Source: Verrucomicrobiia bacterium
Lineage (GTDB): Bacteria > Verrucomicrobiota > Verrucomicrobiia > Palsa-1439
DNA length: 64,000 bases
Direction of reading: 5' to 3'
Assembly (NCBI GenBank): GCA_022072455.1
Contig: JAJVHY010000010.1
Span: 1 to 64,000, forward strand
Position numbers and translations under genes: made by a program
Part shown: positions 1 to 64,000 of the stretch, piece after piece
Position numbering within the stretch: position 1 is the first letter of the stretch
How the letters are laid out: the number at the start of each line of letters is the position of its first letter
Notes under the pieces: generated by a model
The model's database searches: none
The model's input: only the letters and a program-made list of their open reading frames with translations
Told to the model about the DNA's origin: nothing

Positions 1-39
1 CAGTTCGGCCACGTCAATGCTATGCTTCTGCCGGGTCAT
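1..39 (-). CDS. 5' end of an unidentified gene running off the left edge
   Basis: Only the first 13 codons are inside the window, reading MTRQKHSIDVAEL. An AAGGAG ribosome binding site lies at 49-54 on the same strand, nine bases before the ATG, which is good spacing and is the main reason to believe the start. The product cannot be identified from so few residues. Confidence 0.4.
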   Translation of the reverse strand, partial: MTRQKHSIDVAEL

Positions 40-138
40 GGATTGGTTCTCCTTGTGTTTGTTGTTTGGCTAGCAGGGAGAACTACCATGACCCTTCTAT
101 TTGCTGAACCTTTCAGACACTACCCTGCTACGCCACGG

Positions 139-160
139 CTATGCCACGGGAGAAGTGGAA
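139..160. repeat. short copy of a mosaic intergenic repeat
   Basis: The block CTATGCCACGGGAGAAGTGG is repeated at 3480-3501, where it follows directly on another repeat unit (3411-3480). The flanks differ, so these are pieces of a larger mosaic repeat family. Confidence 0.6.
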
Positions 161-235
161 TTTGGAGTTGGGGCCGGTATGAGGCGGGGTGGGGAATCGA
201 CGGGAGTGCGAGCGGAGTTGGGCAGGACGGCAAAT

Positions 236-326
236 CGGCTTGGCTTCCGGCAGCGTAAACGTAGAATCACGGGCGTGGACAGGAGTCAGAAAGCGGCAGC
301 CAGTATCGACGCCGACGCGAAACCCG
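236..326 (+). repeat. 91-bp direct repeat, copy 1, leading into a glnS fragment
   Basis: This block, beginning CGGCTTGGCTTCCGGC, matches 2110-2200 at most positions and with no length change. In both places it runs straight into the 3' end of a glutaminyl-tRNA synthetase gene, so the duplicated unit includes the repeat plus that gene fragment. The sequences upstream of the two copies are unrelated. Confidence 0.8.
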
Positions 327-337
327 CCGCCGCCGGC

Positions 338-571
338 GACTTCAAAAAGAACATTAACCCGCACAGCCTCGAAGTCGTCACCGCCAAGTGCGAGCCGTCA
401 CTTCGTGACTGGAGACTGGAGACTTGTTATCAGTTTGAACGGCTTGGCTATTTCGCCATCGATCCGGACTCCGGCCAATCACCGACCACCGGTAACCGTT
501 CACCAATCTTCAACCGGACGATTACACTGAAAGACACTTGGGCCAAGATTGAGAAGAAAGGAAATCAATGA
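338..571 (+). pseudogene. glnS: glutaminyl-tRNA synthetase, C-terminal fragment (copy 1)
   Basis: The reading frame gives about 77 residues matching the anticodon-binding C-terminal end of GlnRS: NPHSLEVV, EPSLRD, FERLGYFAIDPDS and [17 protein letters not shown] are hallmarks of that family. The catalytic domain (HIGH and KMSKS region) is absent; upstream the frame runs into the 91-bp repeat at 236-326 and unrelated sequence. A full GlnRS is about 550 residues, so this is a remnant. Its TGA overlaps the ATG of the HEAT-repeat gene at 568. It may be transcribed as part of that gene's leader. Identification of the fragment is confident; any function is unknown. Confidence 0.8.
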
Positions 572-1821
572 ACTTTCAAATTTCAAGAGTTGCCTCCTGC
601 GCCCTACCTCGCGTCTTTCGCTTCTTGCTGCTTACATCCTTAATAGCGGTCGCCTTCTCGGTCCGCGCCGACGAATTCGAAGACTGTCTCAAGAAACTGA
701 ACTACCGGTATGACCCGTACGTCCAGCACCCTGAGCATGTACAGGCTGCGGAAGCCTTGGGAAAGTTAAAGGATCCGCGCGCAATTGGGCCGCTAATCAA
801 TTGCCTAAAGTACAACGACAAGGCCTTGCGCGATGCAGCTAGTCGGGCATTGACTGAGATTAACGACCCTCGGGCGGTAGATCCCTTGATAGCCTGCCTG
901 AAGGATAAGAATGAGTACGTGCGTGCAGAGGCTGCGTGGGTGTTGGGAGGCCTTAAAGATCCCCGGGCAGTTGTGCCGCTGATGAACTGCTTAAACGATC
1001 AGGACGGCCTAGTGCGAACGTTAGTCATTATGGCATTGGGCAAGCTTAAGGATCCGCGCGCAATTGGGCCGCTGATGGCCTGCCTGAAGGATCAGGATAA
1101 GCTCGTGCGTGAAAAGGCGGCTGAAGTACTGGGTGATTATGAAGATCCTCGATCAGTTGAGCCCTTCATAAACTGCCTGAAGGACAACAATCCGCGTACG
1201 CGCACCATAGCCGCCACTGTACTGGGCAATCTTAAGGATCCTCGGGCTGTTGAGCCACTGATAGCTTATCTAAAGGATGAGCAACAGGCTGTACGGCGGC
1301 GGACGAAATGGGAGGATTTCCAGCTGGTATTCGATCCTTATTCTGGTCGAAAAATAGCTGCCGAGGCGTTGGGCAAACTCGGTGATAAGCGAGCTATCGA
1401 GCCACTCCGTCTCTGTCTTCCAGATTGGGAGGGAACACGCTATATACGGGCAGCTCTCGACAAGTTAGGCTTCGACTGGCATCCGAAGTCAGAACAAGAG
1501 CAAATCTATTTTTGGTTCTGCAAGAATAATGGAAAAGAAATAAAACAACATTCGACCCAAACGATCCAGATCCTCTCTGCCGACTTGGAATCTGCCGACC
1601 GACTGAAGAGAGAGAATGCGGCAGGCTCTTTCGCCGATAAGCCCTTCCTCCTAGTGGGCAACGCAGAGATTATCGCAAAAATGGTCGAGTTACTTGAGCG
1701 CGAAGGCACCTACAGTTTGGCCTACACATTCTTGAATTCGGGCAACAACGAATTACGAAAGGCTGCGGAGAATTGGGCTGGCAGCCATGGATATAAGGTT
1801 AACACGTTTCGCCTCTATTGA
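568..1821 (+). CDS. exported HEAT-repeat (PBS lyase-like) protein
   Basis: The 417-residue product begins with a signal peptide (hydrophobic stretch at about residues 19-33, predicted cleavage after SVRA). Residues 50 to about 270 are six or seven tandem HEAT/PBS-lyase repeats of about 31 residues with the motif EALGKLKDPRAIGPLIxCLK. The last 130 residues are not repetitive and I do not recognise them. HEAT repeats form a superhelical protein-binding scaffold; the partner cannot be told from here. An AAAGGAAA ribosome binding site precedes the ATG, which overlaps the stop of the glnS fragment in an ATGA. The near-identical repeat units could expand or contract by recombination. Confidence 0.85.
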   Translation: MNFQISRVASCALPRVFRFLLLTSLIAVAFSVRADEFEDCLKKLNYRYDPYVQHPEHVQAAEALGKLKDPRAIGPLINCLKYNDKALRDAASRALTEINDPRAVDPLIACLKDKNEYVRAEAAWVLGGLKDPRAVVPLMNCLNDQDGLVRTLVIMALGKLKDPRAIGPLMACLKDQDKLVREKAAEVLGDYEDPRSVEPFINCLKDNNPRTRTIAATVLGNLKDPRAVEPLIAYLKDEQQAVRRRTKWEDFQLVFDPYSGRKIAAEALGKLGDKRAIEPLRLCLPDWEGTRYIRAALDKLGFDWHPKSEQEQIYFWFCKNNGKEIKQHSTQTIQILSADLESADRLKRENAAGSFADKPFLLVGNAEIIAKMVELLEREGTYSLAYTFLNSGNNELRKAAENWAGSHGYKVNTFRLY

Positions 1822-2199
1822 CTAATAAGGGTCAGACCTTGATTCTTGATGCCGAGTGCTGTGACAGGTAGTTGTGGTCAACTCTGTAAACTGTAAAACC
1901 GAGTGACTATCAGTGCGGTAAGGCAACGCGTTACGGGTGAAACGTTGCGCTCGGATTGGCGATGAAGACGTTGCCGGGAGGGGAATGTCGCCTACAAAGT
2001 GCCCCGACAAGCTGTGAACAACCCATACCAAAACTCCTTGGCGGGACTGGAGATCGCTGATCCGGTCAGGGCGTTCTTCGATTGATGAGGGGCTTGGCGA
2101 GGTGACTATCGGCTTGGCTTCCGGCGACGGAAACGTAAAATGACGGGCGTGGACAGGAGCCAGAAAGCGGCAGCCAGTATCCAACCCGACGCGAAGCCT
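1822..2199. other. gene-free stretch with repeat pieces
   Basis: No convincing gene is present. It contains a partial repeat at 1876-1945 (starting GGTCAACTCTGTAAACTG) that is shared with 3411-3480, and the second copy of the 91-bp repeat at 2110-2200. Confidence 0.6.
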
Positions 2200-2200
2200 G
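2110..2200 (+). repeat. 91-bp direct repeat, copy 2
   Basis: Counterpart of 236-326. It is again followed immediately by a GlnRS C-terminal coding fragment. Confidence 0.8.
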
Positions 2201-2331
2201 AACTCCGGTATCAATTCGAGCGACTCGCCTGCTTCGCCCTCGCCCCTGACACCCAACCCGGTAAGCTGGTGTTCAACCGGACGATTACGCTGAAGGACAC
2301 GTGGGCTAAGGAAGTGAAGAAGGGGAACTGA
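2200..2331 (+). pseudogene. glnS: glutaminyl-tRNA synthetase, C-terminal fragment (copy 2)
   Basis: About 43 residues read [19 protein letters not shown] and then [19 protein letters not shown], the terminal segment of GlnRS. It is shorter than copy 1 and has lost the NPHSLEV part. Its TGA overlaps by one base the ATG of the 20-codon reading frame at 2331. Like copy 1 it sits directly in front of an accessory gene, so two different genes have been joined to the same glnS tail. Confidence 0.75.
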
Positions 2332-2393
2332 TGAACTTCAAGTTTCAAGACCCCGAAGATGCTTTTGGAAAAACAGCAATTTTAGAATTATGA
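2331..2393 (+). CDS. 20-residue leader peptide reading frame
   Basis: This short frame starts MNFKFQD, echoing the MNFQIS start of the HEAT protein at 568 after the other glnS fragment, so the first codons may belong to the duplicated unit. Its start overlaps the glnS fragment stop (TGATG) and its stop overlaps the next gene's start (ATGA). It could couple translation of the downstream gene. It may equally be the broken end of the gene that once followed glnS. Confidence 0.35.
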   Translation: MNFKFQDPEDAFGKTAILEL

Positions 2394-3352
2394 AGCCAGA
2401 AAAGGGATACAGTCTTGAAGTTAATGGTGAATGGGTCGCCCCTAGCTTGTGCATCTCTTGCGGCTGTGATGATGTGGGTAAGTTGATGAGTATGGAGTAT
2501 TCCGCAACTGGAGAGTTCGAAAGCATTTTGGCGGGCACACGGACCACCGTTTCCACGAATGTTCAATTCTATATCTGCCAAGACTGCAAAACAGGAAGCA
2601 CTTCAGCTAAGACCCGCGTCCTGTCCGGTTGCCACGTTCCCTATCAAATCAAGATTGAAAAAACCGGACCGACCAAGCCAGGAACTGTGCTCGTCACGTA
2701 TAGTATCAGAACAGTGAGCCAGAAATGGGCACACGCTTTTTCGAAAAGCTATGGGTTGCAGGCCCAGTTTTATGAGCAAGATATATGGCTTTTTCTGGAC
2801 TGCGATTCCGATCAAAAACCTTGCGAAACCAGCATTGGTTGGTTTACGCAGAGCGATGCTGCGTTGAAAAACTTGTATGAAAAGCATACACTCTATGGCA
2901 GCAAAAAGCGCCAGAGATTTGAGTCGCGGCTGAAAGATGCAGGTCTGGATCATGTGTTCGCCAAGCCGCAGTATGCGACCTTCTTACAAGGAGCTGGGAG
3001 TGTTCGCCACCGATCAGGCTGGATTGCGTTCTGGCTTGCGTTTCCAACAGTTCCGGCTGTGGTTGCAACAGCCGCGCTTTTGTTTGGATTTGTTATTTTG
3101 GGAATTAGCTCTTTCTTCGGATTGGCAGACTACTATTTCCCAAGCTTTCTGCAAACTTCCGAATGGACTGCAAGAAGAGCGGGATTCGATGAATTCAGCA
3201 CTAGGCTTGACGACCGGAATACCATTTTGGGTGGATTTTTGTCCGTATGCGTTTTTCCAGGAATGTTTGTCGCCATTCCTGGGATTTTGGCTTTCGGCTA
3301 TTTTTTCCGCAAGTGGCGGGCGTATCGGCGGCTTGCACCACCTAAAGGTTAA
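2390..3352 (+). CDS. zinc-ribbon-like membrane protein of unknown function
   Basis: The 320-residue product has a CISCGC pair near residue 22 and a CQDC pair near residue 63, which together look like a four-cysteine zinc-binding knuckle. The C-terminal third has two hydrophobic segments, at about residues 215-245 and 280-305, so the soluble part is anchored to the inner membrane. There is no signal peptide. I do not recognise the family. The start is the ATG overlapping the leader frame in an ATGA. A second, unrelated protein with zinc ribbons and two membrane spans lies at 8035-8757. Confidence 0.65.
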   Translation: MKPEKGYSLEVNGEWVAPSLCISCGCDDVGKLMSMEYSATGEFESILAGTRTTVSTNVQFYICQDCKTGSTSAKTRVLSGCHVPYQIKIEKTGPTKPGTVLVTYSIRTVSQKWAHAFSKSYGLQAQFYEQDIWLFLDCDSDQKPCETSIGWFTQSDAALKNLYEKHTLYGSKKRQRFESRLKDAGLDHVFAKPQYATFLQGAGSVRHRSGWIAFWLAFPTVPAVVATAALLFGFVILGISSFFGLADYYFPSFLQTSEWTARRAGFDEFSTRLDDRNTILGGFLSVCVFPGMFVAIPGILAFGYFFRKWRAYRRLAPPKG

Positions 3353-3410
3353 GGGAGCAGTCTATATTGACAACTCCCCGCTCGTTGGGCGTTCTCGCAC
3401 CTGTCATTGG

Positions 3411-3480
3411 GGTCAACTCTGTAAACTGAAAACCAGAGTGACTATCAGTCCGGCAAGGCGGCGAGTTGCGGGCGAACCGC
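3411..3480. repeat. dispersed repeat shared with 1876-1945
   Basis: The two copies share GGTCAACTCTGTAAACTG, then GAGTGACTATCAGT, then a GGCAAGGC-like block, with scattered substitutions and small indels. They are therefore diverged copies rather than a recent duplication. Confidence 0.65.
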
Positions 3481-3513
3481 TATGCCACGGGAGAAGTGGA
3501 AATTGGGCAACAA

Positions 3514-3612
3514 GTTGGAGAGTCGAGGCTGAACTGCAACTGCGTTACATCCTGCAACTTCAACTCGCCCTCGACTCTCCGATGTAAGGTAGGACTGCTT
3601 AGGGAAATTGCA
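3514..3612. repeat. hairpin repeat element (REP/MITE-like), copy 1
   Basis: Inverted arms GGAGAGTCGAGG (3517-3528) and CCTCGACTCTCC (3569-3580) are exact complements, flanked inside by TGCAACT blocks that extend the pairing. A second copy is at 57303-57424 and the left arm recurs at 6633-6668. The size, inverted arms and intergenic location fit a REP/MITE-like element. No transposase or target duplication was identified. Confidence 0.75.
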
Positions 3613-3757
3613 AGGGGGGCGGAACTGGGCGGGTTTGCCGGTCAAAAATTATCGCCGGTCAGGTTGACATCGTTGGATTGCAGATTACTTTAACGTCGTG
3701 TGTAAGGGAGCTGGCGAAGGGTCGTAGCAAATTCTCAACGAGGAGTAACGAAATGCG

Positions 3758-4021
3758 ATGAGTATTAGTTGCCCGGTACCAGACCAGATTCGAGCCCGAG
3801 CCTACCAACTCTTTCGGGAGCGAGGGAGCGAACCCGGCCACGAAATTGACGACTGGTTGCAGGCGGAATACGAGTTGATGCACATCCCGGCGAGCCGGAT
3901 TGTTGAGCAGGATGCCGAAGTAGTGGAAGGAGCAACGCCCTGTAATCTCCGGTTGGTCGGACTGCTCACAGCAATTACCCCTCTGAAGAAACGGCAAGAA
4001 CAGTTTGGCAGTCGAAGGTGA
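3758..4021 (+). CDS. DUF2934 family protein
   Basis: The 87-residue product begins with IRARAYQLFRERGSEPGHEI followed by DDWLQAEYEL, the pattern of the small DUF2934 family (I-R-x-R-A-Y-x-L-W/F ... G-x-x-x-D-W-x-x-A-E). Its function is unknown. A GAGGAG ribosome binding site lies at 3738-3743. The C-terminal 30 residues are outside the domain. The gene stands alone, converging on the amidohydrolase gene. Confidence 0.75.
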   Translation: MSISCPVPDQIRARAYQLFRERGSEPGHEIDDWLQAEYELMHIPASRIVEQDAEVVEGATPCNLRLVGLLTAITPLKKRQEQFGSRR

Positions 4022-4117
4022 ACTTCGGCAGCGCCCCGACAACTACCAGTATTTCTGGGCAGGCAAGTATTCACCCACTCGCTCAGCCTCTCGCCTGCCA
4101 CGAACACCAGCCCTCCA

Positions 4118-4888
4118 TTACGACTTCGGCAGTGCTTCCTGAAGGTTCCTTAAACAGTCGACAGCTTTGGAGATAAACTTCTGAGTATTCTTGAACCCGC
4201 CTGACTTTGCGCCATTCTCCTCATCCATGTATAGAGACCGATTGAGTTCGATCATCACCGAAATCACATGCGGATTCTGCCGGTAATGCTTCATCGGTAC
4301 GATTGACCCAGCAAATGGCCGATTCGTCTCAACCGTCAACCCTTCAGCTCTGAAACACTGGATCAACAAATCGGCAATGTCGCTCGGCGTATGAAAATCA
4401 TCCGTGCCGATGCAAATCTGCGGCCGGACAGAAGATTGATCGAGTTCGTAAGGCAATGCTGCCGACGCGAAGCTGTGGCAGTCCAGAACAAGTGCTACTC
4501 CCGCCTTGTTCAATTCCGCGTCCACCATTTCCGTTAGGCGTTTATGATGCGGGATGTAGTAAGCGTCCAGAAGCGACGCTTTTTCCTGTGGCGTGATCTT
4601 TCGACGCAGCGGGCGACCAGCATGGGTTTTCATGTAGACTGCTCCCATTCCTCGCTTGGCCATTGGCTCGGCATCGTCATCCAAGAACCGTTCCGGATCC
4701 AGAACAAGGCGGCTTACTGGAAAAACCACAGTTGTGTCAGGTGTTGTCAGGCTTCCGCAAAACAACTCATCCGTGTAAGCGTCGGTCATCCGCAATAGTT
4801 CTTGCTCCAGTTCGGCGTCGGTTAGGAGGAATTGATTTCTAACCTCTGCGGGGATTTTACGAGACGCGTGGGGAATATGAAGGATCAT
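4118..4888 (-). CDS. N-formylglutamate amidohydrolase family protein
   Basis: The 256-residue product, read from MILHIPHASRKIP, matches the N-formylglutamate amidohydrolase (FGase/HutG-like) family. Recognisable parts are the N-terminal HIPHAS, DAYTDELF, the VFPVSRLVLDPERF segment, VLDCHSFAS with the metal-binding Asp and His, and NPHVISVMIELNRSLYM near the C-terminus. The family hydrolyses N-formyl-L-glutamate to glutamate and formate, usually in histidine breakdown, but no other hut gene is here. The frame is open up to 4963, which would overlap the Fic gene by 59 bases; the family usually begins at the HIPHAS strand, so 4888 is preferred. Some relatives have unknown substrates. Confidence 0.85.
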   Translation of the reverse strand: MILHIPHASRKIPAEVRNQFLLTDAELEQELLRMTDAYTDELFCGSLTTPDTTVVFPVSRLVLDPERFLDDDAEPMAKRGMGAVYMKTHAGRPLRRKITPQEKASLLDAYYIPHHKRLTEMVDAELNKAGVALVLDCHSFASAALPYELDQSSVRPQICIGTDDFHTPSDIADLLIQCFRAEGLTVETNRPFAGSIVPMKHYRQNPHVISVMIELNRSLYMDEENGAKSGGFKNTQKFISKAVDCLRNLQEALPKS

Positions 4889-4904
4889 GGAGTTGGAGTC
4901 CGGA

Positions 4905-6008
4905 TTACTTTGGTAATCGCAATCGATAACTGGTGCTGCGGCCACCGGCTTCATCCTTGTCAAGGATTTGGCGTTCGAGCAGATCGCTAATATCCCGGAG
5001 CGCCGTATCTTGGGAACATTTGGTCAGTTTGGCCCATTTGGACGACGTGAGTTTGCCCTCAAATCCATCGAGCAAGCGATTGATGACCTCACGCTGGCGG
5101 TCGTTGAACGATTGACCGGCATACGCTTCCCAGAAACGCGCCTTGGTCAGCACGGCTTCCAAGGTTTGCTCCGAACCAACAATGGCGTGTTGCAGACAGT
5201 TCAGATACCACTCGATCCACGGCGTAACATCGAGTGATCCCTTTTGCGATTTCTCCAGTATGTCGTAATACCTATTCCGTTCCTGCTGGATTTGGGCGGA
5301 CAAACTGTAGAAGCGCTGGGCGCTTTGTTCGGCGCGGGCCAACAGCAGATCCCCGAGCGCCCGCGCAATGCGACCGTTGCCGTCTTCGAACGGATGAATC
5401 GTTACAAACCAGAAATGCGCCAACGCCGATTTCACTACAAGGTCGGTTTCAGGGACTGCATTAAACCAGTTGATGAACCCCGTCATCTCCTTGTTGAGCC
5501 GGTCGGAGCTGGGGGCTTCGTAATGCACCTTTTCCCGACCCAGCGGGCCAGACACGACTTGCATCGGGCCACTGCTGGCTGTGCGCCAACCGCCGACGAC
5601 AATCGACTGCATGCCGCTTCGGCCAGTCGGGAACAAGGCTGCATGCCAATCGAACAAGCGTTTCTTCGAGAGGGGCGCGTTATGGTTCCGGGTTGCATCC
5701 AGCATGACTTCGACGATGCCCTCGACATTCCGTCCGACCCGGATCGCACTGCCAACGTCCATGCCCAGTTTTCTAGCGAGGGACGATCGCACCTGTTCGG
5801 GATCCAGTTTTTCGCCCTCGATCTCGCTGGTCTTCATTACATCTTGGGTTAGTGTCGTAAGCGTCGCTTCACCGCGTAGACGGAAGCCCAGTCCTTCCAT
5901 GCGCCCCAGTCGGCGACCTTGTCGATGGCGCACCTCGGCCAGCAGAACAGCCAGTCTTGCCTGATCCCATTGGAACTTCGGCCAGTCGTTGCGCTCATGG
6001 ATGTACAT
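4905..6008 (-). CDS. Fic family protein (DUF4172-Fic), probable AMP transferase
   Basis: The 367-residue product begins MYIHERNDWPKFQWD, typical of the DUF4172 N-terminal domain found on many bacterial Fic proteins. The catalytic Fic motif HPFEDGNGR is at residues 205-213. Residues 60-65, TSEIEG, fit the (S/T)xxxE(G/N) inhibitory motif, so the enzyme is probably self-inhibited (class II). The C-terminal 90 residues contain a winged-helix-like region. Fic enzymes transfer AMP or related groups to hydroxyls of target proteins. The ATG at 6008 follows a GGAG site; an upstream TTG is less likely. It is followed within 20 bases by the amidohydrolase, suggesting co-transcription. Confidence 0.9.
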   Translation of the reverse strand: MYIHERNDWPKFQWDQARLAVLLAEVRHRQGRRLGRMEGLGFRLRGEATLTTLTQDVMKTSEIEGEKLDPEQVRSSLARKLGMDVGSAIRVGRNVEGIVEVMLDATRNHNAPLSKKRLFDWHAALFPTGRSGMQSIVVGGWRTASSGPMQVVSGPLGREKVHYEAPSSDRLNKEMTGFINWFNAVPETDLVVKSALAHFWFVTIHPFEDGNGRIARALGDLLLARAEQSAQRFYSLSAQIQQERNRYYDILEKSQKGSLDVTPWIEWYLNCLQHAIVGSEQTLEAVLTKARFWEAYAGQSFNDRQREVINRLLDGFEGKLTSSKWAKLTKCSQDTALRDISDLLERQILDKDEAGGRSTSYRLRLPK

Positions 6009-6160
6009 AGATAATCTCCGCAATATCTGAGGAGATTATAGCCAGCAATCACCGCACGGCAAGGCTTATTCGCCGCATATCATGCAGTGATTGAACGGAA
6101 TATTAACCGCACTCGGGAAAGCCCTTGCGGGCGATAATTTGGTATTCTGAATCCCAACGC

Positions 6161-6652
6161 ATGCTCCAACCCCATCTCATCGGCGTCATCTCCGACACCC
6201 ATGGCTTGCTGCGCCCCGAGGCCATCAAAGCCCTACATGGCACCGAACTAATCATCCATGCCGGTGACTTCGATAAGCCTGAAATCCTCAGCGAGCTGAA
6301 AAACATCGCTCCCACGCTCGCGGTACGGGGCAACGTCGACCATGGCATCTGGGCTCAGAGTCTCCCACGAACGCGGTCGGTCGAAGTTGGCGGGATTCGG
6401 ATCTACGTCATCCATAATCTCGCCGACCTCAGCATCGATCTGGCGGCTGCAGGATTCACTGCCGTGATCAGCGGACATTCGCACAAGCCCTCGATCACCC
6501 GGAAAGATGGTGTGCTGTACCTGAACCCCGGCAGCGCTGGACCGAAGCGGTTCAAATTACTGCCGAGTGTGTCGCTGCTGCGAGTGACCGGTAATCAGGT
6601 GGAGGTTGAGCTGGTCGAGCTGGATGCGTACAAGTTGGAGAATCGAGGCTAA
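6161..6652 (+). CDS. YfcE-like metallophosphoesterase
   Basis: The 163-residue product is a compact calcineurin-like phosphodiesterase of the MJ0936/YfcE type. The metal-binding motifs are all present: SDTHG (11-15), GDFD (35-38), GNVD (57-60) and GHSH, then LNPGSAGPKR, a signature of this subfamily. Known members hydrolyse small phosphodiesters in the cytoplasm; the natural substrate is usually unknown. Its last codons (KLENRG then TAA) lie inside a copy of the dispersed hairpin repeat at 6633-6668, so the C-terminus is repeat-derived. It overlaps the beta-helix gene by 29 bases and is probably co-transcribed with it. It is divergent from the Fic gene. Confidence 0.9.
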   Translation: MLQPHLIGVISDTHGLLRPEAIKALHGTELIIHAGDFDKPEILSELKNIAPTLAVRGNVDHGIWAQSLPRTRSVEVGGIRIYVIHNLADLSIDLAAAGFTAVISGHSHKPSITRKDGVLYLNPGSAGPKRFKLLPSVSLLRVTGNQVEVELVELDAYKLENRG

Positions 6653-7829
6653 ACTGCAACTCAGGTACCAAACCACTATTGCCTCACTCGCTTGGATCGT
6701 TGCTGTCTTTGCCTCGGCAACCGGCGCCGGTGAGACAGGGCGACTGCTACAAGTTGGACCGGCTCGTGCCTTCAAAACGCCCAGTGCGGCGGCGGCGGTT
6801 GCCAAGGACGGCGATACGATTGAGATCGAGGCGGGCGAATATCCCGGTGACGTCGCCGTCTGGTCGGCGAACCGGTTGACCATTCGGGGTGTGAATGGTG
6901 TGGCGCACTTGGTGGCCAAGGGCAAGAGCGCCCAGCAAAAAGCTATCTGGGTCATTCGTGGGAATGACACGACAATTGAGCATATCGAATTCTCCGGTTG
7001 TCGGGTGCCGGATCACAATGGTGCTGGCATCCGCCAGGAGGGGGCGGGACTCGTCGTGCGGCACTGCAGCTTCCATGACAACGAAGACGGAATTCTCACC
7101 GGAGCTAATCCGAACAGCGATATTCTCATTGAGTACAGCGAGTTTCATCACAACGGGCATGGCGACGGACTTTCGCATAACCTCTACATCGGTAGGGTCA
7201 GGAGTTTTACCATGCAGTTCTGTTGGTCACACCACGCCAGCGTTGGTCACTTGGTGAAGAGTCGGGCCGAGACGAACATCATCCGCTTCAACCGCCTGAT
7301 GGACGAGCAGGCGGGAAACTCCAGCTATGTCATTGATCTGCCCAACGGCGGCAAGAGTTTCATTATCGGCAACCTCATCCAACATGGTCCGCATGCTGAG
7401 AATGGAGTTGCGATCTCGTATGCTGCCGAAGGCGCCAAGAACGCAGTGCAGGCGTTGTACGTGGTGAACAACACCTACGTGAACGAGCGCCCTCACGGAA
7501 GTTTCCTGCGGGTGGCCGGGACGCCTTCGGAGGTGCGGGTTGTCAACAATCTAGTTGTCGGCTCATCGACCGTGTTGAGCGGGTCTGGTGAAACCACTAA
7601 CAATCTGATTACGACAACGCCCGGATTTGTCGATGCCGCCCATTACGATTATCGGCTCACCTCCCAATCACCGGCTCTGGGTGCTGGCATTGATCCCGGT
7701 GTTGTCGGGGATTTCAGCCTGTCGCCGAATTACTACTATCAGCACCCGCTAGGCGGTGTAGCGTGTACTAAAGTTCGCCGACCGAGCGTTGGGGCGTATC
7801 CCGTCGCCGTGGATCCTGCGCCCCGCTGA
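6624..7829 (+). CDS. exported right-handed beta-helix protein
   Basis: The 401-residue product has a signal peptide whose charged n-region (MRTSWRIEAKLQ) comes from the dispersed repeat at 6633-6668 read in a different frame from the preceding gene; the hydrophobic core ends near AVFASATGAG. The body is a run of parallel beta-helix turns rich in the pattern hydrophobic-x-NN, for example TIEHIEFSGC, VVRHCSFHDNEDGI, ILIEYSEFHHNGHG and YVVNNTYVN. Such proteins are pectate-lyase-like polysaccharide binders or degraders; no specific catalytic set was identified. The alternative start TTG at 6606 is less likely. Confidence 0.8.
   Translation: MRTSWRIEAKLQLRYQTTIASLAWIVAVFASATGAGETGRLLQVGPARAFKTPSAAAAVAKDGDTIEIEAGEYPGDVAVWSANRLTIRGVNGVAHLVAKGKSAQQKAIWVIRGNDTTIEHIEFSGCRVPDHNGAGIRQEGAGLVVRHCSFHDNEDGILTGANPNSDILIEYSEFHHNGHGDGLSHNLYIGRVRSFTMQFCWSHHASVGHLVKSRAETNIIRFNRLMDEQAGNSSYVIDLPNGGKSFIIGNLIQHGPHAENGVAISYAAEGAKNAVQALYVVNNTYVNERPHGSFLRVAGTPSEVRVVNNLVVGSSTVLSGSGETTNNLITTTPGFVDAAHYDYRLTSQSPALGAGIDPGVVGDFSLSPNYYYQHPLGGVACTKVRRPSVGAYPVAVDPAPR
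6633..6668. repeat. left part of the hairpin repeat, inside coding sequence
   Basis: The stretch from GTTGGAGAATCGAGGCT to the first CTGCAACT corresponds to the left arm of the repeat at 3514-3612, with one change in the arm (A for G). The right arm is missing. It provides the end of one gene and the signal-peptide start of the next. Confidence 0.65.
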
Positions 7830-7839
7830 TGATCGGCGC

Positions 7840-8034
7840 TCAGGTCAGTTTGTTCTGAAAGAACTCGATGCTCTCGCCATCGGGTCCTTTGCAAAACGCA
7901 ATCCGCACCGGGGTCGGATGTGGGCGAGACTCAATGCGCACATCTTTCGACTCCGTCGTCACAACCGCACCGGCAGCCACGGCACGTTGGAGGGCGGCAT
8001 CGCAATTGTCAGTGCAATGAACGGAAATGCCAGC
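7840..8034 (-). pseudogene. truncated glyoxalase/VOC-family protein, C-terminal fragment
   Basis: Sixty-four codons after the stop of the zinc-ribbon gene read VHCTDNCDAALQRAVAAGA and finish IAFCKGPDGESIEFFQNKL, a clear C-terminal half of a vicinal-oxygen-chelate (glyoxalase/bleomycin resistance) domain with the typical GPDGExIEF metal-ligand strand. It is in frame with the upstream zinc-ribbon gene and separated from it only by a TGA. The first half of the domain is missing and there is no start codon, so the upstream gene has replaced the 5' end by recombination. Confidence 0.75.
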
Positions 8035-8757
8035 TCAGGTAAATCTAACTGGGTAGGAGTTTCCATGAGCGATGCAGAACTGTTTGCCGCAACCGAGGCA
8101 GTGCTTCAGCCCGTCTTGCACCGGCGGATTATCACTTTCGACATAATCAAACACGGTATCGCAGTAAGGACAAAGCGTATAGTTACCGACCGTAATGACC
8201 TCTTGTTTTTCTAAATCTAGATTGGCGATCTTTTGTTGATACCGCTGGAGCAACGAAATGTGTTCACGGATTTCCCGGCGGTTGATGAGAAATGCTCGAA
8301 TGGTCAGTCCGGTTATAATGCAAAAAATAATCGCCGGAAATGGTGAAGCTTTTTCCTCACCTAAAGCATGCTTCTGAAAAACCCGCACTGCGTAGAAACC
8401 TGCCAATACGCCAAAAACAATGGATAAAGAAAGAGCGATTAACTTACTCCCCTTATGACTTGATAGACGCTTGCGACAGGCGTCGATGTTTTTAACTATT
8501 TCAGCATACGTCAGGTAGAAGTAATTGGGGTCATGCTCAAACCTATTGACCGTTTTGGGAACCGGCTCCTTGGCGTTTTGGACATCCAATTCAAAAGCAG
8601 CCTGCCCGTGAATGTTAATGTTGCTTTGAACAAATGTTTGAGATGGCGCCTCAGGAGCGTAGATGAATTTGTTCCCGCATTTCAGGCAACGCCATTTCTT
8701 CTCGTCGTATTCAGACGCTTGTCCTCCGCACTTTGGGCATGACATGTTGACGATCAT
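8035..8757 (-). CDS. membrane protein with N- and C-terminal zinc ribbons
   Basis: The 240-residue product has an N-terminal zinc ribbon (MSCPKCGG near residue 5, WRCLKCGN near 22), two membrane segments at about residues 105-125 and 140-157, and a C-terminal ribbon (LCPYCD, then HCLGCGKQFC). The middle has a helical segment after the second span. I do not recognise a named family; such double-ribbon membrane proteins are usually annotated as zinc-ribbon proteins of unknown role. It runs by a single stop codon into the truncated VOC fragment, so the 3' junction may be recombinational. Confidence 0.7.
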   Translation of the reverse strand: MIVNMSCPKCGGQASEYDEKKWRCLKCGNKFIYAPEAPSQTFVQSNINIHGQAAFELDVQNAKEPVPKTVNRFEHDPNYFYLTYAEIVKNIDACRKRLSSHKGSKLIALSLSIVFGVLAGFYAVRVFQKHALGEEKASPFPAIIFCIITGLTIRAFLINRREIREHISLLQRYQQKIANLDLEKQEVITVGNYTLCPYCDTVFDYVESDNPPVQDGLKHCLGCGKQFCIAHGNSYPVRFT

Positions 8758-8884
8758 AATCGGTTACGTCTGAGTGCTCCTGGCAGTATCCAAAACTTTG
8801 ATAGAGCCGAAAACAAGAACAAATACAGTTTGGATACCTACTCCCGCTTCCATAGCGTCCCACCCAAGCTATCCCAGAGTGGCT

Positions 8885-9115
8885 TCAAATCGGCGTCATC
8901 TTGTGCGGCTTACCGGCCACCAGGTTCTCGTGCGGAAAGTTCGCTTGCTTAAACAACCGCAGATCGGATTCCGGGACGGTCGGGAAACCAACCGTTCCCG
9001 ACCAGTTGACCCGATAAAATTGGATTCCACCATGAACGACACCAACCTCGGTGACGACACCAATTCTCGCCGGGTTGCTAACCGACTGGACGATATCACC
9101 TGGTTTGAATGACAT
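8885..9115 (-). CDS. small SH3/KOW-like domain protein, possibly truncated
   Basis: The 76-residue product begins MSFKPGDIVQSVSNPARIGVV followed by a YRVNW strand. Short SH3-like barrels of this kind (FKPGDxV ... G-V-V) often form the N-terminal part of larger helicase or nuclease proteins. The frame ends at TGA in KMTPI, but one base off, the same strand continues as ADLKPLWDSLGGTLWKRE before a stop. This suggests a frameshifted and truncated larger gene. The partner domain is not present. Function is unknown. Confidence 0.5.
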   Translation of the reverse strand: MSFKPGDIVQSVSNPARIGVVTEVGVVHGGIQFYRVNWSGTVGFPTVPESDLRLFKQANFPHENLVAGKPHKMTPI

Positions 9116-9217
9116 CTGAAAACATTCCGAATGCTATTGGGATAATCCCCAGCCCGCTCAGGATCAGTATAACCGGCTTCGGCATGTCGGCATCGTAGGC
9201 ATTCGCATTGCGGTGGT

Positions 9218-9568
9218 CTATCGAAAAACTGACCGCACCCAGCCCATGTAGAACGCTGGCGTCACGCCATCGCATTTGTCGCAACAGCGCTTGGACTTGG
9301 CTGGCTTGTCTCTCGTAGAAAAGAGCCACTCCACGATTCGCAGCGCCCACGACCGGCGGGGCGGCGGCTTGTCTTCCTGGAAATAACGCACAATGCCTCG
9401 GCGGAAGCACTGATTTCGCTGAACCGCTAAGTTGTGCATGTCCTGGATCTGCGAAAGCTTGCCCTTCAACACGGCGGCCTTCTGGTCAGCATCGAGTTCG
9501 GTGCCGTCCACGGTCAGCTTCGCCATAAACTCCAGCAGGCCCATGTCCCGTTTCTCATTCGTGAACAA
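9218..9568 (-). CDS. hypothetical protein
   Basis: The frame encodes up to 116 residues (TTG start; an ATG lies at codon 9). A helical N-terminal half (LEFMAKLTVDGTELDADQKAAVLKGKL) looks genuinely coding. Near residue 94 there is a CCDKC group, and the end is hydrophobic and basic. No family was recognised. It may be the tail of a larger gene, since no ribosome binding site is visible and the neighbourhood is full of fragments. Confidence 0.35.
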   Translation of the reverse strand: MFTNEKRDMGLLEFMAKLTVDGTELDADQKAAVLKGKLSQIQDMHNLAVQRNQCFRRGIVRYFQEDKPPPRRSWALRIVEWLFSTRDKPAKSKRCCDKCDGVTPAFYMGWVRSVFR

Positions 9569-9630
9569 GACTGCGAGAGGAGTTCTGTCGTCGTTATCCG
9601 GTCTGCCAACAAGACTCCAAGTATCGGCTG

Positions 9631-9789
9631 ATGATTATGATGGGTGGTGAGCGCTTCACTGTTTTCGCACTTGATGATATCCAGGAGATCCAGCGGGCGC
9701 AGCGAGTCGCATGGGAGGACTACGAGATGTTTCTGCAGACCATCACGCAGCTCAAGGATTCGCCGTTACGCCATCGGCTCGGTGCGTGA
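9631..9789 (+). CDS. 52-residue hypothetical protein or gene remnant
   Basis: The frame from ATG at 9631 encodes MIMMGGERFTVFALDDIQE and then a helical, charged run ending PLRHRLGA. Amino acid composition looks coding, and the frame stays open upstream to 9565 without another ATG, so this may be the 3' end of a degraded gene. No ribosome binding site is evident. Confidence 0.35.
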   Translation: MIMMGGERFTVFALDDIQEIQRAQRVAWEDYEMFLQTITQLKDSPLRHRLGA

Positions 9790-9952
9790 AGGGCCGGTGA
9801 TCGATACCCCATCCGCTGTTGACGGCACTTCACAGCCGGGAGTAGACTCACTGGTGTTGGAGGAGAAGTTGTTTTACTTAGGATCAGGATTTATGATGAA
9901 AGCTTTCTTTCTAAGAACTCAACTTTTCATCACCGTCTGAATGGAAATCACG

Positions 9953-11401
9953 ATGAAGAGAATCTTTCGATGTTCGTTAATTCACACTTCCTTACTGGCC
10001 GCCATTGGGTTCGCCGGCGTGCTCAGCACGGTACAGGCGCAATTCATAAATCCGCCTTGTGCTTCTCTTGGAGCAGATTGGACTCAGACGACCGCCGAGG
10101 CTCCGTGGAGCGCACGTGGGGGTGCGTCAACCGTAATATTCAACGGACAGATGTATATGATGGGCGGGTGGAATAACACGAATAGATTCAACGACGTGTG
10201 GTCTTCCAGTGACGGTGCGTACTGGACACAAGTGACTGCCGGTGCCCCGTGGAGCGCACGTTCTGATTTTGGTGCCGTTACATTCAACGGAAAGGTGTGG
10301 GTAATCGGGGGTAATTACAGCGGCGGCGATCGTAACGACGTATGGTCTTCAACTGACGGTGCGACGTGGACACAAGTAACAGGAGCAGCCCCGTGGGCCG
10401 CACGGCGAAATCCAGGCGTCGTTGTGTTCAACGGGCGGTTGTGGGTGATGGGAGGATATAACACAACTGACGGCTACCTAAACGACGTATGGTCTTCAAC
10501 TGACGGTGCGACGTGGACACAAGTAACAGGAGCAGCCCCGTGGGCCGCACGGCGGCTGTCAGCAGGCACGGTTATGTTTAGCGGAAAGATGTGGGTGATT
10601 GGGGGATACAACGGCAGTGGTAATTTTGCCGATGTGTGGTCTTCCAGCGATGGTACGCTTTGGACTCAAGTGACCGGCGCCACTCCGTGGCAGATCGCTT
10701 CCGGAGCTTTAGCCTTCGATGGTCACTTGTGGGTGACTGGAGGCCCAATTGGTTGTAACAAGAATGTGTGGTCTTCTAACGATGGTTCGCAATGGACACA
10801 AATGACTGGTGCCACCCCATGGAACAGCCGTTGCACTGCAGGATATGTAGCATACGACGGCAAGATGTGGATGATGGGTGGCGGCACATGGAACCCGAGT
10901 ATGGGAAACTGGAGTACGGTTTATAATGATGTTTGGTACTCCCAGTGTGGCGCAGTGAGTTACTCGTTCGGTGCGATGACCTTAAAAATGAACGTAAGTT
11001 TCGTTGTAGGGAAGCTGTCATCGGCGACTTTGAAGAGCTATATTGAACTTCCAGAAGGGTACGACGTAAACAATGCGGTAGTCGAGTTGAACGTCGGCAG
11101 CGTTGCGGTGCCATTCGTGCTGGACGAGAAAGGCAGGGGATTGAGCGGTGGCAACAGTTTGAAGTTTCAGAAAAGCGGTGCGGCGGCGGTATCGAACCAA
11201 CTCTGGCAGGTGACCGCAAAACTGCGTGGCGATTTCGATGCGCAGTGGATCAATGACGGTTTTCTTAACTCTACTACGAATAATCTGACAGTCACCGTCC
11301 CCGTGCTGCTCTTGTTGGACACGCCTGAGCAGGGGACGGTTTATGTCGAGAAGCCGCTATTGTACAAAGCCAAGGCGGGTAAGTCAGGTTCGGCGAAGTA
11401 A
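9953..11401 (+). CDS. exported Kelch-repeat protein
   Basis: The 482-residue product has a signal peptide (MKRIFRCSLIHTSLLAAIGF, cleavage near VQAQ). From about residue 35 to 345 there are six Kelch blades of about 49 residues with WVMGGY or WVIGGN turns and the consensus NDVWSSxDGxxWTQVTGAAPW, forming a beta-propeller. The last 130 residues are a beta-rich domain with no name I recognise. The role is probably extracellular binding. Start 9953 is chosen because GGAA lies eight bases upstream; an ATG four codons earlier at 9941 has no such site. Two blades share an exact 74-bp duplication. Confidence 0.8.
   Translation: MKRIFRCSLIHTSLLAAIGFAGVLSTVQAQFINPPCASLGADWTQTTAEAPWSARGGASTVIFNGQMYMMGGWNNTNRFNDVWSSSDGAYWTQVTAGAPWSARSDFGAVTFNGKVWVIGGNYSGGDRNDVWSSTDGATWTQVTGAAPWAARRNPGVVVFNGRLWVMGGYNTTDGYLNDVWSSTDGATWTQVTGAAPWAARRLSAGTVMFSGKMWVIGGYNGSGNFADVWSSSDGTLWTQVTGATPWQIASGALAFDGHLWVTGGPIGCNKNVWSSNDGSQWTQMTGATPWNSRCTAGYVAYDGKMWMMGGGTWNPSMGNWSTVYNDVWYSQCGAVSYSFGAMTLKMNVSFVVGKLSSATLKSYIELPEGYDVNNAVVELNVGSVAVPFVLDEKGRGLSGGNSLKFQKSGAAAVSNQLWQVTAKLRGDFDAQWINDGFLNSTTNNLTVTVPVLLLLDTPEQGTVYVEKPLLYKAKAGKSGSAK
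10334..10407 (+). repeat. exact 74-bp internal duplication (with 10481-10554)
   Basis: Positions 10334-10407 and 10481-10554 are identical, 147 bp apart, which is one Kelch blade. The remaining blades differ far more, so this pair reflects a recent blade duplication or gene conversion. Confidence 0.9.
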
Positions 11402-11505
11402 GGTTGGCGGTAGCCCGCTATCACCGCAGCGAGGTTCCCTGCTTGATTGCCCCCGGCCCCAACTTGACCCGAAATTCATCCACTGCCTTCGCTAGCCGGG
11501 TGCGC

Positions 11506-12375
11506 TTACTCGGTGTTCAGGCAAACCAATCCCACCATCTCGTCCAGGCTCACCCGCTTCTTGCCACCGAACACGGCTAGCAGAGCAGCATCGGCATTGA
11601 TTCGGGTCTTCACTTTCTTGTCCTGCAACCCATTCCGCTGGATGTAATCCCAGAGCTTCTTGGTGAGCTCGGTGCGAGGTAGCGGTTTCGAGCCCACCAC
11701 CAATGCCAGCTTCTCATTGGGTTGGACGGGCTTCGTGGATGCGTCATCGGGTTTCCACTGGGCGCACGTCTTGGCACTATAACTCGGCAACAGTTTTCTC
11801 ATCGTCTGGCGTATGTCAGCGACACTTTTGGCATTGCGTAGCCCGAGCATAAGTTTCTTATCTTTGGAGGGCTTGATTGGTGCCAAGCCACGCACCTCCA
11901 ATGTCGGCACGTTTCCCAGCGAAACAGCCCGCTGCCACTTCTTCATGGCCTTCAGCGCCGCCGCCGCATAATGCCGATCATCTCTCGTACGGACGCCAAC
12001 GCCGTTAAAGAGGTAGTGGACGCCCAGCAACAACCGAAAGAGCGACCGATTGAAGTACCAGTCAGACTCGTGCAGTTTGTTGAATCGAGCCAGTCGGCGG
12101 GGAAGTCGGTCTCCCTCGTCGAATAGGAACGCAGGGGCTTTCGATCTATCGCTTTTCGCATGGTTGCACTCATAGCAAGAGCACACACCGTTCTTGAGCG
12201 TGGATAAACCTCCTTTGGCGACCGGCACGAGATGATCAGCCCAGTCGATTGCAAAGTACGGATTTGCCCCACCGTCGAGAATCCACAACTTTGCGCCGCA
12301 GTACACACATGTCGCCCGATGCTTGACAAATAGTTTGGCTTTTTGTGCCTCAGTGAAATTACTGGCTCGTGGCAT
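11506..12375 (-). CDS. HNH endonuclease family protein
   Basis: The 289-residue product has a zinc-stabilised HNH module at its N-terminus: CVYC (about 23-26), then DWADHLVPVAKGG with the DH catalytic pair, the conserved Asn of LKNGVCSCYECN, and the second CxxC. This is the McrA/HNH_5 layout, a metal-dependent DNA nickase or nuclease. The C-terminal 200 residues carry a basic, lysine-rich region and no other known domain. Possible roles are restriction or mobile-element homing. It is followed downstream by the Kelch gene in convergent orientation. Confidence 0.85.
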   Translation of the reverse strand: MPRASNFTEAQKAKLFVKHRATCVYCGAKLWILDGGANPYFAIDWADHLVPVAKGGLSTLKNGVCSCYECNHAKSDRSKAPAFLFDEGDRLPRRLARFNKLHESDWYFNRSLFRLLLGVHYLFNGVGVRTRDDRHYAAAALKAMKKWQRAVSLGNVPTLEVRGLAPIKPSKDKKLMLGLRNAKSVADIRQTMRKLLPSYSAKTCAQWKPDDASTKPVQPNEKLALVVGSKPLPRTELTKKLWDYIQRNGLQDKKVKTRINADAALLAVFGGKKRVSLDEMVGLVCLNTE

Positions 12376-12451
12376 TGCGTGCCTCCTGAGCGGCTATGTG
12401 AACTCTAAAGCGGTAGTACCTTCCTGAATGTGCAAGCCTTCGTGGCGATTG

Positions 12452-13501
12452 TCACGGTTGAGGCAACTTCTCTTGCTGTTTTTCAACATGTGCCTTGTAC
12501 CTTGCTTCGATTTCACCAATGATACTATCCCATTCTCCTATCACCATCGTCGGGCCATAACAATTTAAGCCAAATGAGCATTTGCCTGTTGGCAGTTTTT
12601 CCCGACGTTTCCGCATTTCTCGGGCAAAACGGTGCCAAGAGATTTTTCGGTCTCGAACAAATTTAGCCACTTCATACAACGCTGGGAGACTATTATTAAC
12701 CTGTTTATCATGGTATTGCTTGAGCAGGTTGTTCAATACCACCTTCTTTAGAGCCTCATACCATCCCGGAACACTAAACTGCGTACCATAATGCCAGTAG
12801 AGCCTGCGAAATGGCTCGATAACCGAAAGACTTGTTAACTCATTCTTCGTCAAAAATGTTTTGAAGAAAAATTCTGAATCGGTTTCATCAAATGGCAAAA
12901 CGCTGAAATAGCCTTCTTGCGTTACTAATGCCATCGCTTCCCCGGAGTTATTCGGTTGCATCACACCCACCAGCGGCGCTCGAAATATCGCATTCAGAAA
13001 CACCGAAAGACAGCGTCCCTCGCCAGCCAGCATTCTTTCCCGAAAACGGTCCAAGACGTGACTTGCAAAAGCCACTTTTTTCCCTGACAGAGATATTTCA
13101 GGAAGAAATTCTGTTCCAGCAAAGAACCGGAACGAATGCCGGATTCCTCCAGATTCAGATTGTTCGATATGCTGGACAAGTGATGGTTTGGTCACACATG
13201 TCGGCGTGAAAAAAGGAAACAGAATCAACTGGTCTTTCCGTAGAGCGTTAACAACATCGCAAAATGCAAATACCATTTGATATAAATGGATTTTACTCAT
13301 GTCATCAGCACGGTCGTCGATTCTCCCCATGTGTGCCGTAATTCCCAAATTAAACTCTGTTTGAACGGCCTTATAGATTTCACAGAGTTGTTCGGTATGG
13401 GGATACAAGCGGACATTCCCCTGCCGCTCTTCCACCAGATGTATATCTTGGAGATATTTTAAGTGCGACGGCAATGCATTGATTGAGTGGTGGGTTGTCA
13501 C
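12452..13501 (-). CDS. unknown protein, 349 residues, coupled to 13498-13893
   Basis: Starting at the GTG that overlaps the upstream gene's stop (GTGA), the product opens with a helical segment resembling the recognition half of a winged helix (INALPSHLKYLQDIHLVEER), then a large mixed alpha/beta body (FCDVVNALRKDQLILFPFF, GYFSVLPFDETDSEFFFKTFL). No family was recognised. The overlap with the preceding small gene argues that the two proteins act together. Given the nearby HNH nuclease, a restriction or defence role is possible but is only inference. Confidence 0.6.
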   Translation of the reverse strand: MTTHHSINALPSHLKYLQDIHLVEERQGNVRLYPHTEQLCEIYKAVQTEFNLGITAHMGRIDDRADDMSKIHLYQMVFAFCDVVNALRKDQLILFPFFTPTCVTKPSLVQHIEQSESGGIRHSFRFFAGTEFLPEISLSGKKVAFASHVLDRFRERMLAGEGRCLSVFLNAIFRAPLVGVMQPNNSGEAMALVTQEGYFSVLPFDETDSEFFFKTFLTKNELTSLSVIEPFRRLYWHYGTQFSVPGWYEALKKVVLNNLLKQYHDKQVNNSLPALYEVAKFVRDRKISWHRFAREMRKRREKLPTGKCSFGLNCYGPTMVIGEWDSIIGEIEARYKAHVEKQQEKLPQP

Positions 13502-13893
13502 GCCCAGCGCATCTCTTGCAGTGCCTGGACGAGTTCCGGCCGCATGATCCACTCGTAACCACCATCGTCTGTCACGGGTGCGCCATCATTGCCATTGGCC
13601 AGCGTGCGCCACCAATGCGGTTGTCCGTCGGAGAAGGGACCGGGGCGGTAGTGGAGCGCATCGGCCAGATGGTGAGCTAAAGTCCCATACTGCATATTGA
13701 CAACGCTATGACTAGCGTAGCCAACCAACGGAGCAAGACGAGCGGTGGAAATGGTGTGGTTGGGCGCCCGGCAGTGCGCTCTGAGCATTGCCAAATGTTT
13801 GGGAGGTATTCCGTCTCTGTCCCGCACCGCCAACAATGCAGTCTGGAATTGCTCAACCGTTGCGATTGGTTTTGGATCGCTGAACTCGTCCAT
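13498..13893 (-). CDS. conserved hypothetical protein (restriction-associated type)
   Basis: The 131-residue product has a helical core, AMLRAHCRAPNHTISTARLA then LVGYASHSVVNMQYGTLAHHL, and ends with EWIMRPELVQALQEMRW. This pattern occurs widely in small bacterial proteins, sometimes fused to or near HNH and restriction-type nucleases; it looks like a helix-turn-helix module. I cannot name a function. Its TGA overlaps the GTG start of the 349-residue protein, so translation is probably coupled. Confidence 0.65.
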   Translation of the reverse strand: MDEFSDPKPIATVEQFQTALLAVRDRDGIPPKHLAMLRAHCRAPNHTISTARLAPLVGYASHSVVNMQYGTLAHHLADALHYRPGPFSDGQPHWWRTLANGNDGAPVTDDGGYEWIMRPELVQALQEMRWA

Positions 13894-13965
13894 AAGCCTC
13901 CGTTCGTAATCCTAGGCAAACACCCATATCAGGATTTCCGACCTAGTTCGCCTGTATCTTCCGAT

Positions 13966-14307
13966 TCACATCGCTACGATGGTTACTTGATACTTACCCA
14001 TTTTCTCAGAATTACCTGTTATGACTAGGGCATTCGATTCACGGTCAAACTTCATCGTCTGAAATTTCAGGTTAAATGCTAGGTGATAGATCGACGACGG
14101 ACACTCATCGGTTTCGACCAGTTGAACCGGGTCCTTCCAAGAATCCGGCTCAACAAATACTTTGGTTTGAAACGTATTTGTCTTGGTAGCGTGAAAGTAT
14201 GCGATACGAGCGTTCAACGCAAATAGGCCGGGATTCCTGGTTTTTGCCTTCTCGTTGTTTTCCCGTAAGAAGTCTAATAGCTCACCAAGATTCGCCTTTT
14301 CGTTCAT
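13966..14307 (-). CDS. hypothetical protein
   Basis: The 113-residue product begins MNEKANLGELLDFLRENNEK and continues with a beta-rich half (NTFQTKVFVEPDSWKDPVQLV, LAFNLKFQTMKFD). No known domain was recognised. It lies between the DUF2779 gene and the 131-residue gene on the same strand but with gaps on both sides. The ATG at 14307 is taken in preference to a TTG four codons upstream. Confidence 0.5.
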   Translation of the reverse strand: MNEKANLGELLDFLRENNEKAKTRNPGLFALNARIAYFHATKTNTFQTKVFVEPDSWKDPVQLVETDECPSSIYHLAFNLKFQTMKFDRESNALVITGNSEKMGKYQVTIVAM

Positions 14308-14375
14308 AGCTTTGCTCAATTACGTGATTGCGACGGATTTGTCTAGCAACCGACGGTCCTCGCACTATTTGCTCC

Positions 14376-15869
14376 TCACACAATCCGCCGCAGCGCATCC
14401 ACGATCCTAATCATCCCCTCGCTGTCTCGGGCGCAGTAATCCTCGAGCTGCTGGCGAACCCGCCGCCGCTCCTCCGCCGTCACCTCTCCAATCGTGACTC
14501 GCAGAAATTCATTTGAAGCCGTGTTACCTTCCTGAATTTCCAAGCCTTCGTAACCCTTGCCAGTCAACGCCGGTAAGGCGGCTTTCATCGAACCACTGCC
14601 GTGCTGCTCCGGGTGGTAATAGTCGAACGACCGGAACGGATCCAGCAAATCGACAACTCGAGTATCGACGTCCTTCACCCACGGCGAGAATTTGGGCATC
14701 ACGGCACAGCACTCTTTGAGACGGCTCAACTCGAAAGAAGCGTTGAACGCCACGACGGAGCCGTTGGGCGGCAGGGCGCCCCGGAGGGTGTTCATGAACT
14801 CCGGTCGGGGATCGTCACGGCCCTCGGCGAGAAACATGACGTGCTCCGGCTTAGCGCCAGCCGCACGCACAACGTGCAGGCTGAATTGAAACGGCACCTG
14901 CTGGTACGGGTGCAGCCCATCGAACAACGGAATGGCGGTGCCAAACGTCTCGAAATCCAAGTAGCTGACCGGGTACTCGAGCCGGGCCAGGAATTTGGCA
15001 ATCGCCTTTGAGTCGACGTGCGGCTTGCCGGAGATCGCAACCTGCCGTTGAATCGACTGATTGTTCGTGAGCTTGAAGCTGTCGGGAATGTCCTCGATCG
15101 CAGTGACGTCCCGACCGAGCAGATCGAAGCCCTTCTTACCGCCCCGGTACAAATCGAAAACGTTGTGATCCGGTAGAAACTTCCAGCAGTGATCGTGCAG
15201 CGGACAGGTGTATGGATCATCGCAGTGGGAGCCGATCTCGACTTCGGGATGTTTCCGCTGCTGGATCACCCTGAGCATGTCTTCGAGTTTGTCCGGCACC
15301 TGCTGCGCCAGTTCCGACACCTGGTCGCTCACGTCCACCAGTGTGAAAAACTTGTTCGGGTCGATGTCACCACGCCGAACGAAGTCGGAGTTGATGTGGC
15401 AGAGGTAGATTTTCCGTAGCAGCAGTCCGGCACTGCACAGCACCCAGGTCTGTAAAGCCAGGTCATCCAGGTGGACGTCTTTCAGGCTGGTTGTTGATTT
15501 GACTTCGATCAAATCCCAGGCGTCTTTCAGCGACGGACGCAGGATGTCGGTTCGGCAGTAGCCGCCGTCGGCAGTGAATGCCGCCTCGAACAGCGGCTTG
15601 CGAAGTTTGAGCGCTGCTTCGGTCAGCCGGATGACTTTTGCCGGGTCAATAATGCCAGCGCCGACCTCGACGCCATCAGGGAACATTTGCTTGGCGATGG
15701 CGCCGACGTCGTGGCCCTGCTCGAAGATCGCCTGGGTGGAGGCGTCCGGTGCCGGGATCAACTCTTTGGCGTTGTAAGCGTGCCACAAAAGTTTGTGACA
15801 CTGCAGGCCCCAGAGGAATTTGGACTTGGAAATGAATGGCGCTGGCTTCACTCGCCGGAATTGTAGCAC
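14376..15869 (-). CDS. DUF2779 family nuclease-like protein
   Basis: The 497-residue product starts near the family signature ISKSKFLWGLQCHKLLW. Residues 110-150 carry a PD-(D/E)xK-like core ending LIEVKS, as in RecB/Cas4-type nucleases, with a cysteine cluster at about 220-232 (CDDPYTCPLHDHCW) that could hold an iron-sulfur or zinc site. The C-terminal half looks like a DEDD-type exonuclease fold: SYLDFETFG, AFNASFE and YCARDSEGM. Such proteins occur singly or near defence and mobile genes; substrate unknown. The start is GTG at 15869 or a second GTG at 15851. It borders the element-like region that follows. Confidence 0.8.
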   Translation of the reverse strand: MLQFRRVKPAPFISKSKFLWGLQCHKLLWHAYNAKELIPAPDASTQAIFEQGHDVGAIAKQMFPDGVEVGAGIIDPAKVIRLTEAALKLRKPLFEAAFTADGGYCRTDILRPSLKDAWDLIEVKSTTSLKDVHLDDLALQTWVLCSAGLLLRKIYLCHINSDFVRRGDIDPNKFFTLVDVSDQVSELAQQVPDKLEDMLRVIQQRKHPEVEIGSHCDDPYTCPLHDHCWKFLPDHNVFDLYRGGKKGFDLLGRDVTAIEDIPDSFKLTNNQSIQRQVAISGKPHVDSKAIAKFLARLEYPVSYLDFETFGTAIPLFDGLHPYQQVPFQFSLHVVRAAGAKPEHVMFLAEGRDDPRPEFMNTLRGALPPNGSVVAFNASFELSRLKECCAVMPKFSPWVKDVDTRVVDLLDPFRSFDYYHPEQHGSGSMKAALPALTGKGYEGLEIQEGNTASNEFLRVTIGEVTAEERRRVRQQLEDYCARDSEGMIRIVDALRRIV

Positions 15870-15982
15870 GGCAGGAGGCGACCCGGTAGGGCCAAATCAA
15901 AAACGGGTTCGGCGAAGGGTTCCCAAGCGCAACGGGGAGTGCGTGTGTGTCAGCGCCGTGGGCCTCCGAGCAAGCGAAGCAT

Positions 15983-15997
15983 CCGGCACTCCTGACG
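15983..15997 (+). promoter_or_regulatory. shared element motif CCGGCACTCCTGACG, upstream of the ClpX-like gene
   Basis: The motif lies 59 bases before the ATG of the ClpX-like gene. Matching motifs are at 20620-20634, 24385-24399 and 54342-54356, each in the intergenic space before another gene of the putative element system. It may be a promoter or operator. Confidence 0.5.
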
Positions 15998-16055
15998 TGG
16001 GAATTTTCTGCACTTCGGCCTTGGCCGCTGTCGTGCGGTTCAGCATGCTTGCCCC

Positions 16056-17579
16056 ATGCCATCCGCCGCCGCCACTGCGATTTTGGAGTTTGGAAAATTG
16101 ATCCACACCGAGGCTTCACGGCCCGTCGCCGAGCACGACCCGAAACGCATCTTGACCGCCGAGCGGCGGCTGATTGAGCAACTGAGTGTTGATGACAACC
16201 CGCTCTTGAAACCGGCCTTGTTGTTCCACGTCAGCCGCCCCATCGAGCCGCTCGTGGTGCGCGTACTCGCACTCGTGGCCTACCTGCAATTATGCACCAA
16301 CTTCCGGGTCGCGATCACTGACGTTGCCATCGCCGCGACCGAAGATGACACGGCGCGGATCATCACGGCGCGGCAGGTCATCACTTCACTGTTGTATACG
16401 AAGCGCCTCCAGTTGGCGGTAAATACGGATGACCAATTGGAGTTGGGTCAGGCCATGTCATCGCTGCTGGCCGGGGGCTCCACCAAGTTACCAGTCATCG
16501 TCAACGCCTGTGAATTGCACCGCCAGTGGCGCCGCAACGAGGCCGAGGCCGCCAAACGCAAACTCCAGGAGTCGAAACCAGAACTGCCGACAGCCCGGGC
16601 GATCTACGAATCGCTTAGTCGCTTCGTCATCGGCCAACACGACTTGAAGATGGCACTGGCTGTCGCTGGCCGACAGACGTTGTTGCGGCGCGCGGTCCGA
16701 CAGCGGAAACAGCCCCAAGTCCTCCCGCCGAAGCCGAACGTCTGCGTCATTGGGGCCAGTGGCTCCGGCAAAAGCCTGGCCTGTCAGGCATTGAGCCAAA
16801 TCCTGCACCTGCCCCATGCCTCGGTCGATTGCAGTCAGGTCACCGCGTCGGGTTACGTCGGCGATGACCTATCCGGGTGTCTGTCGCTTCTCGCCCAATC
16901 CGCCGAGGCGATGCGCGTCAACCCCGAGGAGGGCGGGCTTGTCCATCTGGACGAGATCGACAAGGTTTCTTCGGCGGCGTACTCATCGCCGACAACGATC
17001 GGCGTGCAGTTCGAAGCCCTGCGGTTGCTCGATGGGGCACAGGTCTCTCACCCGGTCGGCAACATGACCAAGTGGGGTGGGTTCGGCGCCACCATGGACA
17101 CCTCAAACCTATTGGTCGTTTGTAGCGGAGCTTTCTCGTGGCTGGCTGACGATCTCAATGGAAGGAAGCGCGAACTGGGCTTCGCCCACAGCGTCAATGA
17201 TAACGCTACCCACGGCGGCAACTTACGCGAGTTGCTCTCGACTCGCGGTGGTCTCATCCCAGAGGTGGTCAACCGGTTCTCGGCCATCGTCCGAATGGAG
17301 CCGCTCACGCCGGAGGACATCGCGGCGATTCTTATGTCGGACCGCGGAGCACTCGGTGAATATCGCGCCCTGCTGCAAGCCGAAGGGCGGACTATTGCCG
17401 TGGAGCCAGAGGCCGCCTTGCTGGTCGGTCAGTGGTCCATTGCCACTGGCCAGATGGGGCGGGGCCCAAAGGCGGCGTTGGAGTTGTCGTTGCGCGAAGC
17501 CCTGTTCGAAGGGCAACCGAAGGACATCGTGGTTACGATCGACCTCGTTAGGCAGAAGCTCGGCGCCGTGGGTGATTGA
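16056..17579 (+). CDS. ClpX-like AAA+ ATPase
   Basis: The 507-residue product contains a ClpX-type AAA+ module in its second half: IYESLSRFVIGQHDLK (183-198), Walker A GASGSGKS (233-240), pore-loop GYVGDD (266-271, like the GYVGED loop of ClpX), Walker B GLVHLDEIDK (294-303) and the ENVNRF-like sensor region PEVVNRFSAIVRMEPL. The N-terminal 180 residues are not the ClpX zinc finger and are not recognised; they probably select a different client. There is no obvious ClpP-binding IGF loop. It probably unfolds or remodels a protein of the mobile element, such as a replication or transposition complex. It is the first gene of the plus-strand element region. Confidence 0.8.
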   Translation: MPSAAATAILEFGKLIHTEASRPVAEHDPKRILTAERRLIEQLSVDDNPLLKPALLFHVSRPIEPLVVRVLALVAYLQLCTNFRVAITDVAIAATEDDTARIITARQVITSLLYTKRLQLAVNTDDQLELGQAMSSLLAGGSTKLPVIVNACELHRQWRRNEAEAAKRKLQESKPELPTARAIYESLSRFVIGQHDLKMALAVAGRQTLLRRAVRQRKQPQVLPPKPNVCVIGASGSGKSLACQALSQILHLPHASVDCSQVTASGYVGDDLSGCLSLLAQSAEAMRVNPEEGGLVHLDEIDKVSSAAYSSPTTIGVQFEALRLLDGAQVSHPVGNMTKWGGFGATMDTSNLLVVCSGAFSWLADDLNGRKRELGFAHSVNDNATHGGNLRELLSTRGGLIPEVVNRFSAIVRMEPLTPEDIAAILMSDRGALGEYRALLQAEGRTIAVEPEAALLVGQWSIATGQMGRGPKAALELSLREALFEGQPKDIVVTIDLVRQKLGAVGD

Positions 17580-17937
17580 GCGTGATTGCCGGCGGCGGTG
17601 CGCACTGCAAAAGGTATCCGGATTCGAGGGCAAAACATCGCATTAAGCTGTCGGCGGGACTCCCCCGGCCGCTCAAAACCAGTCAGTGCCGCGCCAAAAA
17701 CACCGAAAATCGCCCGTTTTCGTTGGTTACTCGCCGACAGTGAACAGAAGTTGAGCGACCAAATTGCACCGCAGTTTTTGCCGCCGCCAGTCACCGGCCG
17801 TCGACCTTGGGCCGGATCGCCGCACAAATGACTTGCGCGGCATTGCTTCCGGGCTGACGATGCGGTCATCCGGATCATCTCGGCTCGCAAGGCAAACAAG
17901 CAGGAAGCGGCGTTCTATCGGAGTGGAGGGTAAAACC
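17580..17937. other. intergenic stretch with no gene
   Basis: No coding frame stands out. It contains a short hairpin, CGAAAA-TCGCCCG-TTTTCG, near 17707-17725, and the ribosome binding site GGAGGG for the antitoxin-like gene near 17924. Confidence 0.5.
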
Positions 17938-18156
17938 ATGAGAAACCATTACAATTTCAGCACGATGAAGGGCGAGCGCAACCCGTATGTCAAGGCGCTC
18001 AAGCAGCCGATCACGATGCGGATTGACAAGGCGACGGTGGGGTACTTCAAGGCGCTGGCCAAGGAGCTCGGGATGCCCTACCAGAACCTCATCAATCTGT
18101 ACCTACGGGACTGTGCCCTCCATCACAAGAAACTGCAGATGAAGTGGGCGGCCTAA
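17938..18156 (+). CDS. BrnA/CopG-like antitoxin, no toxin partner seen
   Basis: The 72-residue product reads NPYVKALKQPITMRIDKATV and continues YFKALAKELGMPYQNLINLYL, a ribbon-helix-helix protein close to the BrnA antitoxin pattern (I-T-M/I-R-I-D ... YF+ ... G-x-P-Y-Q-x-L-I-N). BrnA proteins bind DNA and neutralise the BrnT toxin, but no BrnT-like gene is next to it. It may work alone as an element-encoded repressor. A GGAGGG ribosome binding site lies about eight bases before the ATG. It converges on the polymerase-like gene. Confidence 0.75.
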   Translation: MRNHYNFSTMKGERNPYVKALKQPITMRIDKATVGYFKALAKELGMPYQNLINLYLRDCALHHKKLQMKWAA

Positions 18157-18187
18157 CGGCATCGCCAGCCGCGCCCACGGAATCGTG

Positions 18188-20476
18188 CTACTCGACGTGG
18201 AGCGTAGGTTGAATCCCGATCCTGTCGAACTCCTCCAGAATAGCTCCCCGCACGATCTCCACCCACGCCGGTGTCGTCATGATGCTGTCATGGATGGTGA
18301 CCAGTGGGCAATCAGGATGCGTACGCATCAGACGCCCACAGACACCCTCGATCATCAACCTCGATTCCGCCCTCTGCATCTGACACGCGAGGTCACGGTA
18401 ACCGTGCCAGCCCTTCCAATCGGTAATGAAGTGCCAAACTGTCGGGAAGTCGCTTTCCAGCATCGGCTGGAGGCGGCTGGGGTTGTACTTACCGGCGGCA
18501 TCACGGTCGCCATTGGTGCCATATAGGCACCGGAACACCTCTTCGTCCTTGAACGCCTGCTTGCCGGCTGTCCATCCGAGGCGCTCCATCAGGTATTGAT
18601 ATAGCCCACCGCTCTCGCAGAGCCGTCGGTAGTGCTCCAAGTCAGGCGGATAAGGACTCGTTTTTGCAACAGCCTCATCGGTAGTCTTTTGTGGATAAAA
18701 AGACGTCGTATAGGGGGCGAAGGATCGGGAGGGAGCTTTCCGGCACCGAAAACCGCCCTTTGGGACGCCTTTTGGAGCCTTGGCGACGGAGTCGCTCGCC
18801 GTCAGCAATGCCGCCAACAGGAACAGCGGTTGGCTATTGGCGACGTCAATGGTCACGAGCTGTTGGCCGTCGATTCGCAACAGTCCGCGCAATCCATGAA
18901 GCAATCGGGTGACATTCGTATGCACCCGTCCATAGTCACAGACCTTGAACTCCCATTGCCGCTCCGCGATGGCTTGAACCGCCAAGCGATGCATGTCACA
19001 CACCTCGTTGACCGGCATCGTCCAGTCGGCCCCGTCGGCAATGCTGATGATGCTCTGTGCCGAGGGCTGGTCAATAGTGAGGCGATCAAGCCACCCAAAG
19101 AGGTGCTTATGCACCGCCTTGTAGTGGCGGAAGTCCTGGTGGCGGAGTGATTTTATCCGCCATCCGAACTTCGCTCGGCGACAACCGACACGAACTGTCG
19201 GTGCATGTACATGGCGCTCGCAGAAGCGATAACCGTAGGACTTCTCACCAACGATATAGTGGTTGTCGCGCTCGATCAGCCCGACGGTCTGCATCTCGGT
19301 CAGCAACGGCTTCAGCAGGTCGGCATGCACGACCTGGCGCAGGTAATCGGACTTCAATAGCGTGTAGGTCGCGGTCTCATCAAGGTCGCCCAACAGTCTG
19401 CCCATCAGTATGCGATGTTGGATGTAGTTGGCCTGGTCAGCGTAGCGGCGGAATGGTTTGGACAGCACCTCGGCGGCGTCAATTTTGACGTAGAACAACA
19501 TCGGCTGGGGCTTCATCACAGCCCGCCGTCGTGGACGCGAGGCCGTGACCTTGGGTGGCTCACTAGCTGTTGCTCTCGTTGCTTCCGCCACGGAGTCAGC
19601 CGCGTCGGCGACCGGCGCGTCATGGACGATAGGAACATCATGTGTCGTCGACGCGATAGGGAGCATTCGCACCAACTGACCGGTCAGGTTGTTGACGAAG
19701 CCTGGGCACCTCACAAGTCCGCTGAATTGTCGAAGTGCTTCGTGATCTGGATTCAGCCCATCACGCTGGGCCAGCTCCTCAACCAGGTGGGCAATCCGAT
19801 AGAACTCCGGCAACTCGACGCTGGTGTCCTCACCTTCCTCCGGCAGGCTCTTCCAACTACGGATGCACTCGTGGTTGCGGATTGGGTTGATCCGCATGCA
19901 GACCTGCACGATGTCGCCACAGTCCACGGAGGCCAAGACATGCTGGCGGTGCCGCGCCAGCCAGTCGAGCCACCGCGGCGTGCAATTCTCCCCACCCTCC
20001 AACACGACCGTCCGCGCACCGCGGATCGTCCGATCACAAAGACGGCCGAACGCGAGCGGATTCGGGCAGACGAAGATGTCGTAGCCGAACCGCTTGTTCA
20101 GCTCCAGCAATTGGTCGATGATGGAGTCGAAACGTCCGGAATCGAGCCGTGTCGATTTCGGATTGGGGGCGACGGACGGACGATACCTGACCTCGCAGGT
20201 TCGCCGGTCGAAGTAGTCCACGATCAACCCCCACTCCGTGAGCGCGGCCATGGCGGATGGGTCAGCCAAGTGGCGACGATAGATGGTCTCCGACAGCCGC
20301 GGGAAGAAAAAGATCCTCTCTTGTGGGAAGAATAGCTGGCCGAGGAACCGCCGCAGTTCGACGTGCGTGGAGTCAGCCCACCTGCGCCCGGTTGGTGACG
20401 AGTTTGACGACGCGCTGCGGCTATGGCCGCACCGGGCGCAGGCAGAGGCTGAAATGGCTTCGAGCGTCGTCGTCAT
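18188..20476 (-). CDS. large protein with family A polymerase-like motifs
   Basis: The 762-residue product is not a family I can name. Its C-terminal 220 residues carry three motifs in the order of a family A polymerase palm: VTIDVANSQP with Asp544 (compare DYSQIELR, motif A), KQAFKDEEVFRCLYG at 639-653 (compare motif B, K-x-x-x-x-x-x-Y-G) and VTIHDS with His729-Asp730 (compare HDE, motif C). The N-terminal 320 residues contain no recognised nuclease motif and may be a primase-like or DNA-binding part; a linker rich in Ala and Arg divides the halves at about 290-325. I infer a replication protein of the element. Without structure prediction this remains tentative. Confidence 0.6.
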   Translation of the reverse strand: MTTTLEAISASACARCGHSRSASSNSSPTGRRWADSTHVELRRFLGQLFFPQERIFFFPRLSETIYRRHLADPSAMAALTEWGLIVDYFDRRTCEVRYRPSVAPNPKSTRLDSGRFDSIIDQLLELNKRFGYDIFVCPNPLAFGRLCDRTIRGARTVVLEGGENCTPRWLDWLARHRQHVLASVDCGDIVQVCMRINPIRNHECIRSWKSLPEEGEDTSVELPEFYRIAHLVEELAQRDGLNPDHEALRQFSGLVRCPGFVNNLTGQLVRMLPIASTTHDVPIVHDAPVADAADSVAEATRATASEPPKVTASRPRRRAVMKPQPMLFYVKIDAAEVLSKPFRRYADQANYIQHRILMGRLLGDLDETATYTLLKSDYLRQVVHADLLKPLLTEMQTVGLIERDNHYIVGEKSYGYRFCERHVHAPTVRVGCRRAKFGWRIKSLRHQDFRHYKAVHKHLFGWLDRLTIDQPSAQSIISIADGADWTMPVNEVCDMHRLAVQAIAERQWEFKVCDYGRVHTNVTRLLHGLRGLLRIDGQQLVTIDVANSQPLFLLAALLTASDSVAKAPKGVPKGGFRCRKAPSRSFAPYTTSFYPQKTTDEAVAKTSPYPPDLEHYRRLCESGGLYQYLMERLGWTAGKQAFKDEEVFRCLYGTNGDRDAAGKYNPSRLQPMLESDFPTVWHFITDWKGWHGYRDLACQMQRAESRLMIEGVCGRLMRTHPDCPLVTIHDSIMTTPAWVEIVRGAILEEFDRIGIQPTLHVE

Positions 20477-20619
20477 TGATCACCGCCATCCATATACAAG
20501 TCGCCGGTGACCGATCCCTGCCGGCGAGGGTGCGATTACCTCGATATGGGCAGGCCGGTAAGCGTTGGCGGTATCGCGGGCTAATCAGGCTCAAATGGAA
20601 TCCTGTGCGTCCAGTTTTC

Positions 20620-20642
20620 CCGGCACTCGTGACGTGCGTGTA
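20620..20642 (+). promoter_or_regulatory. shared element motif in the divergent intergenic region
   Basis: CCGGCACTCGTGACG (20620-20634) overlaps TGACGTGCGTGTA (20630-20642). The first part recurs before the ClpX-like and both methylase genes; the second is repeated exactly at 24118-24130. It lies between the polymerase-like gene (minus) and the small-gene operon (plus), so it could control either. Confidence 0.5.
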
Positions 20643-20723
20643 AAAATCGGCCGAAAATCGCACTGAAGGCCTTGGCCGAGTCGGGATCACGTGACATGGT
20701 ACTGGCAGAAAAGGAGACCCTCC

Positions 20724-20921
20724 ATGGACACCATCGAAATCAAATACTCCAGCCCGTCCCTCGGCGGCGGTTATGTAACCGAAACCATCCAGTGCCAGGG
20801 CACACAGCAAGCGTTTAACTTGATTCGCAGCCGCGTACCCGACGCAGTCTTCAACGGCATTGTCATCCACCCGTCGCCGCAACCGACCACGCCACCAACC
20901 GATCCGCACCGGCGATGGTAG
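20724..20921 (+). CDS. small hypothetical protein, first gene of the RuvB-like operon
   Basis: The 65-residue product, MDTIEIKYSSPSLGGGYVTE followed by a short helix and a proline-rich tail, has no recognised family. AAGGAG at 20711-20716 gives a well-placed ribosome binding site and fixes the start. Its stop overlaps the ATG of the next small gene. Confidence 0.55.
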   Translation: MDTIEIKYSSPSLGGGYVTETIQCQGTQQAFNLIRSRVPDAVFNGIVIHPSPQPTTPPTDPHRRW

Positions 20922-21127
20922 CGCTCGTGAGCCTACGACAAGCCATTGAACACGGAAAAGAATATCGGCAACAAGATCGCCACCTGCGTTTTCCACACTG
21001 CCGTCCGCACGGCAGTTGCCCATATTGCCGGAGCAACCGGATGCACTCACGGCAAAAGGTGGAGTTGTCGGCGACCGAACAGTTCCGGGAAGTGTCCACA
21101 GTAAAGGAGCCGATTACCACGCCATGA
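20915..21127 (+). CDS. small cysteine-containing hypothetical protein
   Basis: The 70-residue product has HCRPHGSCPYCRSNRMH in its middle, a Cys/His-rich stretch that could bind one zinc. Its start overlaps the stop of the preceding gene by seven bases and its stop overlaps the next start in an ATGA, which supports it as a translated gene of the operon. No family was recognised. Confidence 0.5.
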   Translation: MVALVSLRQAIEHGKEYRQQDRHLRFPHCRPHGSCPYCRSNRMHSRQKVELSATEQFREVSTVKEPITTP

Positions 21128-21501
21128 TCGAATTCAAAGAAGGCAGCTATTTCATCGGGTTTTGGTTCGTGGGCGGCGCGGACACCGACTGGTTCGCCGG
21201 GGCCTGGCGCGAACAAAGTAGCTCCACCTGGATCTTCCGCGCCCGGTTCCGGTATCACAGCCCGACGAGCCGGACGGCGTTTGACAACGAGGACCGCAAG
21301 AGTCCGATGGAGTTCGAGGTGGACGGAACGAAGAAGACCGAGGACGACATCATCCGCGACGTGGCGTTGATCGCCGGGCTGATTGGCCAACGGTTCGGCG
21401 TCGAGCCGGAGTTCGTCGAAGTCCGTGGGGATCGCGACAAGGCGTTGTTTTGTCTCGCGATGAAACCGTGGGCTCACATCGAACGGCAAGCGATCAAATG
21501 A
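21124..21501 (+). CDS. hypothetical protein of the RuvB-like operon
   Basis: The 125-residue product begins MIEFKEGSYFIGFWFVGGADT and has an alternating beta pattern with aromatic residues (STWIFRARFRYH), then a C-terminal helix and strand (DDIIRDVALIAGLIGQRFG). It looks like a compact alpha/beta domain; no family was recognised. It is coupled on both sides by ATGA overlaps, to the 70-residue gene and to the RuvB-like gene. Confidence 0.6.
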   Translation: MIEFKEGSYFIGFWFVGGADTDWFAGAWREQSSSTWIFRARFRYHSPTSRTAFDNEDRKSPMEFEVDGTKKTEDDIIRDVALIAGLIGQRFGVEPEFVEVRGDRDKALFCLAMKPWAHIERQAIK

Positions 21502-22466
21502 ACGCGCTTCGCCCAGCAACCTTGGATCAGTTCGTTGGCCAGGAGTCGGTGCGGCGTATCTTGTCCGTACTGATTGCTGCGGCACGCAAACGCAACGAGC
21601 CAGTGCCGCACCTGCTGATGTCAGGCCCGCCAGGCTTGGGGAAAACCAGCCTCGCCCGCATCGTGGCGCACGAGATGAAGGGACGCTTGACCGAGATGGT
21701 TGGCTCGACCGTCAAGCAGGTCAGCGACATGAGCCATCACCTACTCCAATTGCGGCCGAATGACGTGCTCTTCATCGACGAGATTCACGCGCTGCCGCGC
21801 AAAGTTGAGGAAGTGCTGTACGGAGCCATGGAGGACAACGCCATCACAGTCGAGCAGCGTGGCTTCAACGATCTGATGCGCCAGATTGGCGTCGCGCATG
21901 GCGACAAGTCAGTCACGACGCATCGGCTGCCGCCATTTTCACTGCTTGGAGCCACGACCAAACTCGGATCGGTCACTGCTCCGCTCCGCGCACGATTTCG
22001 TCAGGTGATCGAGTTGCGTCCGTATGCCGTCAGTGAATTGCAGCGCATCGTCACCGTCACGGCAGAGAAGCTGCAGTTTGCATTGCCCGAGGAGATCGCC
22101 ATGCAGATTGCTCAACGGAGCCGCGGCACCGCACGCGTGGCCGTCAGTCACTTGATGTGGCTTCGTGACGTCGTCATGGGCGACGGCGGGGTGGCGACGA
22201 TGGAGCTCTTACGCCAAGCGTTCGAGTTGAAAGGCATTGACGAGAACGGGCTCGGCCAATCGGATCGCGAGTATCTGCACCAGTTGATTAAGACCGACGA
22301 AGCACTTGGTGCCGACACGCTCGCCACTGCACTCGGCGAAAGCGTCGAGACCGTTACCGACAGTATCGAGCCGTACCTGATGCAGAGTGGGTTCGTGCAG
22401 CGCACGTCACGGGGCCGGATGGCGACCGACAAGGCTCGCGAACTGTTAAAGGAGGCAACCGCATGA
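21498..22466 (+). CDS. RuvB-like Holliday junction AAA+ ATPase
   Basis: The 322-residue product follows RuvB along its length: LRPATLDQFVGQESVRRIL at the start, Walker A GPPGLGKT (43-50), VLFIDEIHALPR with the Walker B DEIH (94-97), the QRG loop, LLGATTKLGSVTAPLRARF with the arginine finger, and the C-terminal winged helix (YLMQSGFVQRTSRGRMAT). Unlike housekeeping RuvB it has an insertion after the QRG region (DLMRQIGVAHGDKS) and no ruvA or ruvC next to it. RuvB drives branch migration at four-way junctions. As part of a small-gene and recombinase operon it probably serves replication or integration of the element. ATGA overlaps link both neighbours. Confidence 0.9.
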   Translation: MNALRPATLDQFVGQESVRRILSVLIAAARKRNEPVPHLLMSGPPGLGKTSLARIVAHEMKGRLTEMVGSTVKQVSDMSHHLLQLRPNDVLFIDEIHALPRKVEEVLYGAMEDNAITVEQRGFNDLMRQIGVAHGDKSVTTHRLPPFSLLGATTKLGSVTAPLRARFRQVIELRPYAVSELQRIVTVTAEKLQFALPEEIAMQIAQRSRGTARVAVSHLMWLRDVVMGDGGVATMELLRQAFELKGIDENGLGQSDREYLHQLIKTDEALGADTLATALGESVETVTDSIEPYLMQSGFVQRTSRGRMATDKARELLKEATA

Positions 22467-23149
22467 ACGAATGGACGCTGACCCCCGACCGTTACCTCGC
22501 CAAGGAGGAAGTGGGCTAACTTCTTCGTCGCGCCGAGGAACTGCGTGCTGTCGGTGTCGCGAAGAATCGCCGCCAGGCCGTGCGCGACTGGTTGATCATC
22601 CGCCTAGCGTTGTTCTCCGGCCTCCGGGCCTCGGAGATCTGCGCCCTGCAAATCACAGATTGCCACATCGGCTATGCTCACAGCGATCTGTTGGTGCGCC
22701 GGGGTAAAGGCAACAAAATGCGGGTCGTGAAGATCGGCCCCGATTTGAAGAAAGACATCCGCTGGTATTTGCGCTGGAAGGCACAGGTCGGCGAGTTGCA
22801 CCCAGACGCCTACTTGCTCCGGACGAAGCGCGCGGAGCGTTTGAACCGCAGTGCGCTGTGGCGGCGATGGAATCGTTATTGTCCCTCCCACCGACTGCAC
22901 GATGCCCGGCACACGGCCGCGACTCTGTTGTATGAAGCGAGCCAGGACTTGCGGTTGGTTCAGAAGCAACTCGGTCACAGCCGCCCCTCGATCACGGCGG
23001 TCTACGCTGATGTCTGCGATGTGAAAGCCCGCGAAGGAGTGGCGGCCATGGAGCAACTCGCTAAGCGCACGATGCGGGTGGGCGGCTCCACGCCGGCCAC
23101 CGAACCGATGTTGTCCTCTGCTCCGGCTGAAGTCGCCGCTGGCATCTGA
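22463..23149 (+). pseudogene. minimal tyrosine recombinase with an in-frame stop
   Basis: From the ATG that overlaps the RuvB-like stop, the frame reads MNEWTLTPDRYLAKEEVG, then TAA at 22517-22519, then LLRRAEELRAVG and onward without a break to 23149. The catalytic residues of a tyrosine recombinase are all there: Arg in SGLRASEI, Lys in RGKGNK, the HDARH box, His in LGHSRPSIT and the Tyr of VYADV. There is no full N-terminal core-binding domain, as in small catalytic-domain-only integrases. The stop removes only the first 18 codons, but no good restart site is visible (first candidate GTG at 22580). It may be inactive, suppressed, or a sequencing error. Confidence 0.8.
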
Positions 23150-23633
23150 CCGTTTTTCACCGTTTAGTTCCAACAGCTCACCGGTTCGCATCCGTACTGC
23201 CGATCTGATGCGAACCTTGCCGAATCGGATGCGAAACAGGGGGCGAAATGACACGATGTGATGCGAAAAACCGCCCTATTTTGATTTGGTCGGATGGCTT
23301 TTTCGCAACCGATCCTGCCGGACTTCGCATCAATCGCGTGTCGGACGCAAACCTCTCCGTATGCGTTCGACCAAATGGTGCGGCGGGTAGTGGTAAGAAT
23401 TTACCACCATGTGGTTGACCCACCCGTTCCTCACCGGCCCGAAAACTCTGGCCAGAACCATCGAACTGTTCAAAGCCCCTTGCCTACGGTTCAAAGTCGG
23501 GTGGGTGGGCGACCAGAAGGGTTCAAAGTTTCAGGGCATTTTTGATTTGCGGAGGCGGTTTTTCGTTCAGAGTCTATGTACGTTCAGTCCAGAGTTCTTG
23601 AATGCCGCGGGTGATGTCGTCGTGCGCCGACAT
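23150..23633. other. non-coding stretch with iteron-like repeats
   Basis: No gene is supported here. The first 180 bases hold the GATGCGAA/TTCGCATC repeats listed separately. The rest has no feature I can identify. Confidence 0.6.
23185..23331. repeat. iteron-like cluster of GATGCGAA / TTCGCATC
   Basis: Five exact copies of an 8-mer occur in 147 bases: TTCGCATC at 23185-23192 and 23324-23331, GATGCGAA at 23207-23214, 23228-23235 and 23260-23267. The outer copies are inverted relative to the inner three. Such clusters are typical of replication-initiator or recombinase binding sites. Confidence 0.7.
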
Positions 23634-23957
23634 TCACCGCCCACTGATCAGGCTGGGGGTGAATACCGCTTGGGCGAGTCGCCGGGTTTCAGCCGTATGG
23701 CAAAGCGTGTGCGCGCCGGTCGGCCACTTAACGACGACGCGTCCGCGCTTTGAGTCGGGCCAACGGTAGGGGCGTTTGGGAGCCCAGTAGGCTTGCTGCC
23801 ATTCGGCTGCCGTCGGCTGCGGAACGACTGCAAAAGCGTCCGTCTTGGTGCAGATGAGCATCAGCTCGGCTGTGTCGAGGCAAGTCGAAAAGACCCACCA
23901 TTCATGGCTGGCGGCATTGTCGTTCGGCGTTATGACTGCGGTGATTTTCGAATCCAT
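23634..23957 (-). CDS. small hypothetical protein
   Basis: The 107-residue product reads MDSKITAVITPNDNAASHEW, then WWVFSTCLDTAELMLICTK and TAAEWQQAYWAPKRPYRWPD, ending in a helical tail. It has a coherent alpha/beta pattern and a GGAGAAA ribosome binding site before the ATG at 23957. No family was recognised. It is the only minus-strand gene between the recombinase and the first methylase and is probably element cargo. Confidence 0.6.
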   Translation of the reverse strand: MDSKITAVITPNDNAASHEWWVFSTCLDTAELMLICTKTDAFAVVPQPTAAEWQQAYWAPKRPYRWPDSKRGRVVVKWPTGAHTLCHTAETRRLAQAVFTPSLISGR

Positions 23958-24319
23958 AGTGCTTTCTCCAATGACCCACCGGCCGGTGATGACGGTGGAT
24001 TGGCAACCGCTGGATGAATCCAAGCCGGCCGGGCGGGTCAGGTTTGCGCTGCGAGCTACGCCAATCGCGTTCATCGTCCATCTTATACCGCTTGCCCTTT
24101 GGATTCCGGGGCTGCGATGACGTGCGTGTAGCGTACCCTGTGCGACCGATACCCGCGGGGTGGTGTTTCCCACTCATAATGGTCGTGTTTGGCCGCCTCT
24201 CTCGGCACCGGCAGGACTTGGAGATCCTCGTTCCTGTGCGACCACCGATCGAGGTACCACCTTCACCATCACGTGCAGACGTGTTCACGACGTCAGTCGC
24301 CAAGCGGCGCAGGTGGAAA
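23958..24319. other. intergenic stretch with no supported gene
   Basis: Long open frames exist here but do not look coding. TGACGTGCGTGTA at 24118-24130 repeats exactly the motif at 20630-20642. Confidence 0.4.
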
Positions 24320-24455
24320 ACTTCCCGGCGCCGGGAAGTCCCGCCTCCTTGGGCACCGCCACCGCCCGCACTTCGCTGGTCACGCCGGCACTCCTGACCT
24401 GACACGAGGGCCGGGGTGGTTCGGATCCCAGGCGCCTGGCGGCCATTGGCCCCGA
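24320..24455 (+). promoter_or_regulatory. conserved palindromic block upstream of methylase 1 (copy A)
   Basis: Three parts are present. A perfect 20-bp palindrome, ACTTCCCGGCGCCGGGAAGT, is at 24320-24339 and is repeated exactly at 51036-51055. CCGGCACTCCTGACC is at 24385-24399. A 33-bp block at 24423-24455 contains CCAGGCGCCTGG and CGGCCATTGGCCCCGA and recurs at 51127-51159 and 54378-54410. It lies about 100 bases before the GTG of the methylase. The palindromes suggest protein binding or RNA structure. Confidence 0.75.
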
Positions 24456-24557
24456 TGTGCGCCGGCACCCCGGCAAGTGACGAGTGCCGGTTGTTGCTCG
24501 GAGCAGAAAATCGCAGACTCCAGAAGGCCTTCGCCTGCCGATCTTGAATAACGATGA

Positions 24558-25394
24558 GTGCATACAATCATCACTCACGGTCAGCGCCGGTCGGCCGCTG
24601 ACCTCGTACCATACACTCGTAGTGTCTTGCGAATGCCGGGCGGCAAGACGCGCGGCCTCAATCAACTGCTTCGCTACTTCCCGGCCGAGCCGAGCATGCT
24701 GGTGTCGCCATTTTTAGGCGGCGGGAGTCTCGAGCTTGCCCTAGCCGCACGGGGCTGGCACATCCACGGCTACGATGCGTTCGAGCCACTGGTCGACTTT
24801 TGGCAAGAGGCGTTAGAAGACCCCGTCGTATTGGCGGAGGCGGTCGAGCGCTATTTACCCTTGGATCGCGACACCTTCCGACGTCTTCAGCGCACACGCC
24901 TTGAATCACGGTGCGCACGAGCGGCCGCGTACTTCGTGATTAACCGCAGTAGTTTTAGCGGCAGCACCATGTCCGGCGGAATGTCGCCGTCTCATCCCCG
25001 CTTCGATTCCAACGCCATTGATCGGCTGCGGCGATTTCGCGCCCCGAATTTGACGGTCGAGTTGGCGGACTTCCGCGAGTCGATTGCGGCGCATCCAAAG
25101 ACGTTGTTGTATTGCGATCCACCTTACCCGGATGCTCGATCACTCTATGGTGTGAACGGCGACAAACACGATGGCTTCGACCATCAGGCACTCTGCGACA
25201 TTCTGCGATCCCGGGACAAATGGCTCTTGTCCTATAGTGACTGTCCACTGGTGCGTTGGTGGTACAACGACTTCACGATCATTCCGCTTAGTTGGTCATA
25301 CGGAATGTCGATCAAGCGCGGGCGTGAGCTGCTGATTCTGAGCGACGATGTAGCGGAGGACTTTCGCGGCCGGCGCGGGAAGGAGTTACCGTGA
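24558..25394 (+). CDS. D12-class DNA adenine methylase 1 (Dam-like)
   Basis: The 278-residue product is a Dam/D12-class N6-adenine methyltransferase: LRMPGGKTRGLNQLLRYF at the start, SAM-binding motif SPFLGGGSLELALA (about 50-63) and catalytic motif CDPPY (about 192-196). It is closely similar to the product of 54519-55361 along its full length, including the region before PGGKTR, which supports the GTG start at 24558 in both. No cognate restriction enzyme is nearby, so it is probably an orphan methylase of the element, involved in replication control or protection. It is followed by the remnant of a zinc-ribbon gene at 25391-25414, intact in the other copy. Confidence 0.9.
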   Translation: MHTIITHGQRRSAADLVPYTRSVLRMPGGKTRGLNQLLRYFPAEPSMLVSPFLGGGSLELALAARGWHIHGYDAFEPLVDFWQEALEDPVVLAEAVERYLPLDRDTFRRLQRTRLESRCARAAAYFVINRSSFSGSTMSGGMSPSHPRFDSNAIDRLRRFRAPNLTVELADFRESIAAHPKTLLYCDPPYPDARSLYGVNGDKHDGFDHQALCDILRSRDKWLLSYSDCPLVRWWYNDFTIIPLSWSYGMSIKRGRELLILSDDVAEDFRGRRGKELP

Positions 25395-25502
25395 AAATCT
25401 GCGACATCGCTTGACTCGTGCGTTGTATTGCTCGACGAACCGGTCGATGGCTTCGGTGACGGTTAGGCCGTGTAAATCGAGTTGGTCATCGGAAGATGGC
25501 AT
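25386..25502 (-). pseudogene. truncated Smr-domain protein, N-terminal fragment
   Basis: The 38-codon frame starts MPSSDDQLDLHGLTVTEAID and continues RFVEQYNARVKR, the first strand and helix of an Smr domain (LDLHGLT ... EA). The domain needs about 80 residues; here it runs into the end of the methylase gene and stops. The break point is near 25405-25412, where it meets the broken zinc-ribbon gene coming from the other side. Confidence 0.7.
25391..25414 (+). pseudogene. remnant of the methylase-linked zinc-ribbon gene
   Basis: GTG AAA ATC TGC GAC then ATC GCT TGA encodes MKICDIA. In the second methylase locus the gene in the same place (55358-55579) begins MKICDVCQ and is intact. Only five codons survive here, so the element-like block ends at this point. 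Confidence 0.75.
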
Positions 25503-25581
25503 GATCCTCTTTCTTATCCCCTCTTATCCCAGCCCACGGCAGACCTTAGGAATGAACCAACGCTTTCTCGCGCTCAGGCCC

Positions 25582-25809
25582 TCAAGTGGAGGCGATTCCC
25601 AAGAATCGCTCCGCCTTGCGTAATACGGGAATCCATTCTTCATTGTCACGGCAGCAGTATTTTTCCACAGGTCGGAAGGCACCTCGGCCATGCCGCAGGG
25701 CGATGGCCATGTAGTGCAGGATAGTTTTCAATTCTGCGTCTGTGAACACCGCACTGACTTTGCGGCGGCAGGGGCGGAGTTTTACTTTTCTTTGGAGGGA
25801 GGCTTTCAT
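25582..25809 (-). CDS. small hypothetical protein
   Basis: The 75-residue product has a basic N-terminus (MKASLQRKVKLRPCRRKVSA), then FTDAELKTILHYMAIALRHG and a helical C-terminus (EWIPVLRKAERFLG). It looks like a small helical protein; no family was recognised. It starts seven bases after the frame at 25817 and is probably co-transcribed with it. Confidence 0.55.
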   Translation of the reverse strand: MKASLQRKVKLRPCRRKVSAVFTDAELKTILHYMAIALRHGRGAFRPVEKYCCRDNEEWIPVLRKAERFLGIAST

Positions 25810-25816
25810 GGTTATC

Positions 25817-26040
25817 CTATCGGATCGGTTCAGCCTTGGCGTACAGTTCCTGCGGGGCGACGGCAAAATACTTGAACAGCGCCGGGCAAAGCCAGCCTTC
25901 TTGCCGGTGCTGCTCCGACCAATACCAGTTGCCGCCGCTTTCTTCCCGCCGCCAAGCGAGTCTGACTGAGTATCCCGGAAAGGGCTGCGCACTGAATAAC
26001 AGCCGGAACCCGCTGTTCGCTGCTGCGTGTCGAACCCGAC
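25817..26040 (-). pseudogene. reading frame without a start codon, probable 5'-truncated gene
   Basis: On the minus strand one frame reads GYSVRLAWRREESGGNWYW then SEQHRQEGWLCPALFKYF and AVAPQELYAKAEPIR before a stop. The sequence looks strongly coding, with aromatic and charged residues in protein-like order, but there is no ATG or GTG before the frame closes upstream near 26060. It seems to be the 3' part of a small gene whose beginning has been lost. No family was recognised. Confidence 0.45.
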
Positions 26041-26059
26041 GCCTACGGTCTGGGCGTCA

Positions 26060-26438
26060 ACTCCGACCAATACGGTCGTCCGCATACTAGATGGCAAGAA
26101 ACTCGACCCCATCTTTCAGGGAGGCGTAAACGCGACGCCTACCGGCCAACGGTGGACAAATGACGGGCTTCGTTTTCATCTGGAAGCAGTATGGTGCGGA
26201 AATTGGAAACGAACAGGAAACGAGAATGGAAACGAGCGCATAAGAGGGCGGTTTCTGTGCGAAGAATTTGGAAACGAACTGGAAACAGAGGTTGTGAAAC
26301 CGAACGCGAATAGCTTGCGTGAAATCCTAATCTTGACAAGAAGCTTCAGTTCAAAGCGCGGCAAATCTGTGGCAAAAAACCTTCTGAGCTAACAGACTGT
26401 CGAAGCTGTCGTGGATGAACAGCCCATATCAGATCTGC
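26060..26438. other. low-coding stretch with GGAAACGA repeats
   Basis: No gene is supported. It lies downstream of the large glycosidase operon and holds the GGAAACGA repeats listed next. Confidence 0.5.
26205..26288 (+). repeat. direct repeats of GGAAACGA
   Basis: Exact GGAAACGA copies start at 26205, 26216, 26228 and 26270, and a variant GGAAACAG starts at 26281. Spacings of 11, 12, 42 and 11 place most copies on one face of the helix. They may be protein binding sites. Confidence 0.55.
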
Positions 26439-28430
26439 TCAAACCAACTCATAAATCTCGCCGCTCTTCCGGTCCACATCCACCACTGCTTGACGGCGCT
26501 GTACCGGTATTACTTCGCCTGTCGTTAGGTTGATCAGTTGCCGGAAGTTGTCGCGGGGGAACTCGACGACGAACCGTGCAGCTTCGGGATAATGGTTCAG
26601 CACAAACAGAATCTCCTCGCCGTTTCCGCGATGGAGGACGGCGCTGCCCCAGTTGCGCGGCTGTCGGTATTCCTTACTACCACCGCCTTCCGTCCAGTCC
26701 ACCCAAGACACTTCTGTTTCGGGACGGATGCGGACATGCGGTTGGGGAACATGCCGGCGGATGAGCTTGGCCACATAAGCGAGGCTGTCCAAGCGTTCCT
26801 CCTCCGGTTTTTCTTGGGCGAGATAGTCACACTGGATTCCTAACTTCACCGGCGCAGGTCCGCTGACCACGAGGATGCCGCCGCGTTTCACGAAAGCCCG
26901 GCAGGCTTTCACGGTCTCCGGCGACAACACCGGTGAACCCGGCAAGAATGCGAGCCGGTACTCTTGCAGCCGCTGGGGCGCGGCGACGGTGTCCACGGCG
27001 CCGGGTTGGACACCGCATTGTTCGACCAGCCGGAATAAGCCTTCGTATTCCGCGCTCGCCTTGCCGGCGGCGATGCCGGCAATCTTCGGTTTTCCGATGT
27101 GCAGGTCGTTGTCGGCGCACGGCGCGGGGTCGCCGATGCCGGTATGTTGGTGCGAGAGCAGATCGTAAATGATCGCTACGTCTGTCTGCGGCACGAGTGC
27201 GTCCCAGTTCTGGATCTTGTCGAAGAGCAACTCCCGCGTCTCGCGCAGGACTTCGAGGCTCGGACGGGCGTGACCGTGGGAGCTGACCGGCGAATCGCCC
27301 CAACAATCCCGGTCATGGAACATGAACCACGCAATCGCCTTGCAGCCGTGTGCCACGGCGCATCGAGCCATGAACCGCATGTGATCGTCGCTGACCCGCA
27401 TGTCGCCGAGATTCAGCTTCCACGTGCCGCTCATGAACTCGGCCGACCACGTGTACTTGAGACTCGCGTTCATCAGCTTCAGCACCCGCGCCATCGAGTG
27501 GTAGCCGGAGTAGCTCATGAACGTGCCGCGGTAGAAGTCGTAGCCGACGATCCCGCCCTCGCCCACGGCCTTCTCGAACGCCGACATCCGCGTCGGCACG
27601 CCTTCGGGGCGGTGCGGGTTGAAGTTGGTCATGAAGGTCACGCCCTTGACGCCGTTGGCCTCGTGCATTGCGCGCAACCGGCGGATGTACTCGCTCATGC
27701 ACCAGGTCTTGAACTCCAGCCAGTCCACGTACTCCGGCAAGTCGTCGCCGATCTCGTCCGGGACGGCGCGCGGGGCGGGACGCAGCCGCGACTTCCGCGC
27801 GTGGAGAAACTGTTCCCAGTAGCCGCCGGGGCCGACGTTGACCGGGTTGTAGTCGGAGTCGAGGAAGCTGTCTTTGACAATGTAACTGATCTCGTTGTCG
27901 AGGTTGAGCATCGTGATGCAGCCGCCGTTGGCGCGCAGGTGTGGCACGATGATCTTGTCGGTTTCGGCGAACCACTTCCTGCACCAATCGAGATAAGTCG
28001 GGTGCAAGTACGACGGCTGCATGCCTTCCTTCTTCGCGATCCAGTAGCCTTGCGTGGGCCGGTTGGCGTAGTCCCAGACCATGATGTTCGGGTCGCCGAG
28101 CACCAACCACGGCGGCAGGCCGCCGTGGACCATTTCGTTGCAGCAAAACGGGCCGCACCGGAAGTTGAGATTGAAGCCGTGTTTCTCGACCAGTTCGAGA
28201 AAACGATGGAGGTTCAAGCGCGGGTCGGTCTTGCCGGTGAAGTCGAGGATGCCGGCGGGATGCTTCTTGTCCGGTGGGCCGACTAGGTGTGTCTTCCACT
28301 GCACATAGGTCGTGACACAGCGCAAGCCGGTCTCCTTGAAGCGTTCGAGGATGGTTTCCCAGTAGCGTGGATCGGTGCGGAAATACTGGATCTCCGCGCC
28401 AAAGATTTCTTTGAAGTTGTGTAGATTCAT
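26439..28430 (-). CDS. GH35 family beta-galactosidase-like glycoside hydrolase
   Basis: The 663-residue product follows the GH35 pattern: GAEIQYFRTDPRYWETILER at 11-30, FDFTGK-like DFTGKTDPRLNLHRFLELVEKH, RCGPFCCNEMVHGGLPPWL, then LNLDNE with the probable acid/base Glu180 and YTWSAEFMSG with the probable nucleophile Glu331. A GATase-like domain (RLAFLPGSPVLSPETVKACRAF) and a C-terminal beta domain follow. GH35 enzymes release terminal beta-galactose. No signal peptide is visible, so it may act in the cytoplasm. The ATG at 28430 overlaps the GH38 stop. It is the last gene of the operon. Confidence 0.85.
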   Translation of the reverse strand: MNLHNFKEIFGAEIQYFRTDPRYWETILERFKETGLRCVTTYVQWKTHLVGPPDKKHPAGILDFTGKTDPRLNLHRFLELVEKHGFNLNFRCGPFCCNEMVHGGLPPWLVLGDPNIMVWDYANRPTQGYWIAKKEGMQPSYLHPTYLDWCRKWFAETDKIIVPHLRANGGCITMLNLDNEISYIVKDSFLDSDYNPVNVGPGGYWEQFLHARKSRLRPAPRAVPDEIGDDLPEYVDWLEFKTWCMSEYIRRLRAMHEANGVKGVTFMTNFNPHRPEGVPTRMSAFEKAVGEGGIVGYDFYRGTFMSYSGYHSMARVLKLMNASLKYTWSAEFMSGTWKLNLGDMRVSDDHMRFMARCAVAHGCKAIAWFMFHDRDCWGDSPVSSHGHARPSLEVLRETRELLFDKIQNWDALVPQTDVAIIYDLLSHQHTGIGDPAPCADNDLHIGKPKIAGIAAGKASAEYEGLFRLVEQCGVQPGAVDTVAAPQRLQEYRLAFLPGSPVLSPETVKACRAFVKRGGILVVSGPAPVKLGIQCDYLAQEKPEEERLDSLAYVAKLIRRHVPQPHVRIRPETEVSWVDWTEGGGSKEYRQPRNWGSAVLHRGNGEEILFVLNHYPEAARFVVEFPRDNFRQLINLTTGEVIPVQRRQAVVDVDRKSGEIYELV

Positions 28431-31261
28431 ATCTTGGTGGATCGCATTTGGCGTGGACGGCGATTGTCTTGTGTCGGTTGAAATTCCACGCGCAAGGTTA
28501 CGATTTGGTGCGCGCTGGCTTGGACGGTAACGCCGCTGCCGGACCACGGCGTTCGGGACGCATTCGCGGCGGGGTCTTCGTTGAGTTGGAGCATACGGAC
28601 GGCTGCGATGCGGTGGCGGAAGACGATCTTCTCCCGCTGCGTGCGGCCGGTTGGATTCCAGAGCCGCAGGATGAGGCCGGGGCCGGTCTCGGGCGGCTTG
28701 ATCGCAGCGACCACGAGGTGACTGTTCAGGAGTTGCATGAAACCTTGCGTGGCGGACTCCTTGCCGGTCAATGGCGGAAACCCCGAGGGACGCTTGCCGG
28801 TCTGGCGGGCAAAGATGCCGGCTTGGAGCTTGGTGAGTTCGACGAGGGCCTGCGCGCGCGGCAACCGGCCCGCGAACGGCAGCAACGCATACCGGTAAAC
28901 GAGCCGGCCGGGTTCGAGCCCGTCGCGCTCCCCGCCGGTGCTGACGGTCTTGCGAAACGCACGCAGCAAGGTCACCTGCAGTGTCCGGCGCGCATCGTCC
29001 ACCACGCCGCCTTCGTGCAACCCGCCGCCGGAGATAAACGCCAAGCCGCGCCGGCCGCCGCCGACGGCTTGCAGGCCCAGAAACGGTTTCTCTGCTTGCT
29101 CCATTTCCTGCCAACTCGTTGTTTGCGGATCGAGCGCAATCGGGCGCTCGACAAAATCATACGGATGATGCGCCAAGTACGTGTTCGCGATGACATCGGT
29201 CGGGAACAACACTTTCAGACGGTGATCTTCGGCCGTGTTCTCCACCGTTGTTTCGACATCCACCACGCGCGCGCCACGCCGTAGGCTGATGCAACTGGAG
29301 ATGACCAAGTCCGCCTTCCGGTCGCTCGGTCGTTCGGCTTTCGGCTCGTACCGGGCGGGCACACGCATCGTGACCGTCGCGCGGAACGTCACGATCTCCG
29401 GTCCATCCTGCACGACGGAGATTTGGGCCGGGCAGGCGGTCGAGAGGTACTGTTCGTCGTTGACCGAGTGTGCGTGAAACCAGCCATCGCCCACTTCGCT
29501 GCGGTCCTCGAATGTCAGCAGGTTCGTGTAGGTCTGGCGCGTCGCCTTGTCGGTGATGGTCAGCGTGCCATTCGACTCGATCGCGATGGCGAGATGCTGG
29601 TTCTCGGCTGCGGTCGGGCCGGTCCGCAACGTGCCGCGCGGGCGCACGGGGGTGGGGGCGGGCTTGACGCGCAGTGACGCGAAACCGAGCGCGGGCATCA
29701 CCACGTGCGCGGCGACGGTATACCGGCTGAATTCGCCATCGCTCATGAAACAGAACTGTGCATGCCGCGAGCGCTCGTTGGTCACAGGCACGACGCCCAG
29801 CCGTTGATAGGGCACCGGCCGGCCGGCGGCATTCTCCAAGAGGAACGCCTTGATCCGCTGTCCGCTAAACCCTTCGGCAAACTCTGCCGGGTAATCGGTC
29901 GGCAGATCGACATCGAACACGACGACCTCGTGGCGTGGGTGCGGCAACGGGTTGACCAGCGTGAGAGTGAACTCGTCTTTCGTGGTCGCCAAGTCGGCGC
30001 ATCCGCTGGTGAGTGCGCCAATGGCCTGACTGCGCAATTGGTCGCCCATGATCCGGGCTTGGTCGAAGCGATACATCATGTCGCGATGCACCTGGTCAAT
30101 CGAACAGCCGCAGATACTGTCGTGTGCATGATTGGTGAGCACATGTTGCCAAGCGGTGCGGAGGCAAGTGGTCAGCAACGAGGCGTCGGTGGCGGTGGTG
30201 TCCAAGGCGTGGATCGCCAGCAGTGGCTCGACCCATTTCTCGAGCAGGTTCTGGCAGGCATCGTTGGCCTGCTTCAACCGCATGCGGGCGGAAACGCAAT
30301 TTGGGATCAACCAGAGATAGCCGCACCGGTTCTTGCTCGGTTCACGCAGTTCGCCCCGCTTGACGGGAACGCAACGAGCAGTCTGGCGTGCCTCGACGAA
30401 GAACAATGGCAACGTCGAGTGCCGAGGGGAGACACTCGGGCAGGCTTCCCGGATCAGCCGGAGATAGCGGGCGACATCCGTGGCCGGCAGGATGTGATCC
30501 ATCGAGTCCATTAGACAGAGGGTCGTTCCGTTGACGCGGCTGATCTCGTGGTCCACGTACTTGGCCAATTCGAGGCGAAACCACTTTTCCCGCACCGCGA
30601 TGCGTTTCGGCTCATCATCCCCAGCCGTTTCGAGTTCGGCGAGGAGCTCCTCCATGCCCGCCAGTAGGGAAGTCGGTTTCTCCAGCACAGTGCGCGGTGC
30701 GGCAAAGGCGCCGTAACCGCCCGCGTCCGGCAACTTGAAGACAAAGGCGCGCGTTCGGCTCGGTGAGTCCCAGTAAAAATATGTCGGATTCGTATGTTCA
30801 TTAGTGCCGCGGCCCAGCACCACGTCATGGATGTCGAAGCCGGCAAAGATCTGTGGGATCTGCGATGGGTGACCGAACATATCGCATATGAACCCCACCG
30901 GCATCGGTTCGACGCCCCATTCCCGGCTGATGCGCCGCCCCAGCAAAAGATTACGGATCAACGCCTCGTCGCCCGGGCAAAACAAGTCCGGCATGGTGAA
31001 CCACGGGCCGACCAGGATGCGCCCCGCCTGCATTAAGCGCTGGAGACGGTCGCGATTCTCGGGCCGCAGCTCGACATAGTCCGCCAACACGCACGTCTGC
31101 CCGTCGAGCTGGAAATACCGAAAGTCCGGGTTCGATTCCATCAAGTCGAGCAATGCGTCCACGAGCTTGACCAACAGCCAGCGGAACTCCTGAAACGGCC
31201 GGTACCATTCCCGGTCCCAATGGGTGCCGGAAATGTAGTGGGTCGAGTATAACTTTTTCAT
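28427..31261 (-). CDS. GH38 alpha-mannosidase
   Basis: The 944-residue product begins MKKLYSTHYISGTHWDREWY; His14 and Asp16 of HWD are the family's zinc ligands. GFICDMFGH at 123-131 holds the nucleophile Asp127. The DSICGCSIDQVHRDM stretch near residue 390 corresponds to the family's HDSICG motif with the third zinc ligands, and the long C-terminal beta-sandwich domains are present. GH38 enzymes remove alpha-mannose residues. No signal peptide is seen. A 166-base gap separates it from the DUF1961 gene upstream, the only sizeable gap within the operon. Confidence 0.9.
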   Translation of the reverse strand: MKKLYSTHYISGTHWDREWYRPFQEFRWLLVKLVDALLDLMESNPDFRYFQLDGQTCVLADYVELRPENRDRLQRLMQAGRILVGPWFTMPDLFCPGDEALIRNLLLGRRISREWGVEPMPVGFICDMFGHPSQIPQIFAGFDIHDVVLGRGTNEHTNPTYFYWDSPSRTRAFVFKLPDAGGYGAFAAPRTVLEKPTSLLAGMEELLAELETAGDDEPKRIAVREKWFRLELAKYVDHEISRVNGTTLCLMDSMDHILPATDVARYLRLIREACPSVSPRHSTLPLFFVEARQTARCVPVKRGELREPSKNRCGYLWLIPNCVSARMRLKQANDACQNLLEKWVEPLLAIHALDTTATDASLLTTCLRTAWQHVLTNHAHDSICGCSIDQVHRDMMYRFDQARIMGDQLRSQAIGALTSGCADLATTKDEFTLTLVNPLPHPRHEVVVFDVDLPTDYPAEFAEGFSGQRIKAFLLENAAGRPVPYQRLGVVPVTNERSRHAQFCFMSDGEFSRYTVAAHVVMPALGFASLRVKPAPTPVRPRGTLRTGPTAAENQHLAIAIESNGTLTITDKATRQTYTNLLTFEDRSEVGDGWFHAHSVNDEQYLSTACPAQISVVQDGPEIVTFRATVTMRVPARYEPKAERPSDRKADLVISSCISLRRGARVVDVETTVENTAEDHRLKVLFPTDVIANTYLAHHPYDFVERPIALDPQTTSWQEMEQAEKPFLGLQAVGGGRRGLAFISGGGLHEGGVVDDARRTLQVTLLRAFRKTVSTGGERDGLEPGRLVYRYALLPFAGRLPRAQALVELTKLQAGIFARQTGKRPSGFPPLTGKESATQGFMQLLNSHLVVAAIKPPETGPGLILRLWNPTGRTQREKIVFRHRIAAVRMLQLNEDPAANASRTPWSGSGVTVQASAHQIVTLRVEFQPTQDNRRPRQMRSTKI

Positions 31262-31427
31262 TGGTTCATTTTCAGGTTCATGGTGAGTGGCAGTTTTGGA
31301 TGAGCCGAAACATCGCAGAAAGATTCGCGGCGGCTGTTGGCAATTGAACGTTGCGGATGGTGTCGAAGTCGAAGTCGTCGTTGAAGATCGTGCTCCTGCT
31401 GTTCCCAGTACGCAGGAGGATGGGGAT

Positions 31428-32129
31428 TCACGGCCATGGCTTCCAGATGTTGGGCTGCGGCTCGATGGCAAACACACTGAAATCGCGGACATCCACCAAC
31501 ACGTCGGAACCGATCAGCCGGAAGCCGAACTTACCCCTGTCCGGAACCGGGTACTGCGCCGTGTCACGGTCAAAGAAGCCGTGCGCGTAGACGCCGTCCA
31601 CATAAAACTGAAAGTGCCCGGCGCTTTTGCAGACGCGGATCCGGTAGGGGCGGTTGATTTCCATGCACGGGTCGATTCCCTCGCTGACCAGCAACCCACC
31701 GGGATTGCGGCGGATGTTCGACGTGTCCGTGTGCACGCCACGGTCGTCGAAACGACTGAATGAAACATGGTAGCTCTGCAGTCCTTTTGTCGGCGAAAAG
31801 TAGTCCGCCATAACGCCGGTGCGCGGCGGCAACTTGTCGCGGTCCTCGATCAGGTCCTCGCCGTTCAAGCCGCGGATGGCGACATAGTTGATGACGAGGC
31901 CGCCGTGCGAACGCACGACGATTTCGTATTCGATAGCGACATGGTCGGGCAGCGTTGGAGTGAAAAACGCCATGCAGCCTCGGCCGCCCTGCTCGCTGCC
32001 GAAACAATGCAGACGCATTCCGCCGTCGGGAGCGCGCTCGATCTGTCCGCCCCCCTCATGGAGCCAGCGCGCCAGCGTGGTGAATTCATCAGCGTACAAC
32101 AGTTGTTTATTCGCGTATACAATTGGCAT
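31428..32129 (-). CDS. DUF1961 family protein
   Basis: The 233-residue product, starting MPIVYANKQLLYADEFTTLA, is a DUF1961 protein: a concanavalin-like beta-sandwich found with polysaccharide-degradation genes. Typical segments are WLHEGGGQI, MAFFTPTLPDHVAIEYEIV, FSRFDDRGVHTDTSNIRRNP and the Trp/Phe-rich DVRDFSVF end. It has no proven activity; a carbohydrate-binding or lyase role is plausible. It starts two bases after the upstream GH20 stop. Directly after its stop the same frame stays open for about 49 codons into the gap before GH38. Confidence 0.85.
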   Translation of the reverse strand: MPIVYANKQLLYADEFTTLARWLHEGGGQIERAPDGGMRLHCFGSEQGGRGCMAFFTPTLPDHVAIEYEIVVRSHGGLVINYVAIRGLNGEDLIEDRDKLPPRTGVMADYFSPTKGLQSYHVSFSRFDDRGVHTDTSNIRRNPGGLLVSEGIDPCMEINRPYRIRVCKSAGHFQFYVDGVYAHGFFDRDTAQYPVPDRGKFGFRLIGSDVLVDVRDFSVFAIEPQPNIWKPWP

Positions 32130-32131
32130 TA

Positions 32132-33817
32132 CTAGTCTCCGGTGCCGAGAGGATGAGGATCGTGTTTCTGCATTGCTTGCAGTTGTTCTTCCAGTGGGCG
32201 CAAACTGTCCTCCAATCCCCCCGGACGGTTCTGGGCCAGCCAGAGGCGGCGGCGTTCGGCAATGATCGTCGCAAAATCCGCGGCCAGATGCGGATCGGCT
32301 GGGCTCGTGCCGGCGAGGATGAGTTGGCCCAGACGGCAGGCGGCCAAGGCGAGCTGGGCGTTGTTCGCAAATGCATCCACCAACTGCGCGCAAGCGGGAC
32401 GAGCTTTCGCGAGTTCCGCGAGCGCCGCCCGGAGATGCTCAGCCGTGGCGGACAGTGTGGTGCTCGTAACCCCGGCCGGCAAAGACTTCCCCCGTAAGAT
32501 GTGATCCAGCAAGTTGGATTGGGTGGCGTGCTCGCTGACCAGCTTCCAAGTGTCCCCCAATGCCCACGCCACTCGACCAAGGATGCCGGTCGGATCGCGA
32601 AAGACGTGCGAATCGAGTGCGGCCCGGATGGTGGCATCGGAGTTACCGGCTTCGTGCCAGGCCAAGGCGGCACCGGCTGCCAAGCCGATGAAACTGACCG
32701 GCAGATGCTGCCAATGGCCGCCGTCACCCCAATCGGTGTTCAACAGACCTTGTGCGCCACAGTCACGCGCCGCGGTAGCGGCCGACCGGTTGCTCCCCAA
32801 GGCCGCTTCATTGCAGCCGACGAGTGTTCCCCAGACACCGGTGCCCGGCGCCAACCAGAAGGGAATGCGGTGGGCCGCGAGTTTTTCCGCGTGCTCACAG
32901 AACGGGTACGCCCGGTAATACCCCCAGTCCACGTGCATCATCTCGCGGTCGAGCCGGCCCAGTTGGTCCGGAAACCGGCTCCAGACCATGTCGCCCCAAT
33001 ACTGCACCGTGCACCCCTGAGCACCGGCAAGTGATTTCAATTTCGCCAAGTAATCCAGATAGACGGTCGCCAAGCCATGGCGCTCTACCGTCGTCTGGCT
33101 GTATCCTTTGCCGAGTTCCCAGGTCTCGTCGCCTCCGATGTGGAGGCGGCGGCTGGTGAAGTTGGGCAGCAACTCGGCATACAACTCGGCGAGCAACTCA
33201 AGCGTGGCTGGGTTCGTTGGATCGAGCGTGGTCGGCACGTCGCGCCACTCGCCCGTCGAGGCGGTGAACCCCGCGGGACACTCCGCTAGCGGCCGGTACC
33301 GCGGATGCCGGAGCCAGCGTTCGAAGTGGCCAAAAGAATTCTGGTTGGGCGACAGTTCGATGAACCGCTCACGGCAATAGGCATCGAGTTGCCGGACCTC
33401 ATCGGCTGTCAACGGGCTGGCCGCCGCCCAGACCTCGCGGTGGTTCCGGTAGGCGAAGGTGTGTTCCATGTAGAGCTGCAGGTGGTTGACCTTCCACTCC
33501 GCCAGCATATCCACCAGCCCAAACAACGTCGCCATCGTGGGGACTTTATCGCGACTGATGTCGAGCATGACGCCGCGCAGCGGTATGTCTGGCCAGTCTT
33601 CGATGACCCCGCATGGAAGCGTGGTTGGGCAGAGCCGCTGTAACTGGCGCAACGTCATCCGCCCGTAGAACTCGCCCGCCGGATCGGCAGCTTCCAGTTG
33701 TGTTCCTGCCGGTGTGATCGTGAGACGGTAGCCTTGGGCGGGCAGCCGGTTGGTTAGCGGACGCTCCGCCAGGAGGCGCGGCTTTGGCAGCAGTGGGAGT
33801 TGCGCCAGAGCGGTCAT
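32132..33817 (-). CDS. GH20 beta-N-acetylhexosaminidase (first)
   Basis: The 561-residue product has the GH20 domain order: an N-terminal alpha/beta domain (GYRLTITPAGTQLEAADPAG), IEDWPDIPLRGVMLDISRDKV, then the catalytic pair Asp230-Glu231 in HIGGDETWELG. YWGDMVW and HVDWGYYRAYPF follow in the expected places. GH20 enzymes cleave terminal beta-GlcNAc or GalNAc by substrate-assisted catalysis. No signal peptide is evident. Its ATG overlaps the stop of the beta-propeller gene (ATGA). Confidence 0.9.
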   Translation of the reverse strand: MTALAQLPLLPKPRLLAERPLTNRLPAQGYRLTITPAGTQLEAADPAGEFYGRMTLRQLQRLCPTTLPCGVIEDWPDIPLRGVMLDISRDKVPTMATLFGLVDMLAEWKVNHLQLYMEHTFAYRNHREVWAAASPLTADEVRQLDAYCRERFIELSPNQNSFGHFERWLRHPRYRPLAECPAGFTASTGEWRDVPTTLDPTNPATLELLAELYAELLPNFTSRRLHIGGDETWELGKGYSQTTVERHGLATVYLDYLAKLKSLAGAQGCTVQYWGDMVWSRFPDQLGRLDREMMHVDWGYYRAYPFCEHAEKLAAHRIPFWLAPGTGVWGTLVGCNEAALGSNRSAATAARDCGAQGLLNTDWGDGGHWQHLPVSFIGLAAGAALAWHEAGNSDATIRAALDSHVFRDPTGILGRVAWALGDTWKLVSEHATQSNLLDHILRGKSLPAGVTSTTLSATAEHLRAALAELAKARPACAQLVDAFANNAQLALAACRLGQLILAGTSPADPHLAADFATIIAERRRLWLAQNRPGGLEDSLRPLEEQLQAMQKHDPHPLGTGD

Positions 33818-35133
33818 GGATAATCGAACCCGTAGGCCACGTTAACCTGCGGTCGGCCAGAAAAGTCAGATTGGAACGCCACGTAGCGCCCGTCCGCCGA
33901 GAGGACCGGGTGCGCATGCGCCGGTTGCCCCTTGTACGTCGAACGCGGCTGTAACAAATACTTGGCCTGCAACCACGGCGGTTCGCCCGGTGCTTCCACG
34001 TAGGTAGCCACCCACAGAAACGCGTACTTGCCCTCCACGTAGCCGTCGGTGTCGCTGACGAAATACTTACCGGAACGATCGCCGGCAATGTGGCAGGAAT
34101 CGGCGCGCGCGAGCTTGCGACTGAGATCAACCGGCGCCGGCACCCCCGCCGCCAATTGGCCACGCCAATACTCCGGATGATCGCGCCCACCCGGCCAGCT
34201 TACCGGCGTGAGTTCGACGATGGGGGCGCGCCACTTGCCGCCGCGCGTGTCGTACATCGCCGCGCAAACCGTGTCCCCGGTGCCGCGAAAGCCGCAGTGT
34301 CCACCGGAGAGCATGTCGCCGCCGTTGCCGATGGGCAGCATCCGCCAGTGCGTGCCGTCGTCGCGGATCACATGGTGAGTTGTGAGCGGTCCTTGCCCCG
34401 GCGCGAAACGGCCGGGCAAATCCTGATGCCGCCACGAACCATCCGGTGGCGTCAACCATGAACCGTCCGACAATCGGCCCGGCCCGCCGCTGACAAGCAT
34501 GTCGGTTGGCGCGGCGGGATTTTTCGAGTATTGGCAGTGCAGATTCCGAAAGCCGTTGCCCAGTTCGACGAAGCGATGCGTCCCCTGTTGGAGATCGAAC
34601 ACGCACAAGCCCCACGGCGCGCCTTCCGTCCGGCCGTCGCCCAGAAACACGCCTTCCACAAGATGCCGGCTGTCACAGGAAATACTGAACTGGCCACGAA
34701 TCGTCCACGGCACGGGCGCGGTGGCTACCACGTGGCGTTGGCGCGTGGCCAGATCGATCCGGCTGACTTCGAGCACGTCCTGCCGGCGGACCGTCGCGTA
34801 GACAGCTGTTCCATCCGGGCTGAGACAGGCGTTGACGAAGGCGTCCCGCATTTTGGGAAATGTGTGGAGGTTGGCGCGCACTTCATACTCAATGATCGGC
34901 TCGATGCTGAAATTGTCGGTCGTATCGCACAGCCAAAGCCCGCCCGGCTGGCGGCCGTCGTCGCTCGGTTGCCGCCAGAACGTGAAGCGCTGCGAATCCG
35001 GCGTCCACGAGTTGCAGTCCATGTAAACGTTTTCGCTCGAGCGCGAATTGTCCGTGGCGATCTGGACGACCTTGAGTCCCGGCGGACTGGCCGGCGTGAT
35101 GAACTCGTCGCGCTCCCGGGCTTCGCGGATCAT
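33814..35133 (-). CDS. beta-propeller protein, oligogalacturonide-lyase/TolB-like
   Basis: The 439-residue product reads as successive propeller blades: DCNSWTPDSQRFTFWR, NACLSPDGTAVYATV, FSISCDSRHLVEGVF, and near the end HPVLSADGRYVAFQSDFSGR. The closest patterns I know are oligogalacturonate lyase-type and TolB-type propellers found in glycan-utilisation operons. No catalytic residues could be assigned. The start 35133 gives an ATGA overlap with the upstream GH20 gene; it has no signal peptide. Confidence 0.7.
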   Translation of the reverse strand: MIREARERDEFITPASPPGLKVVQIATDNSRSSENVYMDCNSWTPDSQRFTFWRQPSDDGRQPGGLWLCDTTDNFSIEPIIEYEVRANLHTFPKMRDAFVNACLSPDGTAVYATVRRQDVLEVSRIDLATRQRHVVATAPVPWTIRGQFSISCDSRHLVEGVFLGDGRTEGAPWGLCVFDLQQGTHRFVELGNGFRNLHCQYSKNPAAPTDMLVSGGPGRLSDGSWLTPPDGSWRHQDLPGRFAPGQGPLTTHHVIRDDGTHWRMLPIGNGGDMLSGGHCGFRGTGDTVCAAMYDTRGGKWRAPIVELTPVSWPGGRDHPEYWRGQLAAGVPAPVDLSRKLARADSCHIAGDRSGKYFVSDTDGYVEGKYAFLWVATYVEAPGEPPWLQAKYLLQPRSTYKGQPAHAHPVLSADGRYVAFQSDFSGRPQVNVAYGFDYP

Positions 35134-36596
35134 CGCGGGTCTCCTGCGGGCAGGCTGGCTTTCTGGAGGAACGACCACGGCGTGACCGGCTTGCCAGCCA
35201 ACGCGCCATCCACGTAACAGCCCCGGTAAACCTCAGCTCCCCGGTCCGCCCGCAACGCGCTGTCCTCCGCATCGGCGAAGAACGATTGCCAGCGTTTCAT
35301 CCGCACGGAAACCAAGCCCCGCCAATCTTCGCCGCCGAGGTCGCCGGTCCTCCACTGCGGATTCCACGCGTAACCGGCACCGCCGTACAGGCCAACCAGT
35401 TGCCCCGGCAGGTTGTTGCTCTCCCAGAGACAAATATTTGGACCGAGCACGTTCGGACTGTCTTGCGCGGCCTGACACCACAGCCGCGTGGCATCGAACG
35501 TTCCTTGGAGGTGCAAACTGGAGTTGCCGGCGCCCATGATGAACGGTTGCTTGTCCGTCCCGGAATGGCGCGCGACCTTGGCACGAATGTCGTCTGCAGC
35601 GCGCCCAAAATACTGCCACGGCTCGATGATGATCTGCCGGCGCAACTCTGCCGGGATGTCGATGCCCTTGTGGTCGGCCCAACACCGCATTTGCAGGCGA
35701 CGGTTGTGCCGGCGTCCCGTCTGCATCAGGATTTCGTGCATGCGGGCAACATGCCGGGCTGGCGTGTAATCGGCCGGGGCGGATGGCAACAGTTGCCAGC
35801 CGGCTTCGTCCAAACCTAAATGCACGACCGCTTCCACCGGGAGCACTGGTACGACTTCGTCGAGCATGGTGGACATCAACCGGTACAACTCCTCGCCGAC
35901 GGCAAACGAAGTGCCCTCATACATTCCCGGCGCGCCGCGCAAGGCCGGGAAGTGCTGGATGATCGAGCCGGCATGTCCCCACGCTTCGAGTTCCGGCACG
36001 ATCGTGACATGTCGGCGCGCGGCGTAGATCACCAGTTCACCCAACTCTCGGACCGTGATCGCGTAGGGGTTCTCCTGGCCGCAGGGCAAGTTCTGGAAAC
36101 GCAACGAGCACAGATGATCGTCGTACAGATGCAGGTGCAGCGTGTTCAGCTTGAGTCGCGACAAGATCCGCACGACGCGCTTCAGATACGGCAGCGGCCA
36201 CGTGGCGCGCCCCATGTCGACCATGAACCCGCGATAGGCGTACCGGGGCCAGTCTTCGATCTCCTGACACTCGATTTGGCGGTTGAACGCCAGCAGTTGC
36301 AGCAACGTCTGCAGCCCGTAAAATATTCCCGCCGCATCCACCGCCGCCAACGTCCACTGCTTCTCGGTGAGCGCAAGCCGGTATCCCTCCGGTCGCGTGT
36401 CAGCCGCCAGTCGCACCTGCAACGGCAAGCCGTCTTCCGCGACGACAATACCAGCGACCTCCAGCGCATCGTCCACAAACGCCAGCCGGTCCCGCTCGGT
36501 GACCGGTGCGTCACCGTCGACGTGCAGACGAATCCGGTCGGGCCGGGCGAAGCGGCTGCCTTGGTGGGTGATTCGTTGTGGGCAAGGGACTAGCAT
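35130..36596 (-). CDS. GH20-type beta-N-acetylhexosaminidase (second)
   Basis: The 488-residue product is a second, divergent GH20 protein: an N-terminal GH20b-like domain (GYRLALTEKQWTLAAVDAAG), DWPRYAYRGFMVDMGR, LNTLHLHLYDD, and the Asp263-Glu264 pair in HLGLDEAGWQLL. The usual HIGGDE is changed to HLGLDE, so its substrate may differ from that of the first enzyme. Its ATG overlaps the end of the GH116 gene by seven bases. Confidence 0.8.
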   Translation of the reverse strand: MLVPCPQRITHQGSRFARPDRIRLHVDGDAPVTERDRLAFVDDALEVAGIVVAEDGLPLQVRLAADTRPEGYRLALTEKQWTLAAVDAAGIFYGLQTLLQLLAFNRQIECQEIEDWPRYAYRGFMVDMGRATWPLPYLKRVVRILSRLKLNTLHLHLYDDHLCSLRFQNLPCGQENPYAITVRELGELVIYAARRHVTIVPELEAWGHAGSIIQHFPALRGAPGMYEGTSFAVGEELYRLMSTMLDEVVPVLPVEAVVHLGLDEAGWQLLPSAPADYTPARHVARMHEILMQTGRRHNRRLQMRCWADHKGIDIPAELRRQIIIEPWQYFGRAADDIRAKVARHSGTDKQPFIMGAGNSSLHLQGTFDATRLWCQAAQDSPNVLGPNICLWESNNLPGQLVGLYGGAGYAWNPQWRTGDLGGEDWRGLVSVRMKRWQSFFADAEDSALRADRGAEVYRGCYVDGALAGKPVTPWSFLQKASLPAGDPR

Positions 36597-39061
36597 TCGA
36601 TTGTCGCCTCCCGGACCGCCAAGCTGCCGCCGAGAACTTCCAGTCGGACGGTGTTTCCCTCGATGTGGCAGAGCCCCCAGCCATCACCGGTCGCCCAGAA
36701 ATGTGTCCCCGGTCGCGCGGCGAAGGTCATTCGTTTTGCGACCGCATCGTAGTGGCAACCGGCCCACGCTTGGACCGCACCCCACGCCGCCATTGCGCGG
36801 ACATAATGGTGACCGCACTCAGCTTCGTCGAATGGGTTGCGTTTCCGGCCATCGTACCGCTCACGGATGTCGCGCACGACGTTCACCGCTTCGGTCTCGT
36901 AGCCTTCCCACAACAAGTGCGCGGCGAGGGCATGCTCGAAGCCGGTCATGGTCTCGCCAAAATAGGGAAACGGTTTCGTCAGCCGCTTGCCGGGCGGATA
37001 GTGGGCCATCACCAACGCCCGCTCGTCGCCGAGGGCGAACCCCCGGTACGGATTGCATTGGTCCGGTCGGCGGACGTTCTGATCCAAAATCGTTCGGAGC
37101 GTGGTTTGGATTTTCGTCACGTCGGCGAGATGGCCCAAACCGACAGTGTGGGCGAGCCATTGCCCGACGAGTTGGTCGATCAAGCAGCCGTCGCCCAACT
37201 GGAAATCAGGTGTGTCCGGCTGCGTTCCCGAAAGTTCCGGATTCGCCAAACCCGGTAAGACTTTCGCCCACGATCCCGGCAGGCGAATCTCGTGCCGGTA
37301 GTAGTGACCGTTGAAAAGTTTCGCGTCGAGGTAGCCTCGTCCTTGCTCGTAAAGCCGGTGACACTCGGTGGCAAAAGCCGTCTCGCCGAGATGACGGGCC
37401 ATCTCTTCCACCGCCCGCAGCGCGCCCAAGTACCAGAATCCCATCAGCGGGTTCGGCCCGTAATACTCGACGTCCATGGTGTTGTGCTGACAACCTTCCA
37501 TCACGCCGTCCCGGTTCGCATCCCAACCGCCCGGCTGCCAGCAAAACTCGAGTGCCCGGCGCACCTTGGGCCAGAGCCGCCGCAGGAAGCCGTCATCGCC
37601 GGCCAGCCGCCATTCCCGGTACAACTTAATCAGGCATCCCAACTGACCGTCGGCTGCGGCGAACCCGAATTGCTGCGCGTTGACAAGCGGCTGATGAATC
37701 CGAAAATTCATGAAGCCGTCGTCGCGCGTCGCGTGGAGAAACTCCAACTCGCGCATGTCCCGCGCCACCGAGCCGAAGAGAAACGGCGTCGTCATCTCGT
37801 AATTCCACACGTGGGTGCAGCTGCCGTGGCAACTACCGCCATGGTCGTGGCAGCCTTCGAAGCCGTAGAAATGTCCATCGGCCGTGCGAAAACAGGTCTG
37901 AGTTCGCAGCGTACTCAGGTTGAACAGCGCGGCTTCTTTCAGCGGCACCGGCAAGTCGCTTTTCAGGAACGAGTCGACGAAAGCGAGCGACTCCCGCTCC
38001 AGGCTGGCGAGTTGCGGGGCGATGGCGACGGCCGCTGCCCAAGCATCCGCCGATTGCGTCGTGTACCAGTTGCCAACGATCTCGCCGAGATTGGGGAGCG
38101 AACTGAAAACACCGGTCTGGGCGTTCCACACGCGGCGGTTGGGGAAATGCCAGGTGATCAGAAACGTGAAACTCGTCGCCTCACCGGCGGCGAGTTCACG
38201 CTCCAAGCACAACGATGCCATCGGCATGTCCCCGCCGGGACTGCGCTCGTCCAGCCGGCCATCATCGAGAAAATCGTCCCAGAAATCGAGCCGCGCACCG
38301 CCCCACCGGCCCCCGCCCCAGTTGGTCCGGTAGGTCAGCTCACCGGCGTCGGGAGTGCTCAACGCCATGCTGCCCCATGCTTCCGCCTGTGTGTCGGCGG
38401 CGGTGGTGTCGAGGAAAACGCCGCGTAGTCCGTCGGCCTTCCGGTACGTGTTGCGGTTACCGGCGACGGTGACGAGCCGGGGTTTGCCGTCCCAGCCGAT
38501 CTTGGTTTGCGCACCGTCGCAGCCGACGAAGTTGGGCAAGTTGGCGCAGACGGATACGTGCATGGTGGTGGCTGCGGTGTTGCGGATCTGAACCCGCAGC
38601 ACAGCCACCGGTAACCCGCTCTTGCCGGTATCGGGCGGGACGAGTGGGTTGAATGCTTGGAGCACGACCGCAGCCGGCACCGTGGGATCGGAGAGCTCGA
38701 CCTGACCAAACGGGTACGCAGCCAGAAACCGGCTGTGTTGAAACCGAGGCAACCCGTGCCATGGGCAAGGCGTTCCCAGACTGCCTTCATATTCCGTAAC
38801 GGGAATTGGTCCTTCGAGTAACCGGCCCACGCAGCCGACCGGGCCGGCAATGCGCAGGGCGAGACAAGCCGGTCCGAGATTATCGCTGGCGGGGTTGAAC
38901 CCTTTGGCCGGGCGGTTCATCAACTCGAAATCTTGTAGCTGGCCGCGCCCGCCCAACGACAGCGTGCCGGTGCCGATGCCGCCGATGGGCATGGCAACAC
39001 GCACGCTGTGCTCACCTTCATAGGCACGCAGAACTGGCCAAGTGCTGGTGGTGCTGGCCAT
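36590..39061 (-). CDS. GH116 family glucosylceramidase-like glycoside hydrolase
   Basis: The 823-residue product matches the bacterial GH116 (GBA2-like) pattern: MPIGGIGTGTLSLGGRGQLQ at the N-terminus, a beta-sandwich with FAYLITWHFPNR-like FLITWHFPNRRVWN, then an (alpha/alpha)6 barrel with FYGFEGCHDHGGSCHGSCTH, the catalytic region VMEGCQHNTMDVEYYGPNP, and the C-terminal DGRKRNPFDEAECGHHYVRAM. Family members cleave beta-glucosides or beta-xylosides. No signal peptide is seen. The ATG overlaps the pseudopilin stop (TAATG). Confidence 0.9.
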   Translation of the reverse strand: MASTTSTWPVLRAYEGEHSVRVAMPIGGIGTGTLSLGGRGQLQDFELMNRPAKGFNPASDNLGPACLALRIAGPVGCVGRLLEGPIPVTEYEGSLGTPCPWHGLPRFQHSRFLAAYPFGQVELSDPTVPAAVVLQAFNPLVPPDTGKSGLPVAVLRVQIRNTAATTMHVSVCANLPNFVGCDGAQTKIGWDGKPRLVTVAGNRNTYRKADGLRGVFLDTTAADTQAEAWGSMALSTPDAGELTYRTNWGGGRWGGARLDFWDDFLDDGRLDERSPGGDMPMASLCLERELAAGEATSFTFLITWHFPNRRVWNAQTGVFSSLPNLGEIVGNWYTTQSADAWAAAVAIAPQLASLERESLAFVDSFLKSDLPVPLKEAALFNLSTLRTQTCFRTADGHFYGFEGCHDHGGSCHGSCTHVWNYEMTTPFLFGSVARDMRELEFLHATRDDGFMNFRIHQPLVNAQQFGFAAADGQLGCLIKLYREWRLAGDDGFLRRLWPKVRRALEFCWQPGGWDANRDGVMEGCQHNTMDVEYYGPNPLMGFWYLGALRAVEEMARHLGETAFATECHRLYEQGRGYLDAKLFNGHYYRHEIRLPGSWAKVLPGLANPELSGTQPDTPDFQLGDGCLIDQLVGQWLAHTVGLGHLADVTKIQTTLRTILDQNVRRPDQCNPYRGFALGDERALVMAHYPPGKRLTKPFPYFGETMTGFEHALAAHLLWEGYETEAVNVVRDIRERYDGRKRNPFDEAECGHHYVRAMAAWGAVQAWAGCHYDAVAKRMTFAARPGTHFWATGDGWGLCHIEGNTVRLEVLGGSLAVREATIEC

Positions 39062-39924
39062 TAGGGGTGGACAATCGTGCCGCGGAGTGGGTTGGCGGCA
39101 AGCAGGGCGGCGGTCGTGTTGGGAAAGGATGCGCCATTGAACCAGTAGCTGTGGAAACCGGCGCGGTCGTTGCGGATTCCCAGCCAGACTCGATTTGGCC
39201 CCGGCAAGAGCGCTTCTTTCAGAGGATAACCGGGCCAGGCCGCGACCAGATTCACGCCGTTGCAGTCCACGTTGTTGAACCACCGCGCGCTGCCATCGGT
39301 GAAGACCGCATTGGCGCCGTCACCCTCCACCCCTTGGGAGCGATGGTTCGATGTGGCGTTGTCGGTATTGCCGCCGCCGATTGAGAACGCCTCGGTGACC
39401 TCCCAATACGAGTGGTCGAGAGCGAGACAGGTCTGTTCCTGACCAATGGTGGCATCGGCGGTCAACAACTCCAGTCGGACGAAGTAGAAGTAATCGCTCC
39501 CGTAGATGCTTGATAGCCGCAGGCTGGACGTAGGCGTTTTATAGTTCTGGGTGATGGGGGTACTGTTTTGGCCCAGCCGCCGGCTTCCGCGCGAGGGACA
39601 GCGATCCACGTTTCCGCTCAGGTAGCGATTGGTTTTCAGGCTGCTGAACAAGTTGTTTTCCGCCCACGGCTCCCAGTCGGAGGGAAACACCGATTGCCCG
39701 CGCACTGGTAGGTAACCGTCCTGATCGTCGGCGTACATGGTCATGGCCAGGGCGTTTTGCCGGAGATTGTTGAGACAGGCCGCGCGTCGGCCGCGTTCGC
39801 GCGCTGACTGCAACGCCGGCAACAACAGCGCGGCAAGTATCCCGATGATCGCGATCACCACGAGCAACTCAATCAGCGTAAAACCGGTGCGGCGCTGGGG
39901 GGGGTAGATCAAATGCGTTTGCAT
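39061..39924 (-). CDS. type II secretion-like pseudopilin with prepilin signal
   Basis: The 287-residue product carries a class III prepilin signal, [20 protein letters not shown], cleaved after Gly with a hydrophobic helix of about 20 residues, then [21 protein letters not shown], the typical continuation in Verrucomicrobia and Planctomycetes pseudopilins (xcpT/DUF1559-like). The C-terminal half is a variable globular domain. Such proteins occur in large numbers next to glycoside hydrolase genes in these phyla and are thought to help in secretion or surface binding. It sits in the operon between the 975-residue protein and GH116. Confidence 0.85.
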
Positions 39925-39937
39925 GGTATCACCCGCT

Positions 39938-42865
39938 TTACTGTTTCGCGGCCTCCTCAAGCGGCGGCACCGGCGCGGTCCACTCGTATTCATTCAACGT
40001 GGGCCGGTCGAGGAAATACTGCGGCACGCTGAGGTCGCGTTTGTTGAGCTGCGACTGGGCCAACTGGATGGGGTGAAGCTTGCCGGGTTCGCCCAGTAGG
40101 AAAACCCGGACGCCCCATGCCGGCACTGCGAGCTTGAGCCGGCCAGCCGTGGTTTGTTCGAGCGTTTTCTCGGTCAACATCTCCCAAGCGATCTGGCCCG
40201 GTTTGGTCAGCGACGAATCGACGGTCACGTCGTATTCCGCCTCGGTCGAGTCATGGTTGATCACGACCACCATCAGCGTGCCGTCGGCAGTCACTCGCGG
40301 CAACACCTCGAGGTTCATCGGCAACTGGCCCGCGCGGGTCAGTGTTACCGGTCGGGTGACACCGGCTTTGCGGGCAGGATAGCCGATCGCCTCCGCATAG
40401 GGCCGGTGAGCCTCATAGCTGTCCGGTATCTCACTCGGGAACGGGTTGCACGGTTCGGTGCTCCGATGGGCTTCCATCCGCGAGGAGATGGCGTGCAAGC
40501 TGACGCCCTCCCGCGTCCCGTACCAAACGGTCTGCGGAGTTTCGATCCCGACGATTTTGTCGCCCCACCACGCGATGGGCTTGGCGCGCCCGACCGGCTG
40601 CGCTTCGTCCACCTCGCCCCAAGTCACGACCGGATTTGTCGAACTCACTCCCGCGGCATACCGGATCGACGGCGGCGTGCGCATGTCGAGCGGACTTTGG
40701 GCGATGCCCAGCACTTCCTTCGGCATCTCCGCCATGGCGGCGTCCAGCTCCCGCCAGACGTCCTCATCGCGAACGAGTTTACCGGCTTTGTCCCGGATCA
40801 GTTGGTACGAGGGGTCACGCACCGGTTGGCCACCGACCATTCCGTTGTTCGACGGAATCGGGCGCTGCGGCTTGCCGTCTGCGTCGAGCAGGAATTTCTC
40901 CGGCGTGCGGGCGTAAAGCCGAGCCCAGGCCCGCGGGTCATCGAAGTGATGCACCATGTTCCCTTGGAGCTTGAACGGGCCGTTCCAAGTATCGAACTGA
41001 AACGCCCACATGGCTTCCTCGGCGGTCTGGGTGCTCGGGTAAAACGCATTCTTATGTTTGCGCTCGATCTTCACGCCGAACGTCTGCTCCAGGAAATCGA
41101 TCCGCCGGCCAGTGGCCACATCGATGGACAAGCTGTCGACGTTGGCGAAGACCGTGCCGCCATTCTTGACGAACTCCGCGATACGTTGGCGGAGGATCGG
41201 CGTGCTCCATTCCGCCCCGACCACGTACAGCACCTTGTAATCGGTGAGCTTCGTCTCGCCGAGTTCCAACTCCTCCTCGGTCAGCAGATGGTACGGCAAC
41301 TGCAAGTTTTGGAACGCCTCGGCGGTCCAAGCGAAATCGTGCTTCGGGTATTGGAAGTAGCGGTAGAAGTAGCCTGTCGTGTCCGGCATCAGCAACGCGA
41401 CCTGGGGGCGGACCGGCACGGACCGCGACAACAGGCCCGCGTAGTGGGTCTTCAGGAAATTCTGCCAGTAGGCGATCTGCTGGCGCTGCTTCTGGTCGCG
41501 CCCCCGGTACCGCGGACTGTAGAGCCAGTGATGCGTGCCATCGACGTTGTGTCCCATCATCCGGGCCAGCGCGCGGTCGAGGTCGTGCGGACCGTTGTAC
41601 ATGTCCCAGCCTTCCTGGCCGAAGTAGAACCAGATCCAGCCCATGACGGCGCTGTGGTGGCGCGGGGCGAGCCGGTCGGTGATGGCGTAGTTGAGATTCA
41701 TCACCGGCGCTTCCGGCCAGCAGTGCTCCACGTTCACCACGGGCGACAACCGGTGATACCAATAGAAACTGTTCGCGTGCGCCTGGTTCGCGCCCGGCCA
41801 GATGATGAAATGTTGCACGAACGGATAGCAGCTGATCCGGCCGCTCGTGCCGCGCTCATTCATGAGCCGCGTCGCTTCCTCGTTGGTGCGGCGGAAAAAC
41901 TCCAGCGTGAAATACCGGTGGAAATCCACGAGCAACTTGTACCGTCCCGGCTCGCGGTACATCACTGTGTCCACTTCCGGCATCGTGGAAAACGCAACGG
42001 TGTTGGTCTGCTTGTTCTGAGCGGGCCGAAACCAATTCAGCGACACATGGACCGGCTCGACCTCGTCCCAACTCTTGAGCTGTTGCCCCGTCAACGCATT
42101 GTACGTCCGCCCATCCCGGTTGGTGTCTTCTCCCGGGGTCGCATCGCCGGCAAACCACACTTCCTTCAGAAACCGGCGGAACTCCTCCCGCATCGGCGGC
42201 CGGTAATCCATCGCACACTCGCGCATGCCGACTTCGTCCCACGAACACGTCAGCCGGTGATCGCCGACCGTGAACAGATGTTTGCCGTAATGTTGCCCCA
42301 TACCGGCGATCGCATTGACGCCATTCAGGAAATTGGTGACGCTGAAAAAGCTGCCGCACCCTTCCCGGTATTTCTTGCCTTCCTTCCCGTCGAACTGCAC
42401 CGTCGGCGGCCCATTGTTGCCCCACAGCGTCTGGTCGATCGCGCCCAGCAGACCGCGGCTCTTGAGAAACGCGCCGACCATGAACGTGCTCGACAAGCCT
42501 TTGTACGCGCAGTTGTAGCCCATGCGATTCCAGTCCTCCAAAATCGCCGCTTCGTACTGGAGGTTGATCGGCCGTGGGTCGAGTGCCGGGTCGTAAACTC
42601 CGTTCTTGGCCGTGCGGGCAAAATCCCCCTGCGCTTTCCAGTTCGCGCGCGCCACAAGGTTCGAGGTCTTCCTATCCACCTTGCCGACAAACGCCCGCGC
42701 CTCGCCGCCGAACGGTCCATCGTACGGCGTGATGGGCGGCTCCGGCAACTGCTTCCAGCGTTCATACAACGTGACCCGCCACGGCTCGACCCCCGGCAAC
42801 AGCGGCTCACCGGCCCACGCGCCGGCAACCCCGAGGCTCAACCAAATCATCGCCAATGTCTTCAT
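39938..42865 (-). CDS. exported glycosidase-like protein, 975 residues
   Basis: The product has a signal peptide ([19 protein letters not shown]). The middle resembles a TIM-barrel glycosidase ([45 protein letters not shown]), followed by a GATase-like domain similar to the GH42 trimerisation domain ([20 protein letters not shown] then [14 protein letters not shown]) and a C-terminal beta domain. I cannot assign a GH family or catalytic pair with confidence. It is periplasmic or secreted. The ATG overlaps the stop of the 1766-residue gene (ATGA). Confidence 0.65.
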
Positions 42866-45800
42866 AAATGATCCTCCAGCCCGTACGCCTCGATCTCCGC
42901 CAGTCGCACATGCCCGTCGCCGCTACCGGCCCAGTAATAGATCAGGCTATCGGCCTCGACCGGGTCGAACGTGAACAGCGTGTACGGGCTTTGGTTGTTC
43001 GTCACCGCGCCCAGCAGTTTCACGCCGGCTTTCGTCTTGGCGAACACCGCAAATTTCTTCGTGTACCGCTCCGGTGTGGCCGGGTCCTGATAGACCGCGA
43101 CGGCGCTCAACTTCCGCCGCGACTTGAACGTCATCACCAATTCCGCGTGATCGCTGAAAATCCCCTGCGGCAGCGGCTTGCCGGTCCACGACGTTTCCTG
43201 ATTGGCCAATTGGCCGTCCGTGAGCATCGCGGCCGGCGTCACAATGCGCGGCGGCGTCTGGCTCAGCCCACTCGCCTTGGCGATATGCGCCACCCACGGT
43301 ATCACCTGGCTGACTTTGATCTCGTCCCCGCTCAGCAAGTTGCCGGACCGAAATCGCACTTGCGCCAACGCCGTGCGTTCCACCGTGACGCCGGGCTCGG
43401 GTTTGACCACCAACCGGCCGCGAGTGCTACCGGCGGGCGGGCGAAACGCCACCGTGCGCTCCTCCCAACCCACGGAAGTCGGCAGACTCACCTCAAACGG
43501 CTTCGTCCCCTCGCCAAACTCGACGCGCACCGTGATGCCGGTCGGACTGACGCTCGCGGCCTTCGCGAACAAGCTCAACACATACGTCGCATCCGCCTCA
43601 CAGGTGAAATCCTCGGTCTTCGCCAACACCTCGGCCACTTTGGCCGCGCGTTCAAGAGTGCTGGCCGGCTTGCCGACCCACGGTTCAAGCTGCTTCTCCG
43701 GCACGCTGGCCAACGACTCCGCCAACCACCGGCGCGCCCACTGCTCGTCGCTCTCCGCCAAGTTGAACGGATTGAAATCCGTCGCGCGCACCACTGCGCC
43801 GGTCGCGTTGAGCCACAAGACCTGCCCGCTGTCCGTCCCAACGATCAGCCCTGCGCCGGTCGGATTCGCAAGCACCACCGCCGGCAAACTCGGCAGTCGC
43901 GTCCAAAACCGCGGCTGCAAATTCGCATCCAAGCCCACCAACTCTTTGTCCCACGTGCCCGCCACGACGGTCTCGCCGACCGCCCACGCGCCCTTGATCG
44001 CGCCCGTGACCGGCACCGGCAGCAGCGCGCCGGTATCAAGATCCAGCAACGTCCCATCGAGCAACGCCTGCCGTTCGCCGACCGGTTGTGCCCGCGTGAT
44101 CTTGGCCGGCAACGCATTCGACCGCACCACCTGCCCGGTCATATCCAACACCACCAACCGCGGCGCAGCGCCGGCATCGCAGGCCAGAATCCGGTCGCCA
44201 AAGAATCCGCACGCGGTGTCGCGAACCAACACGCCCCGGTATTGCCACAGCACCTCGCCCGTCGCCGCGTCCAACAACCGCAGCGCCGGTACCTCGTAGC
44301 TGTGCACCTGCGCGCCGTACATCCGTTCCCGGTACGTCGCGACCAAGACGCGTTTCCCATCCGGTGACACCGCCTGCACCGTCGCCCGGCAAGGCTTCAG
44401 GAAATCGCGTTCATCGCGAATCTCACCGGAAAAATCCCGCACCCAAATCGTCTGTCCGTTCCCATCGAGCCGCAACACGCGCCCCTCGCCGCTGACGTAA
44501 AGATTGTCACCGTGCGCCACGAGCGTTTCCGCCGCTTTGCCGCGCAGTTGCCACAACGGCTTGAGATCGCTCCCGCGGAAGACCAGCCGGTCGCGCCACC
44601 GTTGCACGAACCGCCCCGGTCCCAACGGCGTGACGCTGCCCAGCACGTCCGGGTAACGTTCCACGATCGCCCCGGTCGCCGTGTTCACTTGGAACAATCC
44701 GCAACCGGAAATCTGCGTCCCAGCCAACGACACAAGCAACCGCTCACCGGCATCGACTGGCACGACCCCGGCAATCGGTGTTCCAAATCCGTCCTGCTGG
44801 TAATCCGGCAAGGGCTGCCGCGTCGCCGAGCCCGTTGACGCAGCGGTAACAGTCGTCGTGTCCGACTTCGCCGGTGGCTCAGCCGGTTGCGCGAGCCAAG
44901 CCGTACCGGCGGTCACACCGGCGGCGTCGGCGACCTGCATCGTCAACGCGTCATACCGGGGCGCGAAGCCGTCGCGCACCAATTGGATCAACGCGCCACC
45001 GGGACCGGGACAGAATTCCGTGGCCGGTTGGCCGACGATGCCGTGGAGGTCTGCGATCAGCCGGTTGTCTGCCGGTGAGCCGATCAAGATCACGTCGCGG
45101 AACACGGCAAAGCGCGGGCCAGGTTGTTCGTAGCCCGACTCCGGATTTTCGTAGTCGCCGTCCCCGCGCGTGGTCAATCCGCGGCGCGTGGCGAAGACTT
45201 CGCCGCGCGTGACACGCTGCCACAAGGCTTCGTCCTCCGCACTGCGCCGCCACCGCAACGGCAGGTCGGCGATGGCGCGCGGATCAAGCCGGCGCACCTC
45301 GCAGGTCTTGCCGGCGCGACGCAGGGCGGCGGCGACCGGCTCGGCGTAGCTGTCCGGTTGGCCTTCGTCGAGGACGATCGTGAACGAGTTCTTTTCCTGG
45401 AGAAACCGGCGGATCTCGGCGCTGCGCCGTGCGAGCACTTTGCCGGTGGCGACGGTGATCGGTGGTCGCGCCGCGACCGGCAAGTCTGCGCGGGCTTCGC
45501 GGCCGGTCACCAATTCTTGAGCGGTGACCGTCCACCGGCCCGCCGCCAGATTGCGTCCCATCGCCAACTCGACCGACTGGTTCGGTCCGGCCGCGCGGTA
45601 CACGCGCTTGGTCTCGCGGCCCGCCGGGTCGCGGAGCACGAGTTCGAACGGCAACGCATCTGCGAACGGCTGCCCGGCATCGTCGAGCACACGCGGCGCA
45701 ATGCGCAACACGTCGGCGGTCAACGTGAGTTCCAGTTTCACGTCGCGCACCGGGCGCTCGGTGCGGAGTAGGATGTGACCTTCGGACCGGCGGAAGTCCA

Positions 45801-48162
45801 CGGGATACGCGCCGGTAACCTTCGTCTCGCGACCGCCTTCGGTCACGTCATAGATGAAGCACGGCTTGTCGAACGTGAGTTGGCCTTGCCGGGTCATGGT
45901 GAACGCGCCTTGGATAAACCACTTCTTCTCGGCTTCTTGGACGCGCGCCGGCACCAGCGTGTCGTTGATGACCAGCAACGCCGTAGTGTCCTTGCCGGTC
46001 AATGCGGTGTGGACGATGTGATGATTGTCGGTGCGCACCGGCGGGGGCGGCAGCTTGGACAGCACGGTTTCCACCCGGGCTTTGCAGCGGAGGAAATTCT
46101 CGAGCATCCAGACGTACCGGGTGCCGATGACGTGGTCGCTTACGCCGGCGTGCGGCGTGACAGCCGGGTCTGGACTGAGGTCCACGGTCTCGCCCGGAAA
46201 CTCGGGGGCGGAGAGCGGATCTTTGAACACCTTGCCGCCCTTGGCGACGTAGGTCGCGAATCGTTGCATCAATTCCGGCGACATCAGCAGGCGTTGCCGG
46301 TGGAGGAAGACGGCTTCGTACTTTTCGAGCGCGCCCGCGGCGATCTCATCTTCGGTGACGAACGCGGCCGGGCAGCCCGCGCGCAGGAGATTGTAGTAGA
46401 GCGCCCACAATTCACCTTGCAGGCCGTCGAACCAGATCATGCCGTTGCGCCCGCCGGCATCGCGGTATTTGCCGGCATCGGCGGTCTCTTGCCGGAGCGA
46501 GCGGACGATGGCGACGCGTGATTGTGGCCGCAACCCCATGAAATACGGGCCGTACCGGTTCATCAGGTCGCAGACGAGACGGATGTCCTCGCCTTCGCGG
46601 CCGGTCGGGACGAGTTTGCGCACGTCGAAGCCGACGCCCCACGCGCCGCGACCAGCGGCGAGGAAGGTTTGGCGGATTTGCATGTTGCGCGCGCCGGACA
46701 TGCCTTGCACCCAGGCCGGTTTGCCACTGCCCGCCCCGTAGTAATCGATCCCGAACAATTCCATGAACGGGTCGGCCTGCCAGTCGGTGTACGCATGGAT
46801 GCCGGCCCGTGGCAGCGTCGAGAAATAGATCGGCGGATAGTAATCCGGCCCGCGAAACCAGCCGACCGGCACGAAGGACACGTAGTCCCAATCGCCGAGT
46901 TGCCGGGGCACTTCGGTCCACGCGGCGTACGCCTCGGTGAATGCGCCCGTGCGCCGGCGTTGGCCACGGACTTTCCACTCGACTAACTCGCGGTGCGCCG
47001 GCGAGTTGAACAGCGGATGTGTGAGACCGGTGGCGAGGATGTCGGCTTCCTTGACGGAGTTCGTCAGGTGAAAGCCGTCTTCTTTGCTCCACGCCCAACC
47101 CGCCGGCAACGGCCCTTGCGCTTCGCTGACGGCCGCGCGGAGGAGTGTGTTTGCCGGCTCGGCGAAACCGGCCCGTTGCGGGTGCGCCTCGTAATGGGCG
47201 CGGAGCGACGGATACCAATTCACGAAGAACCCGCCAAAACTCGCGAACTCACGAAACATCTGCGCCCGCAATGCATACATCCGCCGCATCCAGTCCAATC
47301 CCTCGGGGTAGGTGTGCAGCGGATTCCAGTCGGCGGACTGCGTGTCCATGCCCCAGACCGCGCGCGGCAGGAACTGCACACCGAACCGGGTTGCTGCTGC
47401 CAAGTTGCGTTCGTTCTCGTCGTACCGGGCGACAGCTTCCGGGACGGGAAACAACAACTCACGCCGGCAAACCTCCGCCAACTCCGCCGGCAGGGCATCT
47501 TGACCGGTGTACTGCTCGACCTCCGCGCCGGTCAGCGTTTCGACGGGGCTGTTCTGCAGCAGCCGGTAGTTGCACAGCCCGGCTGCCGTTCGGAACGGCC
47601 CGGTCTCGCAGATGCGACTCGCGAAACCTTCCCACGTCGTCCGCAATTCTTCCGGAAAGATTTCGAGAACGATCCGGTGCCCAATCAAGTCCGCCGCTTC
47701 AGTTCCCAAGAGATACCGGCCCGGCTGGAGTTGCGCCGCCGGGATGGAGATGAACCGCGAATCGTTCGTGCCGGCAAACGTCAATTGTCCAAGTGAAACG
47801 CGCGCACCGCCGCCGTCGGTGAGCACCAAGTCGGCTTTGTGGGTGGCGGTGTGGGCGCGGCAAACCGCGGTGACCTCGATGGTCTCCCCCTGCCGGTAAT
47901 CCCGGCGATTGTGGTGCGTGAACAGGCTGACGGCCCCGCGCGTGGACGGACGGGCGAGACAGACGAAGGATTCCCCGTTCACGCGGTATAAGCCGGTGGG
48001 CAGATCCTGCACGTCGACGGAGCCGTTTTGTGCTTGGCGCACGATGGCGGTGGTGGTCAGCGCCGGGAACGATTCGAGGCGGACGTTCGGTGAGTTCGCT
48101 GGCAGCACCCCATTCGTGAGAATCTGTGCCGCCTCCAGAACGAGTGGAAGGACAAACTTCAT
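42862..48162 (-). CDS. giant multidomain glycan-utilisation protein, 1766 residues
   Basis: The first 150 residues form beta-sandwich modules, but the N-terminus (MKFVLPLVLEAAQILTNG) is only a weak signal peptide. About 230-780 resembles a glycosidase barrel with a GATase-like tail (FGGFFVNWYPSLRAHYEAHP, FGIDYYGAGSGKPAW, VAIVRSLRQ). About 900-1000 contains a second Rossmann-like segment (FTIVLDEGQPDSY). About 1115-1450 is a PQQ-like beta-propeller (GERLLVSLAGTQI, VLVATYRERMYG, LLDAATGEVLWQYRG). The last 300 residues are beta-rich and end with an F5/8-type, discoidin-like domain (KLSAVAVYQDP, LAEIEAYGL). No catalytic residues could be fixed. It starts one base after the LacI gene stop. Confidence 0.65.
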   Translation of the reverse strand: MKFVLPLVLEAAQILTNGVLPANSPNVRLESFPALTTTAIVRQAQNGSVDVQDLPTGLYRVNGESFVCLARPSTRGAVSLFTHHNRRDYRQGETIEVTAVCRAHTATHKADLVLTDGGGARVSLGQLTFAGTNDSRFISIPAAQLQPGRYLLGTEAADLIGHRIVLEIFPEELRTTWEGFASRICETGPFRTAAGLCNYRLLQNSPVETLTGAEVEQYTGQDALPAELAEVCRRELLFPVPEAVARYDENERNLAAATRFGVQFLPRAVWGMDTQSADWNPLHTYPEGLDWMRRMYALRAQMFREFASFGGFFVNWYPSLRAHYEAHPQRAGFAEPANTLLRAAVSEAQGPLPAGWAWSKEDGFHLTNSVKEADILATGLTHPLFNSPAHRELVEWKVRGQRRRTGAFTEAYAAWTEVPRQLGDWDYVSFVPVGWFRGPDYYPPIYFSTLPRAGIHAYTDWQADPFMELFGIDYYGAGSGKPAWVQGMSGARNMQIRQTFLAAGRGAWGVGFDVRKLVPTGREGEDIRLVCDLMNRYGPYFMGLRPQSRVAIVRSLRQETADAGKYRDAGGRNGMIWFDGLQGELWALYYNLLRAGCPAAFVTEDEIAAGALEKYEAVFLHRQRLLMSPELMQRFATYVAKGGKVFKDPLSAPEFPGETVDLSPDPAVTPHAGVSDHVIGTRYVWMLENFLRCKARVETVLSKLPPPPVRTDNHHIVHTALTGKDTTALLVINDTLVPARVQEAEKKWFIQGAFTMTRQGQLTFDKPCFIYDVTEGGRETKVTGAYPVDFRRSEGHILLRTERPVRDVKLELTLTADVLRIAPRVLDDAGQPFADALPFELVLRDPAGRETKRVYRAAGPNQSVELAMGRNLAAGRWTVTAQELVTGREARADLPVAARPPITVATGKVLARRSAEIRRFLQEKNSFTIVLDEGQPDSYAEPVAAALRRAGKTCEVRRLDPRAIADLPLRWRRSAEDEALWQRVTRGEVFATRRGLTTRGDGDYENPESGYEQPGPRFAVFRDVILIGSPADNRLIADLHGIVGQPATEFCPGPGGALIQLVRDGFAPRYDALTMQVADAAGVTAGTAWLAQPAEPPAKSDTTTVTAASTGSATRQPLPDYQQDGFGTPIAGVVPVDAGERLLVSLAGTQISGCGLFQVNTATGAIVERYPDVLGSVTPLGPGRFVQRWRDRLVFRGSDLKPLWQLRGKAAETLVAHGDNLYVSGEGRVLRLDGNGQTIWVRDFSGEIRDERDFLKPCRATVQAVSPDGKRVLVATYRERMYGAQVHSYEVPALRLLDAATGEVLWQYRGVLVRDTACGFFGDRILACDAGAAPRLVVLDMTGQVVRSNALPAKITRAQPVGERQALLDGTLLDLDTGALLPVPVTGAIKGAWAVGETVVAGTWDKELVGLDANLQPRFWTRLPSLPAVVLANPTGAGLIVGTDSGQVLWLNATGAVVRATDFNPFNLAESDEQWARRWLAESLASVPEKQLEPWVGKPASTLERAAKVAEVLAKTEDFTCEADATYVLSLFAKAASVSPTGITVRVEFGEGTKPFEVSLPTSVGWEERTVAFRPPAGSTRGRLVVKPEPGVTVERTALAQVRFRSGNLLSGDEIKVSQVIPWVAHIAKASGLSQTPPRIVTPAAMLTDGQLANQETSWTGKPLPQGIFSDHAELVMTFKSRRKLSAVAVYQDPATPERYTKKFAVFAKTKAGVKLLGAVTNNQSPYTLFTFDPVEADSLIYYWAGSGDGHVRLAEIEAYGLEDHL

Positions 48163-48163
48163 G

Positions 48164-49189
48164 TCAGCCGCCGCGGGGCGGCCCGCTGGTGTCGCCGGCC
48201 ACGAAGGCGGTTTCCAAGACGACCTTGCGGCGCGGGGCTTCGGGAGATTGAAGTCGCCACGACAGCAACCGGACGGCCGACCGGCCGAGTTCTTCCAGCG
48301 GAATCGCCGCCGTGGTGATGATCGCTTGTTCGCGTAGCCGGCTAGGCAGCACACCGTCGAAGCCGGCAAGGCTCAGGTCGCCCGGTACGCTCCGGCCGTG
48401 ATCGCGGACGTAGTGCAAGGCGATATCCGCCATGTAATCGTTGTAGGCGACGAGGGCGGTGAAGGGGAGTGTGGCGCAGTCGCCCAAGAACTCCGTGAGC
48501 AACTGGCGCGTGGGCTCTTCGCTGGCGACATAGCGCCGCAGGCGGACACATTCGTCGGGCACGGTGGCGCCGGCTTGGGCTGCGGCCGCGCGCAGGCCGG
48601 CGAGGCGTTCCCGACACAGATCGGTGTCTGGGCCGATGAAGCCGATTCGCCGGTGGCCTAACCGGCAAAGATGCTGGCCCACCTGGTCGGCGCCGTGGAA
48701 GTTGTCTACAGTCACCAGATCCACCTGCGGCACTTCGTACAGCACGCTAACCCAAGGCATTACCGGACGGTCGCCGGCATTGGTGAGTTCAACATCACCG
48801 AGCAGCCGGATCACGCCGTCCACTTGTTGCCGCGCGACGATCAACGGGAGCTTGCCGCGACAGCGGGTGCAGGTGACGATTTCGGTGCCCAGCGCGGCGC
48901 CCTCGTCGTTCATTCCTTTGACAATCCGCCCGCCAAATCCGGCCGGATCGTCATCGGTGATGACGATGGCGCAGATGACGTTGGTCTTGACGTGGATGCC
49001 GCCGGCGCGCGAGCGGAGGCGACGCGCTTCCAGATTGCTGCTGTCAAGGGAGTAGCCGTGGCGCTCGGCGGCATTGAGGATGCGCCGCCGCAGGCTTTCA
49101 TTGACGCCCCGGTCCTGCCGCAGAGCCCGCGACACGGTCACCTGCGCCACGCCTAATTGCCGAGCCAGATCCTTTTGCGTGATCGCCAT
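48164..49189 (-). CDS. LacI-family transcriptional regulator
   Basis: The 341-residue product has the LacI helix-turn-helix ITQKDLARQLGVAQVTVSRAL at its N-terminus, the hinge (residues about 45-60, with a slightly long linker), and the periplasmic-binding-protein-like sensor domain with DGVIRLLG, HRRIGFIGPD and PGDLSLAGFDG, all typical. It is the second gene of the operon and probably represses it until a sugar ligand binds. Start at 49189 (MAITQKDL) is preferred over the in-frame 49219. Two palindromes upstream of the operon at 50754 and 50851 are its likely operators. Confidence 0.9.
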   Translation of the reverse strand: MAITQKDLARQLGVAQVTVSRALRQDRGVNESLRRRILNAAERHGYSLDSSNLEARRLRSRAGGIHVKTNVICAIVITDDDPAGFGGRIVKGMNDEGAALGTEIVTCTRCRGKLPLIVARQQVDGVIRLLGDVELTNAGDRPVMPWVSVLYEVPQVDLVTVDNFHGADQVGQHLCRLGHRRIGFIGPDTDLCRERLAGLRAAAAQAGATVPDECVRLRRYVASEEPTRQLLTEFLGDCATLPFTALVAYNDYMADIALHYVRDHGRSVPGDLSLAGFDGVLPSRLREQAIITTAAIPLEELGRSAVRLLSWRLQSPEAPRRKVVLETAFVAGDTSGPPRGG

Positions 49190-49190
49190 C

Positions 49191-50693
49191 TCAGCGTAAT
49201 GTTCTCCGCCGCCGGACACGCCACAGGAGCAAACCGCCGACCGCGACCAGACACAGGATCGACGGTTCAGGGACGACGCTCACGATGCTGACGCCGTTCA
49301 ACACCACGCTGTCGCCGAGAACTGAGAGGTACGGCTCCCCTTCCACGGTAAAGCCCGTGTAGGAGAAAGTCGGGTTTGTGTTGAAGATTCCGGCGAGGCT
49401 GTCGAAGGTGAACAACACCAGTGAACCACCGGATTGGAGTCCTGGACCATTCAGATCAACTCTCCAAGCGCCCGTTGGCAAAGTCAGGGTGCCGTTGACA
49501 TCCACCAGATCTCGCGCCTCGTAGACGTAGGTCGAATAGTTGGACAGCGTCAGCGCTGCGTTAAAAGTGAGCGTCCCGCTGCCGGTCCCGGGGGAGATTG
49601 TGGCGTTGGTCTTGATGGTGGTATTGCCACCGATGATCCCGTTACCACCAAGGGTCGCGTTGGAATTTACCGTGACAACGCCGGTGGCTGCGATCTGATC
49701 GCCGTCAACGATCAGCGTGCCAGCATTGATCGTCGTCAGCCCGGTATAGCTGTTGGTCCCTGACAAGACCCACTTTCCGGTCCCCGCCTTGGTCAAACCG
49801 AGGGTGCTGGTCCCGTTGGTGATGGCGCCGGCGATCAGGTTGTCGCTCGTGTTGGTACCCTGCAGCGTTAGGATACGAGCCGAAGCCGCTCCCGGATCGA
49901 CATTGAAATTGGGGTTGGTGAAGGACCATGTACCCGCCCCGTTATTCTCGATAATGCCACTACCAGTAAAGGCCCCGGCGCTGCCGAGAATGATTTGGCG
50001 ATCGGTGCTTGCGTTCGCGGACCCGGTATACCGCAACGTGCCGGTCAGGTTGCCGTTCCCGAGCTTGATGGCCGGCGAGTTTGCGCCGGTCCCCAGCGCG
50101 CTGGCTACGCCGGCGTTAGCAATGGAGTTGACCGCGAGTGTCCCGCGTTGCACATCCACCAGGCCGGCGAACGTGTTCAAACCGGTCATCACCAGTAGTC
50201 CGTCGGCACTGTCTTTCTTGACTCCGCCAGCGCCACTGATCATCCCATTAAGAACGATTGTGCCGTTCACTTGAGTGCGGGGATTAATACCAGAGGAAGT
50301 GCTAATATTGAGGTTGACTGTCTGTGTAATGATGCTGCTGGGATTTGCGGAAAAGCGAATGAACGAGTTCTGAGTGATGGCGTTGCCGTCGAGAACAAAG
50401 GCGCCTGCTGTGCTCGAGAACAGGATGGACCCTATCGACGTCCCGGCGGCGTAATCGTTTGTGGGATTCAACCGTGTCGAGCCGGCAAAGTTAATTTCCA
50501 ACCCGAGAGTCGGCGGTGTATCTGCTCCCCAATTCGCCGCCGAGGTCCAGTTGTTGTCATCGGGGTCGCCCCCATCCCAGATGTTGTTGGCCCGCGCAAC
50601 TGACGCCCCTGCTTGGATGAGAAGTGAAACCAAAACGGTAATCTGTGCCGCTGATCGAACTTGCGAACATCTCTTTGGATTCACGCTGGCCAT
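49191..50693 (-). CDS. PEP-CTERM surface protein with autotransporter-type beta-strand repeats
   Basis: The 500-residue product has a signal peptide (hydrophobic core near residues 15-33, ASVARA), about four autotransporter-like strand-loop repeats (GLLVMTGLNTFAGLVDVQRG, KWVLSGTNSYTGLTTINAGT) and a C-terminal PEP-CTERM signal, VPEPSILCLVAVGGLLLWRV followed by RRRR. It should be exported and processed by an exosortase, giving a surface-anchored protein. It is the first gene of the operon and two bases before the LacI start. Confidence 0.9.
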   Translation of the reverse strand: MASVNPKRCSQVRSAAQITVLVSLLIQAGASVARANNIWDGGDPDDNNWTSAANWGADTPPTLGLEINFAGSTRLNPTNDYAAGTSIGSILFSSTAGAFVLDGNAITQNSFIRFSANPSSIITQTVNLNISTSSGINPRTQVNGTIVLNGMISGAGGVKKDSADGLLVMTGLNTFAGLVDVQRGTLAVNSIANAGVASALGTGANSPAIKLGNGNLTGTLRYTGSANASTDRQIILGSAGAFTGSGIIENNGAGTWSFTNPNFNVDPGAASARILTLQGTNTSDNLIAGAITNGTSTLGLTKAGTGKWVLSGTNSYTGLTTINAGTLIVDGDQIAATGVVTVNSNATLGGNGIIGGNTTIKTNATISPGTGSGTLTFNAALTLSNYSTYVYEARDLVDVNGTLTLPTGAWRVDLNGPGLQSGGSLVLFTFDSLAGIFNTNPTFSYTGFTVEGEPYLSVLGDSVVLNGVSIVSVVPEPSILCLVAVGGLLLWRVRRRRTLR

Positions 50694-50753
50694 TTTCCTT
50701 TCACGACACCACGAAGACCATTTTGAAATGCGGATTAGGGATTCTCACTGAAT

Positions 50754-50765
50754 GTCTACGTAGAC
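50754..50765. promoter_or_regulatory. putative LacI operator 1 (GTCTACGTAGAC)
   Basis: A perfect 12-bp palindrome with central TACGTA lies 60 bases upstream of the PEP-CTERM gene. It is just downstream of a possible minus-strand promoter (TTGACT at 50807-50812, TAGAGA at 50785-50790, spacing 16). Binding there would block initiation. Confidence 0.6.
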
Positions 50766-50850
50766 TCTAATCTTCACCGCTGTGTCTCTACCAAAAATTA
50801 CGACAAAGTCAACATTTTAGAGCATGTCATGCGTGACGTTAGCACGAACT

Positions 50851-50866
50851 GAGATTACGTAATCTC
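50851..50866. promoter_or_regulatory. putative LacI operator 2 (GAGATTACGTAATCTC)
   Basis: A perfect 16-bp palindrome with the same central TACGTA lies 97 bases from operator 1, centre to centre about 99. Paired sites with a symmetric CG centre are typical for LacI-family repressors. Both lie before the operon that encodes the LacI protein. Confidence 0.6.
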
Positions 50867-51035
50867 ACTCACTAGACTCCGGTTTGAGTCCCGGCATCGT
50901 GAGTTTGGGGCGTTTCCTGTTCAGGATCGCCCACAACCGAGTAGGAAATAGCGCTACGGCAAATCGAGGGGTTTAGCCGCGTAGGTGCCGTAGGCCCGGA
51001 AGGGATATATGCCAAGACATCAGTCGCCGATCGAA
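50867..51035. other. intergenic remainder, nothing recognised
   Basis: No gene, hairpin or repeat was identified in this stretch between the operators and copy B of the palindromic block. Confidence 0.4.
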
Positions 51036-51159
51036 ACTTCCCGGCGCCGGGAAGTCCCGCCCCTTGGTCACTGCCACCGCCTGGTCACAAGGTGATGCCA
51101 TGGGAGCGACCGCTATGCTTGGCACCGGATCCAGGCGCCTGGCGGCCATTGGCCCCGAC
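51036..51159 (+). promoter_or_regulatory. conserved palindromic block (copy B) downstream of topo VI
   Basis: The perfect palindrome ACTTCCCGGCGCCGGGAAGT is at 51036-51055 and the block with CCAGGCGCCTGG and CGGCCATTGGCCCCGA at 51127-51159. The same two sequences in the same order and orientation occur at 24320-24455. Here no methylase follows; the next gene is the convergent end of topo VI A. With copy C at 54378 it brackets the topo VI genes. Confidence 0.7.
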
Positions 51160-51238
51160 ATGCGCCGACGCTTCTGGTGTAGATGTTGGTGAGCCGTGGG
51201 CGTTGGACGGACCTGGTAATGGCGGCAGGCAATGACCT

Positions 51239-51257
51239 TCCGGCAATTTGCCGGAAC
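51239..51257. terminator. possible terminator hairpin after topo VI A
   Basis: TTCCGGCAATTTGCCGGAA is a near-perfect inverted repeat about 60 bases after the topo VI A stop. There is no strong T-run, so terminator function is uncertain. Confidence 0.35.
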
Positions 51258-51315
51258 CGCCATGCACCAGCCAGTGACGCGACGCCCCGTGACTTGCCGG
51301 GCTGCGCGTAACCCT

Positions 51316-52473
51316 TCAAGGAAGGAAGCGGGACTTCTTCAGCTTGTCGGGCAGATAGGTGTCGAGGACGAAGTTCAGGCCGTGCTTGGCGAAGGCTTGT
51401 TGCTCGACGCGGACTCCGAGCTTGATCATCTGGTTCAACGCATCCTGCCATTCCTTGTGATGCTTGATGAACGGATCGTTCTTGAGGGCGTCGTTCGCGC
51501 GTTTGATGTCGGCTTCCTCGAGTGGATGGGTGGCGTCTTCGAGTTGGTAGTCGTGGATGTCTTGCGGGGTGACGCCGAGGTAGTGCGCTTGCGGCACGCA
51601 GAAGAAACGGTTGATGTGAGCGGCTTGGCCGGAGCCGACCTTGAGGGTGCGATAGATGTTGCAATAGCCGTACGGGTCGCCGTCGGTGAAGGCCAGCACC
51701 GGTAAATGCTGATCGTCGGCGAGCCGGCGAATGAAGCGCCGGCAGGCCCGGGTGGGCACGCCGCTCATCGAGATGAGTACGCACTTGGCCCGCTCGTAAT
51801 ACCGATGATGCACCAGGCGCTGGAACAGCGAAGCGGTCTCGATGGCGAGGATGAACTTGGCCTTGCCGGCCTCGAATCGCAGGTGCTCGACGCGCGACGG
51901 GATGCTCCAGGCGCCGCTGCCGAGTTTCGTGCAGTCGATCCGAATGGGTTTGCCGGTGGCGGGGTCTTGGTCGATCACCACGAGCGGGCCGGTGACGTCG
52001 CCGCCGCGTTCCTCGGGGATGTAGCCGAGCTGTTCGCGGTTGATGGCGAGCATGGCCTCGATGTCGTCAAGGAGGGTGTCGCTTTCCGGTTGTTCATCGA
52101 ACCGGCATTCACCCCAGCTCTTGCTGTTGTAATAGACCTCGCGTTTGCCGGCAATGTCGTCCTTGTCCAACAGGTCGTTCTTGGTCGTGGCCAGCAGGCG
52201 CATCGACTGGGCGAAGGTCTTGACGGTGTTGTAGGACAGGGTGCGGGTCGCGGTGCGACCGAGGATCTCGAAGTGCCCGCGCTTCACGTCATACTTCACG
52301 TTCTGCAGCGAGCGGATCGGGAACTCCATCGACGGCTTGCGCTGTTTCTTGATGATGTCGGCGTGGATTTCCTGCGCCACCGCGACGATCTTTTGGGCGG
52401 CGGCTTTCTTGGACACGACGGTCGGCGCCGCGGCGGTGGGCTTGGTCTTCGTTTTTGTTTTCGTCTTGGGCAT
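51316..52473 (-). CDS. top6A: DNA topoisomerase VI subunit A (Spo11-like)
   Basis: The 385-residue product is a full topo VI A subunit. It has a basic N-terminus (PKTKTKTKTK), the catalytic tyrosine in REVYYNSKSWG (Tyr114 or Tyr115), and a Toprim domain with Glu211 in FILAIETASLF and the acidic pair in AFTDGDPYGYCNIYRTLKVG (Asp264, Asp266). Together with subunit B it makes ATP-dependent double-strand breaks with strand passage to relax and decatenate DNA. AGGAG lies before the ATG at 52473. It is 17 bases downstream of top6B, so the two form an operon. Topo VI is general in archaea and rare in bacteria. Confidence 0.9.
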   Translation of the reverse strand: MPKTKTKTKTKPTAAAPTVVSKKAAAQKIVAVAQEIHADIIKKQRKPSMEFPIRSLQNVKYDVKRGHFEILGRTATRTLSYNTVKTFAQSMRLLATTKNDLLDKDDIAGKREVYYNSKSWGECRFDEQPESDTLLDDIEAMLAINREQLGYIPEERGGDVTGPLVVIDQDPATGKPIRIDCTKLGSGAWSIPSRVEHLRFEAGKAKFILAIETASLFQRLVHHRYYERAKCVLISMSGVPTRACRRFIRRLADDQHLPVLAFTDGDPYGYCNIYRTLKVGSGQAAHINRFFCVPQAHYLGVTPQDIHDYQLEDATHPLEEADIKRANDALKNDPFIKHHKEWQDALNQMIKLGVRVEQQAFAKHGLNFVLDTYLPDKLKKSRFLP

Positions 52474-52490
52474 GGCGGCTCCTTTTTCGG

Positions 52491-54242
52491 TCAGACATCC
52501 AGATGGGTTTTTTCCAGCATCTTCTTCAGGTTGCCGACGACCTTGTGCTCTTCCTTGTCGGTCAAGCCGAGGATGTTCTTCAAGCCAAGGGCGAGATGCG
52601 GGATGTAGAGTTCCATGTAGTTGCGTTTGCGGGCGGCTTCGAGTTCGCGATGGCGTTTGTGCAGGAACACCGCCAGCCGCCGGCCGCACTCCTGGAGGCC
52701 GAGGGTCAGCTCGTCGATGATCTCGGCGTAGCTGGCGATGGCGTCTTTGCTTTCACTCGTGAACGGCACCCAGACGCTCGCGAGGTGCACCAGCACCACC
52801 ACCGGGCCGATAGGCAGCGCGTCCTTGGGCTGGCTCAAACCGTAGGATTTCCAATTCACTCCGATCACCCCCCGCGTCATGGCACAGGCACCGGCTTGGT
52901 AAAGCAACGGCACCCGGTTGGCGAACCGTAAGACGCGAACGGGCTCCTCGATACCGACGCCCTCGTTCTCCTGGGGCCGCGCAAAGGCGAGGCCGATCTC
53001 GATCTGGAACGGGTTGCCGCGATACACCGCTGGATCCCGCGTCACCGCGGTGAAGAAGTCGGCGGCGATTTCCTTCTGCAGGCCGGCGAGAATCTGCGCT
53101 TCGCCGATGGGCGACAGGCAGTCGGTCGGTGGCCGCATCAGCTTGGTGTCCTGGATCGCCTTGTACAACGCCTCGCTCTCGTGGTGGGCGATGCGCGTCG
53201 GGTTGGTTTTCGGGTCGATGCCGGCGCGGGTGCAGACGTCCAAGGCCGTCTGGGCGCTGACGCGCGAGAAGTCGTTGGACAGGGCGGAACGTACCGTGCG
53301 GCTTTCGGTGTCCTTGAGCATCTGCATCAGCAGGCCGAGCTCGACGCCGTGCGGATGCGGCAGGATCTCGTCGGGGATCTTTGGCATCACCTTCACAGCA
53401 CGGTGGTAGGTGATGGCGGTGATCCCGGGCTTGGCGGCCAGGGCGACCGGTTGCGATGGCGCCGGTTTCTTGGCTGGCTGGGACTTTGTGGCCGGTTCCG
53501 GTTTGGCATCGGCCGGTTCGGTCTTCGTTTGCAGGGCGAGCCGGTAGTGCAGCGTCAGGTGCGGGTTGACGATGGCGCACTGCTTCACGAACTCGTCCAC
53601 CGATTGTTTGCCACGCTGGTAGGCGGCCTCCATCTCGATCGAGACGGAGGTGCCGTGCTTCGACACCACCGGCGGGCCATCGGGTTCGCCGGCGGCATCG
53701 ACGGCCTGAAACGTCGGATGCCAGTCCTGTTCGGTGTCGCGGAGGATGGCCGGCTTGTTCTGCTTGGTGTCGATCTGCACTGCCAGGGAGTGGGCTTTCT
53801 TGGCGTTCTTGATCCGCGAGAGGATGCGCGTGGCGGCGCCCGTGGTGAGCTGGCCGTACATGCCGGCGGCACTGATGCCGATTCCCTGCTGGCCGCGCGA
53901 CATCCGGAGCCGGTGGAATTTTGAGCCGTACAGCAGCTTGGCGAAAATCTTCGGGATCTGGTTCTTGACGATGCCGGGGCCGTTGTCGGTGACGGTGACC
54001 CGGAAGCGGTTGTCGGCGATCTGTTCGAGCTCGACCGCGACCTCCGGCAGCACGCCGGCTTCCTCGCAGGCGTCCAAGGAGTTGTCCACCGCCTCTTTGA
54101 CCGCCGTCAGCAACGCCCGGCGGGGACTGTCGAAGCCCAGCAGGTGCCGGTTCTTGAGGAAGAATTCCGACACGGCGATGTCGCGTTGCTTGGTCGCCAT
54201 GCTTTCGGCGGTTGCTGGTCCGCTGCCTGTTCGTTTTGCCAT
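52491..54242 (-). CDS. top6B: DNA topoisomerase VI subunit B (GHKL ATPase)
   Basis: The 583-residue product has the GHKL ATPase motifs of topo VI B: the N box KEAVDNSLDA (49-58), DNGPGI (86-91) and the lid SRGQQGIGIS (115-124). A transducer domain and the conserved QPKDALPIGP-like SQPKDALPIGPVVVLVHLASVWVPF follow. A Lys/Pro/Ala-rich insertion near residues 250-285 is probably a linker. It drives the ATP-dependent gate for subunit A. The frame is open for 99 codons upstream, but that part is the conserved non-coding block also found away from topo VI, so the ATG at 54242 is chosen. It is divergent from methylase 2. Confidence 0.9.
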   Translation of the reverse strand: MAKRTGSGPATAESMATKQRDIAVSEFFLKNRHLLGFDSPRRALLTAVKEAVDNSLDACEEAGVLPEVAVELEQIADNRFRVTVTDNGPGIVKNQIPKIFAKLLYGSKFHRLRMSRGQQGIGISAAGMYGQLTTGAATRILSRIKNAKKAHSLAVQIDTKQNKPAILRDTEQDWHPTFQAVDAAGEPDGPPVVSKHGTSVSIEMEAAYQRGKQSVDEFVKQCAIVNPHLTLHYRLALQTKTEPADAKPEPATKSQPAKKPAPSQPVALAAKPGITAITYHRAVKVMPKIPDEILPHPHGVELGLLMQMLKDTESRTVRSALSNDFSRVSAQTALDVCTRAGIDPKTNPTRIAHHESEALYKAIQDTKLMRPPTDCLSPIGEAQILAGLQKEIAADFFTAVTRDPAVYRGNPFQIEIGLAFARPQENEGVGIEEPVRVLRFANRVPLLYQAGACAMTRGVIGVNWKSYGLSQPKDALPIGPVVVLVHLASVWVPFTSESKDAIASYAEIIDELTLGLQECGRRLAVFLHKRHRELEAARKRNYMELYIPHLALGLKNILGLTDKEEHKVVGNLKKMLEKTHLDV

Positions 54243-54341
54243 GATCCCTCCCAGAAGAAAGCGCCGCCACGCTAGCGGAAGCCGGGCAGCGGAGCAAGAT
54301 TTCCGAAGGCACCTCGGACGCGAGACCGCTTTGCTTGATCC

Positions 54342-54410
54342 CCGGCACTCCTGACCCGCCACGAGTGCCGGCCGCATGGATCCAGGCGCCTGGCGGCCAT
54401 TGGCCCCGAC
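54342..54410 (+). promoter_or_regulatory. conserved block (copy C) between top6B and methylase 2
   Basis: CCGGCACTCCTGACC is at 54342-54356 and the 33-bp block with CCAGGCGCCTGG and CGGCCATTGGCCCCGA at 54378-54410. It lies in the 276-base divergent space, so it may control top6B and the methylase together. The 20-bp palindrome of copies A and B is missing here. The flanks towards the methylase also resemble those of copy A. Confidence 0.7.
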
Positions 54411-54518
54411 ACGCGCCGGCACTCCCGGCGTGTGGTTGCTCGGAGACCCCATAGGCCTCCAAGCAGAATTCGCTAACTCGATAAAGGCCTTTGCGCTACC
54501 GCTCGCGAATGACGATGG

Positions 54519-55361
54519 GTGCATACACTCATCACCCAAAGACGGCGGCGCGGGTCGTGCGCCGACCAGTCACCGTATACCGGCAGCCCCCTACGTTTCC
54601 CGGGCGGTAAGACTCGGGCTGTGGCGCAAATCTTGGCGTACTTTCCAACCGCACCCGGAACCGTGGTCTCGCCGTTCATCGGTGGCGGCAGCGTGGAGTT
54701 GGCACTGGCCGCGCAAGGGTGGCAGGTTCACGCCTATGACTATTTCGCGCCACTCGTGGATTTTTGGCAGGTGGCGCTCACTGACGCACCGTCGCTGGCT
54801 GATGTGGTGATGAAATATCTGCCATTGCAGAAGCAGACGTTTCAAATGCTGCAGAACATCCGGTTCACGACGAAACTGGAGCGGGCGGCGGCGTTCTTCG
54901 TCTTGAACCGGGCGAGCTTCAGCGGTTCGACGATGAGTGGGGGAATGTCGCCCGGCCACCCACGGTTCACGGCATCAGCGATCCAGCGATTGCGGGCTTT
55001 CAAAACCGGCGACCTATGGGTTGAGCGAGCGGACTTTCGTAGGTCGATCCAAGATCATCCCAACAGCCTACTGTTCTTAGATCCGCCATATGTCACCGCC
55101 AAAAATTTATACGGCCGCCGTCGTAACCTTCACAACAGCTTCGATCATGCTGCCTTGTCTGATCTCATCCGTCACCGTAACCGCTGGATCCTGTGTTACG
55201 ACGACTGCGAACAGGTGCGTCAGTGGTACGACGGCTACACGACGGTGCCGCTTCGCTGGTCCTACGGCATGAGCGCCGACAAGCGTGGCCGTGAGTTGCT
55301 GATTTTGAGCCACGATGTGGCGGAGGAATGGCGCGCTCGGGGCGGGAATGAAACGTCATGA
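54519..55361 (+). CDS. D12-class DNA adenine methylase 2 (Dam-like)
   Basis: The 280-residue product is a close paralogue of the methylase at 24558. Shared parts include MHTLIT, LRFPGGKTR, the SAM motif SPFIGGGSVELALA, NRASFSGSTMSGGMSPGHPRF and the RGRELLILSHDVAEEW end; the catalytic motif is LDPPY. Both use GTG starts inside matching upstream sequence (GTGCATACA). It is divergent from top6B and coupled by ATGA to the small zinc-ribbon gene. Adenine methylation might mark the element or control topo VI and replication; the target sequence is unknown. Confidence 0.9.
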   Translation: MHTLITQRRRRGSCADQSPYTGSPLRFPGGKTRAVAQILAYFPTAPGTVVSPFIGGGSVELALAAQGWQVHAYDYFAPLVDFWQVALTDAPSLADVVMKYLPLQKQTFQMLQNIRFTTKLERAAAFFVLNRASFSGSTMSGGMSPGHPRFTASAIQRLRAFKTGDLWVERADFRRSIQDHPNSLLFLDPPYVTAKNLYGRRRNLHNSFDHAALSDLIRHRNRWILCYDDCEQVRQWYDGYTTVPLRWSYGMSADKRGRELLILSHDVAEEWRARGGNETS

Positions 55362-55579
55362 AAATCTGCGACGTCTGCCAGAAAGTTGTCGACCGGCTCC
55401 AGGGCGGCCCCGCAGAAATGTCGCAAAGCGAAATCTGCGGCGAATGCGCTGCTGACATCTTGCGCCGCTTCGCGCTCGTGGAACAGCGGCTGGCTGAATC
55501 AAAAAGACAGTGGCGCAATGATGTGATCACGGAATGGCGGCGGGAACGAAGGCCGGGCAACGGTACCGCCACGAGCTGA
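55358..55579 (+). CDS. small zinc-ribbon protein linked to methylase 2
   Basis: The 73-residue product has CDVC at residues 4-7 and CGEC at 27-30, a four-cysteine zinc ribbon, followed by a charged helix (LVEQRLAESKRQWRNDVITE). Its ATG overlaps the methylase stop in an ATGA. A remnant of the same gene, only MKICD, survives after methylase 1 at 25391-25414, so the pair is an inherited unit. It may be a partner or regulator of the methylase. Confidence 0.7.
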   Translation: MKICDVCQKVVDRLQGGPAEMSQSEICGECAADILRRFALVEQRLAESKRQWRNDVITEWRRERRPGNGTATS

Positions 55580-55648
55580 TGCACTGGGCGCTACCTTTGA
55601 GTTGCTGGTGGTTAATATATTTACCAGCGGAGACGAATCAATGATCCG

Positions 55649-56583
55649 TCAAGCCGTACGCTTCGCCATTGCCCACAGACCATCCGCCAGCGATTCGATT
55701 AACTCTCGATGCGCCAGCTTGGACAACCACTCCGCCGGTATCCCATCCTTCCCATAATACGCGCCGGCCAATTGACCATAAACTGCCCCGGTGGTATCCG
55801 CGTCATCCCCCAGATTCACAGCCAGTAATGCGCCATCACAAAAATTATCGGTTTTACGGAACGCCCACAACGCTGCTTCCAATGACCGCACGACGTAGCC
55901 ACTCCCCCTGATTGTTGGTGGTTCCCGTCGATGAAAGGATCCACCCACCACTTCGGCGACTGCTGGTGTGAGCGAGTGATCGACCCACTCACGACAAAAG
56001 TCTGGGGACAACAACTGCTCTTTGTTCGTCCCGCTTACTGCCCCGCCAATCAGTGCCCCAAGATACCGACAAGCATCAACAGCCTCTGGTGCCGCGTGCG
56101 TGGTCTTGGAGCTGTCCGCGGATCGTTCAATTACAGTTTTCGGCACCTTGGCGAAGAATAAGGGCACTGGAGCAAGCCGCATGATCGAACCATTACCACC
56201 CGACTCTGGCGCGGTTGACCCACACCATGCTTCCCCTGTGCGCTCAAAACGTGCTAACGCCGCGCGGGTAGTGTTGCCGATGTCGAAGCAGGTGCCGGTG
56301 CTGCTCAGGTGTCCCTGACGCCACCAACGAACATACCGCGCGAGTTGATCGACAGGATCAAACCCACCCGTTTCGACCAAGCTCTCGCCAAACACAAGGC
56401 CATCGAGGTGTCATCCGTCCATTCGCCAGGCTGGAGACCAAACGGTCCGCCGCCAACGATGTCGGTGATTGGTTCAAATGAACCCGGCCGCTTGAACTCG
56501 AGCGTTGTACCGAGGGCATCACCGGTTGCCAAGCCGAGCAGGGCGCCCCTGTACCGATCAGCCTGAGTAATCATCGTCGTCAT
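55649..56583 (-). pseudogene. ADP-ribosylglycohydrolase, frameshifted
   Basis: Two overlapping frames form one ADP-ribosylglycohydrolase (DraG-like). The first frame (from the ATG at 56583) gives [20 protein letters not shown] and [14 protein letters not shown], with the family's TDDTxM metal motif. The frame then has to shift near 56386-56388 to continue [47 protein letters not shown] and the second metal motif NLGDDADTTGAVYGQLAGAYYG. Loss of one G restores the frame when put back. It would hydrolyse ADP-ribose from proteins. As read it is broken; an assembly error or programmed shift cannot be excluded. Confidence 0.85.
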
Positions 56584-56726
56584 CGCACCCTGCCCTCTCC
56601 TTGGTAGGGCGTGCGGGGATAGTAAACGAGGTGACTGATAATGCAACTGGCAGGGGGTGACAACTCAGCAACAGGTAGATTACGAACCGAAAATAAGTCG
56701 GAGAGTCGAATGCGTATATTGTCAGC

Positions 56727-56843
56727 TCAGCGTAGTCGAAGATCGGTTAAGTACAGTACCGTCACCAACACTACCAACCCCAAAATCAGCAGCAATTGCG
56801 CTGCCTGTTGTGTTGAATAATTGCGTTTGATTGAATTGTGCAT
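56727..56843 (-). CDS. 38-residue single-span membrane peptide
   Basis: The frame encodes MHNSIKRNYSTQQAAQ, then a hydrophobic stretch LLLILGLVVLVTVLYL, then TDLRLR. An AAGGAAT site before the ATG gives a plausible ribosome binding site. It resembles a small inner-membrane protein with one span. No family was recognised; type I toxins have this shape, but no antisense RNA was sought. Confidence 0.45.
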   Translation of the reverse strand: MHNSIKRNYSTQQAAQLLLILGLVVLVTVLYLTDLRLR

Positions 56844-56913
56844 TTTGATTCCTTTCGGCCGAAGAAAATAGATTCAGGAGTTGCACGCCAAGGAGGCGGG
56901 GGTGGGGAACCCC

Positions 56914-57204
56914 TCAGATGAACGTGCAAGCTCCTGAATCCTTGGGTTGCGAGTTGAAGTATTGATCTTTCACGTCATCGAGTTGACAGCAGTAGTCGTG
57001 AACGAACACCGCAAGATAAACATTGCGAGACTGATTATAAATCGCCTGTCTGTCGAACTCAGTCCAGTAACCGATTAGAACATCTCCGAGTTTGACCTTA
57101 TTGCAGTCCAGTAATTCAAACACGGTGATGCTCCCATCCTCTGTCTCAGCGGCCACAAAGCGCGTACTTGCACCAACAAGGACGACCTTAGCTTTCGTCT
57201 TCAT
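56914..57204 (-). CDS. hypothetical protein
   Basis: The 96-residue product reads MKTKAKVVLVGASTRFVAAE and TEDGSITVFELLDCNKVKLG, then a C-terminal half with YNQSRNVYLAVFVHDYCC. The opening resembles a beta-barrel of the kind in which a short strand pattern is followed by ELLD-x-x-x-(V/I)-x-L-G-D; such small proteins are widespread and of unknown role. The ATG at 57204 is preferred to an upstream start. Confidence 0.55.
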   Translation of the reverse strand: MKTKAKVVLVGASTRFVAAETEDGSITVFELLDCNKVKLGDVLIGYWTEFDRQAIYNQSRNVYLAVFVHDYCCQLDDVKDQYFNSQPKDSGACTFI

Positions 57205-57302
57205 CCTCCAACCGTTCCATCCCCATGCGACAGTCCTATTACAAGCTGGGGGCAATAATGAAAACTCTTCGGGTGGCAGCTACTGATGGGGGTGAAGACA
57301 AA

Positions 57303-57424
57303 GGTGGAGAGTCGAGGCTGATCTGCAACTGCACTTAACTGCCATACGTCTCTGCACTCAACTGCAACTTCAACTCGTCCTCGACTCTCCACCGCAACGT
57401 AAGCCTGTTTGGTGGATTAGCAAG
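57303..57424. repeat. hairpin repeat element (REP/MITE-like), copy 2
   Basis: Arms GGAGAGTCGAGG (57306-57317) and CCTCGACTCTCC (57379-57390) match those of 3514-3612, and the right part CTGCAACTTCAACTCG is nearly identical. The loop is 11 bases longer. The spread over 54 kb shows a genome-wide family. Confidence 0.75.
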
Positions 57425-57483
57425 TGATGAGGCTGCGAATCATGATAATGATGCGGTGATCACTAAACTTGGGCATGTTTGAA

Positions 57484-58035
57484 CTACTTCTTCGGCTTGA
57501 CCGCGACCTGCACTTCATACCGCTTCAGAAACCACGGCACAAACGGCGAATTCCAAAACACCCCGTACGGCTCTCCATCTTTCACGTAGTCAGATTGCTC
57601 TTTCAGCCACGCCAGCAGCTTCCCTTGGGCGGCAGTGATGTTTTCCTTGGAGTATGCACCTCGGCCTCCAATCGCGGCCACATACCGCTTGGGAATGGTA
57701 AGGATGGTTACCTCCTGATGGTCTTTGAGATCTTTGTCCTTCTGGGCTGCCCCGACGTAGAAGCGCATCGCAGCGGGTTGGAATTCAGCCTCGACAGGGG
57801 TGGTCATGGCTACTTGGTTCGAACTGATGTAGCTGAACAATCGACCGAACAGGTCGTTGTCCTTGGCGAAGTAATTTCCCGTCGATTTGGTGACCATGAG
57901 ACGGGCTTCAGGCAATTCCTTGATCTCAATCTTATCCACCTCGGTTTGAGGGTAAGCTTGTTCCGTGGCGACGGCTTTGGGGCTCATGAAAATGACCCCT
58001 GCGCACATTACCAGGGCAGTAACGGTTGTTCTCAT
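57484..58035 (-). CDS. SOUL heme-binding family protein, exported
   Basis: The 183-residue product has a signal peptide (MRTTVTALVMCAGVIFMSPK, cleavage near AVAT). The body is a SOUL/HBP domain: EIKELPEARLMVTKSTGNYF, FSYISSNQVAMTTPVEAEF with the conserved MTxPV, ITAAQGKLLAWLKEQ and PYGVFWNSPFVPWFLKRYEV at the end. SOUL proteins bind heme or other tetrapyrroles. It is monocistronic and precedes no obvious partner. Confidence 0.85.
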   Translation of the reverse strand: MRTTVTALVMCAGVIFMSPKAVATEQAYPQTEVDKIEIKELPEARLMVTKSTGNYFAKDNDLFGRLFSYISSNQVAMTTPVEAEFQPAAMRFYVGAAQKDKDLKDHQEVTILTIPKRYVAAIGGRGAYSKENITAAQGKLLAWLKEQSDYVKDGEPYGVFWNSPFVPWFLKRYEVQVAVKPKK

Positions 58036-58765
58036 TGGTAGATGGACCGAAGCTTATCATCGAATCTACGTGCCGCCAAATGCGCCACAACGGCCTTTCA
58101 CAGTCCAGGGGTACACATTCTCCCTCCACGCTAAATACACACTTCACCCGATTGTTGTTTCCAGGCGGTCGGGTATGTTGGCGGTAGATTTACGTGAGGT
58201 TGGTAAGGTTGAAAGCAGAACAGCGACAGATCGGTGAGGATCTGCCGCTGTTTTGTTTTGGTGAAGCTCGGCTGCCTGCGATTGGGGCGACTACCTGGTG
58301 AGATTAGGTGAGGTTGGCAATCGCTGGCCGTGGGTTCGCAAGCATCCGAATTTCACACCGCATCTGACCACTCTCCTCAGAATATGTTCAATCACGGCCA
58401 TCTCGGAAAACTTCGGGTGTAACGGCCATTGCGCCAGTCAGACCCCGACGGTTAATGACTCGGCAACGGCTGCAACACCGTCAGGATTCTCACCACAATG
58501 TAAAACAACACGATCACCAGCAGCCACAGCACCGCGAAGTGGTGGTTTGAATGTTGATGCGGATGATCACACCGAAGGTCATGAAGGCTGGATCGAAGCG
58601 GTTGTCGAAGACCAGTCCAAGTTTCATGACATCACTGTTGCAGTACATCCCTCAAGAACCCTATCGGCGTCTCGTGCTCACGCCCAAACACACAGAGCAA
58701 CGGTGCGTATCGTTCAATGGCGGCAGTCAACGCATGTTAGAGCGATTGCCTTAGCAACCAGTAAG
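58036..58765. other. gene-free stretch
   Basis: No convincing gene. It contains a strong hairpin with T-rich tail at 58219-58258, a direct repeat GTGAGGTTGG near 58192 and 58309, and on the minus strand near 58455-58560 a start-less frame reading HHFAVLWLLVIVLFYIVVRI that could be the tail of a lost membrane protein. Confidence 0.5.
58219..58258 (+). terminator. Rho-independent terminator-like hairpin
   Basis: Stem AACAGCGaCAGATC (58219-58232) pairs with GATCTGcCGCTGTT (58239-58252) with a six-base loop and is followed by TTGTTTTG. It is oriented for a plus-strand transcript, but no plus-strand gene precedes it. Confidence 0.6.
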
Positions 58766-59131
58766 TCAGCACCGGCGCTGGTCATACTTAGTGGGCGTGT
58801 TCAGCGCCTGCTCGATCGCGAGCAGCGGTCGTTGCCGGCCCCGATTCGGCCAGTCGGCAACATTCTGGTCGCGGAAAACCCACCGCGCTGATTCCAGAAT
58901 CTGTTGCGCGCGGGTATTACCCCGGAAGTGGACTAACTGGGAAGCAACTTGGTGGAGATCAGCACAGTTCCAGAGTCGCCCCATCGCGGCCAAAATTTCG
59001 GCACTCTGTTCCCGGGAATCGCCAACCAATGACTGCAATTCAGCGATCAACTCTTCGGTGTTCTTTGGTGAAACATTTCCGGCGTCGGCTGCCAGAGGCG
59101 AAAATACCTGATTCGGAAATCTTGTCTTCAT
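58766..59131 (-). CDS. hypothetical protein, last gene after the TonB operon
   Basis: The 121-residue product begins MKTRFPNQVFSPLAADAGNV and is mostly helical (TEELIAELQSLVGDSREQSA, LWNCADLHQVASQLVHFRG). No family was recognised. It lies 69 bases after the TPR gene on the same strand, so it may be part of the same transcript. Confidence 0.5.
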   Translation of the reverse strand: MKTRFPNQVFSPLAADAGNVSPKNTEELIAELQSLVGDSREQSAEILAAMGRLWNCADLHQVASQLVHFRGNTRAQQILESARWVFRDQNVADWPNRGRQRPLLAIEQALNTPTKYDQRRC

Positions 59132-59200
59132 AATCAAATCCTCGCTTGAGTAAGAGCGTAGCCGCGACAAGCAAGGAGTCAAGCCGGCGATTGTGACAGT

Positions 59201-60538
59201 TCAGCGACGCGCTTTGGCGATGCGCTCGACTTGATCGAGATACCGGGCCACATCGTCGGCCGGCTTGATTTCCTGGACGCGGCGCAAGAGCGGAATCGCT
59301 TCCTGATACTTCGCCTGCGCCACCAACACTTGGGCTTGCCGGAGTTTGGCGGGGCCTTCGTAGGCATCGAGGCTACTAGCGCGTTCGTAATAGAATAACG
59401 CCTTGGCGGGATCGTTCTGCTTGTTGTAGTGCTGCCCCAACAACAGAAGTGCTTCACCGTCCAAGGGATCCAGCGCGACAATCTCCTCCAACACCTTGGC
59501 CGACTCTCCGCCACCGGCGGCGATTGCGGCGCGGGCTTCGAGTTTCAGCAATTTGCGTCTGTCGGCATCGTCAAGATTTCGGCCGAGTTGTTCCTTGATC
59601 ATGGCGATCACCGTGCCGGCTTGAGTTGACGCACCGCGCGCCACCAAAATCTCGGCGGCCCGAACGGCGCTGGCCGGCTTCTGGGCTGGATCGAGCTGAA
59701 TGGCGCGAACATACGCCCCGGCAGCCAGATCGTAGAGCGTCTGGTTCACATAAATATCACCGAGAGCCGTCTGGCTCGCGACGGTCGCCTTGCCGGCGCG
59801 GGCGACGAACTCGTAGTTCTCGGCAGCCTTGAGCGGCTCCTTCAAGCCAAGATACGCACTGGCTTGCAAGAGCCAGAACTCCGACCGCTCAGGTTTCCGT
59901 TTGATCAATTCATCCAGCAAGGAGACGGCTTCGGCATGTTTCTGTTGCCGGAACATGCAGCGCGCAAGACCGAGCTTCCAATCAAAATTCTCCGGTTGCA
60001 GCAATGCCGCGTACCGGTAGGCGGACTCGGCGGCGACAAAGTTCTCCTGCGTCGTATAGGCAAACCCAAGCAAACCGAAGGTCAGCCCATCGGTCGCGCC
60101 CAATTCGATACTTCGCGTCAGCGCGGTAATCGCTTCGGGATACTGGCCGGCCCGCAACTGCACCAAGCCGAGGCTTTTGTGGGCCCGCCGAAACGCCGGG
60201 AACTTGGCCACTGCCTGACGCAGCGCCGCCGTAGCTGCCGGTAGGTCGTCTTGTTGGAAACAAATGTTGCCGAGAGTGAAATCGAACAATGCGCTCGCGT
60301 CGGTTTTCGCCGCCTTTTCCACCTGGCGCCGGGCCGTCGGCAAGTCCGTGCCCATCAGGGGAAAAATTTTCTGGAGCACATCCCGTTCTTCCGTGGTGAC
60401 GCGCGGCTCGACTTCGGAGTTTATCCCATAGCTGCCGAGAAAATGTTTCTTGAACTCGGGGTCGCTCCAGAGATTCAATCCCTCGGTGGCATGAGCGGCA
60501 CCGGCGGCAAGCCCGATGGCAATGATCAATCGTTTCAT
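59201..60538 (-). CDS. exported TPR-repeat protein of the TonB operon
   Basis: The 445-residue product has a signal peptide (MKRLIIAIGLAAGAAHA) and about nine tetratricopeptide repeats, for example ALFDFTLGNICFQQDDLPAA, LGLVQLRAGQYPEAITALTR and LLGQHYNKQNDPAKALFYYE. It would be a periplasmic scaffold. TPR proteins end many DUF3450-ExbB-ExbD-TonB operons and are thought to assist outer-membrane uptake complexes. The gene is two bases downstream of tonB. Confidence 0.85.
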   Translation of the reverse strand: MKRLIIAIGLAAGAAHATEGLNLWSDPEFKKHFLGSYGINSEVEPRVTTEERDVLQKIFPLMGTDLPTARRQVEKAAKTDASALFDFTLGNICFQQDDLPAATAALRQAVAKFPAFRRAHKSLGLVQLRAGQYPEAITALTRSIELGATDGLTFGLLGFAYTTQENFVAAESAYRYAALLQPENFDWKLGLARCMFRQQKHAEAVSLLDELIKRKPERSEFWLLQASAYLGLKEPLKAAENYEFVARAGKATVASQTALGDIYVNQTLYDLAAGAYVRAIQLDPAQKPASAVRAAEILVARGASTQAGTVIAMIKEQLGRNLDDADRRKLLKLEARAAIAAGGGESAKVLEEIVALDPLDGEALLLLGQHYNKQNDPAKALFYYERASSLDAYEGPAKLRQAQVLVAQAKYQEAIPLLRRVQEIKPADDVARYLDQVERIAKARR

Positions 60539-60540
60539 GG

Positions 60541-61269
60541 TTACCCTTTGCTGAATGTAATCGGCACGCGCATTTTGAATGCGACCTTTTGACCGGCTTT
60601 CACCCCGGCCTCAAACCGCCAATGGCGGATGGCGTCGAGCGCCGGTTTCTCAAAGCCGGCATGCGTGGATTTTTCGACTTGCGGGTTGGTCACGCGCCCC
60701 ATCGGGTCCACGACAAACACGATGTAGACCGTGCCTTCCAAGCCCTTCTTGCGCAGGTCCGGCGGATAGTTCGGCGGACTCTGAAACAACGGGCGCGGTT
60801 TCTGGTCGAGATCGGCAATCGAAAACAACGCCTCAGGACCGTCCCCACCGTCAGAGCCGGGCTCGGCCGTGCCGCCGATCCGTCCGCCGGACGTCAGGCG
60901 GATATTTTCCGCGAACCCACCGTCGGCCAAGCCGGCCAGGTTGGGATTCAAGGCGCTTTCCAACTCACTCAAACTCAACGCATCAAGCCGGGCGTCGCCC
61001 AAGTTGACTGGTGCTTGTGTTTTCGCGATCAAACTCGAATCTGGCGGCTGCTCGCCTTTGATTGCCAAGGATTCATCCACCGCTTCTTTTTCGGTGGGAT
61101 CGTCGGCGGATTTCTTGTCCGCCGGTTGTTCGTCTCCAACCAGTAGCGCCTCGCGCGTACTTTCGACGGTGTCTTTTTTCGGGTGGAAGAACAACAACCC
61201 TCCAAAAAACAGCAGCGCCAAATGCGCGGCCAGGGCGAACCCGAAGGGCTTGAACTTGCCGGCGCTCAT
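60541..61269 (-). CDS. tonB: TonB-family energy transducer
   Basis: The 242-residue product has an N-terminal membrane anchor (FGFALAAHLALLFFGGLLFF, residues about 8-27), an acidic, variable linker and a C-terminal TonB domain: PPNYPPDLRKKGLEGTVYIV, PMGRVTNPQVEKSTHAGFEK and ALDAIRHWRFEAGVKAG. It passes energy from the ExbB-ExbD complex to outer-membrane receptors. Its ATG overlaps the exbD stop (ATGA). Confidence 0.9.
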   Translation of the reverse strand: MSAGKFKPFGFALAAHLALLFFGGLLFFHPKKDTVESTREALLVGDEQPADKKSADDPTEKEAVDESLAIKGEQPPDSSLIAKTQAPVNLGDARLDALSLSELESALNPNLAGLADGGFAENIRLTSGGRIGGTAEPGSDGGDGPEALFSIADLDQKPRPLFQSPPNYPPDLRKKGLEGTVYIVFVVDPMGRVTNPQVEKSTHAGFEKPALDAIRHWRFEAGVKAGQKVAFKMRVPITFSKG

Positions 61270-61685
61270 TTTTTAGTCGTGGAGATGCCGACTTTGGCGA
61301 TACCGATCTTGCGCGCTTCGTCGAGGACCGCGACGACAAACCGGAAGTCGGCGTTACCGGCGGCGTTGACGATGACTTGGGGGTCTTTCTCGGCCGCTTT
61401 CAGCGTTTGCAGCTTGAATGGCAACTGCGCCAAGGTCAGTTTTTCCTTGTTGAAGAAAATGTCGCCGTTTTCCATGACGGTCAGGGCGATGGATTTGTTC
61501 TGCTCCTGACTCATCGCCGCCGCTGTGCTCGCCGCCGGCAACTGGACGTTCATTCCCTGATTTTTCGTCATCGACAACGAGACCATGATGAACGTCGCCA
61601 ACAGAAAGAACATGATGTCGATCAACGGCACAATTTCGATCTTGGCCTTCTTGTGCTCAGGAAGGCTGAATCGGCCGGCTGACAT
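61266..61685 (-). CDS. exbD: ExbD/TolR biopolymer transport protein
   Basis: The 139-residue product has the ExbD layout: a short cytoplasmic N-terminus, IVPLIDIMFFLLATFIMVSL with the membrane Asp that carries protons, and a periplasmic domain ending with VIVNAAGNADFRFVVAVLDEARKIG. With ExbB it uses the proton gradient to energise TonB. It starts 4 bases before the ExbB stop on the same strand. Confidence 0.9.
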   Translation of the reverse strand: MSAGRFSLPEHKKAKIEIVPLIDIMFFLLATFIMVSLSMTKNQGMNVQLPAASTAAAMSQEQNKSIALTVMENGDIFFNKEKLTLAQLPFKLQTLKAAEKDPQVIVNAAGNADFRFVVAVLDEARKIGIAKVGISTTKK

Positions 61686-61689
61686 GGTT

Positions 61690-63126
61690 TTACCGGGCCT
61701 CCGCATGGGCGATGGTATTGAGTTTGGCCGTCAGACTCCGGTCAAGCTGCTTCTCGGCGTCGAGAATCGGCTTCATCACCAACTCCAAGTGCGCGCAGGC
61801 ATCTTCCATTTCCTGCCGGGCATTGGCGGCCTGCGTGTGGAGGTAATTCATCGGCAACAAACACATGATCGCGATGCCCAAGCCCACACAGGTCGCGATC
61901 AAGGCCTCCGCGATCCCGCCGGTAATCTGCGCCGGCGCTCCGAGCTCCGCCCCGCCCAACATCCCGAATGAACCCATCATGCCGGTCACGGTGCCCAACA
62001 ACCCGAGCAACGGCGCCAGCGTCACAATCGTATCCAGCAAGGGAATCGCCCGCGTGAACCGGTGCAACTCCTGGCTAGCCGCCCGCAGAAGCGCATCGGT
62101 CAACGACTTCTGCCGGTGCGTCAACGCATACGTCAACGTCTTGATGATGTAGTCCTGGGACGGTTTCCCGACACGGATCGCCTCCTCGACATCCCCATTC
62201 TCGAGCGCGGCCATCATGCTGCTCATCACGAGCGGCTCGCGGCGGCGCTTCTCTTTGGCCAAGAAGGTCAAGCGTTCGATGATGACCGTCAGCGCCAAAA
62301 TCGAGGCGAGCAACAGCGGCCACATGATCGGACCGCCCTGCTTAAAGTAATGCACCAAACTCGCGCGGTGGATCAGTTCGCGGATCGCGCCGCCACGCGT
62401 CGGGTCGAGCGGCAACGCCCCCTCCCCCGTGGCAATGATGCCGGCCAAGGCGATGTTCACCTTCTTCTCCAGCGGCCGCACGACCGGCTTCGTCGAACCG
62501 CTTTGCGGGACCGCGATGCCGGCGGTCTGGCCATCGGCGGATGCAAACAACACGGCAGGACCAATCAACGCAAACTTGCCGTCGGCGACCACGCCCTGCG
62601 GATCCACCGCCCGGCCATCAAACCGCGCCCCGCCAATCAGATCCTGCAAGCGGACCACGGCGGTTTTCATGAGCGCCGCTTGCCGGTCATACTTATCGCT
62701 GGCGGAAAGATCAACATTGCCGGGCGCGGCCTTTGCCGCTTCAATCAACGGCGCGTACCGCTGCAATTCGCTGACATGGATCCGGGTTTCCAAACCGCGC
62801 GCAAACTCGTCCATCAAGTTGCCGATGTACGCGACCTCATCCTGCCGGGTTTTGATCTCACTTTTCAAGTTGGCCAGTTCGAGATTGGCCATGTCCTGCG
62901 CCCGCGTGACCCGGTCATAGTCCTTGCGGAGCGTGCTGAGTTGGTCTTCCACTGTGGTCAACTCCCGCGCCAGCGGCAGCTTCTCCGCGGCGATGGCGTC
63001 ACGGAGGGTGGTCAACTCCCGCAGGCTGGTCTCCAAATCGCGCTGAACAGCGGTGCGCGCCTGATCGACTTCATCGGCCACTGCCACGCTGCCGGCCAAA
63101 CAAAGAGAAAGAAGGATGGTTTTCAT
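61690..63126 (-). CDS. exbB: ExbB/TolQ/MotA-family proton channel with large N-terminal periplasmic part
   Basis: The 478-residue product has a signal peptide (MKTILLSLCLAGSVAVADEV), a long coiled coil (about 25-115), a middle domain (about 130-245), and a C-terminal ExbB channel: GGPIMWPLLLASILALTVII, DTIVTLAPLLGLLGTVTGMM and TGGIAEALIATCVGLGIAIM. Standard ExbB is about 240 residues, so the front 250 are an addition, typical of the DUF3450-linked type. It forms the channel of the energy complex. The ATG overlaps the DUF3450 gene stop (ATGA). Confidence 0.9.
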   Translation of the reverse strand: MKTILLSLCLAGSVAVADEVDQARTAVQRDLETSLRELTTLRDAIAAEKLPLARELTTVEDQLSTLRKDYDRVTRAQDMANLELANLKSEIKTRQDEVAYIGNLMDEFARGLETRIHVSELQRYAPLIEAAKAAPGNVDLSASDKYDRQAALMKTAVVRLQDLIGGARFDGRAVDPQGVVADGKFALIGPAVLFASADGQTAGIAVPQSGSTKPVVRPLEKKVNIALAGIIATGEGALPLDPTRGGAIRELIHRASLVHYFKQGGPIMWPLLLASILALTVIIERLTFLAKEKRRREPLVMSSMMAALENGDVEEAIRVGKPSQDYIIKTLTYALTHRQKSLTDALLRAASQELHRFTRAIPLLDTIVTLAPLLGLLGTVTGMMGSFGMLGGAELGAPAQITGGIAEALIATCVGLGIAIMCLLPMNYLHTQAANARQEMEDACAHLELVMKPILDAEKQLDRSLTAKLNTIAHAEAR

Positions 63127-63875
63127 GGTTTTATTTTTACCGGTAAGGAGACGAACTGCGGGTGCGCTTTGCCTTGGAGAACTTCGATGGCTTGGAAGAT
63201 TGCCGGAGCCAAGGAGTTGGCGGCTTCCCATTGCCAGCCGGTCGGAGTTGGCCGGCCAATCCCGGCTTCGCCTTTGCCGCTGACGAAGTATGCTTGGGCG
63301 AGACCGACATACACGGTCTTCACCTCGGCCGGCTGGCCGCCCGCCAACGTGCGGATTTCACTGACGAGGGTGACTTCGTTGTTGAGCTTGGTGAGTTCGT
63401 TCAGGATGCCCAGGACATTTTGATAGCGTTCGGCCAGCGAAACCTTGGTGTTGCCGGCGTCGGCGGGCATGCGGTCGTAGAGCGGCTTGATTTTTTCCTG
63501 CAACGGTTCCGGCAACCGTTGGTGGAGTTGCCGGACCTGGCCTTCCAAGCCGGTCACGGCTTCAAGCATCGTGGCTCCCAGCGCCTTGAGGCTGTCGTTT
63601 TGGGCGAGGAGCTCAACCTTTTTCTGGTCCACGTCCGTGGTGCCGCCCTCGGTTTTCTTCAGTTTTTCCTGCAAGCCGGCAATTTCACCGCGGAGCAACT
63701 CCAACCGGCCGATCAGAATCTCCTTGCCCTGCTGCCAGTCGCGTTTTTCGCGGGCTATGATTTGCTGGGTTTCAACCCATTTGCCGAGCGCCAAACGCGC
63801 GGAGGCCAGGTCAGCGGTTTCGGTCGCATGGGCGGCAGCACCGGCCGCCAGAAGAATTAACAGTGTCGCTTTCAT
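63123..63875 (-). CDS. DUF3450 family periplasmic protein
   Basis: The 250-residue product has a signal peptide (MKATLLILLAAGAAAHATE), a coiled coil (residues about 45-120, RLELLRGEIAGLQEKLKKTE) and a C-terminal domain with EVKTVYVGLAQAYFVSGKGE and GWQWEAANSLAPAIFQAIEV. This is the DUF3450 family, which sits next to ExbB in TonB operons and probably docks to the long ExbB. It lies 76 bases after the receptor gene. Confidence 0.85.
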   Translation of the reverse strand: MKATLLILLAAGAAAHATETADLASARLALGKWVETQQIIAREKRDWQQGKEILIGRLELLRGEIAGLQEKLKKTEGGTTDVDQKKVELLAQNDSLKALGATMLEAVTGLEGQVRQLHQRLPEPLQEKIKPLYDRMPADAGNTKVSLAERYQNVLGILNELTKLNNEVTLVSEIRTLAGGQPAEVKTVYVGLAQAYFVSGKGEAGIGRPTPTGWQWEAANSLAPAIFQAIEVLQGKAHPQFVSLPVKIKP

Positions 63876-63951
63876 GATTTCGTGGCGGGAAGTATGTCCG
63901 GGTGGTGTGACAAACCGGCGGACGGTATGTGACGAGTTCTTGACGATTGTG

Positions 63952-64000
63952 TTACCACGTGTAAGTCGCCCCCAGCGAAAAATCCATGCCCTTGGTCGAG
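63952..64000 (-). CDS. 3' end of an outer-membrane beta-barrel protein (probable TonB-dependent receptor)
   Basis: The last codons of a minus-strand gene read STKGMDFSLGATYTW then stop. Alternating residues and a terminal aromatic Trp are the usual last strand of an outer-membrane barrel. Its position directly before DUF3450-ExbB-ExbD-TonB suggests a TonB-dependent receptor. The rest is outside the window. Confidence 0.6.
   Translation of the reverse strand, partial: STKGMDFSLGATYTW

Follow-up and report, generated by a model that had tools for sequence, protein, structure and literature searches.

What kind of genetic element, if any, do the genes at positions 15983–25394 of this window belong to? 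By the window we mean the whole 64,000-nucleotide stretch of Verrucomicrobiota DNA that was analysed. A first-pass annotation had proposed a replication and maintenance module with a single five-gene core. We consider the region to be, more probably than not, the core of an integrated and partly decayed mobile replicon, either plasmid-like or phage-satellite-like. The proposal of a replication and maintenance module is borne out by a TV-Pol-like replicase and by a gene unit that recurs in a related genome beside an element-type primase. The single five-gene core is not supported: no other locus found holds the polymerase, the ClpX-like gene and the methylase together.

One gene of the region encodes a replicase.

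18188..20476, minus strand: replicase, a degenerate AEP primase domain with a TV-Pol/family-A-like polymerase (alignments, tblastn, Foldseek, VIA-align)

The replicase consists of 762 amino acids, with the AEP domain at approximately residues 40–276 and the polymerase at approximately residues 340–762. No convincing match was obtained in Pfam, PHROG or NCBIfam, and searches of PDB sequence profiles yielded nothing of use for either the polymerase or the AEP part. The N-terminal part aligns with an AEP-like protein of another genome (G105; 27% identity, E 1e-16), and the AEP catalytic motifs are lost: VESD of the acidic motif I reads LEGG, and SGGKSIH of the SxH motif II reads DCGDIVQ. Judging from these alignments, the N-terminal domain is probably AEP-derived and inactive. 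In the polymerase half, R517, D544, H729 and D730 are invariant across nine aligned sequences, and the hairpin Arg, both catalytic Asp residues of the family-A palm and the HD motif are kept, as in TV-Pols. When the whole replicase was modelled from its single sequence with AlphaFold, the result was poor (pLDDT 35.9) and was left out of the fold search. With a model of the polymerase half, itself of low confidence overall (pLDDT 41.8), all 50 of the matches listed by Foldseek were family-A DNA polymerases, and the matches listed by VIA-align were likewise all of family A, with Z up to 9.9. The polymerase-like motifs noticed earlier on the minus strand at 18188–20476 are accordingly those of a TV-Pol/family-A-like polymerase, as judged by the motifs and by the fold of the low-confidence model. 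Since the AEP motifs are lost and the polymerase catalytic residues are kept, the protein joins a probably dead primase domain to such a polymerase.

By tblastn, the C-terminal half of the replicase matches phages of 595–735 kb and a 35-kb Hymenobacter plasmid. Shorter matching proteins occur in genomes of the phylum: in G293 the neighbour is an integrase, and in G138 there are both a resolvase and an integrase alongside. The TV-Pols form a polymerase class of transposons and viruses (Iyer et al. 2008, PMC2579912), and CcPol-MP of SCCmec has been counted among the TV-Pol elements (PMC10061031). TV-Pol elements with integrases have already been described (PMC2579912), so that the earlier statement that the locus matches no known plasmid or phage type holds only in part. 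As in those elements, a family-A-like minimal polymerase and a site-specific recombinase are found together in mobile DNA. The window replicase differs by its fusion to a degenerate AEP domain and in the fingers, where KxxxK (K639, K643) stands instead of the RxxxK of most aligned relatives, a conservative change. The block differs further in that no D5-like helicase was recognised in it and in its link to a RuvB-like motor.

The motor and the recombinase are encoded in an operon divergent from the replicase gene.

20724..20921, plus strand: small gene of 65 aa, first in the operon (50% identity to the G007 homologue; same order in L118)
21073..21501, plus strand: hypothetical protein between the small and RuvB-like genes (ORF only; no Pfam match)
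21498..22466, plus strand: RuvB-like Holliday-junction motor, with a 10-residue insertion in the hairpin after AMED
22463..23149, plus strand: tyrosine recombinase gene, overlapping the RuvB-like stop, without an N-terminal core-binding domain (PF00589, 87.1 bits)

Among 384 genomes of the class, the RuvB-like protein was found at high score only in this genome and in the related genome G007; a separate scan with the recombinase returned the same two genomes, and the two genes are adjacent in both. At the G007 locus, L118, the small gene, the RuvB-like gene and the recombinase gene follow one another in the order of the window, with 50, 66 and 60% identity, respectively. The hypothetical gene is absent from the equivalent place, and the divergent neighbour of the unit is a PriCT-2 primase, unlike the window replicase. 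A fragment of the RuvB-like gene was found in one further genome (G002). The check for co-occurrence in related genomes had a divided outcome: only these three genes recur as a block, and no other locus found has the polymerase, ClpX-like and methylase genes together. On sequence comparison, the three constitute a recurring unit, found at two loci. Because only two loci carry it, the association could be local history. A literature search, which covered part of the literature, returned no report of a RuvB–recombinase unit, and the unit with its site is apparently undescribed. A phage locus (L264) with a RuvB homologue 0.9 kb 5' of a full-length tyrosine recombinase was considered and rejected as too distant to count as such a unit.

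The recombinase had initially been assigned to an ORF at 22580–23149. Its nature as a tyrosine recombinase is correct, but comparison with G007 indicates that this ORF is the 3' part only of the gene. The G007 protein comprises the catalytic part only (229 aa) and is read through where the window gene has an in-frame TAA at codon 19 (22517–22519). The window copy is therefore probably inactive, and the module decaying.

The RuvB-like protein shares the RuvB_N, lid and RuvB_C domains and Walker A and B with RuvB. In the tree, the window and G007 proteins are joined at 100/99 and fall outside the canonical host RuvB clade. The hairpin after AMED contacts RuvA in the RuvAB complex. In this hairpin, the pair carries an insertion (EQRGFNDLMR in the window, EHHGFNDLMK in G007) that is absent from eight other aligned RuvBs. 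The block contains neither ruvA nor ruvC, and the gene adjoins a tyrosine recombinase gene instead. We found no other RuvB in this genome, whose estimated completeness is 95.6%; for this reason the RuvB-like protein might serve the host, as a xenologous replacement of a lost canonical RuvB, with the remaining genes being debris. The equivalog models agree with such a role in part, as the protein scores 321.6 against a cut-off of 282 (NF000868) and 292.4 against 299.05 (TIGR00635). However, G007 has a canonical RuvB besides its RuvB-like gene, the pair shares the insertion in the very hairpin that contacts RuvA, and a canonical gene may fall in the missing few percent of the assembly. We consider a host RuvB improbable. 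The RuvB scan of genome contigs was swamped by canonical RuvB.

The 1.4 kb without recognised genes behind the recombinase gene contains a candidate recombination site.

23185..23331, plus strand: array 1, GATGCGAA at 23207, 23228 and 23260 (spacing 21 and 32), with inverted copies at 23185 and 23324
23390..23408, plus strand: palindromic GTGGTAAGAATTTACCACC, candidate recombination core site, identical in G007
23468..23528, plus strand: array 2, GTTCAAAG at 23468, 23489 and 23521 (spacing 21 and 32)

The 19-bp palindrome is identical at 6413–6431 of L118, with one copy at each locus, behind the recombinase. In the window, one array lies on each side of it; the two arrays use different 8-mers, each in three copies, and have the same spacings of 21 and 32 bp. 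The whole 98.6-kb contig contains just six exact 8-mer triples, two of which are these, and among 5000 dinucleotide shuffles of the region not one produced two triples sharing a geometry. The iteron-like repeats of the first-pass annotation are thereby confirmed as real repeats, with GATGCGAA occurring five times and GTTCAAAG three times. When the arrays were aligned together with their spacers, 14 of 500 shuffles scored as well, which is not convincing alone; the case for the arrays therefore rests on the words and their geometry. In G007, the region behind the recombinase has several hairpins instead of arrays (z −4.3) and contains ACTTCCCGTCGCCGGGAAGT, one base different from the palindrome at 24320 and 51036 of the window. 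The 19-bp palindrome had no exact match in IMG/VR, and no Rfam match was found in 14000–27000.

A recombinase gene linked to a short palindromic site is also the arrangement of the single-recombinase Xer/dif-type systems XerS, XerH and XerA, and accessory sequences are known at the plasmid sites cer and psi (PMC5357621). The window differs from the Xer/dif type in that its recombinase lacks the N-terminal core-binding domain and has a RuvB-like partner, and in the two phased arrays of different words around the candidate site.

The same sequences might instead be an iteron-type replication origin, or a partition site, bound by a Rep-like protein. The two words would then represent different specificity (incompatibility) versions that arose when the origin was duplicated, and the recombinase and RuvB-like genes would be merely adjacent. 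We regard such an origin as a serious possibility, albeit not a probable one, and as the chief competing explanation for the arrays. The spacings of 21 and 32 bp correspond to two and three helical turns, as is common among iterons. The repeats of both arrays are direct, their spacers are similar in part, and the replicase gene is approximately 3 kb away. The phased repeats are nevertheless nearer the recombinase than the replicase, with the arrays lying directly behind the former, and the palindrome is the conserved element of both loci, while the replicases differ entirely. No A+T-rich unwinding stretch was seen, the G+C content of 23–24 kb being 0.58.

The remaining genes of the region are connected with the unit by a short motif and by a repeated leader.

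15983..15996, plus strand: motif CCGGCACTCCTGAC, 60 bp 5' of the ClpX-like gene, one of only four exact copies in the genome
16056..17579, plus strand: ClpX-like AAA+ unfoldase (AAA_2 match; ClpX models below cut-off; alignment)
17893..18156, plus strand: orphan CopG/BrnA-type antitoxin-like gene (PF12441 and PF14384 just over cut-off)
20620..20633, plus strand: motif CCGGCACTCGTGAC, between the divergent replicase and small-gene operon
24318..24474, plus strand: repeated leader with palindrome ACTTCCCGGCGCCGGGAAGT (24320) and motif CCGGCACTCCTGAC (24385)
24558..25394, plus strand: D12 (Dam-like) adenine methylase (PF02086, 80.7 bits, cut-off 22)
51034..51180, plus strand: leader repeat copy, behind the topoisomerase VI genes
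54342..54429, plus strand: leader repeat copy with motif CCGGCACTCCTGAC, 5' of the second methylase
54519..55361, plus strand: second D12 methylase, related to the first (PF02086, 80.4 bits)

The ClpX-like protein has the AAA+ core, the GYVG pore loop and the LGF ClpP-docking loop in common with ClpX. It differs from ClpX in lacking the zinc finger, as first annotated, and the RKH loop, and has approximately 150 N-terminal residues of its own; its scores with the ClpX equivalog models (165.4 and 137.1 bits) are far under the cut-offs of 359 and 370.75. A search for its co-occurrence brought up ClpX-type proteins in almost all genomes, none of them a close relative. The orphan methylase reported at 24558–25394 was recovered by PF02086. 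The unfoldase and this methylase are probable accessory genes of the element.

The (C/G)TGAC motifs had been described 5' of the ClpX-like gene, of the divergent region and of both methylases, and this is where all exact copies lie. The pattern CCGGCACTC(C/G)TGAC has exactly four copies in the 4.82-Mb genome (15983, 20620, 24385 and 54342), with approximately 0.07 copies of CCGGCACTCSTGAC estimated by chance. All four are on the plus strand of one contig, approximately 60–165 bp 5' of the ClpX-like gene, the small-gene operon and the two methylases, and the genome has no copy of CCGGCACTCSTGAC read in reverse. The leader duplication (85% over 91 bp) includes the copies at 24385 and 54342, which are therefore not independent.

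This contig might also be a hot spot in which the RuvB–recombinase unit, a replicase remnant and methylase modules sharing a leader repeat were acquired independently. The contig bears three methylase modules (at 24.6, 54.5 and 78.5 kb): that at 51.0–55.4 kb includes the topoisomerase VI genes, and that at 78.5–83 kb has a truncated methylase, a DUF5131-like gene, an HTH gene and an integrase (named by eye). The presence of three such modules, one of them a truncated fragment near an integrase, would suit repeated acquisition, as would the finding of the ClpX-like, polymerase and methylase genes together at no other locus. Only the motif and their proximity connect the ClpX-like and methylase genes with the core, and these two could be separate acquisitions. 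For the region as a whole, however, we think independent acquisition rather unlikely: the motif is absent elsewhere in the genome and precedes the ClpX-like gene, the small-gene operon and both methylases alike, and the order of the small gene, RuvB-like and recombinase genes is conserved.

Two further readings were rejected. A 124-bp inverted match between the contig ends might have suggested a circular or linear replicon with terminal repeats. The match is also present in eight other contigs, in several instances at the very end of a contig, and it is therefore probably an insertion-sequence end that broke the assembly rather than a telomere. Topoisomerase VI was considered as a mark of the element; it is present in 52 of 387 genomes of the phylum, with A subunits 66–83% identical to that of the window, and is ordinary for the phylum. 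It is common in other classes of the phylum, with no other genome of the same class among the matches listed, and its occurrence in bacteria is known to be sporadic (PMC11302465). When the polymerase, ClpX-like, topoisomerase VI B and RuvB-like proteins were each used as a single query against IMG/VR, no match was obtained.

For the mobile replicon that we favour, the following mechanism can be envisaged. The family-A domain would have primed and copied the element once the AEP domain had lost its active site. The recombinase would have acted at the palindrome, for either integration or dimer resolution, and proteins bound on the flanking arrays, whose repeats are offset by two and three helical turns and face the same side of the double helix, might have helped it. 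The reaction of tyrosine recombinases produces a Holliday junction, a substrate on which RuvB ordinarily works only with the aid of RuvA. The RuvB-like motor may have worked on the junction made by the recombinase, being loaded via its altered hairpin and not by RuvA. Accessory roles would fall to the ClpX-like unfoldase and the Dam-like methylase, with the shared motif as promoter or operator.

Replacement of one priming enzyme by another was proposed by Iyer et al. from gene neighbourhoods (PMC2579912), and the replicase appears to be a snapshot of such a replacement. A more specific proposal, which we consider speculative and on balance doubtful, is that a minimal tyrosine recombinase and a dedicated RuvB-family motor, in which a changed hairpin replaces RuvA, move as a unit between elements with different replicases. 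Their site would be a palindrome between arrays of fixed geometry, in which the three copies of an 8-bp address word can change together, letting binding specificity diverge under a constant architecture. If this is true, such a mobile recombinase–motor pair and its site would offer a simple system for studying RuvA-independent loading, and also motor-assisted site-specific recombination.

The repeated stretch at 24318-24474, which precedes the first D12 methylase gene of the region, returns on both flanks of a pair of topoisomerase VI genes, which are listed here with the other features of the contig considered below.

51316-54242: genes for both subunits of topoisomerase VI, A and B, bordered on both sides by copies of the leader repeat
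24320-24339 and 51036-51055: perfect 20-bp palindrome ACTTCCCGGCGCCGGGAAGT, two copies in the contig
within G000:C22:78488-82986 (source contig; loci L005 and L013): third methylase gene, D12 methylase only in its N-terminal ~60 residues
11506-12375: protein in which a SWIB/MDM2 domain comes after an HNH endonuclease domain

The topoisomerase VI A subunit has up to 83% identity to proteins from other classes of the phylum, and no further genome of the same class occurs among the matches listed for topoisomerase VI. A variant of the palindrome differing by one base is found in the site region of the related genome G007 (L118, 6384-6403). Directly past the region, GGAAACGA occurs four times within 73 bp (26205-26277; starts at 26205, 26216, 26228, and 26270), a cluster equalled in 2 of 200 shuffles.

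Beyond its N-terminal part, the third methylase is unrelated to D12 methylase. Next after its gene come genes for a DUF5131-like protein, an HTH protein, and a tyrosine integrase of full length. This stretch is probably the end of a further integrated element. The contig itself carries the same 124-bp sequence, inverted, at both ends (1-124 and G000:C22:98480-98603). Eight other contigs contain this sequence too, in several cases at their extreme end; it is probably the end of an insertion sequence that caused the assembly to break.

Elsewhere, one 4.75-kb contig (L015; G293:C75, 4751 bp) carries a TV-Pol-like gene together with one for a tyrosine integrase and is perhaps a small TV-Pol element. 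In a 595-kb phage (L012, 5932-8378), a second gene resembling the Pol I core directly follows the TV-Pol-like gene, and L271 has the same order.

Canonical RuvB was not found in the whole source genome and is present in all ten of the other genomes of the family (10/10). Either the assembly lacks the gene, or its place is taken by the RuvB-like gene of the region.

Follow-up and report, generated by a model that had tools for sequence, protein, structure and literature searches.

The closest described counterparts of the DNA discussed here are the RptR and restriction-modification controller promoter/operator regions of restriction-modification and defence islands, in which palindromic sites likewise lie upstream of a modification gene and are repeated within one promoter region. 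For RptR, the 6-bp site TAGCTA is carried by three 9-bp direct repeats that precede the gene of the regulator itself (PMC12255303). The modification genes considered below belong to the D12 N6-adenine methylases (PF02086), a family found as orphans or in type II systems. Both methylases of the window (the whole stretch analysed, i.e. bases 1-64000 of contig C22, itself 98.6 kb long and ~2% of a 4.8-Mb assembly of 36 contigs) match this family (80.7 and 80.4 bits, curated cut-off 22), and so does a truncated third copy. Behind most of their closest homologues (Lentisphaeria, Thaumarchaeota, Bacteroidota and Chloroflexi) lies an RE_HaeIII-like nuclease; the window copies have either a small CxxC ORF there or nothing. 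Homologues were encountered at eleven loci in other species; the gene next to the Lentisphaeria homologue is RE_HaeIII, and most of the others carry a similar ORF directly behind, as judged by its opening residues. No endonuclease was recognised beside the window methylases by Pfam or PADLOC, so that these are best called orphan here rather than assigned to a type II system, and a methylase search of viral contigs returned no relative. D12 adenine methylases adjoining RE_HaeIII-like nucleases are seen at L069:6781-8585 and L072-L081. HaeIII cuts GGCC, and such pairs probably have another target because this site contains no adenine. In a Lentisphaeria genome, this methylase family is represented by a C-terminal and an N-terminal fragment that lie apart (L070 and L071, G056 contig 1 at ~198.8 and ~540.4 kb).

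In the window, three related intergenic blocks named A, B and C lie near these methylases and near a topoisomerase VI operon. Their features and neighbours are as follows.

24320..24339, no strand: palindrome 1, copy A, ACTTCCCGGCGCCGGGAAGT, exact, 20 bp
24385..24401, plus strand: motif CCGGCACTCSTGACSTG in block A, exact, with an inverted partner at 24474-24490 on the minus strand
24428..24455, plus strand: 28-bp core, copy A (CCAGGCGCCTGG palindrome plus CGGCCATTGGCCCCGA), exact
24503..24537, plus strand: leader box GCAGAAAATCGCA..AAGGCCTTCGC, ~30 bp before methylase 1
24558..25394, plus strand: D12 adenine methylase 1, 278 aa, no adjacent nuclease partner
25391..25414, plus strand: truncated start of a small downstream ORF (KICDIA*), where the A/B homology ends
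50754..51256, no strand: palindrome cluster around block C, at 50754, 50850, 51036, 51131 and 51238 (TTCCGGCAATTTGCCGGAA); 0/300 shuffles as rich
51036..51055, no strand: palindrome 1, copy C, ACTTCCCGGCGCCGGGAAGT, exact, 20 bp
51131..51158, plus strand: 28-bp core, copy C, 3' of topoisomerase VI subunit A, exact
51316..54242, minus strand: topoisomerase VI operon (subunits A and B), with block C on one side and block B on the other
54342..54358, plus strand: motif CCGGCACTCSTGACSTG in block B, 1 mismatch, with an overlapping inverted copy at 54355-54371 and a further copy at 54416-54432
54382..54409, plus strand: 28-bp core, copy B, between the divergent topoisomerase VI subunit B and methylase 2, exact
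54463..54497, plus strand: leader box GCAGAATTCGC..AAAGGCCTTTGC before methylase 2
54519..55361, plus strand: D12 adenine methylase 2, 280 aa, 60% identical to methylase 1
55358..55579, plus strand: small ORF with CxxC pairs after methylase 2, intact, no Pfam match

An earlier note had reported an exact 20-bp palindrome at 24320 and 51036 together with a nearly unchanged block at three sites, and both observations hold. Palindrome 1 is exact in its two copies, where chance yields a mean of 0.01 even with 3 mismatches allowed, and the 28-bp core CCAGGCGCCTGGCGGCCATTGGCCCCGA is identical at 24428, 51131 and 54382, against a chance mean of 0. Throughout the 4.8-Mb genome, palindrome 1 has two copies and the core three, all on contig C22. 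The core was found within 3 mismatches in none of ten genomes of the family, and exact scans gave 0 matches in 84,980 other species genomes and 0 in viral contigs, both collections possibly leaving out records very near the host. A literature search with the palindrome sequences returned unrelated papers only. Palindrome 1 does occur in two viral contigs, at intergenic positions of unrelated context, and these matches are probably due to chance or to a terminator; other weak matches of block A in relatives were taken as chance, and those read in G002, G004 and G005 appear to be coding.

The same note held the blocks to be more conserved than the coding sequence around them, which is confirmed by a comparison of copies A and B. 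Their methylase coding DNA is 60% identical (65, 74 and 39% at the three codon positions of methylases 1 and 2), and the fourfold-degenerate sites are only 34% identical, yet the core is conserved at 28 of its 28 positions, which indicates that the block is under constraint. An identical run of 28 bp has a probability of ~0.00025 if identity is taken as equal and independent at 60% per site. The core has no common reading frame, and the frames that cross it in A and C close soon after, as read from the sequence. The blocks thus form a real, constrained set whose conservation exceeds that of coding sequence.

The three copies differ in what they retain. Block A lies upstream of methylase 1 (start 24558), block B lacks palindrome 1, and block C, which has palindrome 1 and the core and has lost the CCGGCACTC motif, lies without a methylase, bounded by the 3' end of topoisomerase VI subunit A (51316) on one side and by the following minus-strand gene (50693) on the other. 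The similarity between A and C had been described as covering roughly 150 bases and ending at the methylase starts; the extent of ~150 bp is correct, but the similarity stops ~80 bp before methylase 1 and copy C adjoins no methylase. The similarity between A and B continues through the methylase gene and into the start of the small ORF, and the duplicated unit therefore comprises block, methylase and small ORF. A third methylase copy outside the window (contig 78424-78740) consists of the leader and the N-terminus only. At the same place, C22 78424-79403 (L067:18489-19403) holds a chimeric open ORF of 304 aa in which a methylase N-terminus (~86 aa) is fused in frame to unrelated sequence. GGATCC abuts every core (24424, 51127 and 54378), with a spacing that differs by one base in copy A; it includes GATC, the site of Dam-type D12 methylases.

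Sequence elements of blocks A and B recur in front of other mobile-element genes of the window.

15983..15999, plus strand: motif CCGGCACTCSTGACSTG between the divergent DUF2779 and AAA genes, exact
16056..17579, plus strand: AAA ATPase gene with the common upstream module
20620..20636, plus strand: motif CCGGCACTCSTGACSTG before ORF 20724 and the RuvB-like/integrase operon, exact
20724..20921, plus strand: small ORF opening the RuvB-like/integrase operon, with a homologue in G007, a genome of another genus of the family (partly read by eye)
21498..22466, plus strand: RuvB-like AAA gene
22463..23149, plus strand: tyrosine integrase pseudogene, interrupted by an in-frame TAA close to the start; 63-65% identity with the integrase of G007
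23185..23331, no strand: five copies of GATGCGAA in both orientations, iteron-like, immediately behind the integrase; elsewhere the window has only two more
23390..23407, no strand: palindrome GTGGTAAGAATTTACCAC, which recurs unchanged in the G007 array

The four matches to CCGGCACTCSTGACSTG with 0-1 mismatch in the 4.8-Mb genome are all intergenic and all on this contig. With up to 2 mismatches, 7 of the 13 genome matches fall on its 98.6 kb, where shuffled contigs give 0-1; since the motif was defined on this contig, the count within it is partly circular, and the contrast with the other 4.7 Mb is independent. A match on contig 28 was dropped as it lies inside a coding gene. The motif was not seen in the contig of the related G007 element. 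Leader boxes similar to those of the methylases occur at ~20652, ~16010 and contig position 78434, so that a GGCCTT box precedes the AAA gene, both methylases and the methylase fragment by ~30-34 bp and ORF 20724 by ~54 bp. The 28-bp core is absent before AAA 16056 and before the 20724 operon, and only the motif and the leader tie these genes to the blocks. A scan detected no sigma-70-type promoter at block A or block C, a result of little weight in such an organism, and no HTH gene was recognised beside the blocks, the small ORFs 20724 and 55358 matching no family. Further genes of the region include a DUF2779 protein at 14376-15869, divergent from the motif-bearing AAA gene and weakly matching Cas4 and a phage DNA polymerase family, and a protein combining HNH nuclease and SWIB domains at 11506-12375. 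PADLOC found no defence system in the sugar-hydrolase cluster between the blocks.

We consider that the blocks probably are promoter/operator modules serving genes of a single decayed and rearranged integrative element on this contig, and we assign this reading a probability of about 0.58. The duplication, the confinement to one contig, the constraint above that of coding sequence and the presence of the motif at other genes of the element are observed. A cassette made of block, D12 methylase and small ORF was duplicated long ago; copy A has retained the block and the methylase, copy B the core, the methylase and the small ORF, and copy C the block alone. The invariant palindromes and CCGGCACTCSTGACSTG are probable sites for a putative dimeric regulator encoded by the element, through which the methylases, the AAA gene and the RuvB-like/integrase operon would be controlled jointly. 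Protein binding at these sites, the identity of the protein and the direction of control are predictions of this reading. The common regulator proposed in the earlier note is plausible and has indirect support: the blocks are confined to the contig and the motif of blocks A and B precedes other mobile-element genes, but no regulator gene was identified.

The inclusion of topoisomerase VI in one undescribed system with the methylases, also proposed at the outset, is not supported. Both subunits carry the Pfam domains of bacterial topoisomerase VI. Of 388 genomes sampled from the phylum, 52 encode subunit A; among the ten other genomes of the family it occurs in G001, whose proteins are 96-97% (subunit A) and 90% (subunit B) identical to those of the window and whose operon is surrounded by sugar-metabolism genes. 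DNA similarity to the topoisomerase VI loci of G001 and of more distant relatives ends at the two gene ends, and no block was found when the blocks were blasted against the relatives' loci; the operon therefore adjoins blocks only in this genome, and in other genomes topoisomerase VI has no link to blocks or methylases. Since the operon occurs elsewhere without blocks, homology stops at the ORF ends and close methylase homologues mostly adjoin a HaeIII-type nuclease gene, there is no support for topoisomerase VI as part of the system; it would be a bystander or, at most, secondarily influenced.

The observations in G007 bear on a different role for the palindromes. The nearest relative of the window element lies on G007 contig 137 and shares with it the order small ORF, RuvB-like gene, integrase and palindromes; it has an intact integrase and a primase gene, whereas the window element has a broken integrase and methylases. 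Directly after the intact integrase, five different near-perfect palindromes of 16-20 bp follow one another within ~190 bp (L156, G007:C137 6134-6583), an array matched in richness by 0 of 300 shuffles. It includes ACTTCCCGTCGCCGGGAAGT, GGTGGTAAGAATTTACCACC and TTCCGGTAAATTGCCGGAA, all of which are matched or nearly matched in the window: one is palindrome 1 with one change, GTGGTAAGAATTTACCAC is identical and one resembles the palindrome at 51238. The window palindromes are diverse, 12-20 bp long and near an integrase, and no integron-type cassette array was seen. The intergenic DNA before methylase 1 is palindrome-rich (0/300 shuffles as rich), that before methylase 2 less so (32/300). In viral contigs, the integrase search found no relative and the RuvB-like search only a partial match of 44%. 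Imperfect inverted repeats (GGTGGAGAGTCGAGGCTG... / ...CCTCGACTCTCCACC) are present at 57303-57393 and 3516-3580, with a related half at 6630, and an intact tyrosine integrase lies near a tRNA-Lys gene, as in a tRNA-integrated island, at C22 81697-83197 (L068:1698-3197).

A replication/recombination site was among the options raised by the earlier note. In view of these arrays, the palindromes could serve the RuvB-like/integrase family in recombination or replication, as accessory integrase sites, att-like cores or an origin, and exchange between blocks could have relocated the pieces with the methylase and topoisomerase VI. The G007 palindromes and the five GATGCGAA repeats behind the window integrase agree with this view, as do the direct core copies flanking the topoisomerase VI operon and the truncated and chimeric forms of the methylase. 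We nevertheless hold it to be unlikely, given that the core is absent from G007 and the other family genomes within 3 mismatches, that the window integrase is a pseudogene and that no duplicated tRNA-Lys end was found as an att mark at contig 83 kb. Moreover, B and C are unlike the attL and attR of a simple site-specific insertion because A-like sequence persists to either side of the core in copy B. A broader proposal, in which an undescribed family of RuvB-like and integrase elements in this Verrucomicrobiota family would use its palindrome arrays (~16-20 bp) as recombination/replication sites and its palindrome blocks to let cargo (the D12 methylase, perhaps topoisomerase VI) be inserted or reshuffled, appears more doubtful still.

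The blocks might also be passive remains of segmental duplication, without function and kept alike by gene conversion. The copies are indeed fragments of one duplicated cassette, their ends are ragged, and no gene follows block C. However, conversion tracts would be longer and would take the flanks along, whereas the 28 identical bases are set amid immediate neighbours that have diverged strongly between copies, which disfavours recent gene conversion. Synonymous sites are, moreover, near saturation, and the common motif is also found upstream of unrelated genes, so that passive survival seems quite unlikely.

A structured RNA or cis-acting RNA leader encoded by the blocks is very improbable. 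Folding is better than in shuffles for block C (z -2.33) and block B (z -3.06) but not for block A (z -0.67), and the large hairpin of B (CCGGCACTC/GAGTGCCGG) is mismatched in A and absent in C. There was no Rfam match in the window, and only 1 of 22 predicted pairs is compensatory, with an unfavourable covariation term, although three sequences make this a weak test. The suggestion of the earlier note that the blocks act as RNA is thus not supported: it is the sequence rather than the pairing that is kept between copies. Dispersed genomic repeats (REP, BIME, MITE or similar), which short, GC-rich and intergenic palindromes could suggest, have a negligible likelihood, since a genome-wide check for scatter at unrelated loci found none, only three core and two palindrome-1 copies existing in 4.8 Mb, all on one contig, and the 84,980 other species genomes and the viral contigs having no exact core match.

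If the blocks are promoter/operator modules, a small regulon of a decayed integrative element would be readable from sequence alone, and non-coding control DNA would be seen to outlast the genes that it served. The palindrome array, which recurs in the sister genus, could serve to delimit a family of elements together with its recombination/replication sites. A false lead is also removed, as the methylases and topoisomerase VI need not form one system.

Compared with the sites of RptR, the window sites measure 12-20 bp, are of several kinds and are distributed over several promoters, and no regulator gene was found with them. Operator/promoter modules are familiar in kind; the palindrome array shared with G007 is the observation that stands apart from them.
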